DNA of 64,000 nt. Origin: Marchantia polymorpha subsp. ruderalis (lineage: Eukaryota > Streptophyta > Marchantiopsida > Marchantiales > Marchantiaceae). The DNA lies in NCBI GenBank assembly GCA_037833965.1, contig AP031358.1:19786001-19850000 (forward strand), written 5' to 3'. Below the pieces are notes generated by a model. That model was not told the DNA's origin. It worked only from the letters and a program-made list of their open reading frames with translations, and made no database searches. A program made the position numbers and the translations under genes. Shown piece after piece: positions 1-64,000 of the stretch (within the stretch, counting starts at the first letter, position 1; every line of letters starts with the position of its first letter).

Positions 1-3000
1 AAGTTTAAAGGCTCTTTTGCTGGCAACGATAGTACAAGGGAGTGAGTGCTTAGTGGAGCTTTTGACAACTGTCCTCTTTTCAGGCATCGATAACAGGAGG
101 CCAGAACTTGAATCTATCTGAGGAGAGTGTGACACAATGCCACTGAAAATAATCCTTTGCTGCTATGTTTGACACTGGTTGTGCAGGCAATTTTGTTGGT
201 AATATAAAAGAAAATATTGAAGTGGTTTCTGGCTCCTTCTATGGCCACAGTTTGGATTGAGCTGAGTGGATCATGTTGCATCAATGGCATGGCTTGTATC
301 GTAATGAGACAGTGCCGTGTCACTTGGGACCAAGCATAGTGGGGGTATGCAGTTTGTCGAGGCTTAATTTTTTTTGGGGAAAAAAGATAGTCTACCTGAG
401 TATGGTTAACTATCTGATCTCTTTAAGATTAACGAGGATCTTCCTGAGGTCAGGGTTTAGCATATATCATGTAAGCATTCATACGAGCTCAATCGAAGAT
501 ACAGTAAAGTACTTATGTCAAAATTTGCATACATATAATCATCTCGATACACTATTCTCATCATTATTTCACACACCCATGTTTCATGAAGAGATTTTTC
601 CCTTAAATCCCTCGTGCCATTACGTGGATGGGGATAAGGTCTATCTAAAAGTTTGACAGGAGCTCTGATAATGTACGATTTTGAAGGGCCTTTTGCTAAA
701 TGGTTTAGATTGAGAATCCATGCTAAGAATGATCTGCCAGAGGAAGTTGGGGTTTGATGACAGGCACCTCTGCGGCGATTAGAAAATCATTTTTGTCATG
801 GAGGTCATACAGACTGGGTTCATGTTGCAACGCACATCGGAGTGGATTGCAAGAATCAAGGATGCACTATCTTTAGATACAACCTTTTCTCTTATCTACC
901 GTAATCTCAAGAAGATATTGTCTTTCATCATGCCACATACTAAGGCGAAAAGTATACATCCACCCTTCACGATGATCATGTTCTTCCTTGTCACCTCGCA
1001 AGCGCAACAAACCACTCCCTCGATGCCTCAGACTGAAATAAGATCCACTTAGAAAATGAAATAATGTAGGACACACCCCCAAAGCCTCCGGAGAAGATGT
1101 TTGCAGACCACAGTATCTTGGCCATCAAATTATGAAGGAATATCACTCCCCAAGATTTTGCAAGGATCAATAATCATGTGCTTCTCCAGTTTCATTCAGG
1201 ACACTTGCGCGGCGCTGTTTCATAGGAGTGTTGTGAGGCTAGGGGTCAGCCTTGAAGCCAAAGTTGGCGCTGACCTTTATAAAACTCTGGTATACGAGTT
1301 GCATTCAAGAGCTTTTAGGTCACTTGTCAGCAGGATTTTGTGGAAATGTGCTTCATTCGTGACTACCAGCTGGAGTTGGACTTGGAATCAATAACTACAC
1401 TCGAAGCTCACGACAGAGAATACAGCTCGTTTAATGAACACAGATCTGGACCGACCGAGCGTGTGCGTGCAAGAGCAAATTGTTAGGCACAGTAGAAACA
1501 CTTTAGTCAACTTCAGAATCCATCAACGTCCATAAGTGCCACTGATCTACAAGTATATCCATGCGTCTCCTTTCTACTCGTATATCGAATGGGAAGAGAA
1601 GGAAGCCTATGAATGAAGAGAAGAAAGTGGAATAAAAAGCAAACGAGCAACGTGTAGGCCTGAACAGTCGAAACCGAGTTAACGTGATCTCGGCATATTT
1701 CACGACCCCTTGTGGGTAAAACTGGATTCATGCAACGGACATGTTACAAAACATTTTACATTCTCAAACCCATGGAAAGACGTGACTTTTTTTAGTGAAG
1801 CATCTTCAGTAATCGTCGTGCTTGTGAGCAACCTTATACTAACATGAAGTGCTCGCTAGGGGCAGCACTTCCGACTGCAGTCAGCTTTTATTATTTCTCT
1901 GGAGCCAGCAAAACTTACCATTTGGCTCTTCTTGATTAGCAAGCAAGCCTTCTTAAGGGAAAGTACAATGTGAAATACCCTTGTTATCTCGGGGTGAAGA
2001 AGAAGAATTGATCAGGATCGTCACCTTCTGACTTGCAGGATATTTCCCTTCTTTCATGATACCCTCCTTACACCTGCTGAATTTCCAGTCAGCTGGAGGA
2101 AAGTGAAAATATTACAAAGATAATGCAGGCATGACCGGCGAGCATATACGGTGTGTATTTAAATGTATCGGTTATGATATTTGTGCAGGACTTTTCGGAC
2201 GTTGTTACCCCATTTACTGCCACTAGTCCCTCCCTGTCCGTCTCTGACTGTGAACACTTCCTAGGTCAACGGACACAGCTTTGTGATTCGTTTGCAGAGC
2301 CGAGATGCCATCCCAAAACGCAAACAGGAAACACATGTTTGTGAAGTTTCTGGAGCTGGATGTTGTGGAAGTTTAAGCATACAGCGCCGCCCTAGTAATG
2401 AATGAGTGAATGCATGCTATGCTGTTCAGCTGGCAGTAAGATTTTCATTAAATCTCCCCTTCACATCCATCCCAGTTCGTCGTTCACTTAACTGCCCATC
2501 GCCCTCGACATCAGTAATTAAATTGAGGAAACTAATTTTGCTCCTGAACCATGCACCACCAACTACAGGACCGTAACGATCCTCAATCGAAGATCCCAGG
2601 CCCACCGATTTGATAGTTTAAAGACGAATTGCACGTGAACTCAAACCCGTAGTAGAAGGTGAGCCGCACACATATACACACAAACACACACACTCGAGTT
2701 GAGAGTTTTGGTTGTTAGACATGAAATAATATGTCGATATGACTATTGTGAACATACTTTATGCCTTTCGCTCACCAGAAAATAACGCACCAGTTCCTTC
2801 TCTTCAGTAAGACTGAACCACTCTGGATTTCAAGTTCATGGTCGGATGGTTTGGTGTCACGATAGATATATATCATTTGCCCTCGTTTCCGGATAGCATG
2901 GTACAGGTCTAGAATGAGCACATGGATGGTTCTTTGCATTACTTCTGTTGAGTGCAGCCCTGCTCATGAGTGCAAATGCACAGCAATCTATAGGGCATGG

Positions 3001-4289
3001 ATTTGCATCCATCCTGCTGCAGTGTAGAGCATCCGTTTGTTGCGGGGTTTCTCCAAAAGAGTAGCAGCAGAGTGCCAAAGAAACCAAATGACCTTCCGGG
3101 CTCGTTAAAAAATAAAATACAAAAAAGTTATAACCTGTGCGTAAAGGCTATGTGTTTGGTCGCCGTCTTTAGAAATCAGTAGACATCCGCCCAGTCTACA
3201 ACAAGGACTTTATAATATAATATAAATATTAAAATGTAGGAGTATCTGTAGGATACTCTTCTTTACCTGTCCCTCATCTCAACACTTTCCTGAATTTCTC
3301 CCTCATAAAAAGCATTATGAACATTTTATATTTAGAAGATGATAGAAACTTCAGACTTATATCTATATTTGAAGGACTAAAACTCTATTCATGAATTTTG
3401 ATTTTTTTATGGTTGTAGATGATGTCCAAATGTAGAAAAATGGTTCTGACTTTTCATAAGGTAGTTCCAATATCAAATCACTGCATTGACAAACGTCATA
3501 TTTTAGTCCTATTTGCGATGATGGACTTCTTTTGCATTACAAAATTTGATCAAGCTGCGAAGACTATTTATTTTTTAAGTATTTGGAAAAAGTTAGAAAG
3601 TTATTACACTTCAAAACTACTCGAGAACTCTGGTTTGACAAATTCCAAACAATTTTGTACGGTACAGTGACAATTTATTCCTCCAGCATTGCTTACCGGT
3701 ACTAGGGATACTATTCTGATCTGTTCCTGAGAAGTCAAAGGAGAGACTTCTCTTTTTGACTTATGGAGCGTACATCATGGTGATACCATGATTCCTTTCT
3801 CCTGTCCAACAGCTTTGTTTGTAGCCGATAACCGATTTCCACACCGGTTTCGCAGAATTGAGTGCAAAGTTTTCAACTTGCGAGACACCCACCAGCTACT
3901 CCATCAATATAACGTCGTGCCATGATGTTAGGTTGGGAACGGAATGGCAGAGCAAAGAGACTTGCGTGCCAAACTCGAAATGGCAAAGCCTTCGCGGGGC
4001 AGCTAATCACAAACATTGTTTTCCTTATTAAGAACAGAGTCAACTTTGTTTCATCATAAGCACAGTCCTAACAACTTTTGTCGCTCTTCATGTTCGAGAC
4101 GCATGGAACGTCTCTAAACACACACCAGGGAATGGAGTAGGCCAAGACCAACACACCCCCCGGTCCCCAAGCATTTGACTTTCGATCTTGCTTACGAACA
4201 TTAATACTCGCCTTAATATAGGAGAATTTGAGCAAATCTTGGCCTTGTTCGTTTCCTCTTTGTGTCCTCGTTGCCATCGTCGGGCCCAT
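1..4289. other. No gene recognised
   Basis: Only short ORFs without family resemblance on either strand. Base composition is mixed, with an AT-rich patch at about 3200-3660. I see no RNA gene or transposon motif. Confidence 0.5.
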
Positions 4290-5600
4290 GTCAGCTAGCG
4301 AGCATTGATTCCATCCACCATCAATAGTAGCCTTCGCGCGAGAACCTCCCCAAAAGGAAAAACAGCGCCTCCACCACCGAGTTTAGGGGCCGGGAATCTA
4401 CATGCTACACCCTTCGAAACCCACGATGGTTCAGTTCTATTTTGTTGGATTCAGGGGTCAGTCCAGCGATCAGGGGTAACACCGCATAAGCGAGTCGATC
4501 CGGCTCCAGGTGCTGTGATTCCAGAGGCCATGAACCCTATCTCGGCCAAGGTCCAATCCCTCACTCATCGCACCCGAGTCTCCACTCGCCCCATCCCTAA
4601 CCATCCCCAGTTGTTCCTAGGAACCAAGATTCTGCTCGCCTAATCATCACCACAATGGCCCTCGAACAATTTCAATCCCATTGAAAATCGACACCATGCC
4701 GTAAGTGGCTCCCGAGTCCCGACGACGAGGAGCATCGTCTTCCAAGTCATGAGCCGAGGAGGAAGATCCATCAGAAATCGTGAGGCCCCGTGCATCATCA
4801 TCAGCGGGAGCAGCATCGGGAGCCAAGGCAGGAGAAAGGACAAGGTCGAGGGAAGTTCAGGGAAGCGAGGGAGGAAGAAGAGGCGGTGGGGGTGGTGGAC
4901 TCTAATGCATCTGCATGGGCCATTGACGGCAAAAAGAGCCTCATATTCCAAAGACAACAATGTGGATAGACTTTGTTGAGATTTGAGACCTTGGGCCCGG
5001 CCGAACACCCACGCACACGAGCAAGAGCACGTCTCGTTGCTCTCGGATTGAATTGGAATGGCGTGGCTCGGTCTGGTCTGGTTCGGGTGAATGGCAGGTG
5101 GATGCCAAACTCTGGTCCCTTGGAACCCAAGGACTACTTCCGTCATCATCTACCCCTTCGCGAGAATCGCAAGAAGCGCAAGTCGCGAGCTTTGTCGTGG
5201 ACGCGAGTGGGCCTTCGGAGCAGTTCCTTCCTTCCTTCGCGCTCGTTCCTTCATCATCGCCTTCGTTCGTCCCTCGGCATTCGCTTCCCTTTCTTTCCAA
5301 TTTTTTTTATTCACATCCTCATCTTCCCTTTTGTCACATCATCATCATCATCTCCTTTGCCTTCAAGGGATGAGGTTAGATATCCCCGAGATCCTCTTTT
5401 CGCCTCTGGAGTTTCTAATTTCTCACCACGGAGGAAGAATATCTTGTTTGGCTCCATGTGCTTTTCTTCTCGCTTATGTGTACGGGTATCATTTTGCTTT
5501 TATCTCTTTTTATTATTTTTATCATCGTATTTCTACGGAATTAATGCGTACCTTGAACTGAAGAAATGAGGATTATCTTCTTCGAGAATCGGTATTTTAT
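4290..5600. other. GC-rich then pyrimidine-rich stretch resembling a plant 5' leader
   Basis: GC-rich DNA from 4300 passes into a CT-rich plus-strand run at 5210-5370, with ATCATCATC repeats just before a GGGATGAGG at 5370. The ORF after that ATG (about 63 aa, hydrophobic) matches nothing I know. It could be the 5' end of a gene whose coding exons are lost. Confidence 0.25.
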
Positions 5601-7660
5601 TATAATCTGCGTAGGCATAATAAAGCTGAGATCAGCTCGGAGACTTAATATAACATTCTATACGAAAAATGTTCCACGGAAACTGATTTTAAACCCAACA
5701 AGAAGATTGTCTAGTAATGATCTGCAATACTCAGGAGGATTCGAATTTGACATCTTTGTTTTGACGTGCAAATGCCTCTGCCTGGTATATCTTACAGCTC
5801 TAAAGCTTATTTGTTTTGGTTGTCTCCGTTCGTCATCTAACTTTTAGACGACTCCTCGTATTTGAAATTTTATCCAATCGATCTAGAGTATCTAGAATCG
5901 TATTATGTTCATTCCCTCTCAAGTTGGATCACATTTCTCATCCGCAAGGATACAATCATTGTGTTCGTACATATATCTAAGTATGGTCTTCACATTTCTA
6001 TCGGTACTCGTAAGACGTTATGTGTAGTGCATACATTAGCGATTCGCTTGAAAGGTGTCTTGAAAAACATTCACTTTTCGTATGGGCTCTTGAATTTCAA
6101 ACGCCATTCATGATGACCGCATATCATGAAATCAATTCTTGCAACTTCTAAAGGGTCAGCGGGTTGCGAATGTACCGGAGCACATGTGCTAAATCGATCT
6201 TTGGCTAAATCGATCGTCGGTCTTGATTTCTCGTACGGCCATCGTCACAATTACTACAATTTGATCGATATCTCCCAGTCAAAACTACTTTTTTTTCATG
6301 CCTTACGCCCAGACAGAAAAATAGGATAATCAGTTTCTGATTTACTTTGAAAACAAGATTTGGGATAATTAATCGAGATTAATATTGTAGCAATCCAAAA
6401 AAATTAATTCATTTTAGCGAATTCAGTAATTCATTATTGTAGCAATCCAAAAAAAAATTTAAAAAAATTACTGAAGACACCAATGACAAGGAACCCAAGT
6501 GGGAGTGTAAACGTGCTTGACCAAATCTATTCGGAAAATTTTAAAACCTAAGAATGGAAGAACATAATTTAAGACAATAAAAATGCTGAATTATTGAGAA
6601 TATATATTTTACAACAGATCAAGGGAAAAAGATTGTTGAGAATATTGCATGTAAAGTTACATTATCTTGATATAAATTATTGTATACCTTTCTTGTGGAA
6701 CATCCTTATCCATTAATCAGTTTAAGATTGACTGACAGAAAATTACAGAATCTGAACATGGTCCTCTGTATTGAGAGTTGAATGTTTGTTATTATAACAT
6801 GCTGATATGCTAAATAAAAAAAATTGAATTTATTTTAGATTATAAGGATGATGATAATACTATTATATTATTTTAGGATGATTGATGACTCATTCTAACA
6901 GTGGCTGAAGCTCACAATTTTTGGAATTGAATTTAAGATGAATTTTAGCAGGTCATGATGAAAAATCCAAGAGAAATTACCTTTCACGCTTTATAATATA
7001 GAGCTTTCTTGAAATCCAAAAGGGAGTATATTGAATGTTGTAAGAGTCTTTTCTAATAGAAAGCCAGTCTAATGGGAAATATCATCAGAAAATGTTGTGT
7101 TAAAGTACTTGAGCACTTCAAAGATGAGTTACCAGTTTGTCAATGCATCCTATTGACTACTAGAGATAAATAAGGATACCCGAACGATAACATGAGTTCA
7201 TTCAGACCCACTCATTTTCAAGCAGACGATATGAGACTACGTAGTCAAGCATAAGAGATAAAGTCTTTCCTGATATGGTGTACATAGTTCATAATATTAT
7301 GTGTATCGTCTACTTAACAAGGATCATCTACTACTAGTTTTTCCAAAGCAATGGACAATAGGTCTATAGTGAGCCATCAAAATTCCTATAATCCCAATAT
7401 ACGTAACTCATAGAGATCGTAGACAAGTTACTCACTCCCCTGCAAAGAAATGAAATGTTTCTTCAACATTCAATTCAATTAAATTTGCTCGAATCCACTA
7501 GATCAGGTCTCGAGTATGGGCTAGGGATCCTAGAAAGGTGACACATTCCTACGAAAAGCAATGAAATGTTTTTTATTTGGTTAGCACAGGCTGAAATGTC
7601 TCATATCCACTAGATAGGGTCGCAAAAGCCGTTTCGCAAAAGGGTCGGTTGGGAGAAAGT
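5600..7660. other. AT-rich stretch, no gene recognised
   Basis: Short ORFs only. The duplicated phrase GTAGCAATCCAAAAAAA occurs at about 6390 and 6440. Confidence 0.5.
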
Positions 7661-9300
7661 TGTTGTCACGGCGATGACTTTTCCAGGAACATAAATTGAC
7701 GGAGATTGTGTATATCTGCTACGATGCAGAGTTCCCCCGCTTTTGACCTCTCGATCGCCTTCTTTCCCTTCTCGGGAAGCGGTGACTTGCGTATCGTGAG
7801 GATCCTCGTGCTGACTTGGCCGCTTGGCCCCGTGCGCTGCCCCCCCCCCCTAACCAACGAAAAGTTCATCGAGGCTGCGTGACGAGGCGCTCGCTCGTCG
7901 ACACTAGACGAGCGAGAGCTCGGCCCAGACCCAGTCACCGCACCTTATCTCGACACTATGCCATGGAACTCATAATGACCATAACATGGACGACACACGA
8001 AGCGCAGCAGTCCGCTCGCTACAAGGCTCACGAGCATTGATGGAACATCGTCCGTGTTGTCGTCTATTAACTCCTCGATCGATCCAGCTTTCCCTCTTTC
8101 GTGCTCGAGCTTCGACCGTGCTGCTCCTCTACGACGAGGACGAAGACGAGATGGGAAGCGATGATGGGGTCATGGCCAAACTCCACCCACCCTTTCGAGC
8201 CGCGCGTATGACTTGGCCCATACCGGCGGTGACGAGGCGCGGAGGCGTGGCAGCGAGCGGGGTGCCACGGCGGCCGTGGCTCGTGGCTCGGGGCTCGCTT
8301 GGCAACGAGCCGAACGCATTCAAGCCCCTGCAGCCTCGAACGTTCACCTCGGCAACGTTCGGCCGTCGACCGAAGCGCGAGCGGGGGTTGACTTGCACTC
8401 GGGCCGACACCTGGATAAATGCGCGCCGAGATTCCGGATCTTCCTTCCGGAGCCGCCCAATCGGAGCCCTGGGCAGCGGGGCCTGGGCTAGGGGAGGGGG
8501 TAGGTTCGTCCGGGGGGCTCAGATGTCAGACGCCACTCAGCGCCTCTCTCCAGAACCCTCTCGAGGGTCGGATTTCGTTTCGTGTGACTCTGTGAGCCCC
8601 CTTTTGGCTTTTCCCTCCAAATATCCCCCCGCCTTGACAGGCGCAAACCTTCCCACCGGGAGCAATTATTAAGCTCTTCCAATTAAGACGCTGTCCGGGG
8701 ACAAAGGCGAGGCATCATCGGAGTTCTGAGCCTTCTGACAGATTGGAGTTTCGAGATTCGGTGAGGACAGTGGCGCTGATGATCCAGGCCGAGCAGCAGA
8801 CTGTGGCGAAGCTTGGGTCATAGGATGATCGGGCTCGTGTTGTTGGTTGGGGCTTGGCAAGTGATCGCTGCTGCGTTGGGGCCCCAGTCGACTTCTGGGC
8901 ATTCTGGAAAGTTCTGGTGTAGCCACCTCCCATGGCAATGTCAAGACGAAGCTTCGTGACTGAGTGGGAGGGATCGATGATTGGGTTCCGCAGGGGTGTC
9001 GAGAGGATGAGCAGCTGCCCAGGGATGCGAGGGTTTACTTTCTGGGTCTGTGAAAGTGAGCGGTGGAGTGTCGGAGGGTCGATGTATCACCCGAAGACTT
9101 CTTCTCTCTTGTCTGCTCTGCTTTGCTCTGCAATCGTAGTGCACGAAGTTATGAAGAACGAAGAAGATTGACTTCACGGATTGCCAACATTTTTGTTTTT
9201 TTCCTATCCTTGGATGGTGCTCAAAGGATCTGGCAGTCCTGTCGCTTTCCTTCATCAATTCATCTTTCTTCTTTACATCCGAGTCAACTCATTATGAAGA
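7660..9300. other. GC-rich island without recognised gene
   Basis: GC content rises sharply and several overlapping ORFs appear on both strands (for example 7986-8672 plus, 228 aa), but they are Arg/Pro/Ser-rich frame shadows without domain motifs. Confidence 0.4.
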
Positions 9301-12300
9301 GCTAACAACCACAGCGCCTGTGACATTCCTTGATGGACGTTATGGACTGTGCCTTCTTGTGTACATAAGCGCCAAGAGAGAGGTAGAGAGTACTCAATGC
9401 TTGGCGTTTCGAACGTCAACCATTGAAGCTGAAGGAACAATCGCAGATCGATTTTAGAGAGAGAGAGAGAGTGTGTGTCATGCGCGGCATTGTAATCGGA
9501 GGCTTCAAAGCTTGCCCAGACCTCATTCACAAGGAAGTGAATGGAGTACACTACGCAGCAGTCATAATCACCGGACCAAATCAATGTTCCCACAATGATC
9601 ACTCAATGTGCTATAGCTGAGTTCCTCTCCACTCTCCTCAATATATGGCTTCGATTATTGATCCCGAAAACCTGAAATAACTTTTCCATGTGAGGTAAAG
9701 AAACACATGGTTCGCACGCCAATTTGGTCGCCAAGCCAATGAATTCCTGGATCTCTCACATGCTCGCTCTGGCGAACGAGTCTCGTCATTAGATAGATCT
9801 CTCACACACCTGAAGCCTTGTATCCTCGCGCTTCTGCAAGCAAATTCTCCACGAGGTAGGCGGCTTGGCAGTGCGGCCTGTAGCTAGTGCTCAGGCCCTC
9901 GGGTAAAATTTATAATTAGAGAAACCAGGCGCATTGGCAACTGCATACGAGGCACGTACTGCTACTGCAAGTTAAGACTACTTCCATCCCTCCATATCTG
10001 CAGACAGCTGGTCACAAGGAACGTACAACAACATCATGTTCAGTACTGCACCACGGTGAAAAGGTGAGCATGCCCCAAAAGACAAAACAGGCGAACCACA
10101 GGCAATTCACAACTGCAGTGCACCCGTCAGCTGCAAATCTTCTGCTTAGCATTCCTGTTTGGCTCCGATACGGGTCTGCTCAAAGAACAATATTGTCTAT
10201 TACGAAGTAGAAGTGTTTTTGATTTCCTAGGCTTATGTTCATGAGCATATAATGTTACGAGATCCTGATACCTGAAAAAATAGCCTGACTCCCTGACTGC
10301 CAGCCCCAGGAGGACTTCATTATATCCAACATGAGTGCTTATTTCAGATACTCGAGTGTGCAGGATGATGAAGTATTTTGACCCATTCACTGTCCACGAC
10401 TCTTGGAGCTGGGCAACCATTCTGATAGTCCTTTTTCATTTCCTCGTGTGGATCACAGATACTCCAACAGAGTAGCATTTCCTTCATGATTACGCTTATT
10501 AGTGGATACCTGTGTTTCTAAGATCCCGTTGGGCGTCGAGGACCACCGGAGGTAACATGAATGTGCATCCTAAACGTGTACATTGTCACTGTGTATATTC
10601 AAGGTCATCAACGCAACAACAGATACAGATCTAATCCTCACAGAGTCTGTTCGAATCTCCTGCTGCAGGTCGTGCATTCCACGCACTACTACGTAGCATA
10701 GCCATCCGCAGGAGCTCGAAACAGAGTAAATGGTATACAAAAGTTTCTCAAAAAAGTCTACATAGTTCTAGCCCGTAAAATGATGATTACGTGTGTGTCT
10801 ATGTTCGGAGCTCTACTGCCAGCGAGAGCTGGCTCTAGGGCCCATTGTCCAGTTTGAAAGCTGTTCAATCGACGAAATCCACGGGTTTTATGACCTTGAC
10901 TTGTTCTATTCGTTCATCGGCTAGAAATTCAAAATTCAGGGTGGTGAGGATCTCCGACTGCACAACACATTAATCCCATGATCCTGTGTTTTATAGTTCA
11001 TTGTGCTCGTCATTCGGGTCGAGATATGAAGGCTGTATGGGTGGGTGCAACACAAGCTAGACGGATCCAGAGACAACGACCTTCATGCTAGAGAAAAAAC
11101 GAAGAAACAGGGTGCGAAGCAAGGGAGTCCACCGAACCTCAGAGGAGTCTCGAGAGTCATAGGTCGCCATGATAGTGGAGGGGAGATGCACTCAAGCATC
11201 TGTGTCTCGAGCGAAAGAGAGCGAGATTCCAAACCTCCTGAGATTCATAGCTCCGTGAGCCTGTACGGTAAAGTGGAAGCGTAGATCATTTCAAGTGTAC
11301 AATTTGTTCTTGTCAGCTACCTAAGAGGCTACGATAGTGCTTTTTCGGAGCACTGTGCATGTCATTCGTGTTGACATGCAAAGAGGCCCAGAAAGACAAT
11401 GGCATGTATCAACAGCGGAGTTGAAACCTACCACGTGGCAAGTTACGAACTCAGAGATTAGACTTTCGTTTCCACATGTTAAGGCTGGAGATATTCCAAT
11501 TGAGGATGCTAGAAAGGGTGTGCACCTCATTACATTCCTCCGTAGATTAGGATGGTTACGTTAAAAGTTCCTGCTTCGAATACTTGCGACAGGTCATGAA
11601 TTGTCTTTTGGGATACCTGGTGTAGCAATGCAGACCATGGATTCTACGAGCTTAATGACGGACAATACAGGAATAGATGTTATCGCTTACTCTCTAAATC
11701 TGTGGGTTGTTTTCGGTAATGACAGCTCTCAGGTATGTCAAATTCACTTTCGAAGTAGATATGCTAAATTATTCTTCATACGAGGAATATTGTGTTCTCC
11801 CTTCTTTTATATTTTCTATTATTGCTTCTTCTTCGTTATAATAGGCTGGTTCGCTAACCTGGTGTTGATAGTGCAGCTTAACCACCCGTAGTCTTCGTAT
11901 GCACTCCTTGCGGGTCAAATTTCACCCTTTCGCAGTTCATAGGTCAGTCACACCTGTGTCTAGTGAGATCTTCATTTATGTTTTTCTCGAGTGTACTGAT
12001 CAGTAGTACATGCAGCTCCCTTTCCACGTTCACACAAGATTCCGCGAAATACTACGAGTTACGTTCGAGAAAGCCTCACATTATTAGTAGATGAATACGC
12101 GTCCTTTGAAAAGCTACTCTAGGAGAAAACTTGCAGAGTATGACTATCCATAGATTATCTGACATCTTTTGGACACTTCTGTCAGCAGATAGCTTTGGTC
12201 TCACTGCAAGAACTTACCTTCTAACCTTGAGTTCCCCCTCCTCGTTCGACCATTGTGATCGATACTGCCGTCGGTACTGATACTTGTCGAAAGAGATGCA

Positions 12301-12956
12301 CGAGTGGGAGTGAAATATAGCAGGAGAAGGTTCAGGTCTGCCCTTGAAAAGAACAAGGGCAGACCATATGCTCTAAATTCCTACCGTCAGAATGTCGTAA
12401 AAGTGTGAAGGAGGGCTTTGAGAAACTCCTCATACACCCGCCCAGGATTAGTGACTCGAGGACAGTGAGGACTCGACTCTTCCAGTTTCTACGGCTGTAA
12501 TCTCCTAAAGATGTACTTTAGGGAATTCTATGAATAGTAAGTAGCCTAAGTTTGCAGTGGTGATTATCACCAAAAGCCTCAAATCTCGTAGAAAAGAAGG
12601 GGAGAACGAAACATCAGAGAAGGAACAGCGTAGTTTGACGACGTATGAAGATGGAGCCCGCCTTGTACAGAACGATCTCGGGAGAGCCCCCAGTACATCA
12701 AACAAGTTCAGTTACACTAACGAGGAAGATCGACGTCACTTCTGTTGACTGAAGAGGTAGAGCTGGCTGGGTCAGAAGTCTCGTGAACGGACTTGTGGAG
12801 GTCTCGTTGCATAACCTTCATCGAGTGATAGAGTTGACTTGTGGAGAAGAGAGGACGTACTTCAACGCATATAATGAGTTCTGTCTAACGAGCGAATCCA
12901 CCTTTTTCTTATGACAACCTTTCTCGCTTTCAGATCCCGAAGACCCATATTTTGTA

Positions 12957-12997
12957 TCGACGGAGAGAGAACTTTGACGGAGAGAGAACTTTGACCG
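12957..12997. repeat. Short tandem duplication
   Basis: GACGGAGAGAGAACTTT is repeated twice head to tail. Confidence 0.85.
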
Positions 12998-14880
12998 CAC
13001 GACTTCCATGAAGAAGAACTATGGCCAACCACTGTAGACGACACTTGAATGCAGTGGACCTGTTTGAACGAGAAGCAGCTTCTCTAGATGCAGATTTTGT
13101 GTTCTCCCTCACTACCCATCCATCCATCCATCGCCCCGTTGAGCAGAACAAAAGACCTCGTCCTCAACGGCTCTGCTGACTTTCATAGCAATCATCAAGC
13201 CTGCGATGGTGCACGTGAAAACTCACCGTGTTCTGTTCATTCGAGCTCGACAGTGAGTCACTGTAGGTTGTGCACCCTCCTCTCGAACATTATGTCGTAG
13301 ATAGGCTTCTTGCGGCTCATGACCAACTTTACAACGCTTTCAGACAACCTAACTAATGGAGATTGCCATTTTCCTGGATTTGATTTCGGCGAAACAGGAG
13401 AAGCACAATCTCCTTTTCATAGGCACCCACGGCACAAACCGCCACCTACTGACCAACCACCTATCGAATCCGTTGAGTCACCTCCAGATAAAATGAAGGC
13501 CTCGAGATCCATCATGACATCGACTAGGTGCATCTAACAGCAGGCCAATGTGTTCATTTCCTCGGCAACTTGTGGAGTGAAAGCGTTCTCAAGTCACGGA
13601 CCCTTTCTCTAGCTCGTCTTAGCACAGCCTTTTCAATTCTGCTCTAGTCCTCACAGCCGAAGAAGTGGATTAGAGCTGGAAATGCGCTGCACTCACATCT
13701 TTAGATATCTGGCAGGTCCAGCGAGGAATTGTTGAGAAGCTATAATGAAACTCTCCCATAGTTCCCTATATGCCGATTCTTTCCGTTCGTAAGAACGTCA
13801 ATCCTCCTTGCAAACGGGTTCCACATGTCTACGCCGGAACAGCATGATGCTTCGCAATTTGCTGACGTATGTAAAGTATCCTCTCACATATTTCAATTTC
13901 ATAGCTTTCTCCGTTCATCGTGCTCTACAAGCCCCACGCTCCGGTGACATGATTCATGCTCCACCGTACTATATGGCCGTTTGTTCCTTCGTTGATTTTC
14001 AGCTCCAAGCCTCTCTTCTCATGAATGCTCAGCTCATTCTCAACTACGTTCACAGAATCCTCAGCCTCCTTTCTGCAAGCTGTTGTTTCGCACCCATCAT
14101 ACTCTACGAGAAGCCCACGAGACGTAGACATAGCTTATGGACCGTATGTACAGCGCCACTGGTTGCTCCGGAAACATCAGCTTCAAATCCCACCCCATCA
14201 ATGCGCAGCACTTTCTCCACAGAAACGAGTAATTTCTACTCCTAGAGTTTCGGTTGTGTCCACTGCTTTGTAGCACAAGACTTTCATTCTCAATCCCCGA
14301 GGGATCTGATTCAGGAAGGTACCGTAGGTTGTACTACATGTCACTCTGATTCTGTGCACGTTATATCATCGACATGAGTACATGATCTCTTTCTACTCGT
14401 TGATCAAACCCCGAATGGAATGCAAGCTGTCCGTTTAGAGTCATGCAACGGACTATTGTGCTACCGTTTGTTACTGTGAAGTTAGTGATGAGGAGATTCA
14501 GCTTTCTTCAAACCTTCCACCGTATGGACTCTCGCTTGAACCAAGATAGTTGGCTTTGATGGTTTAGGAGTAAGTGGTTATTTCACTATATAAGTATTTC
14601 CAATGTACAGACTTCACTTTTCTACCTACACTTCTGTACCGAAAGGAAGAAATATTCTGGATTTCAAAAGTAGGGAGCTTAGAAGCAACAGAAGTCCATG
14701 TGAGAAACCTTAGATTATACGGCTTTTTCATAACTAAAGATTATAAGCAAGATTCTTCAAACTGTTGGTCAACGGAGTGAAATTTCTGCCTTACTTGAAT
14801 ATCAAGAAAAAAGTTATACAGTTAATTAAGGAAAAAAAGAAGAGTCAATATTATGTATGACCAAAAAAATATCAAGCCTT

Positions 14881-14929
14881 GTGTGTGTGTATATGTATGT
14901 ATGTATATATATATATATATATATATATT
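14881..14929. repeat. (GT)n-(TA)n microsatellite
   Basis: GTGTGTGTGT followed by ATGTATGTATG and then about 11 TA dinucleotides. Confidence 0.95.
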
Positions 14930-15216
14930 GATGGGAAAAATTGGATTGCTTACAGTCATGATGTAACAACAAACAGATTCTAAGTCACCCATGAGCTTAT
15001 TTCTGGAAAGTGATAAAGGTTCTAATAACATCTCACGACTATAACTATACTCGTATATTGATTGTCAAACCTCTGTCCATTTAATGGGTTCACTTAGGAA
15101 AAACCAAGTTCACTTCACCTTACGAATTATATTGATCAATTCTATACAGACCATACCATCAAATATTCCCTTTTGAGAACAAAGTTTTCCACTGAGGTAC
15201 AGTAACTTTTTAAACA

Positions 15217-15463
15217 TAAGAACAGACATTGTAACATTGTCGATTGTTGTAGTTTGAGGAACTTCTTTGCTAAGAGAGACGGCCAGTATATTAAGGCTTG
15301 TACATTAAGGGTTGTTTAGTTTAAGGTCCAAGCTGAAGTACGCTAGAACAGACATTGTAACATTGTCGCTTGTTGTAGCCAGAGGAACTTCTTTGCTAGG
15401 AGAGACGGCCAGTATATTAAGGCTTGTATAGTTTAAGGTCCAAGCTGAAGTACCCTAGTATCA
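15217..15463. repeat. Two-copy tandem duplication of about 126 bp
   Basis: Both copies contain GAACAGACATTGTAACATTG, GAGGAACTTCTTTGCTA and GAGACGGCCAGTATATTAAG, and end GGTCCAAGCTGAAGTAC. They differ by a few substitutions and a small deletion in the second. Confidence 0.9.
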
Positions 15464-16159
15464 ATGCTATTTGCTTAAGAAGTTTGCAATCCGGTTATCA
15501 AACAAACTCTAATGAACTTTCAGCGTTTTCATAAGTACGAAAAGCCTTGAGTTATAGCTCTTCTTTTGAGAAGTAGTCTTATGACATGCAAAGTAACAAA
15601 TGAGTTTGTGGAGGATAATCAGCGAGCTACAAAGTTATTGCGCCTCAAAACCATGGTACCCATGGGCAAGATTTGGTAGCGAGCTGATATTTTGTTGATG
15701 CGTTTGGCATGATTGAGGGAGTTTAATAGCTAAACAGTGAAGCACGGATATCACAATTTAATATAGGTAATAATTTAAGGAGCGACTAGTTATCCCTCAA
15801 TTTAGGCTAATTATCCATCACTTGTGTGATTAGTCAGGTGTTATGTGTATCCAGTTCAGTTTAGCGGTCCCCCTAAATCTGTTTTTGTTGCGTGAGAAGA
15901 CAACGATGACGAAGCGCAATTGCTTGGGTGCTCTGGAAGTGAAAAAAAGAGAGAGAGCCTTGGAGGACGAGGCCATGAGAGACAAAGAGAGGGACAAGAG
16001 GCGAGACTTGACATTTTGACATCTCAACTGCCGCTCACTGCCTCAACGTGCTTCTTGGCTACTTTGGAGCCCTTCTTTGCGTTGGCTTGACATGTTTGAC
16101 GATGAGGAAGACGAAGGAGGAGGAAGGGCCGCAAGATGAAGGATAATTAGCATAAATTG
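15464..16159. other. No gene recognised
   Basis: Short purine-rich patches at 15950-16000 and 16095-16140; probably the decayed downstream part of the old gypsy element. Confidence 0.4.
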
Positions 16160-16960
16160 AGAATTCATATCAATGCTTTTGGCTTGCCAAATTCATATTT
16201 TAAAGTTTTGGCATACAATTGAATTTCTCTCAAAACCTAAAGTATGAAGTCTCGTAAATGAAGTCTATGATCACTCAAAGTTTTGCTATACATCAATATA
16301 TGATCTAGAAAAACAATAAGAGATTTATCTAAATAAGAACAAAGTATATTGTTCATCATTTCCATAAATGTAGCTGATGCATTATTGACACCAAAAGATA
16401 TCACTAGACATTCAAAATGGCCATAGCTAGTACAAAAAGCACTCTTGTGGATATCGACATCTGCAATTTGAAATTGATTGTAATCGCCTCCCAAATCTAG
16501 CTTGGTGAAGTATTTCACTTCTTAAAGTTAATTAATCAAATCATCCACAAATATAATGGATATTTTTTTTCACCGTCTTTTAGTTCAACCCACGGTAGTC
16601 AATGCATAATCTTATGAATTTATGCTTCTTCACAAATAGCACCGGAGTTCCATAAAGTGGAATATTTGATTGAATGAATCTCTTGCTCAACATCAATTCC
16701 GCTTGAGCTTTGCATTCTTCCAATTTTTTTGGAGCTAAGCAATATGGAGCTTTGCAAGTTAGTATACTCCCAAGTATTACTTCAATCTTGTGATGTACTC
16801 GCTTCTTTGGTGGTAATTTTACAAATAGACCATATGGAAAAACATCTTTATATTTCATAAAAAATTTGTTCAAGAACTCAATGATCTAAAGTTTGTTTGT
16901 GGAACCAATATCTCTTATAAGTCCAAGAAATCATACATTATCTTTAGAAAGTTATATTTT
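16160..16960 (-). pseudogene. Decayed Ty3/gypsy reverse transcriptase
   Basis: On the minus strand, pieces read KKRVHHKIEVILGS, VLFVKKHKFIRLCIDYRGLN, YFTKLDLGGDYNQFQI, FGVNNASATFMEMMN, IVFLDHILMYSKTLSDH, then REIQLYAKTLKYEFGK. These are the consecutive motifs of a Ty3/gypsy reverse transcriptase. The active site FLDD is FLDH here, and the frame is broken between 16519 and 16580 and after 16237. It is the pol remnant of the old element split by the composite insertion at 17107. Confidence 0.85.
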
Positions 16961-17101
16961 ACACATCACAAAAAGAGATAAATTCTTATTTTAAGATCTA
17001 TTCATATATCCATAAATCTTTAAATCATTACTTGTTAGCACTTTTCTTTTATTATTTAACTCTAGATTACATTGCTATATCCATGACATTCTAAAGATGA
17101 C

Positions 17102-17106
17102 ATTAT
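17102..17106. repeat. Target site duplication ATTAT (left)
   Basis: Matches 31736-31740 immediately outside the TGT/ACA termini of the composite element. Confidence 0.85.
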
Positions 17107-18609
17107 TGTAATAACCCACCAAAGGCTAAAACTGCAGTATAGCAGCAAAAAGGTCAAACCCACAAGGATAGAGGCAACACACAGAGTACAAAATGTCACG
17201 TTTAACAGACTATTGAAGAGTTTGAATTCTCAGGCGACTGTCACTCCCAGAAATACTGCAAGTGCTCAACTCGGAGGTCACTCGGAGGACGCACAGTGCA
17301 GCGTAGTTCACCCCAACACACACCTGAAACTAGAAAAGCACAACTCAGAGTTCAGTTAGGACCTGCACTCAAGATTTCAGGGGGAAAGTTTCTCACGAGT
17401 ACATTCAAAGGCTCTGCAGGTAGTGACTCCCAACTCCGGCTTTTACAACCCTTCCACTAGATTCTGCTAGCGCAGGGCACCCGGGTTGGACTTCCTACTT
17501 CGGATGCGGTATCTTCGTCAAACCGAAGTCACTCACACACGGTGAACAACACACTCAACTCACAAAACGCACGGAGAATACAGGTCCGAACTGAGAAACT
17601 CAACTGAGAAAAGATGAAGTGGCACACCATAACAGTCTATTGACGAGTTTGAATTCTCAGGCACTAGTCATTCCTAGAAATACTACAGAGGTTTGCCCCG
17701 ATTGCGCCTTCTGCAGCGTAACCTGAATTACAACCAAGGCTTACTCGAAGTAACAAAACTTCACTTTGGCATTCAGGGAAAACATCCCGAAGGAGTACAA
17801 ACAAGAACAATCACCCGAAGGTGTAGGGACGAACTGCTCAAATTTCTAACTAGTTACTAGCTCTGAGCATTCATCAATCACCCGCAGGTGTAGATCCAAA
17901 CTGCTCAAGTATCTAACCAGTACACTAGCTCTGAACATTCGGCCGAAGGCCTTCAGCTACAAAATGCGGTATCTTCGTCAAGCTGTAGCTCCTCTTGCGC
18001 GATGACAAAAGTAAGGACACCAACACGCAGAGTAAATGAGTTCCTGATCTGCACTTCCGAAACTGGAAGAAGCCCAAGGCAAGACGCCTTGAACTACTTT
18101 GTACCTTCTAAGTCATAACTAACACTACTCTACCTGCTATGGTGCGAGCCGCAACAGATCCTACACTCGAGGAGTCGGCGGCTGACTTCCCCTCTAACTT
18201 ACAACCTAAATCTAACCCTAACCCTTAATCTGAATCCTAAGCCTACTATACAGAGCCGCCAGCGTCTTTAACAATTTTACATCCAAGATCTGAGGCTGAA
18301 AATTTGCAGGCATGCGTGGCGGGCTGAGACCAACGGTCCCACCAAATTTCAGGTCCATTCGACCGTCCATCGCAAAGATATGGACCCTGCAAGATTTCTG
18401 AACCCAGGCCAAAATTCCTTCTCCAAAATCCGAGGTCCGGGGTACCCACATGCCGCTTGAATGCCGTTCCCGCGATTATGGGTAGCGGCCTGCTTCTCAC
18501 GTGCGACTTCACACCCCGCCGTTCTGCCTCCCACGCGCGACTTCACGCCCCGCTGTTCTGCTTTCCACACTTGACATAATCCCGCCAATTTCCGCCATCA
18601 GAAATCTTC

Positions 18610-19580
18610 TGCCACATGGCGCCGAAGGCGTCTACCGCCGAAGGCCCTTGCCCTGAAGGCGCTTGACCCGAAGTCCGTTGACCCGAAGGCGCTTGACCTG
18701 AAGGTCCTCCCTATCAGTAACTTCCGACACTCATAACTCATTGATGTCTCATTCGTCCCAAGCGTTCTTGGGCTCATTAGAACGAGGATGTCGAGCTCTT
18801 TCCAACGAAACCCTAACCAAGTCAAGGCGTTATGAATTGAGAAAGTTATGAGGAATACACTCTTCTGCCAAAGGCATTCTCCAGCATTGCCGGAGGCGTG
18901 TCCCCGAAGACGCCTGTCGCCGAAGGCGTTGACCCGAAGGCGCTTGAGCCGAAGGCCCTCCCTATCAGTAACTTCCGACACTCATAACTCATTGATCTCT
19001 TATCCGTTCCAAGAGTTCTTGGGCTCGTTAGAACGACCGTGTCGAGTTTTTTCCAACGAGACCCTAACCAAGTCAAGACGTTACGAATTGAGAAAATTAT
19101 AAGGGATTCACTCTTCCGCTGAAGGCCCTTGCCCCTTCGGCGTACCGCCAAAGGCGTCTAACGCCGAAGGCCCTTGCGCTGAAGGAACTCTTCCGCCAAA
19201 GTCACTCCATATCAGTCACTTTCGACACTCATCACTCAGTGATCTCTTATTCGTTCCAATAGTTCTTGGATTAGTTAGAACGAGCGTGTCGAGTTCTTTC
19301 CAACGAGACCCTAACCAAGTCAAGGCGTTATGAATTGAGAAAGTTATGAGGGATTCACTCTTCCGCCGAAGGTGTACCGCCGAAGTCGCTCTACTGCCTA
19401 AGGCCCCCATATCAGTAACTTCCGACACTCATAACTCACTGATCCTTTACGCGTTTCAAGAGTTCTTGGGCTCGTTAGAACGAGCGTGTTGAGCTCTTTC
19501 CAACAAAACCCTAACTAAGTCAAGGAGTTATGAATTGAGAAAGGTATGAGGGGTCTACCGCCGAAGGCGCTCGAAGCGGG
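18610..19580 (-). repeat. Field of CGCCGAAGGCG-type short palindromes
   Basis: Many copies or near copies (GCCGAAGGC, CCGAAGGCGCTTGACC and similar) occupy the spacers at about 18616-18715, 18867-18970, 19109-19205 and 19365-19400, and at 19556. Each can form a GCC/GGC hairpin with a 3-base loop. Confidence 0.8.
18718..19550 (-). repeat. Four imperfect tandem repeats of about 200-250 bp
   Basis: Copies begin near 18718, 18969, 19216 and 19416. Each holds a CTTCCGACACTCAT-type start, GTTCTTGGGCTCGTTAGAAC, CCCTAACCAAGTCAAGG and TTATGAATTGAGAAAG. Spacers between copies are filled by GCCGAAGGC palindromes. A single related copy lies at about 56785-56880 in the plus-strand unit. Confidence 0.8.
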
Positions 19581-19723
19581 TCTTGGAGCATGAACTGCCC
19601 GTTCCATCCCAAGCTTTCGACTGTGGCCTAAGCCCAAAACCCCTTGACTGTACTCAATACTCTTTTAACTCTGGTTTTGCGTACCGATTACTATTTACAG
19701 CTGCTACCGCGGTACTTACTATT

Positions 19724-22133
19724 CTAAAATGTTTTAGTTCTGACGAAAAACAAAAAGTGGGTTACCACAAGCTCTGCCTCGACGTTCGCAATGGCGTCTC
19801 GCGACATCGACAGAAAAGCATCTAACCTCTTCGCGACCCGCTGCCGGCTCCGACTGTCAACCGACATCAATTCCGCCGCACGAGTCTCTAACCCGCGCAG
19901 TGTGATTCTCTCGTGCGCAGCCACTTACTAGTGAGTGTATCCTCTAAGACAGCGGTTCACTTGCTTTGCCAACTCTTCTTGCATGCGATATGTCGCGCGC
20001 CGGTGATCGCCTTCAACCTCTACCAACTGCAGCTCTGCCTCCGCACGCTGCGCTCTCAATTTGCCGCACTGCGATTGCAGGCGACGAATTAACTCCTCAT
20101 CGGCTTGACGTGCGCTCTGACACTGCTCTAGTATACGTGTCTGTCGCACGAGCTCCTCTTACAAGATGCGATTCTGAGCTTGCTCAGAATCGAGTTCCGC
20201 CTCGAGCTTCTCCCGCTGCTTCGCGAATTCCTTCTCCGCTTCGGCCAACTTCTCCTCACGCACCTTGTTGACTGCCTTCTGCAATTTCCGCGAAAGTGCG
20301 AGGTGTCTGCGCAGGGCCTCGTTCTTCAACTTCAAATCCTTGATTGTCTCGTCCATGGAAGCCAACAAGGGACTTGTCATGACCTTGGTCCGCGTCCGAT
20401 TGCGCACCAATTCGACGTAGGACCCCCTATGGCGGGGATCACCATACTTCGCCACCTTGCGATCAAGGTACCGCAGCAGGGGTACCACCTGCTCGCACAA
20501 GACTACTGTCGGCGTGCCTTGCACCGATTCCTCTTCCTGCTCCTCCGAACTCGACTCATCCTCGTCATCCTCCGAATTGAGGATGTCGGTCGCTACAGAA
20601 TTCCCCGGCGATTCCCGGGAGTTGGGTTGCGTGGCTTCTGCTGCCGCGGCCGCCGCTCCACTCCCTGCCAAAATGTCCAATGCGGTGGGAGACCCGTCTC
20701 CCGGCAAGTCCGCTTCTCCTGCCTGATCTGCAACCGCCGAAGGCACACATGTTTCCTCCTTCCGTCCTTCGTCCGTCGCCGATCTCTCACATTGGGCCTG
20801 CGCCGAATGCGCTTGACCTGAAGTCCGTTGAGCCGAAGGCTTCTCCTCACTCCTCTGCTACGCCAAAGGCGCTTGAGCTGAAGGCTCTTGACCCGAAGTC
20901 GAGTCATCAATTGGTACTTGCTCGGGAGTGAAGCACTTGTCCGTCATCGGCACATTCGTCGATGCCGCATGTTGTCTTCCATGACCCGAAGGCCTTCTTG
21001 CTTCCGCCGAAGGCGTCCGTGCCTTCGGTGCAGGGAGGTCCGCTGACCTCTCCGACGTGTGTGCACTCGCATTCTCCCCCGAGGATGGCAAGTTTCTCCT
21101 CTCTGCAGCTCTTCCCGTTTCTACGCTGCTTGCCGGCAAGACGAGCCTGCGAGCCTTCTGCTTGGGACGACTGCAGAGCTCCTGCATCGTCCGCTTCCGA
21201 TTGGGAGCAGCAGCATCGCGTTGCTGGCTCTGCTCCGCGTCTCCTTCCCACTTCTTGGCTTCTGCGGCACTCGTGGTGCGAGCGGTTCTTCCTCCGCCCT
21301 CGGTTGAACTGGTGGCGTGCAGGCGGGCGTTTCGTCTTCGTAAGTATCGACTTCGACGTCCTTCACATATCGGCCCGGATTGCTGCGTGACAGCAATGGA
21401 AATTGTACCCGCTCCGACGCGGTCAAACATCCCATCAACCGATAGAAATTGATCAAGAAGGGGAGAGGTGATTGATCGATCCTCCCTTCTCCTCGAATGC
21501 GTGTTGTCTCGTCGCCTTCCACAAAATGCGAGCCCAATGAATCGGAGCTCCGGACAACGCCAGCTCCACGAACCCCACCTGCCAAGAAGTTATGTAGGTG
21601 GTCCGGTGCGGCTGCAAGAGTTGAATGAGTGCTACCGTGACATTCCTCCACAAGCGATCCTTGTAGTCATGGGTCTTGTACCCGTTCTTGCTCAACTTGC
21701 TGTGCTTGAACAAAGCCCCGAAGGAAGCTTCTTCCTCCTTCGAGACATTGACACTCTCGCACTCGAAAAGAAGATGGCCTTCTTCTCCCGCGCATCTTCC
21801 CAACACCTGCTCCCAGTCATTGACTTCCCATCGCTCCGGGTGAGGTCGGAATCCGCGCGTAGGTTGATCCTTGTCCCGCAGCCACTCTCGTATCATATCC
21901 GGACACACCCAATTCCATCCCCACAGGAAAAAATTGAGTCTCACCGCAGTCAGCTTGCGCTGGAATGCGCGCAACTCATTCTGCCGTAACTTCAGCGGAA
22001 CCATCCGCAGTTGCATAGCCTTTGACATCGCGTTCTTGAACTCAGCCGCGCACGTCAGAAGTTTGCGAACTCTCCGCTCTCTGCCCCCAAGCTTCTTGCA
22101 CGCTGACTCAATCATTCCGCGAGCTCTCCGCAC
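19724..22133 (-). pseudogene. Decayed homologue of the 1039-aa ORF
   Basis: It is broken by frameshifts and stops; homologous pieces lie in several frames (22133-21453, then about 21480-21250, 21250-20858, 20746-20159, 20149-19928 and 19924-19724). The N-terminal piece shares LRMVPLKLRQN, FFLWGWNWVC, NGYKTHDYKDR and RQHAFEEKGG with the intact copy. The later pieces share RPKQKARRLVLPA and VVPLLRYLDRKVAKYGDP, and the same coiled coil. The final residues read out into the start of the next unit (VVTHFLFF), showing that the ORF's own 3' flank is missing here. No function is known. Confidence 0.8.
20730..21030 (-). repeat. GCCGAAGGC palindromes inside the decayed ORF
   Basis: Copies at about 20735, 20800-20895 and 20985-21025 lie in the low-complexity central part of the ORF, parallel to the CGCCTTCGGCG copies in the intact ORF at 59320-59770. 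Confidence 0.7.
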
Positions 22134-22493
22134 TCTCTAGTAAGAACCCTCCGGCTGCGCACTCAGCTGCTGCACGCTCTTCTGCAACAACCCTGCTCGT
22201 CGCAACTCTCTCTTATTTCTCTCCGCCGATTCCCTGCTGCGCGGTCGACGCTCGAGCGAAATCAAAATTGAAATTGCAAGAATGAGACGTCTGCCTTCGG
22301 CGATCAAGATTTCACCGTTCGACACTTGGAAGTGGGAGTCGACCCACTTGAATGCAGCGCCGGCTTGGAGGCGTAACGGCCTCCTTCGCACGCTCGGCTT
22401 CACGCTCCGCCGTTGTGCGAACTCCCACGCCTGAATATTGAATTCGATTCTGCCGTTGTCCGTCGACTTAGCCTTGCTCGCGCATCGCTGAAG

Positions 22494-22784
22494 TGTCATG
22501 TAGTTACGAATCGGCTCACACAGTTTAGACACTTACTATCTTTAGAGGTGAAGTTAGGGTTCGGTCACGAGGGGTATAGAGTCGGGGACGGCTCGAAGAA
22601 CGTTAGTTCTTCGAGTCGAGCCTGGAAGCGTTGGGAGCGTAGAGTGACTTTCCCTTTTGCGTCGACCTGGATTCTCCGAGTGTGGAGTGGGTTGGGCTTG
22701 ACTCATGTTTGTGACGGTGACGGTTTGTTGCCAGTAGGGTAATTGACCGACGGGAATTCCAGTGGGGAATCTCCCGTCTATTTC
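22494..22784 (+). repeat. Terminal repeat part A1 of the methyltransferase element
   Basis: It is about 99% identical to A2 (30740-31030), with three visible substitutions. It contains a perfect 10-bp hairpin CTCGAAGAAC-GTTA-GTTCTTCGAG at 22592-22615. Similarity to A2 stops exactly at 22784/31030. Confidence 0.9.
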
Positions 22785-25700
22785 ACTCGAAGAACTCTCG
22801 ACGTTTTTGTGTGTAATCGTTTTACGTTCCGTTCTGCCTCTTTGTGTTTTCGTCAGGTGTTTCTCTCTTTTGTGGTTTGTTTATACCTTTGGGCAATTTC
22901 TGTATTTGAAAGTCTGAGGAAATCAAGGTTTTAAATTGAGAAATCTGTGCAGAAAGATTCTCAGATTTGATGTTCGGAAGTAGGGATTTTGAAGATTGCG
23001 TCGGAGTCTGAAAACTGAAGTTTCGGGATAGCATTCAGTTTTCGTTCGTGTGGCGTCGAAGGACAGTTGAAGATTATCGAACTACAGTTTGAGTGAGCAT
23101 TAAGAGCCGGACAACGGATTGGAATTGAAAGAACGGGACGACGATTTCTCTCGGTGCTGATCGCTGTGCGGTTTTTGTGACTCCTCGGTGTCTTCCTTGA
23201 GAAGGGAAGGCCGTGAAGTCGCGCAGAATTTGACTTGCTGAAGAAAACAGATTTCGAATCTTACATCAAATGTTGCCGCGCACCCGGACGTCGCTCGCGT
23301 ACAGCACGAGGGAGAGGGAGGAGGTCGAGGCTGCGTGCCTGGCTCAGCCTGAGAAACAGACGCCGCTTGTGGCCGCAGCAATTCTGGGGTATCTTGTCTC
23401 GTACTTCTCTTCTCGGTGAATGGCGGTTTCTATAATTATGTAAAAAGCTAGAATCGTCGATTTCCGTCCTATTTGCTTCTGGAGAGAAAGGATCAATTTT
23501 TTTGGAGTAAAATTTCTTTCTACACCTTCAGTGTTCTTTCTGTCATAACCTGTTGAACACTCGGTCTTGAAATTTGACCATGTGCTCACTTTGAGGCAAG
23601 GTCCAATTTGGATGTGAGATTCGAAGGTTTTGATTGGCCAGAGCTATAGAAATCACTTATCCTTTCGGTAGTGACTTGAGTGCTATGAAACACTCTATCT
23701 GAGCATTCAACAGTAGTAGACATATGGGATCGAGAAACAGTCCGATGGACTTCATCTTCAATTGCCTACTAGTCACACTCAAGCAATTGGCATCTCTCCT
23801 CGAGGCCAGTCCTGGTAAAGTCACGTGTTCGGAGTTCAAGGAGACGAGCGTGCGTGGAAAGCAAAGATTCAAGAACTAAGATTGCGACTGGAGATAGAGA
23901 GATTTCGGCCAGCGATTGTGAAGAATAGGAATGCTTTTAGAGCACACGAGACTGTGATATATAGAAATATGGTTAGTGGATTTTGAGCGGCTAGCTGCAC
24001 GGGAAATTTGTGCACGCAGCGACTCCCATGGCCTTCATAAATCATCTCGACGCGGTAGCAGGCCCTGATTTGGTAGAGAGTTGCCACAGCAAATCGTTAG
24101 CAATCGAAGAAATTTCAAGTGCTGATTTGCGTGCAGAAAACTTGGAGATAACCCGCGCGAGTGAGTTAGTCTTCCTCCCCCCTCCGAGTGGCAGTGCTTG
24201 AGCGGCCGAGCCAGCCCCGAACGGCAGGGCAGGAAAGGTAGGGCCCGAGCGCAGTCCGGATGCTGAGTGGCAAGGGCAAGGCGGCTGTAATCTCTCCCCC
24301 ACTCGCTTGCTCGTTGCAGTTGGATCGAGGGCATGTACAGCTAAAGTTGGGGTGCAGCGGAGGTGGTAGTCGGCCAAGCGGACCAATCGCGGTAAGCAAG
24401 AAAATGGTGGTGGGAGGAGAACCACGTAAGGAGGGCTAACCGTGACAGAGTGTAACCACGTTTAACAAGGTGAACTGCAGTTGGCAGGTCAAAACGTGCA
24501 GATCAACTGTAGTCAGCATGGATTCGTTTGAAGTCAAGAGCGAAAAGAACACAAGGCTCTCCACGATCGAGAACAGGGAGTGTGGCACTTGAGGCAGAAA
24601 GCAAGCGGAAGGAAGTAAGTTTGTCAGTTAGAAGGTCGACTGCAACGGAGCACTGCCCCGAGGAGGAGTGGCTGCAGACCCCTTCCCTCCCGACCTTACT
24701 TGGCGTTTACAGCTCGGGTGTAAGAGCTGTGGTGTTTGGGATGAGCCCTGAGATGGAGGGGATACTCTTAGTACAGAATACCTCAGTTAAGTTAAGTACA
24801 GTTACCTCTTTAAGTTTTATCATATTAGATTTTCAGAGGTAGCTTACAGCAGGCATTTTTCTGGATTTTTCGAATTGTAGTCAACAAGGAGTTAGTGAGG
24901 TTTTGAATTCAGTAGTTGAAGAGAATATGTTCATAAACAGATTTATAAAACTATTAAAACTATCTAGTGGTTTTATAGTTGAATTGGTGTCTAGTTTCCA
25001 TTTAGTGGTCTAGTTTACAGATATCCTATGAACGATCCTTGTACACAGTGGAGTTTTGACTTGTGAAGGGAAAATGCTGCTTGGAGGAAAGGTAGACGAC
25101 AGTGATATACAAGAAATCCAGACAGTGGAGGTCGTCAGCACCGAGGAACGTGATCAGGAGCAGGAGGTGACAGTGAAGCCTCAAGTAGAAGAGAATCTGG
25201 TAAACCCTGTTGTGGTAGACGAAAAAGATTCCGGGTTAGATTGGGACGAGGCACTAGCCGTGGAAAAACTTCTAGAGGAATCCGGCCTAGAGTACAGGGT
25301 ATGTGAGGATGAGTTACTAGACCTTCCGCAGGATATTGCTGACCATTTGAGAGATGTTCAGTATGTTCAAGACTGTCTTTCAGAAGAAATTCTTGTGCTA
25401 GAGAAATTTCTTGATAGTCTTCCAAAGGATTGATAGCAAATACTTGTAGCGTTTAGACAGGAGGTACTGAAGGGATCGGGAGTTTGCACCCGGTCTCACT
25501 ACCTGTAAACGTGATGTTTTGAAAGCATTGTAAATATATATATGACGTAGTCAATATATTGAGCTTTCAGTGTGTAGTGTGTTTGTTGAGGGGCAGTGTG
25601 ACCCCTGTGTGAAAAAAAAAAGTAAAAAAAAAGTTTTCAAACAATTTTTGTTTGCAATTTGGAGGAAGAGGGCACCATAGGCACTGGAGGCCCACGTAAA

Positions 25701-26307
25701 TGGAGGGCGATGGAGATCGAATCGGGATCGCGAAGCGATGCGATGTCCCGTGTGTGTTGTCTTGTTTTGTGCTGTGTTTCCTTTAGACTGGAGAGTCGTT
25801 GCTAGCTGGTTGCTTGTGTTTGGATCCTCTCCAGTCTTGCTTCCTGGTGCGCGCCCGTGTAGGGGTGACGCTGATTTCCGGAGTAGTTTTACTCATGTGT
25901 GCTGGCGATAGGGGGCTGGACTTGATCACCGGCCGGTCTATCTATGTTTCTCTTACGGTGAGACTGGAGTGATGACCAGTAGACCGTGAGAGTCTGCTTG
26001 CTGTGATGACAGGTTAGGTTGCCCATACCCCTTAGCTAGTAGGGCTAGAGTGTCTCAGTGCAGCACAACGTCAAGGGCGGATTGGGTTATTGGGTGGAGA
26101 TCTGGCAGTGGTGCCAGTTGAGGTCTCGTCATCACGGAGCAGTCTAGTGGTCCTGTTGAGGACCGCGAGGGATTTACGCGGAGTGGGTTGAGGTATCGTT
26201 CACCTTCACCTATTTCGCCAGTTGTTGCGGAGCAGGACCAGAGTGTTGTAGACACAGAGTCTTTGGTGGTGATATCGTCTAGTGTCTCAACCCCATTGAT
26301 TTGGGAC
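22785..26307 (+). other. Long leader between repeat A1 and gag
   Basis: About 3.5 kb without a recognised retroelement domain. It contains the acidic ORF (25074-25433), A-rich runs at 25610-25632, and a strong potential hairpin with 11-base perfect arms AGACTGGAGAG/CTCTCCAGTCT at 25785-25795 and 25827-25837, about 470 bases before the gag ATG. No clear tRNA primer-binding site follows A1 (the next bases are ACTCGAAGAACTCTCG). Confidence 0.5.
25074..25433 (+). CDS. Acidic 119-aa accessory ORF in the leader of the methyltransferase element, function unknown
   Basis: The ATG at 25074 opens a strongly acidic, largely helical protein that includes VDEKDSGLDWDEALAVEKLL and ends EEILVLEKFLDSLPKD. 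I do not recognise a family. It lies between repeat A1 and gag, on the same strand as gag and about 870 bases before the gag ATG. Downstream are a TATATATA stretch (about 25535) and A-rich runs (25610-25632). That layout is compatible with a captured cellular transcript end or an extra element gene. It could also be a chance ORF. Its low hydrophobicity and lack of simple repeats favour real coding, but only weakly. Confidence 0.35.
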   Translation: MLLGGKVDDSDIQEIQTVEVVSTEERDQEQEVTVKPQVEENLVNPVVVDEKDSGLDWDEALAVEKLLEESGLEYRVCEDELLDLPQDIADHLRDVQYVQDCLSEEILVLEKFLDSLPKD

Positions 26308-27759
26308 ATGGACGGGATGTACAGGGCCTCGAAGGGCCCTCGACGTTACTCTGGTGCAGTGGGCACCATCGAGCTTGATGATTTTATTCAGGAGTTCGAC
26401 ACGTGGTGTGATATGCAGTTTATGCGTAACCCCACGTTGTTTACACCCTTCTTTGCATGGAAGGGGTTATTCCAGCATTTAGAGGGGCCTCCCATGGACG
26501 ATTATCATGAGTTTGGGAGAGAGTATGCTGCAGAGATTGATGCATGGAGACGGCATTGGTCTCCGAACTACTCATCCATTACCCAGGGTGGTGTGGGTAC
26601 CAGTGGAGCTGCGAGTATCGGCATCAGTGGAGGTGCGAGTAGTAGCATCAGCGAGGGTACCAGTGGAGCAGTTGGCGCAACTGGTACTAGTACCAGCAGC
26701 GGTACTGTTAGCATTGCCGGTGGCAGCACGAGGGGAGATGCTAGTGGCGTACCTTCGTTTAGCCCCATTCCTGAGTTCTTCCAGAGATTGAGGAAGAATT
26801 ATCAGGGGGTGAAAACGGAGAAGTTGAGGAGCCTCCAGGAGTTTGAGCGGAAGACTGGTGAGAGTCTTCGTGAGGCATACACTCGTATGCGACGGCTCAT
26901 CTCAGTTACTCACGGTGTAATTGAGGCACAGGCTGTCCAGTACTGGTATCGGATCCTGGACAGAGAGTTGCGGAGGAGAGTGCGTGATGCTACTCTCATG
27001 AGCGACTCATCACCCACATTAGCCCATGTGTTTGCTCTTTCTGAGAAGATTGAGCTTAACATGGTGGAGGAGAGGGTGGTGACGTCTACATTTGCGAGGG
27101 ACACGACTACTAATTCGCGTATCCCACATAGCCCAGCACAGTCTCGCCCCATAAGTGGGAGTCGTGGAGGTCATACACGACATCCTTCAGGTCACAGAGA
27201 GTCTAGTGCGCGGCCACCACTGCGTTCATTTTCGGGCCAGCCACAAGGACCGTCATGTTGGACATGCGGAGGTAGCCATATGAGGAAGGATTGTCCCCAG
27301 GAGCGAGAGGGACAAACTCCACAGGCTAGGCCACAGCCGGCACAGGTGACCTGTGATCATTGTCATCGACCGGGTCACCCTCGAGAGCGTTGCTTTGACC
27401 TTCATCCTGAGTTGAGATCTGGGGGTAGAGGTCGTGGAGGTGATGCTCCACGAGGCCGAGGTGGTCGAGGTGGCAGAGGCAGTAGAGGTGGTAGAGGTGG
27501 TAGAGGTACTGGGGCCATTGAGCGCACTGCAGCGAGTGCTACTTCCGCCATAGAGAGCGCTATGGCTGCTCGGATTGAGCAGTTGGAGCAGAGACTTGCT
27601 GCTATGGCTGGTCTGGGGGCGAGCACTTCCACATCTTACAAGGGAGAGGATTTCTCCTATTTGGCCAGTGCAGCACAGGTTGAGGCATCAGTTGCAGTGA
27701 CCAGAGGTGGTGCTCGCACTTCAGAGCCGCGTGGTGCGACTGTGGAGTTGGACCCTTAG
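26308..27759 (+). CDS. gag: Gag polyprotein of the methyltransferase-bearing retroelement
   Basis: The protein has 483 aa from the first ATG at 26308; the frame is open further upstream but only with a TTG. The first ~250 residues form a helical retrotransposon-Gag-like region (for example FERKTGESLREAYTRMRRL), interrupted by a Gly/Ser/Thr-rich linker with many GTSG-type repeats. Two zinc knuckles follow: CWTCGGSHMRKDC (CX2CX3HX4C) and CDHCHRPGHPRERC (CX2CX4HX4C). Next come an Arg-Gly-rich RGG tract and a short heptad-like helix near RIEQLEQRLAAMAGLG. Such proteins package the element RNA into virus-like particles in the cytoplasm. The frame is intact, unlike pol downstream, and it ends at a TAG before the protease frame opens. 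Gag from this copy may therefore still be made. Confidence 0.85.
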   Translation: MDGMYRASKGPRRYSGAVGTIELDDFIQEFDTWCDMQFMRNPTLFTPFFAWKGLFQHLEGPPMDDYHEFGREYAAEIDAWRRHWSPNYSSITQGGVGTSGAASIGISGGASSSISEGTSGAVGATGTSTSSGTVSIAGGSTRGDASGVPSFSPIPEFFQRLRKNYQGVKTEKLRSLQEFERKTGESLREAYTRMRRLISVTHGVIEAQAVQYWYRILDRELRRRVRDATLMSDSSPTLAHVFALSEKIELNMVEERVVTSTFARDTTTNSRIPHSPAQSRPISGSRGGHTRHPSGHRESSARPPLRSFSGQPQGPSCWTCGGSHMRKDCPQEREGQTPQARPQPAQVTCDHCHRPGHPRERCFDLHPELRSGGRGRGGDAPRGRGGRGGRGSRGGRGGRGTGAIERTAASATSAIESAMAARIEQLEQRLAAMAGLGASTSTSYKGEDFSYLASAAQVEASVAVTRGGARTSEPRGATVELDP

Positions 27760-27801
27760 AGGGGTGAGGGTGGACGTCAGTCTAGACTTCCCCAGTCCTT
27801 T

Positions 27802-28565
27802 TTGTTGTCAGAGGTAGGTAGCAGTTCATCTATGAGACCTGCACCGCCTAGTGACACTAGAGTGAGAACTGAGGTTCTTACATCATTTGTTGTGAACGCA
27901 GACGTGCCATCTAGTGCAGTGATGCGGATGGCCACTTCAGTCTTGCGATCTCCATTGTTTTCAGCCACGGAGTTGATAGACTCTGGTATTGATTTGGCTC
28001 GAGTATTTCGGGTAGCAGCCACGTCATGTGAGCATGGGAGAGTCGCTGCTACGAGTGCCGAAATACGTGAGGATACAGTTGAGGACCCATCCTCAACGTC
28101 TGCATTGTTCGAGGAGACGACTTGGCAGGCCGCAGCGGCGAGGATGGAATCCTTACCAGCTCGCCCAGCCATTGATCGCGAGAGTATTGTTCCTGGTGTA
28201 TGTATGGTGGACAACCGAAGTGGTCTATTTCGGTTAGTGAGTTCTACTGGACAGGTGTATGTCCCAGCCAGAGTTTTGTTGGATTCTGGTGCACAGCCCT
28301 TGATGTTGGGCAAGGCTGCATGCATTAGTTTGGGCATTCGGAGGTCAGAGTTGGAACCTTGCCCATTCCAGATCCAGACATCCCTTGGTGGCGCCAGCAA
28401 CAGGTCTTACTTTATGACGAGGAGAGCATAGCGGTGCAGTTGAGGCATGATCACCCTCATGATAGCTCGCAGTTTGGAGTTCGTGCTGTGGTTACATCAG
28501 CAGAGTCATATGATGTGCTTGTTGGTGGAGTGGTGTTATACCCGATGGGCTTTCGGATGGACTAG
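27802..28565 (+). pseudogene. Retropepsin-like aspartic protease region (frameshifted)
   Basis: The first part (27802 to about 28420) has the retropepsin active site VLLDSGAQPLMLG with the catalytic Asp codon at 28282-28284, followed by ISLGIRRSELEPC. The frame then ends just after SYFMTRR. The homologous continuation (HDHPHDSSQFGVRAVVTSAE, then YDVLVGGVVLYPMGFRMD) lies in another frame up to the TAG at 28563-28565. The break is therefore a frameshift near 28420, not a natural end. In an intact element this domain would cleave Gag-Pol during particle maturation. The sequence beyond the TAG (TETAAYRPGWQSGDG) continues the same conserved stretch and leads directly into the methyltransferase frame. 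Confidence 0.75.
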
Positions 28566-28571
28566 GACGAT

Positions 28572-29585
28572 ATGCAGTCCCCGTCCAATACGGAAACTGC
28601 CGCATATCGTCCTGGTTGGCAGTCCGGAGATGGACGTCTGAGCGAGCTGCCAGTGAGATTTATTTCTCGGGATCGACCTCTTGGATCTTCATCAGCGGTC
28701 TTGGCATCTGTTGCGGGTTTTAGCGGAGTGCTTACCTGGCCCGATGACTTGTTGGAGGGGAACATGTCTGCCGACGATACCTCAGTCTACGAGGATGTGG
28801 AGGAGGTTGTGAGTTTCACAGCGGCGGTGACTTCACCCTTAGATGTTCCACTGTGGAGTTCGTGCCAAGCACTACAGTTGGAAGCTGATAGTTTGGTAAA
28901 AAAGGCTTGGAGTGAAGCCTCTTTACCAGCAGAGCCAGAGAAGGCTTCAGCTGATCGGCTAGTTGGTGGTTCTAGCGCATTGTCTCCATTGGTTACTACA
29001 CCTATTGCATGGGAGTATTCCTCAGAGGGCGTTTGTTTGCTGGATCTTTTTGGTGGGATCAGCACCGGTTTGGCTGCGGTGTTGCAGTCAGGTATTATCG
29101 TACGGAGATACTTGTATGTGGAGAAGGACGAGACTGCACGTCGAGTCTCTTCACGACATGTTGCACAGTTGATGCGGCGTTTTTCTTCGTTGTTGCCGCG
29201 ATCAGCTGTCCGAGGATTCCAGAAGGCGTTGCCTTCAGACATTTCGTTGCTGGGGGCGCCAGACCTTGACCGCGTTGGCCATATTGATATGGTGATTGCG
29301 GGCTGGCCATGTCAGGGACACACACGCGCTGGACATGGGACAGGGTTGCGTGATCCCAGATCTCGGATGTTTTGGGAGATGATGCGAGTGTTACGTCATC
29401 TCCAAGTGCAGCAGACACGTTCTCCAGCATACATTCTGGAGAACGTACCATTATTGGGTGACACTCGGGCCCAGTTGATGGCGAGTGTTCATCAAGTCCG
29501 AGCATGGATTGGATCAGCAGTACTGTTGGATGCTGCGCAGGTTGGATCCCGGGCTCATCGTGCACGTTTGTGGTGCACCAGCTGA
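28572..29585 (+). CDS. DNMT3-like C5-cytosine methyltransferase domain of the retroelement, truncated C-terminally
   Basis: The frame is 337 aa. Residues 1-150 are linker that follows the protease. From about residue 155 the C5-methyltransferase motifs appear in order. Motif I is LLDLFGGISTGL (S-adenosylmethionine binding), followed by RYLYVEKDETA, the acidic ribose contact. Motif IV is IAGWPCQG with the catalytic Cys at about residue 247. Motif VI is YILENV with the catalytic Glu at about 290. Motif VIII is SRAHRARLW with the Arg pair at about 330-332. The pairing of GIxTGL with AHRAR resembles DNMT3 rather than CMT, MET1 or the rearranged DRM enzymes. The frame stops within six residues of motif VIII, so the target-recognition domain and motifs IX-X are missing and the sequence passes straight into integrase. 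This copy is probably inactive alone, although its visible catalytic residues are intact. Confidence 0.82.
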   Translation: MQSPSNTETAAYRPGWQSGDGRLSELPVRFISRDRPLGSSSAVLASVAGFSGVLTWPDDLLEGNMSADDTSVYEDVEEVVSFTAAVTSPLDVPLWSSCQALQLEADSLVKKAWSEASLPAEPEKASADRLVGGSSALSPLVTTPIAWEYSSEGVCLLDLFGGISTGLAAVLQSGIIVRRYLYVEKDETARRVSSRHVAQLMRRFSSLLPRSAVRGFQKALPSDISLLGAPDLDRVGHIDMVIAGWPCQGHTRAGHGTGLRDPRSRMFWEMMRVLRHLQVQQTRSPAYILENVPLLGDTRAQLMASVHQVRAWIGSAVLLDAAQVGSRAHRARLWCTS

Positions 29586-30448
29586 GGTGTTGACCGATCA
29601 GGGAACGGAGTTTCAGGTCTTGTGCGACAAGGCACTGATTGATCATCGGACCACGTCGTGAGATCATCCAGAGGCGAATGGTTTAGCTGAACGTGTTGTA
29701 CAGACGGTGAAGAGGGCGTTGCGCAAGTATGGCCTGCAGAAAGGTCATCTTGGGGACTGGGATATCCAGTTACCGTGGTTGGCCATGGGATATCGGTTCA
29801 GTCGGAAGGCAGGCATCCTTGACTTCCTTCTCACCATATTTTCTATTGTACGGCCGAGATCCAGACTTGCCAACATCGATTCGTCGTGAGTCTAGCGAGG
29901 TGGTGAACCTTGATGACCCGAATATGCGGGTGAGAGTGTGTTCTCAACGTGCAGAGCTCTTTCGGAGAGTTATGCCTGCAGCGTTTGAAAATCTTGCGAT
30001 TGCTCAACATAGAGATACGTTGCGGTATGCAACCATTCGGGGAGGAGGTTATCGACCATCAATTCGTAGATTCCATGTGGGAGACTACGTCTATCTACAG
30101 CAGACTGCACCGACGACATTGGATGTGACGGCGGGACGCACCATCTTGCGGGTGCGGGAGGTGTTACCTTCTGGAGTTCTCCTGTTGGAGGGTCGTGACG
30201 GCGTTGTTTGGAAGGATCATGTGCGCAATTGTGCGCCATGCCACCTCCCAAACGTAGATGGCACTATGGACCCAAGCTTAGCAGTAGTACGTGCTGGCTT
30301 GAGGTGTATGCTGTGTGGGTCAGCAGGTCAGGCGACCCGTATGTTGGTGTGTGATAGGTGTTCTAGGGGATGGCACATGTTGTGCCTGACTCCGCCTATC
30401 TATGTTATTCCGGCTGGACGATGGGTTTGTCCTCGATGTACTTCATAG
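29575..30448 (+). pseudogene. Ty3/gypsy-type DDE integrase C-terminal half fused to a PHD finger
   Basis: The integrase sequence starts abruptly at GAPAEVLTDQGTEFQ, with the second catalytic Asp codon at 29596, and continues as DHPEANGLAERVVQTVKRAL, with the catalytic Glu codon at 29689. A TGA at 29659-29661 sits between them, where relatives have Arg. A 4-bp direct duplication GGCA (29808-29815) shifts the frame; the remainder (SLTSFSPYFLLYGRDPDLP, then a DNA-binding tail with FHVGDYVYLQQ) reads on to 30448. The last ~50 residues form a complete C4HC3 PHD finger: CMLC, CDRC, GWHMLC, WVCPRC (codons about 30305-30439). PHD fingers read histone H3 tails, so in this position it would tether integration to marked chromatin (inference). 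The integrase N-terminus and first catalytic Asp are absent, so this copy cannot integrate on its own. Confidence 0.8.
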
Positions 30449-30607
30449 GGGTAGATGACTTGATCTTCACAGGTTATGAATTGCAGATAGGCGACTAACG
30501 ATGGGGCGACATAGCACCCGGCCTACTGGTTCGCGCACCCACGAAGGTGTATAGCATGTAGTTGTAGATAGGGCTACCTGGGAGTCAGAGAGACCTGACC
30601 GCCAGCT

Positions 30608-30618
30608 AGGGGGGCGAG
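30608..30618 (+). promoter_or_regulatory. Putative polypurine tract for second-strand priming
   Basis: AGGGGGGCGAG lies immediately before TGTGACATTTG, the position expected for a retroelement polypurine tract next to a 3' LTR that begins TG. This would make the LTR order B then A. Confidence 0.45.
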
Positions 30619-30738
30619 TTGTGACATTTGAGTGTGTACTCTCTCGCGCCTTATATGTGTGTATGTGTGTGTGCGTATGTGTATGTGAGTAGCATGTCAG
30701 CGATGTAGAGTGTATGGCGATATGTATTCGCACGACAG
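30617..30738 (+). repeat. Repeat part B1 (internal copy) preceded by a purine-rich tract
   Basis: 122 bases that I read as identical to B2. It starts AGTTGTGACATTTGAG just after a purine-rich run (30608-30618) that resembles a polypurine tract. It contains a TATA-like TTATATG at about 30651. Its last bases with the start of A2 form the perfect palindrome GACAGCTGTC. Confidence 0.85.
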
Positions 30739-30739
30739 C

Positions 30740-31030
30740 TGTCATGTAGTTACGAATCGGCTCACGCCGTTTAGACACTTACTATCTTTAGAGGTGAAGT
30801 TAGGGTTCGGTCACGAGGGGTATAGAGTCGGGGACGGCTCGAAGAACATTAGTTCTTCGAGTCGAGCCTGGAAGCGTTGGGAGCGTAGAGTGACTTTCCC
30901 TTTTGCGTCGACCTGGATTCTCCGAGTGTGGAGTGGGTTGGGCTTGACTCATGTTTGTGACGGTGACGGTTTGTTGCCAGTAGGGTAATTGACCGACGGG
31001 AATTCCAGTGGGGAATCTCCCGTCTATTTC
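30740..31030 (+). repeat. Terminal repeat part A2 of the methyltransferase element
   Basis: Direct copy of A1 at an offset of 8246 bases. It is preceded by B1 with a two-base spacer and followed, after one base, by B2. Confidence 0.9.
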
Positions 31031-31031
31031 T

Positions 31032-31153
31032 AGTTGTGACATTTGAGTGTGTACTCTCTCGCGCCTTATATGTGTGTATGTGTGTGTGCGTATGTGTATG
31101 TGAGTAGCATGTCAGCGATGTAGAGTGTATGGCGATATGTATTCGCACGACAG
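31032..31153 (+). repeat. Repeat part B2 (outer copy) at the right end of the element
   Basis: Second copy of the 122-base B repeat. It ends CGACA at 31152, followed by the target duplication GAAG; the last base is shared with that duplication. Confidence 0.85.
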
Positions 31154-31156
31154 AAG

Positions 31157-31515
31157 GCGTGGCGGCGAAGGACTTCGTCCCTGGCCGGTTTCCGATTTAC
31201 TCTCTCCGTGTCGCCGAAGGCGTTGACCGAAGTCAATGCGTGTTGTCGTTTCCGATGTTCTTTCTTGTCTTGCCGAAAGCGCTCTTGCCGCAGGTGCTCC
31301 TTTCCGCCAAAGGCGCACGTGTCTGCGAAAGGCGTACCGCTGAAGGCGTTGACCGGCGATGAATTCGCTTCCCTTAACGAAGGCACAGATGTTTCAGGTC
31401 TCGTTTGTCCTCAGCGAATGCTCTTCTGTAGAGGCCTGAGCCGGACACGCTCTCTCCTGCTTGCGCCGAAGTCGCTTTGTCGGAGACCCCTTAACAAGAA
31501 AGCTTTTGCCGAAGG
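31157..31515 (-). repeat. Palindrome field at the 5' end of the composite, target of the methyltransferase element
   Basis: GCCGAAGGC variants lie at about 31205, 31260-31350 and 31500. Removing the nested element restores CGCTGAAGGCG at the junction, one of these repeats. Confidence 0.75.
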
Positions 31516-31735
31516 CGCCTGAGGCACTCCCTCTCAGTAAGAACCGTCCGTTCGGGCCAGGGCGCCTGTCCCCGACATTGCGCCCAACTCGATGATTCTC
31601 TAGGATTCTCCGTGACCAGCGATCATCCATTTTTACTCTATTTTAGTGTACCGATTACTATTTCCAATTGCTGCTGCGGTATTGTTTTCCAAAAATGTTT
31701 AAATTCCGCACAAAAACAAAAAGTGGGTTACCACA

Positions 31736-31740
31736 ATTAT
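31736..31740. repeat. Target site duplication ATTAT (right)
   Basis: Matches 17102-17106. Confidence 0.85.
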
Positions 31741-32189
31741 GTTGAGCTAAACACATTATTCTCCATTACATTATCTCCTTGTATCTACCTATAGTTATTT
31801 TTACACTCTGGAGTAGTATTTCTAATCACTTTAGTTTGTTTATTTGCCAATTCAACTTCCTCACTTACATACTTCTTCTAGATCAAATATTGATTCATAA
31901 CAACACTCCGTAACAAAAAAATCTCTGTTGCTCTAAGATCAATTTATTTTCTACTCTTGTGTCATTTCATCAAATTATCTGTGACAATGATTTGAGCTTG
32001 CTTCTAGCTCCTTCCATGAGCTTATTCATATTGTCTTCTTCCAACCTCGCCTTTTTTTTTGTTTTGTGGGCCATGAGGCAAGTTTACCGTTGATCTTTGT
32101 TCTCAACATTTTCTTCTCAACTTCTTCGTAGTCTATCTCTTCCATGTTGTTGAACAATTGTAGTTGTATGGATTGTACTTCTTGTGATG

Positions 32190-33600
32190 TCGGTCGAGTT
32201 CGGCAAAACCTGGCAATGTGCATCATTTGTCCACATGCATAGCAATGACGATTATGACAAACTTTCGTTCCTCCTCAAACCATTTCATTATTTGCATAAA
32301 CTTCTTGCAAATTTGGAATTTGTGATTGTTTAATCTCAACTTCAAATGTTGGAGTCATTCATTGTGTTGGTGCAAAATCTTCTCTACAGATTGATATGTA
32401 CTTCCAAGTTGTACTACATGTTGTACTATAGTTAACTACACATAGACTACTTATAACTTTTGAAAGTTTTTTTGAAAAGGTATATAGTAAAGAGTGGATA
32501 GTTCATTTTGCTCAGTCTCAACTTTGCATTTTCGCAAAATGAAGACTCCAGTTTCCCGTGTTTTTTAGAATTTTGTATGCTTGAAGAGTTTGTTATTTTT
32601 CTAGATGATTTGACATTGAATGTTGCAGGATTTGACGGGGCCAACATGAGTTTTAAAGAAGATGCTTTTTTTTTCTGACACAACGGTTTTTTGAGAGAAA
32701 AGTGATTTTATGGACCAAAAAACATTTTTTCAAAGCATTTTCAAATTTTTTTATTGATTGTAGAGTGAAAGATGAGATATGTTTTAATCTTTGTTTCAAG
32801 TCTAGATCATATATTCATATAAAGTTATGAATGTTGAAAGTTGAGGGGTTTTCACGAGTATCAAAAGTTTGTTCTTGGAATAAATTTTACAAAGTAAATT
32901 ACTTTTTGTATTTGAAATTAGACTTTAAACATTTTTATGAATGTGTATTGAAATATAAACTATGTGACAATCAAAATTTCACTGATACATCACGTCTAAT
33001 GAGTAAGTTATATAGTTTTGAAGTTCAAGAGATACAAAATCAGGAAAAGAAATCAAAATATTTTAATTTCTTTATTCAAAATTTTTATGAACTAGAGAGC
33101 GTTTTGTTGGAAGAGACCTTTTGAGTGTTTTCATCTTATGAAATTGCTAAATTAGTGTGATGAATTTTTGTTGCTAACAATCATAGGCCGACGACTTCTT
33201 GAGCAGCTTTTTTCCTCAGACAATGTAAGATCAAATGGGGTTTGAAAAGTGCTTAATGTTTCACCGTGTGTGATATCATAAGCTCCTAAAATTTGCTAAG
33301 CAATTGCTTTGTTCACTGTGGATGAATTGCCCACCATCAAGTCTTTTTGGATGCAATCTTTCAAGTCTTCTTTGAAAAAGTCCAAGGCTTCCGTTCCATT
33401 TATATATATAAGATTTATTTAAACATCACAAAATTCTTCAATGTATTCATGTATATCTTCTTTTTGCTTCAAATTTCACAATCTCATTCTTACAATTCGA
33501 AGAAAGTCTACCGCTTGAAAATTTTGCAAGAATATTTCCTACATTACACTCCACAAAATGGTAGCACTTTTTTCTAAAAGCATTTTTTGTCATGTTGTGT
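32190..33600 (-). pseudogene. Decayed gag of the old minus-strand Ty3/gypsy element
   Basis: A zinc knuckle CYACGQMMHIARFC (CX2CX4HX4C) is encoded at about 32200-32250, followed by RTRPTSQEV. Upstream on the same strand (about 33190-33600) broken pieces read EDIHEYIEEFCDV, EALDFFKEDLKDCIQKD and TVNKAIA, typical of retrotransposon Gag. The order and strand match the reverse transcriptase at 16.2-16.9 kb, so both are one element separated by the 14.6 kb insertion. Confidence 0.65.
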
Positions 33601-36600
33601 ATCATGTGAGAACCTTATTAATAAGATGAGATCTCATGAATATTTTTGTAATATAATCAGAAATATAAAAATAAAATAAATTATATTTATCTTCATTATC
33701 TATCATCTTATTGCTCTATTACCTTTGTAAACTTTCACATTACATGACTTTTACATTCAAAGCAAATAATTTACTTGATCTTTAATCTCTTGAAGATGTC
33801 TCGTATTTGACTCTGATGCATCAATTGGAGTTGGTTTAGGTTGAAGTTGGAAAATTTGAACGTGAGTTTCATTTTTTGTCTCTCCAATTTTTTCTTTTTA
33901 TACTGTCTCACTTTTCAATGCGAAGATTTCATGTTCCATGGCTTGTTATTTTGTATGTCCATCTACTATTGCTTTTCTTAACTCTTTCATCTTTGTCATA
34001 ATTGCAATAAAAACTTCATACATCTCGATTGATGTTCCTATGCTTTCTTATATTCATTCTAATACAAGATAAGTATTTTAACTATCCGATCTTTCAACAA
34101 AGAGTCATAAAAGATGTAGGTGAGTGTATAACAATTCTATAATATTATTCTCCATAATATCTCATAAAAATTATTATTTTTGGATATACTGTTATAATCT
34201 ATACATAAGTGTTGAACCGAACCGGTGCGTATGATTCGCGATTCAAATCCATGAACATTCAATATTTACTGAATATGATAAAATTTTAAGTTTCTCCATA
34301 ACTAACTATTGGAAATATCAATGGCAATCTCGACTTCATCTATATCAGTTATAAAATTTGTACACCAACAACCCATAAGATATATCCAAAATTGATGTTT
34401 CTCCGTACAACAAAGATGGATATCAAATAGGTTTCAAATTGACTAATGCGATATTGAAATTCTGCCATGCACCTTTATATCTACAAAAATCACAATTATT
34501 CCCTAATTTAATATCTCTATATGTAGATTAATGACACATGTCAATTTATACATATGTCATATCTATACAATTTTAAAAACTGTATTACATCGTTACTCAC
34601 TTGCTATACTATGAGGAATAATCCACATTCAATGAAAGAACAAGATAACTCTATTACCGTTGTAACATTAGGATTTCAAGAGAAATTTACTCGAAGATGA
34701 TACATAAACTCTAAAGATGTGTCACACAATCAATGCCGTCAAACTCAGTCACATGATTCATTATAATCGTTTTGATATACATTGTTAGAAGAATGGTTAG
34801 AATAGAAACAAGAAAACTCAGAACAATAATATACATGTTTCATCAATCACAACCTACGTCTATAAAAACAGTAGTCTTTTTTGAAAATCTATAATTATTC
34901 AAGTCAAGTGTGTCTTGACCTTGCATATATAACTTGTAGCTGAAATTCTACGATTAACTATAATCCATTTTAGTTAGACCTGTTAGATCGGATGTTGTAT
35001 GTATGAAATAAAATTAGAATTAGCTAAAGAATTAATCGTGGTTAGCTTAGTTATAATTAAGTTTGTCACGTTATAATTATGCTCAGTTATAATGTCTATA
35101 TTTAACAGAAGAATTAGAGAAGTTCAAGAAGATTTAAATAAGCACATTTTTATTTGTTTTGTACAAAAAGTCTAGATTCCAAGAGAAAATATCTTCATTT
35201 TCATGTTGAATTTGATTGGTTTGACTAAATATTAAAAACTTCATTAGTTAGATTAAGTCTAAAGTTGACTTTATGTCAAATAGAGGTTCTAGAAATTGAA
35301 AATGAATAAAAAGTATGTCGCCATATCAATCTAGGGATTAAGAAACTTCTAGAAAGTTTAAGAGTACAATGAGATGTTGCCAACTGTTGAGTATTAGTCA
35401 AACTTACTATGCATTATCTTTGTAAAGTAAAATAGATAAGAATTATCAATTATTACTATGATAACTTCTCAAGTGGTAAATATAGAGAGGTAGAGAAGAG
35501 TCTCTAAGCAAGTTTGAAACGTTCATGAGTAGAGAATTGTTTCATATATGAAAGTATGACGTTTTTCAACATCTTGGAGTGTCGATGTGTGTGTGAATTT
35601 GAGTGATGAATTGAGTTAATGTGTTAAAAGGTATTTGGATATGAGTATGAGGAACAATTCTAGCCTTTTAAACCATTACGAACCATCGCAAAGCCATGAA
35701 AGATAAACCTGAGTGAGAATCAGCCCAGATGTTGCAAATCTAAAGTAAAGGATATTCAAGATTGAGTATAATAGATAATAATGTAATATCTATAAAGTCA
35801 TATAATCAATCCGTGGTCTTGTTAGATAAGGATTGAATGTGTTAGTTGGAAATGACACGTGAGCAATCTGTGTGCTCATTAGGTAATTCCATCATGTAAT
35901 CAATTCACTAAGAGTGGATTGGATAGTAAAAAAGATATCTTATATTTGTGTATGTGTTTAAAATATCTATATAAAGAAGATAAAAATCATTCACGTTTGA
36001 AGATCTTGATGGTAATTGTTACTTGCATTGTCGCTTTGTATGTTATTTTATAGTATCTTTTTTTTTACTCTTTCATCTCAATTGTGATCATATTTAGTAA
36101 CTCATACATGTCAAGTGATATTCTTGTTCACTTTAAGGTAAGTGTGATAATTCTTTAATTCTTTTAACAAAAGAATCACAAGATATAGAGATGATTCTAT
36201 ACTATTTCCTGTCATAATTTTTCACAAAATATTTCCCTACACTTTATTCAATCAATGTCATTCAATACATCTAATATCCACATGCGTTTGAATCAAACCA
36301 ATATAGATGGTTCATAATTCAAATTCATGGAACATTCAATTGAAAATGTTATAGTAGAATCTCAAGTACTTTCATAATTAAAAATTGGAAATTTTAATAA
36401 AATTATTGATTTCATCATTCGAGTCATAAAATTTGCATCTCGATGTGCATTTAGAAAAAAAAATTCATTAAATTTTTTTTTAAAAATAGATTGGAGATCT
36501 ATCATTACAATATATGAAGACCATCAAACATCTCCATATTTACAAAATCATGAAAAAAAATCTATCTAATTATAGACACTCTATCTAATTATAGTTCAAT

Positions 36601-37099
36601 TAATTCTTTTAGCAAGAGCAAGAGGACTCTCATATCATTGTAAAATTGACCATCAAGACACTAATTCATTCAAAGATAATACATGATTTTTGAAGATAAA
36701 AGATACTTTGAATGAGTTTTTACTTACTTATATAAATTTTATCACTATGTACAAAGAAATAAAATCTCACACCATTATACATTTTAATTTTAATGAATTG
36801 ATAACATAGATTAGAATCAAAACAAGCAGATGGATTTGTGGCTTGTCAATTAACACACTTAATCTTTATCTATCAATCATATGAATTGTTTTTAAGACAA
36901 TTTTTGATAATACAATATAATACAACTATATTGAATAAAATATATTTTAAAACTAACTAATAAAAGATTATTATAATAATAACACAATATATACTTATGA
37001 AATTCTGTAAATGAATACTTTTGTCAAATTGAGTTTAACTTCAAAAAAAATAGCTAAATTTTTTTAGCAAATTTTTTTGGATAAAATAATATTCAATAT
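33601..37099. other. Very AT-rich stretch with a diverged direct repeat
   Basis: No gene. Segments at about 34210-34375 and 36285-36450 share a similar order of words (GATTCAAATCCATG/AATTCAAATTCATGG with AACATTCAAT, then ATTGGAAAT and ATAAAATTTG). They may be ends or internal parts of an old element such as the copia remnant nearby. Confidence 0.35.
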
Positions 37100-37680
37100 C
37101 AAGATATTTACTCGCTATAAGTTATTTGATGACGTAAATAACTCTCTATATTTAATTTATTATAAAATATTGATTATATGTTGTTTTCATGAGAAATACA
37201 AATAGAATCAACTAATCAAATAGAATCTTTATTTACTTTTTGCTAAATATGCACGCTTTTAATTTAATAGAGCTATGCATACTTTCAAAAAAAATCTTTA
37301 AAAAAAACATTGAATCCAAATAGTTTGTCATCTTGAATGTACAATTCATTTGAATTTTGCATTCATTTATGTTGTATTCTTGATTTCTCAATATGAGCAT
37401 TCTATTTATATATCTCAATATTAGAAAGTTAAACCAAATAATTCATCTATTTTTTCAATAGAGCAAACACACTTAATGAAATTATTTACTTTTCTATGAA
37501 TTTATCAAATCTTGCCTTATTTTGTTTACAAACTTGCTTCAAACTCATAAAAAATTGAAAATTCTACAAACTTTTCAAAAATCTTCTACTTCAAATATGA
37601 AAGTAAAATGCTTTCACAACAATTATTTGATCTACAACTTGATCATATAATGCATACATATAAAACAACTACATAGAAGT
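37100..37680 (-). pseudogene. Highly decayed Ty1/copia reverse transcriptase fragment
   Basis: On the minus strand, SLKQVCKQNKARFDKFIEK (about 37490-37545) lines up with the copia motif LYGLKQxxRxWxxKFDxFI. MLILRNQEYNINECKIQMN, continuing FKMTNYLDSMFFLKIFFES (37418-37290), lines up with the copia stretch DMLI...EI..LK..L...F.MKDLG....LG.EI. Stops and frameshifts are frequent and the DNA is very AT-rich. This is recognition by motif only. Confidence 0.5.
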
Positions 37681-39506
37681 CATGTCTTATATATAATATT
37701 TTTTTGAATGCTAATGTATGAACTTTTAGTTGTGTGTAAAGCTTGATACTTTTATTTTTCATGTTTTTACATTGATAAGGTAGTAATGATGCAATAATAT
37801 TTTGGAAGATTAATGTGCTTTTTACTCATTAATAAATAGAAAACGTCTTAGGATATCTTGTTTGATACGCTGCGTAAGTTATATCCCTTTATTTACTAAC
37901 ATTTAATCAAATACACTTTTGGGTTGAAATTGCAAGTCACTTGATATCTCAAACTAAATACAATCGCGATAACATAATTACAATGTATTGATTGTTTATT
38001 ATCAGTATATATAGAAGAGACTGACTAGAGCCCAACTGGATCCATAACTTGGAAATCATTCCTTTTACGTGGGAAGTATATAAAGCTATGCAAGGAAACT
38101 TTGAGATATCAAAGAGATGTAATGTGTGAGTCTTAAAGTTGAGTATTCTTATTTTGCATTATCGTAATATCAACTGAACATTTTAGTATATATTTTTTCC
38201 ATTTATCATGTAAACCTAGTCTCACTTCTATACTGTAGAGTGGCTGTAGCTCACTAGATGTTGCATCACAGTTGCATATCTTGATGAGTCGATATCTTTA
38301 TTTTTAATCCATACTTTACGAAATGTAAATTCATGTCTGTGCGCTATGATAACAAGACATATAATACTCCACAAAATTTAGAATCATAATTCTGCATATT
38401 GAAAACAAGAGCTTTCCACATCATACAAGAGGCTTCACTGGCGCTTTGAGTGCAGAAAGAGTCTAGTAAGCATAGATCTTCTGCTTCCACCTGTAAACTT
38501 TTCAGTGAGGGCAGACGAATAACTCCACAAGTCTTCAGATGCTCTCTTGTGATGGAAGAGACTGGCACACTTTCCAGGGCCAAAGTTCTCTTAAAATCTT
38601 GAAATGACATGATTGGACTTCGAATAGTGGGCCTCAACGGCGCCCTCTGTCCAGATTGCGTTGCATTCGGTTGAGACAGTCTCTTATGGACTCTGAGAGT
38701 AACTGTACCTCACAGATTGGTTACTGATCCAGACCGACTTACCTCGTTACTGGTTCTTTGGAGATTCGCAGCGAGCGAATTGTGAGATACGAGCTGCGAA
38801 GCACTTGCGATTTGACAGTCTTGACCTTTACAGCTGTTTGGCGGCACGGAAGTCGTCACCATGAACATGAACCTCAAGCATCAGTAGCCTTGAAATTATG
38901 TTCGCTCATTTATGACAGTTGAAATAAAACAAAATCGGCATTTGTGTCTAACTAGGTCAGGCAATGCCAGTGCCTGTCAAATTCTCGTTATGAGCGAGAC
39001 ATAAGTGCTCGACAAGAGATTAATGCGATAGTCGAACTGCCTCCGAGTGCTTCTCCTACCAACATCGACATCAACACCAACATCGAACTTGCTTAGAGTG
39101 GGAAGGTGGCCAATGTCGTTAAGACAACCTCATTTCGAAACTGAAAACTGAACCGAAGGCACGTACACCATGAGCAGGACGACGGCATTCCTTGCATTGG
39201 TGGTGTGATGTGAACTCCTAAGAATGTGGTTGTATGGAAATAGGTTGAAAACTGCCTAATCTTAGTTCCTTAATATACATACATACTGTAACGTGTACCT
39301 ACATCTATCAATGGTAACTGCCTCTCGTCTCCTCAAAACCTCCGGTTGCTTGTTCTCCCTTCCTGAGACTGGAAGTTCCTAGGACCATTCTCGAACAATT
39401 CTCAGCACCGGTGTCGTGCAAGAGGTATTCTGTGGGACGTGCTGAGTTCAACTCCTAAATCATTTTGAGAATCTGGAAAGAATTCCCATCGTTTGATGAG
39501 TGAATC
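37681..39506. other. Region downstream of KOB1, no gene recognised
   Basis: Includes the probable KOB1 3' UTR (minus strand, next to 39507). A 97-aa minus-strand frame at 38344-38637 has no recognisable domain. Confidence 0.45.
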
Positions 39507-42500
39507 CTATGACGTGATTTCCGAAGATAAATCGGGAGAGCCCATTGGGGGCATGGCCTGGGGGTATACATCCAAAAATTGCTGAAGCTGCCTCCTAGCT
39601 CTCTGCATTATATCCTGATCCTGGCTCGTTGTCATAGATATTTCCATGTCCTCGTCAGTCTTCCTCATAGTTTGCTGTTCGCCTTCTGATAAGCCTACCC
39701 GTTCGTCTAGCGATGACTTCATTTTTTCAGGAGACCGCGAGACACTGGACAAAAATTCATCCCGTGACTTGTACTTCTCAAGCAGCTCTTGACCCGCAAT
39801 CAGTGCATCGCTAAATACTCCAGCTTCCCGCAAACCTTGTATGATGACCTGTCATACATCCACGCATAGTCTATCAGATTTCAAGCTAGTAATGCTTCAG
39901 CCACCCAAAAGAATGTTTCCTCGGTAGTATCTTCTGGCACTTTAAATCTGAGTGGATACTTAAGTGGATGTACGAACGCGTTGCATTCAAAACTGGTTGA
40001 CTCGAGGGGCAAAAGTACATTTCGATCCAAATATGATAGTTTTGAAAACTTCAACATTCCCTTCATGAGCAAAAGGTGGTCATAGAGAGCAAATGTTACC
40101 ATCGGTGCATAAATGCGTGTAAGCAGACCCTTCCTCATCAACTTCAGGTTCAGCTCTTTGTCTGTCCATACAACATGTTGACGGTACCTGAATACAAGGA
40201 AAAGACGAATGGCTAGCAATCAGACAAGACTGTTCAGCATGTTTGACTTTGGTGAGTAATGTCAGTCAGTTACAACCAGAATTTATGGAAGACCTGAAAA
40301 TACGCAGCGAACAGGCGTGAGAAAATACGGTGCAAGAACACATCAAACTCGTTCAAGGAGGAGAGCAGACGCAACATACCAGACTCGCATCTCCTCCTCG
40401 GTGAAAGTTGAAGCAATGATGAAGGCCTGTGATCAGAGTTGTCCAGGATTAAATTGCAGTATACCCCAAAGAAATGACAGAAAGAGTCGTCGTCAACGTC
40501 AGAGTGAGATCTTAGGAGTTCCTTTGGTCGGCCTCTCGCAACTCTCATACCCACAATCAAATACACGAAAAATGGTACATTTTTGCGAGAAATCGGTCAT
40601 CCGGGAGGTCGTTGGCTTGTCCCTTTCCCTTTAAAATTTTTGATCGATATTCAAGGCACATTGGAATAAAATTTTCGGAACTGCTGCAAGCTGCTACCTC
40701 AATTCATTTTGAAATATTCTTTTCGCATTCAATACATTCACCTTGCTTGACATTTTTATCTTCTCCTCACATAATCCTAGTACCTACTTCTAGAATTATC
40801 AAAAGTTTGGTTGGGATACTCACATCGCGGTCAAACTCCAGCATGAAACACTTTTTGACGTCTTCCTTTGTGGGTTTGCATCCACATCTATCTCTCCTTG
40901 ATGTCAAGTCTGAAAACTTTGTGTAGGTAAAGTGCAACACAGCTGCTTCCTCCAACTTAATCTCGCTGAAAAGATAAAAGATCGATATAATAGGCATGCA
41001 TTAATATTTGCCTGCCACAGTCCGAAGACCATAGACGCACAGCCTTGGAAGACCGGTCAATTGTCAACACTAGTGTGAAGCAATTTTGACCATACTCTTC
41101 AGCATTAGCTTAGCCGAACATTTTTATCAATGTGAAAGATTGCTTCAGAAAAGCAAAAGAAGAAAGCCTACTTGGGATTCTTCATATAATTGTGCCATCG
41201 ATGAGCTCCATTGGGTCGTAAGTGGTTCTGTACACGAGCAGCAGCCTTGCCATTCCCGTAGGTCAAAAAGTAATTCGGATTGCCTCGGGTTGCTTCACGA
41301 TACAATCCGAAGTAGGTTTCCTTCATCACATGGTCATAATTCTTCTTAAACATTGACACCTGAAAAGGATGAGCAAAGCATGAGAATTACAAAATTTCTT
41401 TACAGCAAGACATCACCTTTCGCGGACAGATTGAACATTAGACTCGACATCCAAAGTCACATAATCTTCATTCCAAGGTCTATGTTTCTGTCCACATATT
41501 TCCACAAAATGCACGGAAGAAACCAGAGACATTAGTGCTCAGACCACGCCCCTATAAGTAAACCAACAAGCTAATCGAATCCTATCATCAAAACTCAAGG
41601 ACAATATAGCATCTAGCTGCACAAGCTGTGATGTAGATATGTAAGATAGGAAAACTAACCTCAGTGAAGGGTTCTTTGATATCATCACGTTCGATCGCAC
41701 TCTCCTGAAAGAACCAAAAACTCCCCTGAGTCTAAAAATCTTAAAAGCCAAAAATACGTTCTCCCGAGGCATAGATTTTGAACAAGATTTTTTTAAAACA
41801 CTGTCTACAAAAGGAACAATCCTGTAGTAGGACAATGACGAGTAAAGACCAAAGGAAAAGAAGAAATATAAAACAGAATGAAATCAGAATAGGGGAAGAT
41901 GTCAAATCACGTAATATGTAGAGCAGAAGGCATGCAAAACCAAGCAGAATGAACATACTGTGGGCAAAGCACAGAAGTCTTCCCCAAGCCAGTAACGGTA
42001 CAAAACCCGTTCACTTGATTATTGGAAAAGAAGAAGTCACATTCAAAACATTTTGAGGCAAACACTTGGAAAACTGTATCTACTTACGTAATTCGGGAAA
42101 ACGACCATATCCACATCATCGGCGACCTCTCCAAGCAAACGCCTCAATGAAAATTCTGAAGAACCAGCAGGGTGCAGCAATTCATCGGTATCAAGGTGGA
42201 TGATCCAGTCCATTCCAGCTGCCTGTAAAGCCAACCAAACATTCACGGTCAATACTTTATGAACGTTCTCTTATAAAGAGTTTCATCTTGAAACTTTGTC
42301 CATGTTAACAGGGCGTCCAGTAAAGAATTTAGTCCCTTACCCGAGCCATGACAATAGCCATTTCCATGTTCAGAGACTGTCTCACAAAGAGTTCATAATT
42401 ACAAGGTCGGAAGAAGAAACTTGATAACCAGGTCTCGTTCCAGATTCGACTGCGAGCACAACGCAGATCAACGCTATTAGAACCTTGTGTTTCGAAAATG

Positions 42501-44177
42501 TTCCTAGACTTGACTTTGATAAGCGTCTCGTACAGGTGCGAAGGTCTGATATAAGGTTAAAACCCGGACATTTTCCCAACGTAGTTCGATAACTATTGGC
42601 GACATCAGATTAGAGAAAGTTCTCAAACTCGAGACAGCAATCAGACCCAAAAAGGACGTATGGAGATACAAAACAGAGTCTTCAATTGCAGTACATGTAG
42701 AAGATCAGAAATGATGACGTTGAATAAGAGCAGCAAGCTTCTTGGACATATACAAACGCACGAATGCATGCCGTGAAACAATACAGCGCTTAAACCACTT
42801 GTGAAGAAATGAAAATAAGATCAGCATTGAACATTCCTGTATTAAGTACAGGCACTTCAACATCAAAAAGGTAAGCAATCATCTAGAAGCTCTTCCCAGA
42901 ATTTCATGGCGTAATTTTGTAGTCTTGCAGCTGTTTTCAATTCACTATTCGAAAAATAATATAAGTGCATTCAATGAGAGAGGGACACAACTGTTCCTGT
43001 AAACAAAAAATCATAAAAGCAGGCTGCACCTTTTAGCTTGCTTCTCCTCAAGCTCCTTCGTCCTATGTACAACTTGTACACCCTGCGATAAAGCACTGTG
43101 AAATTGAGTTTAAATCCACTACAGAAACAAATTGTTGCAATCTAAAATCCCAGCGAAAAATCCCTCTTTGAAGATGACCAAGTTCCAACGCAAACCCAAC
43201 TTACAGGAATGGCTTCTAGGACAGCCGAACTGTTCCTGGAAGCTGCTTTTCCTTCGACAAATAGAAGAAAGTTGGTAACACCAAGAACTCGATGATAATA
43301 CAACCAAGGCAAAATCTGGTCCAAACCTGCAGAAGTACTCGTACATATGCATATCTGAACACACAAAGCATTATTTTAGGTCTTCCGAACTTCGAAGTAG
43401 GACATCAACGACCCTCCCAGACTTTCATATCAAAAAGATGTACAGAAGTCCAAATTTTCTCACAGTCGCAACGCAGAAACATTTGAGACAATTTCGATGC
43501 AGAAAATTCAGCCAGTAACCTCACTGCTGTTTCAACAGTAGGGATCCTAAACGGACGGTATCCTAAACTTAAACGGACTTTCAAATTCGAACAGGACTAC
43601 GCTAAAACAAGTAAAGTCCACACTTCAATTAGCAAAAGCAACTGTCGTTCCTGACTGACATCGTTGTCTCATATTCTGGATAAAGTTACAAATACCCGAG
43701 TGCAATCACAAGCGAACGGAGAAAAAAACAGGATGTTTCAGAGCAATATGATGGCACCATGATCAGAACAAATAGCCGGAAGTCAATCAGTCAGTCGGTC
43801 GGTACCTTGGGCCTGGCTTCGCCAACAATGGCATACTGCCAACCAGGATGATGAGGGAAAGAGGGAATGTTCCGCTTGCTCAGAGCATCGGTGCTCGCAC
43901 CAGCACAATCGCTGGTGGTGATGGTGCGCCCACCCGAAGGCGAGTTGCTGAGCTGCACTCCGGGCAATCTGGAAGTGTCACCCCCCAACCGCCCGATGGT
44001 GGCAGGGTCCGATAGAGCGCCTCCCTTCCACTGCAACCCGAAGGCGAACGCAGCCAGCCCCAGAGGAAGCATCGTCAGAGCCCACAGCAAAATTCTGGAG
44101 GTGCTGTGCTGCTGCGGTTGCTGCGACCTCGGCAGTTGCTGCAGAGGTGCGTGCCGCGAGTAAGGCCCGCCCGCCAT
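39507..44177 (-). CDS. KOB1: KOBITO1/ELD1/ABI8-like glycosyltransferase-like membrane protein, 11 coding exons
   Basis: I could join eleven coding exons with GT-AG introns in phase: 44177-43806, 43354-43205, 43082-43030, 42449-42341, 42222-42088, 41704-41660, 41359-41172, 40965-40824, 40426-40380, 40187-40100 and 39848-39507. They give 556 aa; the Arabidopsis protein is about 530. Residues about 30-50 form one hydrophobic segment (signal anchor), so the rest should lie outside the cytosol. The core carries the GT92/DUF23-like signature [12 protein letters not shown] (DxD-like), then [60 protein letters not shown] and [17 protein letters not shown], all hallmarks of the plant KOBITO1 family. 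Family knowledge: the gene is needed for normal cell elongation, cellulose deposition and ABA or sugar responses, and its enzymatic activity is unproven. The C-terminal tail after LREAGVFS is Ser/Glu/Gln-rich and poorly conserved. The start ATG at 44177 is the first Met before the anchor. UTR borders were not determined. Confidence 0.93.
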
Positions 44178-45440
44178 TGGGCGGTACCCTGCTCACTCAA
44201 CTTACAATTTCCGAAACCTCTCCAGCATTCAAATCAATCCCCTCCACTCTTCTCCCAACTACCAATACTGCAATTACACCCGCTCCTCGACGATGAAAAA
44301 TTTCCGTGGTACCCGAATTTCCCCCCGCGACCTCTTCCTCGAGCTCCGTTTACTATTTAAACTCCCTCCCGCGATCGCCAGATTGGGTCTACAATGACAT
44401 TCTCATGAGTCCGCGCCTCACAGACACCTCATCGACATATTAGAATGTGACGAATGGGAAGCGAAAAGAAGGCTGGATGACTTCGTTGTCCTCGACTTTT
44501 CACAACATGGCTACGGCGTCATATCCGGATCTCGACGTGTAGCAAAATAGGTGAGGCCACTTCCGCGTCCCTCCACAAATTGAAAACGAAGACGACGACG
44601 AGCAAACCTGAGGAATCACGAGGCGTGATCTCAATTGTTGTTACAGATTCCGGATCCCATTGTTGCTGGGATTCGAGACATCCATCACTTGTATTCACTC
44701 CTTCGTCTTCCCTCCTGCCCAACCACCCGAAACACCACAGATGGATCTCCCGAACTCCAGACACCGCACAAGCGAAAAACACACGGATCCCTACACAGAT
44801 GCCAACAAACCGCCGGTCCCGATTCGAGAAACCTATGCAACCGCGTCCTCAAACGCCTGGTACCTCGAACGCTGGAGTCAGGAAAACTCAGGCAGCAGCA
44901 GGCTGAAGCGACCCACTCGCTCCTCTGAAATTTACTAATGCTTCCACTTCCGCTTCCACTCGCGCTCTCAACCCCAAATTCTCACCGCTCGTGATCATCA
45001 CCAAACCGCCAGCAGAAAGAGATCCACAAAATGCGAAAAGTGGCCAGAAAATTGCAGACCTGCCAGGGAAAACTCTTATAGAGCAGAGCAAGTCCGGCAT
45101 GCAGACAGGGAGCGAGCGAACGAGCGAGGGAGAAGGGGAGGAAGGGAAGGGAGGCAGAGAGCAGAGAGACGGGAGCATGGAATGGAGGGAAGCACGGAGT
45201 CAATGCAGGAATGACGCCACTCGAGAGGGAGGGAGGTAGGGACAGAGGCAGGCAGGAAGGAAGGAAGGAAGAGAGGAGTAAATGGAGCTCAAAAGGGGCG
45301 AGCAACTCGGCAGCAAGAAGACGAAGGCAAGCGGACAAACTGCGCTGTTTGATTTGAAGCAGCCTCGAAGCAAGCTTCTGAGCTGCTGCCGCTGCTTCGG
45401 CAACGTCTTCGTGTCGATGCTTCTGCCGACCCCACCATCG

Positions 45441-45462
45441 CCTCTCTCTCTCTCTCTCTCTC
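45441..45462. repeat. (CT)n tract
   Basis: Ten CT dinucleotides in a pyrimidine-rich stretch upstream of KOB1 (GA-rich on the KOB1 sense strand). Confidence 0.9.
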
Positions 45463-45690
45463 ACCTCCTCCTCCTCCTCGATGCTGGGCTTCCCGTGAGT
45501 CCCGTCGCTCGCCTGCCACTCTTAACCTCCATACCGTATCCCGATTATTATTTATTTCCCCATCGACGCACATTCCAACCATCAACCATCAACCATCAAC
45601 CCTCCTTCATTCTTCTGACTCTTTCGTGATCCCTCTGTCGGCCTCTGCATTTCCCATTTTTCCCCTCGATTTTTCCGCCAATTGCGCCAC

Positions 45691-45716
45691 TTCTCTTCTC
45701 TTCTCTTCTCTTCTCT
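45691..45716. repeat. (TTCTC)n short tandem repeat
   Basis: Five copies of the pentamer TTCTC. Confidence 0.9.
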
Positions 45717-45970
45717 GGGCTCGTGATGTATTCTCGGTTCTTTTTCTCGTCCGCCTTTGGCCATTGCCACTTTGGTGCATCATGGATGACGGCCTGGGGC
45801 CAGCTCTCGGGCTCGTCTTTCCAGTGCTCGCGGTAATGATCCGAGCCCGGGAATATCTTCCGGAAGTGCCGTTCCTTCTGTCCATAATTATTGCTTCCAG
45901 TTCAGCTTCATGTCTTGCACTCGCCTCTACCCCTTTTTCTTTTTCTTCGACTTCTTGTGACGATTTATAA

Positions 45971-48900
45971 ATTTCTCCATTGTGAAGGTGAAAACTAGAC
46001 CCTCGTCGGTTTGAACGCCGGCCACATGTGCCGACATCGTGCTCGTCTTTATCTCCTACGTCGTAATTTCGTCCACCAACTTTTCAAGAAGGAATGAATA
46101 TTGAGCGTGCATGCAATGATTCAAGGCCTACCTTGCCCTCAAGATACAGGTTGAAATCTTGCGCGACGGATCAGATACAACTTCTTGTTATCATATTGAT
46201 ATTTTATTGAATGAGTAAATTATACAGTCGATTTAAATTAGTATTATATATACACATATCGATTATTTTATTCAATTCCATTACAACATTCAGGAATTCT
46301 TCTTGTAATGGATATTCATTATGTTTTCAGGTTTATTTTACAACAATAGTTTTTTAGTAAATATCACGTCATTGTAGAGGTTGATTTATATCATGTTTTA
46401 TATTGATGTTTTTACATAACACCTTGATTGAGTTCTCCAGAGGTTGGTAGGGCAACATCTTCATGAGTTACTCATACAGTCTGAAAGATATAATAATAAA
46501 GTGTTTCATGGTCAAGACTCTTCATCAGTGTACTTTCGTTTGACGTCCTCAATCTGTTTGGACTTTACATGCAGATCACGTTACTTGTGAGAGTTAATTA
46601 GACGATTTAGACCGTCCATTAAGTTGGTACGGGAATCAAGTTGTTGAAGATTTGGACAGATGATACAGACGCAAACATCATGATCCTCAAATATCCTGCT
46701 TCTCAAACCGTTCACGAGGGCTATACCTATTAACTTAGCTGCGGAAAAAACTTGAAAAAGTTAAAATAAATCCATATCTTCGTTGTAGAATGCATTGGAG
46801 TTATCTTGCAATATGATGATGACTAATCAACATTAAAGGACTAGAACAACCTGTCCAAACCGAAGGCGGTAGTATTTTCATAATTTCATCATCGGAGTAA
46901 TCGTTGGGAGATAACTAGGGAAGTGTTAGTTATACTTCACTTACTGCTAATTAGCCTTCACCCTCCTATACGTTCGTCTCTGATTGGTTGAGCGTCTTAT
47001 TTTGGAATTAGTTGCTACTCATACACGAACGTTATAATCATGTTATGGACCATTCAGATAACTTCATATAGTGGAGTGACGGATAACTAGACTCTCCCGG
47101 ATAACTCTTAAGGTAGATATACATGTCTTCTTTTATGTTAGGTTAGGCCATTAAACGCAAGAGAGAACATTAACTCTTGGAGAATTTGGATCCTTTACTT
47201 CTAATGAGATAAACACACAATGCAACACAAAGGTTTCCTAGTTTTGTATGACATTGAATTTACTAGAATTAAAAAATCAAAGTTATTATATTAATCAACT
47301 AATCATTATTCAACTATCTAAAGTTGACAGAAATTTTATTTTTTCTTGTAGAATTTAAAATTTTAAATTTAAAATAAATCATCTTAATAGGAGTACCTAA
47401 ATTTTCTTGAGACTAACATGTTAAAAATGAAACAATATTTTTTTCAAAATGAAATTGGTAAAACATGAAAAAGATACAAACTAAATACAATTTTCATTTT
47501 TGTGTTAGATCGATATTGCAACTCTGATCGATGTAAACAAAAAAATCATCATCAACACTGTCATCTCATCTAATCATTATTGCTTCTAATATTGAGTCTA
47601 CGCTCTTCAATTCCATTATTGCTGAGGGAGTGGAAGATGTTCTCATGACAATATCTCATTATTCATAAACTTCATAGACTTGAAACTTAACGCAATTGTT
47701 ATCTCTAACAAAAATGTTCTCTTGGGCCCCGTTCGTTGTGGGCAAGAATGTTCTCATATAGAACTAGATTAATGTCCAAATTTGAATTAGGAAACGAACC
47801 TTTACTTATCACAGTCAACCTTGAAGTCTGAATTCGTGAGCATATGTTAAACCTATTTACTGTGGTTCTGGAGAGCTCGGTCTAGTTATTGTTGGCGTGT
47901 GCAGTCTGATCCACTGCCCTTGAGATAATCGACCGAGCCAAACAGATAGAGAAAAAGTAAGATTTACAAATTAAGAGATTCACGTGCAGTCTTGCTGAAA
48001 TTCCCTACTTTTCCCGATGTTTACCCACCGTGGAGTGGTAGAAAAATGCATACATGTACTACCGATACTGAACATGTTGTCAATCATGTGAGCCTATAAG
48101 AAGACTACAAATTCAGACCAAGTAGTAATAATTAAAGGAAACCAAATTGGATTGAAAATTTCAATTTTCCGGAAAAAGTGATGTCTGATAACGACTCCAT
48201 GTAAAAGCATAGAGATGAGGCAAGGTAGGCAAATATTTAGACAAGATATTTAATATTATTTTTTTCTCACATGGGGTGGGTGATGATATTGGGGCTGTGA
48301 TAAGTGTCTAATGATACTGAATGACTGGCAAAGAAGGACTGTCAACTACAGATTGAGGATTTAACATTTCCTTAGGTGTTGGTAGAATGTGAACAAATCT
48401 GAAATGTACAATTGCAGCAATGTCGGAAACAGTGGCACCAAAAGTCTCTGCTTGATGCATTTATTATGAGACTCTGACTGAAGTCAACAATATCCACTTC
48501 CTTTGACCAGGAAATATTAAAAAATAAATATACAGAATATTAGTTGTGAATGATTCATGAAACTGTATCATCAAATATTTTGATTAGCTTTCTTACACAA
48601 TGATAGTGGACATGTTTTGGACCTTGATTTCCACTCAAAGGAAGGCCAAGCGGATCATATATTAACCTAATTACAGTAGACTCCCTCTGAAGTAAGCATC
48701 CGGATTAAGCACTCATATTTTATAAAAAAAATTTAGGAATCACATTTCTTTAGTTGAGTTTTTCATGGATTTTAAATTGAGTCAAGTTTTGAAGATTCTT
48801 GCGTTTGAACTACGGAGTGATAGTCCTGATTTTACATTGCAGCGATTCAAACAATTTTCTAACATCATTAAACTTTTCTTCAATCTCTTTTCAAACTTTG

Positions 48901-48979
48901 GAGCAGAACAATTGATACTGTATATCAACAAATTGTTCATAAAATAAACTTAATTTAATTAAAAACAACCGTGTTTTCT
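45971..48979. other. AT-rich stretch, no gene recognised
   Basis: No ORF above about 60 codons and no transposon motif seen. Confidence 0.5.
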
Positions 48980-49440
48980 AATCCGAATCTGATTCTTGAG
49001 AGATGAAAATGTCATCATTGTTCAGATTCTCTTCAACCATCTTCATTGTCTCCAAAAGCTCTTCGATGTCTTTTATGCAACTGCAATTTATTAACCTCTT
49101 TCATCATCGACACTAACGATTCATAAGTTTTTCTTAACCCACAAAAATATTTAAAGCTGCGATAACATGTGCAACTTCTGTCATTGACTATTTCATTTTG
49201 TTCATTGTTTCCTCGTAGACTTCTCAAGTCATTATTTCCGCCTTCACAAATGCATTTTTGATGGAAATTGGTGACACAATTGCGAAACTTCTTTAGCATA
49301 ACTCGCAGCATCTAGCAAATAAATTGGAATCTCATTTGCAACTTCAGCATGAACATGTCGCAATTCCTGCCCATATTTAGTGTTTAGTTTAAATTTTTCC
49401 CCCGTTTGTTCCACATCTATTTATAGCTATTTCACTAACA
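48980..49440 (-). pseudogene. Decayed coding remnant, family not recognised
   Basis: Minus-strand frames show a protein-like run, EQTGEKFKLNTKYGQELRHV, then EVANEIPIYLLDAASYAKEV and SQLCHQFP. After frameshifts it continues EEVYEETMNKMK-like and ends KDIEELLETMKMVEENLNN with an acidic tail, ISQESDSD. The amino-acid composition and acidic end look like a real gene or transposon ORF, but I cannot name it. Confidence 0.3.
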
Positions 49441-52400
49441 TCATACTCGCGACTGGAGCACTTTTACTGGGAGCATAGTCTTCTTTATGTTATCTGTAAT
49501 ATTGAGGCGTTTTCAGTTCGATTTCTTCTATATTGCTGCTAGACCAGACGATTAGGTTGTGATATTTCAAAAGAAATTATCTAATAGCTAAGTTCCAGGG
49601 TCAAGTTGAGTATTTAGGCTGCATTACAAGTTAGGTCCAATATAGTTTTCTTAACGTATCCCGAGTGTTATTAAACACTTTTCAGATTACATATATCTTA
49701 TTATTTTAAGCTTGATCATGAAATATATTCTATTATCTATGAAGTAAAAAATTAAAACACAAGATATATTTAAACAATCAAACTGAATACATAAGAAACT
49801 AATTTTTTTTATTTAATTCGAGATGAATCGATAAAGTGATTGTTCACAGCACTTGTATTTTAACCTGAAAGTTAGGTGGTTTATTCATCACTGCATCACA
49901 CAACCCAATAAGCTTATATTAGAGAAGTAATTTTAATCAATTTAAGTATGATTGGTTAGAGAGTATTATATCAACCCTATCGAACGAATCAAAAAATGCT
50001 AGCGGTAATTATTTGAATTTCAATAAAAATTTTCAGCCTAGCAACATTTAATTAGATATACGCGTGTTTTCTCTAGAGATTTTCTATAAAAAGTTACTAT
50101 ATACCAATAATTTTCTTTATCAAACTACTATATACCAGAGGCCAACTTTTTACTTCAAATTTTTACCCAGAGCATGACCATCAGCGGCGAAATATGCTAA
50201 CCCATGCTATTCAAATTACGCCCATGTATTCAAATGTTGCTTTTAGCTCGAATTAAGTCAGACATTCATTTTCAGGTCGTTTTGGGGTTCCGAGCATCAA
50301 GCAAGAATCCATAGATGTAGCCTATGTCCACATGCCTAAAAGCAACAATGAACATGCCCCCTTGAAACCTGCTATGACCTAATGATCAAAGGTAGGTTAT
50401 TCCCACAAGTGAGTCAAAACATTGCACTTATGAGCAAAGGAAGGATGGGAAAATGTCCTTGGAGTTACACGATGAGAGAAACTGAAATTATGGGCACAAA
50501 AACCTAGAAAATTATAATTTAATATTCTGGTGCTCAACAGTTGCTTCCCACATCAAAAATTCCTTACACTTTTCACCTTTTTCCTTCAGTTTGGTGGCGT
50601 GGTACCATTCAAATCCAGCTGCACGAGCATCCTTAGATTACTTGCGTTGGCATAATGTGATTCTCAGTAACCTCTTCTCTTTGATTGCCATGAAAGTTTT
50701 CCTCGATATAAGTCTCGATTGACATGACACCACGAAGTCCTTCTGGATCATTTAGAGACCAAACTGTTAAGCAACTGCAGAGTATCTTTAGGGAGCTAAA
50801 ATGTATTTCCCTGCGATTCCTGTCACGTACATAACCAACAGACCTCTCTGCACAAATCCAGACTTGTACTAGCGCCCATTGAGGATCATTCGTAGTCAGG
50901 AATCTTCAGCTACTGATCATGGCCGATAAATCGGATTGTACCTCATGGTGATAAATTATATACATTCAATCTCGATCTGAAAAGTGCTCTTGTCTATCCT
51001 GTCATTCACGGAAAAAAGACTGTTATTATTTCCATCATATCTTACAGGAGGACACGAGAGACCAGGACGGTTCAAATACAGGCACAGTGCGACGACTATA
51101 AGTGGAGTACATCCAGAACACGGCTATATTCCATACAGTCACGAAATTTGGCCTTGTCTGTCTTTGCATACTTCTAAATATGGTGTTTGATTCCATTGCA
51201 CTGAAATGCATACAGCTTTAACTGTAGTCAGACGCAGTACGTACATAACTTTTCCTGCGCTTGGTTTCATGTCTGTTCACTTCCCATACGGTTGGTCTCG
51301 ATCTTTGACCTTCATTGATACATATTACTCTGAATCCAGATCTGTACTCACCATCTCCGCTTAGCACCTTGGCTCTCCAGAACATGTTTGGTAGACTCGG
51401 TTGACCAGCTTCATAGCATTCTCAAGACCTTACGCTCTCCGCACGCGTGGAAAAATGTTGCTCGGCTCAGCATTCTACCTTTTCCGTTTAATCCATGTAC
51501 TTTTGCCTCCTTCGTTACGCCTGCGAGGCAGGCTGGCTCATCCAAGCTCTACCCGTGTAAGCTTTTTGGCTATGAGCTGTCCAGTCTTGTTCAAACGTCC
51601 TTCCTAGAGACTTTAACCTTGTTATTGAACTCTTTGTAGATCTCTGGAATCCAGCATCATCGTGTGTTTAAACACACTTCTGGCCTCGTTGTACGTTGTT
51701 ACATGTACTCGCTCCTGCGGTCGTACACAGTGAAATGAAGAGAATGTTTCTGATCCGAGAGGCAAAACTCTGAGGAAAGTAATCTAGACGAATCTCTGAA
51801 AAACAACGACTAGACTTCTTTCTCCAGCATCATATTACCCAAACGCCATCAAAAGTGCCAATGACATAGAAAGTTCAAGGTTTGGTAATTTCAAAATTGA
51901 AAAACATCCTCGAAATCCTACGGTACTGATGAAGAGAGCGATGCCTTACTTATATATTTCACGTTATATTCATACATGTAGAAGCGTTCACTTGAGTCAC
52001 AAGACAAACTTGTTGAAACTTCCTCGGTGTATTACTATCGCTCTTATACACAAGAGATGCTGTTGTGATGATGCTAGGAAAGCTTTATGCTAGGGGCCAT
52101 AACCTTATATCTCCTCACTAGGATCCTCACCAAACATCTCCTCCGTGTACTTGTTGTACCCAGTCCAATCTTCCGTGGGTTCCAACAACTCAACTCCGCT
52201 TAAGTGGTACTAATACGAATTTCTAAAAGCATCCACGGCAGGAGGCACGAACCTTCCCCGAAACTTCACTACTGTCTGAACTTGTTTGCAGAAGAAGGCA
52301 GATATTAAAAAAAACGATCGTGGATATAGTTGATGATTCTGACAGTGAAACTTGAATAGCGCCAGCTATTTTATGAATATGATGAAAGTGTTCCGCCACT

Positions 52401-52780
52401 TTCTCCGGCGGAATAAATAAAATTTTATACTGCAGCTCTGACGCCATAGATAGGCTAAACTACAAGATTGATATGACACGTTGAGCTACAATCTCAGTCT
52501 AATACAAATACGAAAAGGGTAGCTGCTATCCCAATGTTGCAGCTCTCAGTAATCACTAAACAAATCCTTTCCGCAATCGGGCAGATTTCCTAGAGGTTTT
52601 GGACTAAAATCCAGAATATCAGCTGATCTTTCAAATGGATAAACGGCGGCCCATCTCAAAAGCCTGCAGAAGGTCAGTTGACATGACAGGCTATCAATAA
52701 GATAATGCATGGGGAAGCTCAAGAACTGGACAGACGTCTCAGTGTAACAGGATAAATGACAGACGATGAATTTACAAAAC
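49441..52780. other. No gene recognised
   Basis: AT-rich to about 50.9 kb, then more balanced. Short frames (for example 52223-52447 minus, 51388-51639 plus) have no motif. The last few hundred bases are probably the 3' UTR of the oxidoreductase. Confidence 0.45.
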
Positions 52781-54994
52781 TCAAACAGCAGCCAGAACTT
52801 TGGGAGACTCTTTGGGCAAGTCAGACGTTCCGGGGAATTGGCCGATATCATGGCCATCCACGCTGTTGTACAAATTCTGGAGCCCAACACTGAATTCTTC
52901 CGGGTTTTGATCTCCTTGATCGCGGTAGTTGGCGATGTGTTCTGCAAGAGCCATGCCACTCAAAGCCGCTGCCTCCAGACTCGATCCCAGTAGCCAATCC
53001 CCACAAATTCCCACCCGGCCTTGTGCATCAAATATACAGGGTATCTCTGGTGTGTTGGTGGGCAGAGCTGCGCCCCAGAGTTGCAGACGACTGTAAACCG
53101 GCGCTGGCAACGATCCTTCTGATAATCCGAGAGCAGTTTCGACCCCGAGAAGCATGTCCCGGGTCACTTTCTCAGCTTTCGCATGAGGGATGCTTTCCTG
53201 TGGAACTTTGTTCTTCTTTCCGTAAGGGCCCGTACTGAAGAAAGTCCAGCACTGCGGAGACTGCTCAGCGCCATTCAGCTTGGCGGAATTGTTGCCCATC
53301 CATGACAGAGAGTTGACTCCTTGTACGAACGCTCCTTCGAAAGGGGCCGAGGGCAGAGGCTCCTCGAAAGCAGCCAGCAGGGCCCAGATGGAGCTCAATT
53401 CGAGTCGCTTCATCTGGCGAGCAATTTGTGCCACTCCCGCCGGAGCCAAGAGACGATTCGCACAAATGCCGTTGTGTGCAATAACCACAGCGTCGAACTC
53501 ACCTTGAGGTTTTTTGTTTTCGCTCAATGTCCAGCGTCCTTGCTGAGCGGTCATTCTACTGATCCAGCACGGTCTCCTCACCTCTATTTTGGTCGCCTGC
53601 GACACAATGTGGTCGGCCAAGTACCTCATTCCATTCGTGCCCACATACCTCGTGGCGGCAGGAAGCTCGGTGTACTCACCACCGGCTTGCAGGTTCCCAA
53701 TGCTCCCTTTCCATTCCTTCACTGCTCCCTCGGAGATCCAGCGATCTACCAGCTTCTGGAAACGGGGGTCGGTCACGGTGAAAAACTGTGCTGCGTGGTC
53801 GAATTCCAAGCTCTTCGAACCGCGCTGGACCACAGACCTCGTGGCCATCCGCCCTCCCAGACCGTGCTTCCCCGTGTCGAAAACCGTCGATTTGATGCCC
53901 AATTCTTGCAGTGTCAGAGCACAGACTAGACCCGACATACCTCCGCCGAGAATGGCGATGTTGGGGTTCTTGTTCATGGGGGTTTGGAAATTCACCGGCT
54001 CCACCACGGGCTTCTTCTTCTTCTCCACCTCCTCGACCCACTCTCTCCGCCCCGTTCTGTCATACTGCGGTGCTCCCCCGGAGGACTTTCCCGCTCCGCC
54101 TCTCTCGTCTCTGAATGACCTCGCCGTCCCAGAATTCGACGGTGCCCCTCCGGAAGAGCTGGAATTCCTCGCTCCGCTGGCGTCTGATCTCCCGTCTGCT
54201 CCGCCCTGACCTCGGCCACTGGAAAACCTACTGGGCCCTCTTTCGCTCGACCCAGCAGCAGCAGCAGCAGCCGGGACGGGCTTCCCTCCATTCATCCTCC
54301 GCTCGTAGGCCTCCCTGTTGCGCGCGGTGGCGTCTGCTCTGCCACCGGAGAAGCTTCTGGATTGAGCATTGTCATCCTCATCGTTTCTGGAAGCTCTCGG
54401 CGCCCACCTTCCTGCTCCCTCGTTGCGATTTTGGTACGACCCTGCGCCGGGAGCCCTCCTTTCTCCGCTACTTCGCATCTGATATCCGTCCCTGTCTCTG
54501 CTGCTATCACTAGAAGAAGAATTCGGTGCGCTAGAGCGCGCAATTTCTTTGGGACTTTTGCGACCAGCGAAGCTTTTCACGGTCACTTCGCCATCTCCCT
54601 CGTCGTCCGAGTCCCACTCGTAGCGAAATTCTTCCGCCTCCGCCGGGAATCTTCTCGCAAGCCCACTCTTCAAGGAAGAAATGTCCGGTTTGAACGACCC
54701 AGGCTCACCATTCGCCGAATCCCTTCGATCTTTTCGACTAGCCATGCCCCTGATGCTCCCTAAATTGAAAGCGCCGTTTCCATAGAACTCGAAATTGGAC
54801 CCCAAATTTCGTCGTCCTCGAACTCTCGTAATTCTCAGTCCTGTGACCGAATACGAAGTCACAGTCGCTGCGCAGGAGGAGGAGGAGGAGGAAGAGGAGG
54901 GGGAGCAGGAGGAACTTCCAAACAACAGACACTGCGATGCGCGGGACGCAGACACAGCCAATTGCTGCTGGCCAGCAGCTACCAGAGTCCGCAT
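52781..54994 (-). CDS. FAD/NAD(P)-binding renalase-like oxidoreductase with long disordered N-terminal extension
   Basis: This is one uninterrupted 737-aa reading frame. Residues about 345-375 hold a Rossmann dinucleotide-binding motif (IAILGGGMSGL, then an acidic residue in VFDTG), followed by GLGGRMATR. The core includes LEFDHAAQFFTVTDPRF, and the C-terminus has the second flavin-contact motif VGICGDWLLGSSLEAAALSG (about 660-685). This matches the plant family typified by Arabidopsis At3g04650, annotated as FAD/NAD(P)-binding oxidoreductase and related to animal renalase. Its substrate in plants is not established. The first ~60 residues are Ser/Arg-rich and could be a plastid transit peptide (inference). 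Residues about 110-335 are low complexity, rich in Arg, Ser and Gly, and predicted disordered. The plant relatives I recall are nearer 480 aa, so the extension is unusual. Alternative in-frame starts are Met84 (MASRKDRR) and Met340 just before the Rossmann fold. I kept the first ATG because the frame stays open to it. Confidence 0.85.
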   Translation of the reverse strand: MRTLVAAGQQQLAVSASRASQCLLFGSSSCSPSSSSSSSSCAATVTSYSVTGLRITRVRGRRNLGSNFEFYGNGAFNLGSIRGMASRKDRRDSANGEPGSFKPDISSLKSGLARRFPAEAEEFRYEWDSDDEGDGEVTVKSFAGRKSPKEIARSSAPNSSSSDSSRDRDGYQMRSSGERRAPGAGSYQNRNEGAGRWAPRASRNDEDDNAQSRSFSGGRADATARNREAYERRMNGGKPVPAAAAAAGSSERGPSRFSSGRGQGGADGRSDASGARNSSSSGGAPSNSGTARSFRDERGGAGKSSGGAPQYDRTGRREWVEEVEKKKKPVVEPVNFQTPMNKNPNIAILGGGMSGLVCALTLQELGIKSTVFDTGKHGLGGRMATRSVVQRGSKSLEFDHAAQFFTVTDPRFQKLVDRWISEGAVKEWKGSIGNLQAGGEYTELPAATRYVGTNGMRYLADHIVSQATKIEVRRPCWISRMTAQQGRWTLSENKKPQGEFDAVVIAHNGICANRLLAPAGVAQIARQMKRLELSSIWALLAAFEEPLPSAPFEGAFVQGVNSLSWMGNNSAKLNGAEQSPQCWTFFSTGPYGKKNKVPQESIPHAKAEKVTRDMLLGVETALGLSEGSLPAPVYSRLQLWGAALPTNTPEIPCIFDAQGRVGICGDWLLGSSLEAAALSGMALAEHIANYRDQGDQNPEEFSVGLQNLYNSVDGHDIGQFPGTSDLPKESPKVLAAV

Positions 54995-55975
54995 TGCCCC
55001 TCCTTCCCACGCGCTGCTCTGCTGCTTCCCCCACTGCCCTCGAAGCCTGCCGCCTCACCCGTCCACAATCACTGCTCAGCTCCGGGTGATTGAACCGACC
55101 GCATGATTCTCACGACCTCCCTCATCCGGATGCCCAACGAACGCACGCTGCGAATCTTCCACCATTTACATCGAGGTCCAAACGAACACAATCTCGACGT
55201 CGACGTCCGAGAGAACCCGGGGACGAGATGACACTGCGCACGCCCCGCCCGGGGTTTAGGGTTGAGGGGTAGCAGCGAGCGAGCGCTGGTCACCGTATTC
55301 TGCGTTCCGGAAATCCCCCAAGTGGATAGCGTTCAATGATGGAGTCAACACGTCGACACCACGTGACTTCATTTGGAATTTGGACTTAGGACTTAGGACT
55401 TCTTCTAAGCAAAGGTCCTCGGGCTTTACTTTCACGGACTTAGAGAAATTCCCTTCGAGGACCACAATCTCACTGTAAGACCCCCATATCGACACCCTCT
55501 GACCTTCCGTGCCGGTCATGTGTCGTCGCGAAGAGTAACCAATGGCAGCGCGATGCCCTCGTGGGCGCAAGGCAGTATTGTACTCTGCTGCAATATGCAG
55601 CAGAGTACTAAGAGGGATGGGATACAATAGTAGATTGCAATGACAAATTATCACTACAAACACATGTGACACGTTCCAAAAGTGAAGAGTTCAATAAATT
55701 TGAGTAGTGTATACAAATTTCATGTAAAATTATATATATATATATATATATCTATATCTATCTATGTATGTAATTAATTTGGTTGGGATACTTTAGCTAT
55801 CACTCATTTTAGGTTAATTAACATTCACTCTATGTATTAGGGTAAGATATAATTAGCCAAGTGGTCAAAACTTGTAACCCCGAAGTACTCAGTTTGTGTA
55901 AAGGTGGAGTTTTGAGATTGTAGTCTTTGCATACTAGGAGGACCATGGAACCTCCTTTGCAAGATACCATCCGGA
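54995..55975. other. Upstream region of the oxidoreductase gene
   Basis: Probable promoter and 5' UTR of the minus-strand gene; CCAAT on the plus strand at about 55538. A lone TTTAGGG word at about 55254 is not a telomere array. Confidence 0.35.
55730..55768. repeat. (TA)n microsatellite with TCTA tail
   Basis: About ten TA repeats followed by TCTATATCTATCTATG. Confidence 0.95.
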
Positions 55976-56346
55976 AACAAGATTATGTTCATCGTCAATC
56001 CGAAGTGTGCCAACGGAAGAACCGAGGATTCATTAAAGAATATGCTCCTCAATTTTATAGCTTGTCTGGGCAATAATCGGAATATTTTGGAAAAACTCAC
56101 CACATGTCCTCAGCAGTTTGCGCCACTTAGCTTGCGCAAGAGTCCATCCGGCACGGAGCGGCGGCCGTCATTGCAATCGGTGGGGATGAGACGCTTCATG
56201 AAGTGTTCAATGGCTTTTTCAAGAATGGGAAGCCGATCAGTGATTCATTTCCTGCGCAGAAAATAGCTCTCAGATTTATACTCATGTGCACGGGCTTCGA
56301 ACTCCCTCAAATTTTTGGCTGGAATAGTGACCCACCAGAGCCATAG
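55976..56346 (+). pseudogene. Intronless fragment of a sphingoid long-chain-base kinase 2/DAG-kinase-like gene
   Basis: The first frame reads MFIVNPKCANGRTEDSLKNM, followed by LGNNRNILEKLTTCP. After a frameshift near 56120 it continues LAQESIRHGAAAVIAIGGDE, TLHEVFNGFFKNGKPISDSF and GFELPQIFGWNSDPPEP, then a TAG. This is the N-terminal half of the diacylglycerol-kinase catalytic fold, closest by eye to Arabidopsis LCBK2 (At2g46090), which phosphorylates sphingoid bases or related lipids. The nucleotide-binding GGDGT is GGDET here. No intron is seen over about 120 codons, and the sequence stops 130 bases before the mobile unit at 56483. A processed copy or a trapped exon cluster are both possible. 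It cannot be functional. Confidence 0.7.
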
Positions 56347-56477
56347 ATCAGCTTTCGGTGACAATAGCTTGAGTATGGAATGCTACTTGGACTACAGTAG
56401 CTCTAGGTTCTTCGCAAAGGTACAATTTAAATTGATACCAGGTACTTGGCTCACTTGGCTAATTATCGCTAGTATAT

Positions 56478-56482
56478 GAATG
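56478..56482. repeat. Target site duplication GAATG (left)
   Basis: Matches 61864-61868 directly outside the unit. Confidence 0.8.
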
Positions 56483-56984
56483 TGTGGTACCCCACTTTTG
56501 GCAATTTTGAGGAAATTAAAACATTTTTGGAAAACTGTACCCTGGCAGCATTGTAAATAGCCTTCGGTACATCAAAACAGAGTGAATCCGGAAGATCGCG
56601 GGGATTCTCGAGGGATCTTGTAGAATCTGGGATTTGGGGTGCCGCAGCAAGCACAGGCACCACCCTCCCTGCGAGCTCCGCAGTTAGGATCTCTACAGCG
56701 CAAGGCGCAAAACCCGCCTTCGGAGGTTGTGTCCGCGGCTGTAGGGAAACCCCCCGTAATTAGGTAAACCCTCGGGCGCCTTGACCAAGTTAGGGTCCCG
56801 TTGGAAAGAGCTCGACGCGCTGATTCTAACGAGCCCAAGAACGCTTGGAGCGGACGAGGACTTAGGGAGTTATCGCTACTGGAAGAAACGGAGGCGGTCG
56901 CCTACGGCGGAAGGAGTTCGCCACCGGCGCGAATTCCGCCTACGCGGAAGGGGGATTCAAGTTTTGTCCTATGCCCAGACGAAG

Positions 56985-57445
56985 GCGTTCGCCTGTGCAC
57001 AGGCAAAGTAGGGTTAGGGAAGGCGCGAAGTCCGCCTACGCACAGGCGTTCGCCTGCGCACAGGCACTTCGGCGTCGGCGGAAAATCCGCCTTGGGCCCT
57101 AGAAATGCGCCTTGTGAGGTAGAAGGTGTACGACGCCTTCCGCGCCAGCGCAGCGCAGCGTACGTCGGAGGAGCCGCCCGAGTAATCCAATAGGTACGGA
57201 CGTGCGGACGGCACGGGTGGATGCGCTCTTGGACGGACGGAGTTGCGGCGGCGGAAGCGCCGACGGAGAGACAAGGAACGGACAGACTGGACGGAGACGG
57301 CTGACCACGGTCAACGCCTTCCGCGCCAGCGCAGCGCCGCGGACGGAATTCGCCTGCGCACAGGCGAACGCCTGTGCACAGGAGGATGTTCAAGTTCCGC
57401 GCCGGCGGAGAATCCGCCGAGGCCCCTGCCTGCGCACAGGCAGGA
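56985..57445 (+). repeat. Cluster of GCCTGTGCACAGGC/GCCTGCGCACAGGC palindromes in the leader
   Basis: Perfect or near-perfect 14-base palindromes recur at about 56991, 57041, 57051, 57352, 57369 and 57428, among other GC-rich dyads such as CGCCTACGGCGG. Confidence 0.75.
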
Positions 57446-57728
57446 GTTGAATTTTTGTCCGACATGCGGACGCACGCGTCAAGGCAGAAGGAGATTGGCC
57501 GAAGGGCGGTACGAACAAGTGTACCGCGCAAGGCGGAAAACTCGCCTTCGGCGCTACGCCCCCATGTCCGCAGGGCGACACGCTCGCGGAGTTCAAATCC
57601 GCCAATTCGAGCGTGAGAGTTTAATCGACGACGGCGGAGCGTGAAGCCGCGCGTGAGAGCGAAGACCGTTCCAGCGTACAGCCGGCGCGGCCATCAAGTG
57701 AGACGTTCTTCACGACCAAGAGACGACC

Positions 57729-60700
57729 ATGACCTTCGACCGGGCGGCGGAGAGCGTCCCATTCTTGAATTCGCGATTCCAATCTCTTGTGCGCGCTGCG
57801 CGCATCCATCTGCTGGCTGCAGACCATTCTCGTCGTCGTCGCACAGGAGATTTCTTGTTGATTGAGGGAGAAGTGAGTGCGCGTGATTTGGAATTGAGAG
57901 CGATTAGAGTTTGCCGAGAGAGAAAGAAACGCGGACAGGGCGGAAGTAGAATGAGCGGGCGAGCGAACCCCAGGAACGCAATGACGAGACCGAGCAGATT
58001 GCGGATGGTGCCACTTCGCCTGCCGCAGAACGGGCTGCGCGCTTTCGAGGAGCGCTTAATAGCAAGAAAGCTCGATTTCTTGCTATGGGGATGGAATTAC
58101 ATCTGCGCGAATATGGTGCGTGAGTGGCTAGAGCCACAGGGACCACCCTCGCGCGGATTGCGTCCGCATGTTGACCGGTGGACAGTCCAAGATTGGGCGC
58201 AGGCGTTGGGAAGATGTGCTGGCATGCCAGGGCATCTCCTTTTCGACAGTGAGAGCATCAAGGTGACCAAGCAAGAAGAGGCGCAATTTGTGGAGCTGTT
58301 CAAGACCGGGAGGTCAACCAAGAATGGGTACAGGACCCGTGATTACAAGGATCGATTTCGCCGGACTTTGTCCGCGGCGCTGATGCAATTACTGCAGCCG
58401 CACCGCGCCTGCTACATCACATTGTGGCAGGTCTCTTTTGTGGAGTGCGTCATCGAGGGAACTCCAATTCACTGGGCGAGCATCCTGCACAGGGTGATGC
58501 GACAGCACGCGTTTGAGGAGAAGGGGGGAACGCTAAACCATCTTTCTCCTTTCCTCATCAATTTTTATCGACAGCGGAATTGTTTGACAGCGGCGGAGCT
58601 TGAACATTTTCCGCCATTGTCCATCGACCATCCCGGGAAGTATGTGCGGGAGAACGAGGTCGACACTGATGCGGAGGAGTCACCGACTTCTACCCCATCA
58701 AGACGGAGGGACGAAGGGAGACACACCCCTGCGGCGCGAGTGCCGCGGAAGCGGCGATGGAGGGAAGAGTCCGAAGAGGAGCAGCATCAAGAACCCTCTG
58801 CTCCCATTCGACCGCGGCCGCTGTGCGAGCCATACAGCCGGCCGAAGCAGAAGGCACGCAGACTGGTGTTACCAGCTGACAGTGCAGACACGGCGACGAT
58901 TGCGACGGAGATAGGAAGTGCGTCGCCAGAGAGGCGAGAGGAAGCGCGGACGACCGCACGAGAGACGGGCCACGCTGCAACCTCGTCGGGAGAGAGGCCG
59001 CCTACGGGCCAAGGGCCTCCGGAGTTACCACGTGCGATGCGGACAGATGTTCCGTTTGCGCACAGGCGAACCTCCGCGGACGGACGAGCCTCCGCGGATC
59101 GGCGAACACAAGTGGACGTGGATCTACGCTTACGCGTGGGAAGGAGCAGTCCGCCTGTGCACAGGTCACCTGTGCACAGAACACCTCCGCACGTGCCGCC
59201 TGTGCACAGGCAAGAATCACCCCCGTTCCAACGCAGGAAGGGGAAGGAGCCGGCGGAAGAACCGCCTACGAGACACCGGCCCTCGGGTCCAGACCCTCCG
59301 GCGCACCACGCGCCGCAATTTGCGCCTTCGGCGCCAGGGCCTTCGAGCCGAGGGGATACGAGCAGAGAGCGTGCGGAGGCCGCACCATCGGCGGGAAGTA
59401 CGCCGATAGATGCGCCTTCGGCGGTAGGGCCTATAGGCCAAGGAACATCGGGCGTGCGGCCCCCGGCCATGTCGCCTTCGGCGATAGACGTCCGCGGCGC
59501 TACGCCTGCGGCGGACAAGGCGCCGGCAAACGCGCCTGCGCACGGGCCGGGCACGGCCCCCACGGACCGATCGAGAGAGCAGCAGACGGAGGAGCGGAGT
59601 GACTGTCCGCGGGACGACATCTTGATGCGCGATGCGCAATCCAACCCCGCGCAGCCACCCTCCGCTCAATCGCCTTCGGCGACGGACGACGGCGACAGAG
59701 AGAATGCGGTAGGCAAGCAACCAGCGAGCGACGGGGATGCCGCTCGGATACATTCGCCTTCCGCCTTAGACATTTTGGCGACGAGCAGCGAGGCTGCAGC
59801 CGTGCCTTCGCAGGCAGCACACGTCGAGGACGTGCAGCCCCACTCGGGGCAGTCGCCGACGCAATCAATGGCGACTGAAATTCTCCACTCGGATGATGAC
59901 GACGGAGGCTCCACGGAAGAAATGTCAGGAGCAGAAGACACCGAGGAGGAGGAGGAGGAAATTGTGGGAGCACCGGCGGCGGCGCTCTCTGAGCAGGTGA
60001 TTCCGTTGCTGCGGTACTTGGATCGCAAGGTCGATAAATACGCCGACCCACTCCAGCCGGGATCTTACATCGAGTTAGTGCGCAGGAGGACTCGCACTAA
60101 AGTCCACACCAGCAAGCTATTAGCTAGAGTGGACCAGGAGTTGAGGGACTTGAAGGAGAAGCATGAGTGCTTGTGGGGACAGTACAAGCTTAATCAGAAA
60201 TTCTACAAGCACTCCGAGAAGATGAAGGATGAGAAACTGGGCGAGCTCACCAAGGAGCAGGTGAAGGTCAAGGAAGCACTCAACTCTGAGCAGGCCCAGA
60301 ATCAGATTTTGTCAGAGGAGCTCGTGCGACAGACGCGGTTGTTGGAACAATGTCAGCTCGCACGGCAGGCGGATGAAGAATTAATCCGCAGGTTACAGTC
60401 AGAGTGTGGCGAATTGAGGGCGCAACGTGCTGAAGCCGAATCGCAATTAGTGACCATTGAAGAGGATCGCAGGAAGGAGGCGGATCGCACGAAGGTGGAG
60501 ACGGCGAGGCGAGTCGCCCACTGTCTCAAGGGCTACGCCCACTGGGAAGTGAAGGCGCAGGAGAAACTCACACTGCGTGAGTTTGAATTGCGCGCAGCCG
60601 GGTTGTTGACAGGCGACAGTAGGAGTCGGCGGAAGGTAGCAAAGAAGCTCGAGGCCTTTCTGTCGAAGGCGCAGGATACCATGTCCGCCCTCGAGGGGGA

Positions 60701-60848
60701 GGTGTCCGCGGCGTTGCAGCGGTTGGGACTGCGTAGTCGAGCGGAAGAGTGGCAGGGTAGGGAGTTAGTGCGCGGCAGTCGGCCGCGCAGGAGACGTAGT
60801 ACAGGTTCCGCGGAGTGTAGTGTAGCGTGGTTCCGTGCAGGCGTGTAG
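57729..60848 (+). CDS. 1039-aa protein of unknown function carried by the mobile unit
   Basis: I do not recognise a named enzyme family. Residues about 85-320 form the best conserved domain, rich in Trp and His, with LRMVPLRLPQNGL, DFLLWGWNYIC, NGYRTRDYKDRFRR, LLQPHRACYITLWQVSFVE, HRVMRQHAFEEKGG and LINFYRQ. Residues about 330-715 are low complexity (Pro, Ala, Arg, Ser) and contain PSA-type tetrapeptides encoded by CGCCTTCGGCG repeats. An acidic stretch (about 720-745) precedes a second conserved block, QVIPLLRYLDRKVDKYADP (about 757), and a long coiled coil (about 800-990). The decayed minus-strand homologue conserves both blocks and the coiled coil, which argues for past protein-level selection. 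A Gag-like structural role (coiled coil, no enzyme motifs) or a plant-transposon-associated protein are possibilities. The ATG at 57729 lies past the GC-rich leader. Confidence 0.7.
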   Translation: MTFDRAAESVPFLNSRFQSLVRAARIHLLAADHSRRRRTGDFLLIEGEVSARDLELRAIRVCRERKKRGQGGSRMSGRANPRNAMTRPSRLRMVPLRLPQNGLRAFEERLIARKLDFLLWGWNYICANMVREWLEPQGPPSRGLRPHVDRWTVQDWAQALGRCAGMPGHLLFDSESIKVTKQEEAQFVELFKTGRSTKNGYRTRDYKDRFRRTLSAALMQLLQPHRACYITLWQVSFVECVIEGTPIHWASILHRVMRQHAFEEKGGTLNHLSPFLINFYRQRNCLTAAELEHFPPLSIDHPGKYVRENEVDTDAEESPTSTPSRRRDEGRHTPAARVPRKRRWREESEEEQHQEPSAPIRPRPLCEPYSRPKQKARRLVLPADSADTATIATEIGSASPERREEARTTARETGHAATSSGERPPTGQGPPELPRAMRTDVPFAHRRTSADGRASADRRTQVDVDLRLRVGRSSPPVHRSPVHRTPPHVPPVHRQESPPFQRRKGKEPAEEPPTRHRPSGPDPPAHHAPQFAPSAPGPSSRGDTSRERAEAAPSAGSTPIDAPSAVGPIGQGTSGVRPPAMSPSAIDVRGATPAADKAPANAPAHGPGTAPTDRSREQQTEERSDCPRDDILMRDAQSNPAQPPSAQSPSATDDGDRENAVGKQPASDGDAARIHSPSALDILATSSEAAAVPSQAAHVEDVQPHSGQSPTQSMATEILHSDDDDGGSTEEMSGAEDTEEEEEEIVGAPAAALSEQVIPLLRYLDRKVDKYADPLQPGSYIELVRRRTRTKVHTSKLLARVDQELRDLKEKHECLWGQYKLNQKFYKHSEKMKDEKLGELTKEQVKVKEALNSEQAQNQILSEELVRQTRLLEQCQLARQADEELIRRLQSECGELRAQRAEAESQLVTIEEDRRKEADRTKVETARRVAHCLKGYAHWEVKAQEKLTLREFELRAAGLLTGDSRSRRKVAKKLEAFLSKAQDTMSALEGEVSAALQRLGLRSRAEEWQGRELVRGSRPRRRRSTGSAECSVAWFRAGV
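59055..59215 (+). repeat. GTGCACAGG palindromes inside the 1039-aa ORF
   Basis: GCGCACAGGCG, CCTGTGCACAGGTCACCTGTGCACAG and CCTGTGCACAGGC occur at about 59059, 59152 and 59198 in frame within the coding region. Confidence 0.75.
59320..59770 (+). repeat. CGCCTTCGGCG palindromes inside the 1039-aa ORF
   Basis: Copies at about 59325, 59412, 59471, 59681 and 59756 encode (S/A)PSA peptides without breaking the frame. Confidence 0.75.
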
Positions 60849-60884
60849 CGTAGTGCAGTGTAGTGCTAGTTAGGATTTAGAAGG

Positions 60885-60892
60885 TATAAAAT
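60885..60892 (+). promoter_or_regulatory. TATA box in the 3' region of the 5.4 kb unit
   Basis: TATAAAAT sits about 975 bases before the unit's end; the minus-strand homologue has the weaker TACAAAGT at the same place. Its position inside the terminal region and pointing outward is what an LTR U3/R boundary would look like. Confidence 0.5.
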
Positions 60893-61289
60893 AGTTCCAG
60901 GCGTTTTGCCTGGGGTTCTTTCCCAAACTCAGAAGTATAGATCAGGAACCCATTTCCTTTGCGTGTTTGTGTACTTGAGTTCTGTCACCACGCAGGAGGA
61001 GTTACAACTTAGCGTTCCGCATTTTGTAGCTGAAGGCCTTCGGCCGAATGTTCAGAGCTAGTACATTGGTTAGAGACTTGAGTAGTTCGGATCTGCACCT
61101 GCGGGTGACTGCCGATGCTCAGAGCCAGCGACTAGTTAGATACTTGAACAGTTTCGCCCCTACACCTTCGAGTGTTTCTTTCTGATTGTACTCCTTGGGA
61201 TTTTTCCCCTGAATGCCAAAGTGAAGTTTTGCTACTTCGTGTAAGCCTTGGTTGTAAATTCAGGTTACGCTGCAGCAGGTGCCTTGAGG

Positions 61290-61785
61290 GTAACCCCTGT
61301 AGTATTTCTGGGAATGACAAGTGCCTGAGAATTCAAACTCTTCAATAGACTGTTGTTGTGTTACTGGAATGTTTCACAGTGAGTCCTTCAGGGTGGACCT
61401 GTGTTCTCTGCGCGTTTTGTGAGTTGAGAGTGTTGTTCACCGCGTCTGAGTGACTTCGATCCGAAGTAGGTAGTCCAAACCGGGTTTCCTACACTAGCAG
61501 CAAGCTAGTGGAAGCGTTGTAAAAGCCGGAGTTGGAAGTCACTGCCCGCAGCTTTGCCGAGTGTGCTTGAGAGAGACTTTCCCCCTGAAATCTTGAAGTA
61601 GAGGTCCTAACGGATCTCTGGGTTGTGTTTCTGTAGTTTCAGGTGTGTGTGTGTGTGTGTGTGTGTTACGCTGCACTGTGCGACCTCTGAGTGCGCTCCG
61701 AGTGGACACTTGCAGTATTTCTGGGAGTGACAGTCGCCTGAGAATTCAAACTCATCAATAGTCTGTTAAACGTGACACTTTGTAC
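61290..61785 (+). repeat. Internal duplication in the terminal region of the unit
   Basis: Two related segments, near 61298-61355 and 61708-61780, share CAGTATTTCTGGGA, then GCCTGAGAATTCAAACTC and CAATAG-CTGTT. The same pair occurs on the minus strand at about 17205-17265 and 17635-17690, so the duplication predates spread of the family. Confidence 0.7.
61642..61667 (+). repeat. (GT)n microsatellite within the unit
   Basis: About 12 GT dinucleotides; the third copy carries the complementary (AC)n at 63874-63897, while the older minus-strand copy has only CACACAC. Confidence 0.9.
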
Positions 61786-61863
61786 CCTGTGTGTTCCTCT
61801 GTCCCTGTGGGTTCGACCTTTCTACCACTATATTGCAGTTTTAGCCTTTAGTGGGTTATTACA

Positions 61864-61868
61864 GAATG
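61864..61868. repeat. Target site duplication GAATG (right)
   Basis: Matches 56478-56482. Confidence 0.8.
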
Positions 61869-62611
61869 TGAGGGATAATCAGACTAACGTGAGTGATAAC
61901 TTTCGGCTTGCTTTTTTTCTTAATAATATGCTTCCGTACATGGAATGATATTCACCATTCCATTTGAAAACTAGATGAATGTAAATTTCAAGGTTAGTGG
62001 ACGAAGATTGTATTACCACATCTCTTCCCCTTGATTAAGTCATATTACGAGGTATTTTGCTGCAAGATTTACATATGAGATTTAAAAAAGATTTGTGAGA
62101 TGTAAAACCTCAAAATATTTAAAGATATAAGAAAGTTTGGAAGTAGAAAAAATAGTTACTATGCATCTAGGTGGACCAACTATTACAAGTATCTTTAAGA
62201 TTTGCTAGGATAGACTTAACAATTCTGCAAAGAAGCTTTGAATGATTTGTTGTAGGTAGAAACGCAAAATACTAACAGTTTGTTTTGACCTGCAGTATAC
62301 ACTTGTTCACAATCATTTAAATCCGCATCCAAATTAAATCCTCATTTCACAACACAAAATTCTCGGTTCAATATTCTGAAGAGTGTATTTTACATAAAAT
62401 CAAATAGAATCATTTGGCGTCTATTTTCAATTCGTTCACGAGCTATCACCGATCGAAAAGTTTGTAAAATGCTGCGGAGAGTAAATAGTGCCATCTTGGC
62501 TTGATTTATATGGTCTAATGACAAATATGGCAAAAATTTTAACTCACTCATATTGATGTCAAGGCTGATTGCACTCTCTAAGACTGAAGGATAACATTGT
62601 GTTTATCAATA
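61869..62611. other. Spacer between two mobile units, no gene recognised
   Basis: AT-rich sequence; probably part of the decayed pogo-like element or its target. Confidence 0.4.
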
Positions 62612-63676
62612 TCATCCTGGGCCGAGGTTTAGTTTGGCTTCATCGCCTTTGGATTTGATGACAAGCTCTTGAACAAGGACGGCACCCATTGCTTGTTTGA
62701 TCTCTTCAAAAAGAGTGTTTTTAAACAGTTGTAAGTCGTCGTTGTCTTCGATCAGACATTGCTCAATCTCACCCCCGAATGTGAATATCGCGATTGCCAC
62801 TCAAGATAATCACAATTGTTGAGCAAACAAGCATTTTTGTCCACGGCTTTGTCATTTTTGTTGCCAAGGTCAACATTCCAGAATGTAAAAATATTATTTG
62901 ACTTTTTAAAGCAATTTTCAAACAAATTTTGTTCCAAGCAATGTTATCCAAGTTTGTAGTCTCCAACAAATGTGGAGGACGTCCGTAAAACATCCATGTA
63001 GCGCCCCGCTTCAATTTTGATGCAGCTGATGTCAATTGATCCTTCAAACTTTGCGGATTATCGTAGTAGTCGATCATTTCTTTGAGCAGCAAATCCTTGT
63101 ATCATTTTTTAGTGCTACAATGATGTCCATGTCCATCGGTTGCCTCCACGACGTAGCATTTGGTGCAAAGAACACCACACGAATACCATTCCACTCAAAG
63201 GCAGATGTGAGACCAAGAGCGTTTTCAAGGATCAAGATAACCTTATGACCAATATTTTTGCGAACATATGGCTCAAAAACCTCATCGAACCACTTGTTGA
63301 ACGTCGGCACGTCAATCTATGCGTTCTTCTGCTAAAGATAAGGAATTGGCCAGATGTTGCCTCAAATACATGTGGGCTCCTTTGTCTTTCCGATCATGGT
63401 GATTGGAACTCGTTCAGTCCGTGTGGCATTGCAACAAACCACAAGAGTCACATGATCTTTTGTTTTTTTCTTGCCCCGAACTGCTGACGTATCTTCATTT
63501 GGCATCAAGACGGTGTAACTTGGAACAGGTCAAAAGAACAATCTAGTTTTGTTCACATTGTACAGGCAAGCTGATTCATACTGGTTGATACTTGCACATA
63601 ATTCATTCAAAGCTCGCAAATTTTCAGGATTATTTTTGTCAATCTCACCATCTTCACAAAACAAGTTTGTGTCGTT
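62612..63676 (-). pseudogene. Dead pogo/Tigger-like DDE transposase
   Basis: Minus-strand pieces read YNVNKTRLFF, RGKKKTKDHVTLVVCCNATR, FNKWFDEVFEPYV, KVILILENALGL, NGIRVVFFAPNATSW and RQPMDMDIIVALK, then helices around KEMIDYYDNPQSLKD. This is the order of the pogo/Tigger DDE domain of the Tc1/mariner superfamily. The canonical acidic triad sits in MDET, LLDNAP and PMDQG. Here the first Asp is Asn (codon near 63551), the second is Glu (near 63225) and the third Asp is kept (near 63132). Several stops and frameshifts are present. The N-terminal DNA-binding part lies beyond the insertion of the third mobile unit at 63677. Confidence 0.75.
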
Positions 63677-64000
63677 TGTAATAACCCACTAAAGGCTGAA
63701 ACTGCAATATAGTGGTAGAAAGGTCGAACCCACAGGGACAGAGGAACACACAGGGTACAAAGTGTCACGTTTAACAGACTATTGAGGAGTTTGAATTCTC
63801 AGGCGACTGTCACTCCCAGAAATACTGCAAGTGTCCACTCGGAGCGCACTCGGAGGTCGCACAGTGCAGCGTAACACACACACACACACACACACACCTG
63901 AAACTACAGAAACACAACCCAGAGATCCGTTAGGACCTCTACTCAAGATTTCAGGGGGAAGGTCTCTCAAGAGTACACTCAGCGAAGCTGCGGGTAGTGA
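63677..64000 (-). mobile_element. Terminal part of a third copy of the 1039-aa-ORF family, cut by the window edge
   Basis: Begins TGTAATAACCCACTAAAGGC (end of the unit, minus orientation) and follows 17107 onward and the reverse of 61863 downward, closer to the latter. It interrupts the pogo-like transposase; the left flank is TCGTT. Confidence 0.85.

What the first reader, a model, noticed from the sequence alone, without database searches (positions are those of the whole stretch)
26308..30448. A gypsy-type retroelement that joins a DNMT3-like DNA methyltransferase to a PHD finger
Seen: gag with two zinc knuckles, a DSG protease, C5-methyltransferase motifs I, IV (PCQ), VI (ENV) and VIII (AHRAR), a DDE integrase end and a C4HC3 PHD finger, all on one strand inside one insertion with terminal repeats. 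Known: capture of cytosine methyltransferases by retrotransposons has been reported from dinoflagellates and charophyte algae, where self-methylation of new copies was proposed; I do not know of a described land-plant case combined with a PHD reader. Inference: the element could write methylation on its own DNA and use PHD binding to choose or mark its chromatin target, echoing the ADD-methyltransferase layout of host DNMT3.
Basis: partly seen in the sequence, partly recalled or inferred. Interest (0 to 1): 0.92.

Follow-up and report, generated by a model that had tools for sequence, protein, structure and literature searches.

The report
Liverwort retroelement with own DNA methyltransferase
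The sequence is a broken copy of a large family of liverwort jumping genes that encode a DNA-methylating enzyme of their own and a histone-reading finger, a kind of element so far reported from algae, here with several features that I did not find described.

Summary
The window is Marchantia polymorpha; 22494-31152 is one Ty3/Gypsy element with gag, protease (PR), a DNMT3-type cytosine methyltransferase (MTase), an integrase (IN) remnant and a C-terminal PHD finger. This copy is dead: an internal deletion removed the MTase C-terminal part, reverse transcriptase (RT), RNase H (RH) and the front of IN. The MTase matches at least 119 genomic places, this one included; 26 have an uninterrupted Gag-PR-MTase frame. 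Intact copies read Gag-PR-MTase, an in-frame UAG in a readthrough context, then RT-RH-IN-PHD. dN/dS of the MTase between two subfamilies is 0.145. The repeats are not plain LTRs but split direct repeats (A-internal-B-A-B), yet 16 of 18 copies examined have exact 4-bp target duplications. A self-complementary site follows A1; one relative (L001) shares this layout. MTase relatives occur in other liverworts, Sphagnum and green algae; in a sister clade whose named members are green algae, the MTase sits between RH and IN. The closest known element is KnitGypsy-Dnmt3 of Klebsormidium. Most likely the MTase is packaged and methylates new copies while the PHD steers IN; neither activity was tested. 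MTase and PHD are not one DNMT3-like enzyme.

The parts
22490..22493 (.). left 4-bp target site duplication GAAG (right copy 31153-31156)
   Evidence: flanks printed
22494..22784 (+). repeat A1, left end of the element (TGTCATG...); holds a hairpin, arms 22592-22601 and 22606-22615
22785..22796 (+). 12-nt site complementary to the 3' arm of the hairpin in A; putative self-primed primer-binding site
25074..25433 (+). acidic leader ORF, 119 aa, no Pfam match; found by tblastn in 7 of 10 fetched copies and open in those 7
26308..27759 (+). gag with two zinc knuckles (frame open from 26122); ends at a stop that the relative P0003 does not have
27760..28431 (+). aspartic protease segment (LLDSGA), same frame as gag; the frame then breaks
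28566..29585 (+). linker and DNMT3-type MTase, motifs I, IV, VI, VIII; truncated
29571..29580 (+). join of the internal deletion, about 10 bp overlap between MTase and IN parts; about 2.9 kb missing relative to another copy
29581..30270 (+). remnant of DDE integrase (from the LTDQG part on) and its C-terminal domain, partly out of frame
30305..30439 (+). C4HC3 PHD finger at the C-terminus of the IN ORF (stop 30446-30448)
30607..30616 (+). polypurine tract-like sequence just left of B1
30617..30737 (+). repeat B1
30734..30743 (+). palindrome GACAGCTGTC at the B1-A2 join
30740..31030 (+). repeat A2 (3 differences from A1)
31032..31152 (+). repeat B2, right end of the element (...CACGACA), identical to B1

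Best explanation
A defective copy of a multi-copy Ty3/Gypsy family of Marchantia. Shown by sequence: intact copies encode Gag-PR-MTase, an in-frame UAG followed by CAACCA, then RT-RH-IN-PHD; the MTase catalytic residues are conserved across relatives; repeats are A1-internal-B1-A2-B2; insertions carry 4-bp target duplications. Inferred, in order of confidence: (1) Pol is made by occasional readthrough, so the MTase is made in Gag-like amounts and enters the particle; (2) the RNA primes its own reverse transcription by pairing its 5' end with the site right after A1; (3) the MTase methylates the double-stranded cDNA or the fresh insertion, so that a new copy starts in the methylated state of resident copies; (4) the PHD finger at the IN tail binds a histone tail and biases where the copy lands; (5) the integrated form is a circular permutation of the reverse-transcription product, IN cutting at the palindrome at the B|A join.
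For: 119 MTase places in the genome including this one (119 of 615 candidates scored), 26 of them with an uninterrupted frame of 1348 aa or more. ORF1-UAG-CAACCA-ORF2 in 9 of 10 fetched copies: the 6 with an intact ORF2 and 3 more; contig L001 has UAG CAATCA; UAG-CAR-YYA is the readthrough consensus (one passage of PMC3542737). DNMT3 type: profile best match DNMT3A 2.7e-24, then DNMT3B 6e-22, a plant 'DNA methyltransferase' 4onj 8e-15 (a DRM, recalled), DRM2 7e-12, tRNA-C38/DNMT2 entries from 3e-5; predicted fold of a relative closest to DNMT3A/B. Catalytic Cys in 216 of the 223 MTase segments with a residue there (257 segments aligned). Median dN/dS 0.145 over 56 between-subfamily pairs. IN-PHD-only search: 112 of 120 listed hits (of 200) also hold the MTase in the same ORF. 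Split repeats: B-A-B as a unit at 40 places; 4-bp duplication in 16 of 18. Self-complementary site exact in the window and 6 of 9 copies; same layout in L001.
Against: No data on enzyme activity, histone binding, transcription, readthrough or methylation were available here. In yeast the Klebsormidium relative gave no methylation (called inconclusive by its authors; passage of PMC5890265). CpG depletion is mild (0.74-0.81 against 0.91 for the rest of the window) and host methylation would do the same. Among 6 young copies pooled dN/dS is only 0.19-0.36, with PHD at 0.356 on 52 codons. The start of the RNA is not known, and 3 of 9 copies have no exact self-complementary match. Two of 18 copies show no target duplication, and those copies were picked by good repeat matches, not at random. 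The A2-B2 join is nearly constant (20 of 26), which does not favour joining of free ends.
Confidence: 0.62

Rival explanations
1. The MTase acts on host chromatin rather than on the element: it changes methylation of host genes or competing elements, and the PHD brings it to chosen chromatin.
For: DNMT3 type and conserved catalytic residues; in the MT-after-RT clade MTase and PHD are in one ORF on either side of the IN core.
Against: In Marchantia and L001 MTase and PHD are separated by an in-frame stop, and a protease lies between Gag and MTase.
Confidence: 0.12
2. The MTase fold is kept mainly as a DNA-binding or structural part of the particle, not as an enzyme.
For: In the MT-after-RT group motif IV Pro is replaced in 64 of 86 rows with a residue (Glu in 44) and 4 of 86 lack the Cys; five listed elements in two small clades have no MTase.
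Against: Cys kept in 216 of 223; the motif VI Glu, motif VIII and motif IX residues are also mostly kept; dN/dS 0.145.
Confidence: 0.12
3. Chance chimera: a host methyltransferase fragment fell into a retroelement at this one locus.
For: The window copy is truncated and frameshifted.
Against: 118 other places with the MTase, B-A-B ends at 39 others, MTase plus Gypsy domains in Sphagnum fallax P0020 and in algal proteins; the host DNMT3 (L072) is read over more than one exon and lies outside the cluster of 30 element MTases.
Confidence: 0.01
4. The element is a DIRS-type tyrosine-recombinase element, as its A-B-A-B repeats suggest.
For: Repeat order A-coding-B-A-B.
Against: DDE integrase domains rve and H2C2 and no phage-integrase domain in the Pfam scan of the L001 ORFs and P0023; exact 4-bp target duplications. 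The Marchantia copies were not scanned for a tyrosine recombinase by profile.
Confidence: 0.03

Closest known systems
KnitGypsy-Dnmt3 of Klebsormidium nitens (de Mendoza et al. 2018, PMC5890265; parts 1-2 of 7 and passages seen)
   Same: LTR Gypsy element with an intronless DNMT3-type MTase in the polyprotein, repeats arranged as in DIRS, purifying selection on the MTase
   Different: Here land plants (Marchantia; MTase relatives in Calypogeia and Sphagnum). PHD finger (word PHD absent from that paper's main text; figures not held), readthrough UAG, 4-bp target duplications and a self-complementary primer site are not mentioned for KnitGypsy in what I saw. Its sequence was not compared here
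SymbioDIRS-Dnmt3 and SymbioLINE-Dnmt (same paper)
   Same: retroelements that encode a cytosine MTase; A-coding-B-A-B repeats in the DIRS type
   Different: tyrosine recombinase or LINE machinery; dinoflagellates
Chromoviruses (Ty3/Gypsy with chromodomain; passages of PMC6317226)
   Same: a chromatin-reader domain at the integrase C-terminus (position recalled)
   Different: PHD finger instead of chromodomain; that survey's main text has 0 occurrences of PHD, methyltransferase and Marchantia
Tf1-type self-priming elements (mechanism recalled; self-priming predicted for 12% of plant elements in PMC6317226)
   Same: RNA 5' end complementary to a site just after the left repeat
   Different: combined here with split direct repeats
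Host DNMT3 (Marchantia locus L072; human DNMT3A/B)
   Same: catalytic domain type
   Different: the 30 element MTases tested form one cluster apart from both; no ADD or PHD fused to the MTase ORF in Marchantia

Membership tests
Ty3/Gypsy retroelement | Gag, protease, then RT-RH-IN order with DDE integrase | tested here: met
   L001 and P0023: RVT_1, RNase H, H2C2, rve; Marchantia ORF2: RT then IN then PHD by local profiles, motifs in order RT-RH-IN-PHD. The window copy itself has lost RT and RH
Ty3/Gypsy retroelement | two full long terminal repeats | tested here: not met
   A1-internal-B1-A2-B2 in the window and in 9 of 9 fetched copies with the left end held
Ty3/Gypsy retroelement | short target site duplication | tested here: met
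   4 bp in 16 of 18
DIRS-type element | split direct repeats | tested here: met
DIRS-type element | tyrosine recombinase, no target duplication | tested here: not met
   DDE integrase and no phage-integrase domain in L001 and P0023, 4-bp duplications
DNMT3-type MTase | catalytic domain closest to DNMT3 among C5-MTases, motif order not rearranged | tested here: met
DNMT3-type MTase | methylates cytosine in DNA | not testable with these tools
   no assay
KnitGypsy-Dnmt3 kind | Gypsy element with Dnmt3-type MTase and DIRS-like repeats | tested here: met
KnitGypsy-Dnmt3 kind | sequence clusters with the K. nitens element | not tested
   no hit named Klebsormidium among those listed (lists of 32 and 33 were capped at 120)
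PHD finger | C4HC3 zinc pattern | tested here: met
   PF00628 8e-11; PDB matches to MLL3, CHD4, KMT2D, KDM5B fingers
Chromovirus | integrase chromodomain | tested here: not met
   no chromodomain by Pfam in the window frames, L001 or P0023 proteins

The most novel reading that the evidence does not exclude
A Ty3/Gypsy lineage spread across green algae, liverworts and mosses that (a) packages its own DNMT3-type MTase and methylates its cDNA before or as it integrates, and (b) integrates from a joined-end, circle-like intermediate: reverse-transcription landmarks define the repeat as B-A, but IN cuts at the palindrome inside it, so that the genomic copy is circularly permuted (A-internal-B-A-B) and still has a precise 4-bp target duplication.
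Probability: 0.3. Interest if true: 0.92.

Novelty: new variant of a known kind. Interest (0 to 1): 0.74.

Why it matters
Marchantia is a genetic model plant, so the open question why some retroelements carry the type of enzyme that usually silences them becomes testable in a land plant. MTase and PHD occur together in Marchantia and in relatives whose named members are green algae, which points to an old, maintained partnership rather than a recent capture in one alga. Split repeats together with target duplications also ask how a DDE integrase can use a permuted DNA. Practically, some element pieces are named as MTase genes in bryophyte protein records.

Tried and rejected
Viral contigs: the A1 profile scan matched 25 pattern stretches, none a relative. 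Genome contigs gave one locus, L001, titled a cyanobacterium; I read it as a mis-binned eukaryote because it holds a complete-looking element of this family with 127 identical end bases. A normal LTR reading was rejected because A1 lacks B and B-A-B recurs at 40 places. I expected the A2-B2 join to be scrambled if made by end joining; it is mostly constant (20 of 26 identical, one not read, against 23 of 26 for B1-A2), so the circle model rests on repeat order, target duplication and priming landmarks only. MTase relocation versus two captures could not be decided: the quick MTase tree rooted on DNMT3A puts some MT-before-RT rows at the base, but the outgroup branch is long, and the careful tree of 32 rows leaves this open and does not recover the bryophyte-plus-L001 group as one clade.

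Rows dropped: one search used 109 representatives (drawn from 161 near-complete MTase segments and a list of rows I wanted in) plus DNMT3A; one search used 60 of 93; one search used 30 of the rows plus two host sequences; one search used 18 of 22 candidate copies (L002, L005, L008, L009 did not give the full frame), 2 of 10 extra copies had no usual right end. The 10 extra copies were chosen from the best A matches.
Full report
WHAT IS THERE. The host is Marchantia polymorpha: the best protein match, Mp_8g15430 (P0001), is 100% identical after rounding over the MTase stretch (I see one difference) and ends at the same residues as the broken MTase frame here, so it is probably the gene model of this same insertion in the reference. 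The window is G000:C9:19786001-19850000 of a 241-Mb assembly in 9 contigs. The element runs from 22494 to 31152. Frames on the + strand: gag 26122-27759 with two zinc knuckles, protease 27760-28431, MTase 28566-29585 (PF00145, 1.2e-10), IN tail with PHD 29711-30448 (PF00628, 8e-11). The MTase frame is 86% identical (284 of 331) to P0003, an uninterrupted 1278-aa Marchantia protein that runs Gag-protease-MTase and continues past the point where the window copy breaks off.

DEFECTS. Compared with the genomic copy on C9 near 14.09 Mb, about 2.9 kb is missing and the two sides overlap by about 10 bp. Lost are the MTase part with motifs IX and X, RT, RH, and the front of IN. Gag and protease are split by a stop, and the protease-MTase linker changes frame. 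This copy cannot encode a complete MTase, RT or IN. A1 and A2 differ at 3 of 291 positions, B1 and B2 at none of 121; in 9 other copies A1/A2 show 0-4 mismatches over about 285-292 positions. The insertions look young; no absolute age is claimed.

THE FAMILY IN MARCHANTIA. The MTase query matches 119 separate places, the window included (119 of 615 candidates scored, so a lower bound); 26 of 119 sit in an uninterrupted frame of at least 1348 aa and 6 more in a frame of that length with a stop in the match. By identity to the window MTase most places fall at about 90-97% and a second set at 85-88%. In the ten fetched copies the intact layout is ORF1 Gag-protease-MTase, then an in-frame TAG, then ORF2 of 1042 aa with RT, RH, IN and PHD as its last residues. 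The 6 copies with an intact ORF2 all read TAGCAACCATTG there, 3 more show TAGCAACCA, and one has a different stop context. This fits the UAG-CAR-YYA readthrough consensus (one passage of PMC3542737). An acidic ORF of 116-119 aa lies between A1 and gag; tblastn finds it in 7 of 10 copies, and it is open in those 7; no Pfam match.

SELECTION AND ENZYME TYPE. Between the two sets (14 against 4 copies, 56 pairs) median dS is 0.409, dN 0.059, dN/dS 0.145 (range 0.119-0.170); within the larger set the median is 0.294, within the smaller 0.219. In 6 copies with both ORFs intact, pooled dN/dS is MTase 0.305, RT-RH 0.345, IN 0.191, PHD 0.356 on 52 codons, so the MTase is held about as firmly as RT. Against solved structures the profile of seven element MTases scores DNMT3A 2.7e-24, DNMT3B 6e-22, the plant entry 4onj 8e-15 (a DRM, recalled), DRM2 7e-12, HaeIII 3e-8 and tRNA-C38/DNMT2 entries from 3e-5; no entry named DNMT1 or CMT is among the 57 with E up to 1. 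A model of relative P0028 (mean pLDDT 64, pTM 0.70) matches DNMT3A and DNMT3B entries (one of them DNMT3C) in the 50 rows shown, TM-score normalised to isolated catalytic-domain chains about 0.71-0.78. The catalytic Cys is kept in 216 of 223 MTase segments with a residue at that column (106/109, 82/86, 22/22, 6/6 by group; 257 segments aligned).

RELATIVES ELSEWHERE. The MTase profile search listed 120 of 256 hits, among them Calypogeia fissa, Sphagnum troendelagicum and tenellum, and Marchantia paleacea; Sphagnum fallax came, with MTase, RT and IN in one protein. PHD was not checked in Calypogeia or Sphagnum DNA. With local profiles 112 of these 120 hold the MTase in the same ORF, all 120 IN and PHD, 96 RT. 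P0023 itself had been found through its MTase region, so this is not an unbiased sample of PHD-bearing Gypsy elements. Of the 8 without MTase, three group with the Marchantia-type ORF2, whose MTase is in ORF1; the other five form two small clades inside the MTase-bearing group, which I read as losses.

TWO LAYOUTS. Over 263 proteins, 90 read RT-MT-IN-PHD, 25 MT-IN-PHD, 8 RT-IN-PHD, 7 MT-RT, 1 MT-RT-IN, 1 MT-IN and 131 MTase only. In the quick MTase tree all MT-after-RT rows fall in one clade (SH-aLRT 99), and bryophyte, L001 and similar rows in another (97), with a few MT-before-RT and MTase-only rows outside both. The careful 32-row tree supports the MT-after-RT clade (100/99) but leaves the others as an open fork. 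The RT+IN-PHD tree separates Marchantia, L001, P0205, P0224 and P0231 from the MT-after-RT group (100). MTase and backbone trees thus show no sign of free swapping between the two groups. Whether one capture was followed by a move, or two captures occurred, stays open. The Marchantia host DNMT3 (L072) and human DNMT3A lie outside all 30 element MTases tested; with two outgroups this does not tell which host lineage was the donor.

REPEATS AND INTEGRATION. The B1-A2-B2 end recurs as one unit at 40 places including this one (40 of 784 candidates scored), and 9 of 9 fetched copies whose left end was held have A1-internal-B1-A2-B2 (the tenth had no A1 in the fetched stretch). Ends are TGTCATG and CACGACA. 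Exact 4-bp target duplications are present in the window (GAAG), in 8 of 9 copies and in 7 of 8 further copies with both ends: 16 of 18 in all, against a chance rate of 1/256 each. Split repeats are a DIRS trait; target duplications are a DDE integrase trait. The B1-A2 join is the palindrome GACAGCTGTC in 23 of 26 places and the A2-B2 join is the same in 20 of 26. Left of B1 lies a polypurine-like tract. Right after A1 lies a 12-nt site complementary to the 3' arm of a hairpin within A, exact in the window and 6 of 9 copies; shuffled sequence gave 10 nt or more in 3 of 1000. These landmarks would make B-A the ordinary LTR, so the genomic form looks circularly permuted. That step is inference.

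A RELATIVE WITH THE SAME LAYOUT. L001 is a 9285-base contig with 127 identical end bases, as expected of a circularly assembled repeat. It holds Gag-protease-MTase, TAG CAATCA, then RT-RH-IN-PHD, a purine tract at 6939-6946, GACAGCTGTC at 7051, a 12-bp hairpin at 7228-7255 and a 13-nt complement of its loop and 3' arm at 7415-7427. RNA from the hairpin loop to this site folds with the 5' end paired to the site in both elements (z -2.81 and -3.49); the start points were chosen by me, so the folds illustrate rather than prove it.

HOW IT PROBABLY WORKS. Packaging of MTase with Gag, self-priming, methylation of the new copy and PHD-guided landing are the most economical reading of this anatomy; readthrough and priming rest on conserved signals, methylation and targeting only on domain identity and selection. 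The PHD finger matches PDB fingers of MLL3, CHD4, KMT2D and KDM5B with similar scores, so its histone target cannot be read off.

COMPARISON. De Mendoza et al. 2018 (PMC5890265; parts 1-2 of 7 and passages seen) describe KnitGypsy-Dnmt3 with Gypsy domains and repeats 'the same as that of a DIRS retrotransposon'; its main text has no occurrence of PHD or Marchantia. A 2025 survey mentions retrotransposon DNMT3s as reported before in streptophytes and dinoflagellates (PMC12344493, passages). Searches for a land-plant or PHD case found none; the library lacks most subscription papers. Hence: a known kind of element, in a wider host range and with features that I did not find described and that can be tested.

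Noticed in passing
window 57702-60845 (+) and 21456-22136 (-): Related long frames (shared stretch RMVPL-L-QN-LRAF, LLWGWN, by eye), probably two copies of another repeat family; not identified.
   Followed up: no
window 18620-20899: Short CGCCGAAGGCG-like repeats, 10 listed copies.
   Followed up: no
window 52784-55054 (-): Long frame of 757 aa that looks like a host FAD/NAD-binding amine oxidase-like gene (judged by eye).
   Followed up: no
window 25074-25433 (+): Acidic leader ORF upstream of gag, 116-119 aa and open in the 7 of 10 copies that have it, no Pfam match; function unknown.
   Followed up: partly
G000 contig C1 (5.6 Mb): MTase matches are denser there, 8 in 5.6 Mb (1.43 per Mb) against 0.23-0.64 per Mb on the other contigs; C1 may be a sex chromosome (guess).
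   Followed up: no
L001 1-9285; P0036: Relatives of this eukaryotic element are filed under cyanobacterial and Obscuribacterales genome bins.
   Followed up: partly
P0002, P0050, P0075, P0112: UniRef names element pieces of Marchantia and Sphagnum 'DNA (cytosine-5...)-methyltransferase', which could inflate host MTase counts.
   Followed up: no
MT-after-RT group of proteins: Motif IV reads EC instead of PC in 44 of 86 members with a residue there, while the Cys is kept in 82 of 86.
   Followed up: no
P0148, P0162, P0169, P0199, P0210: Some polyproteins of this family also carry PF01585 (G-patch, name recalled).
   Followed up: no
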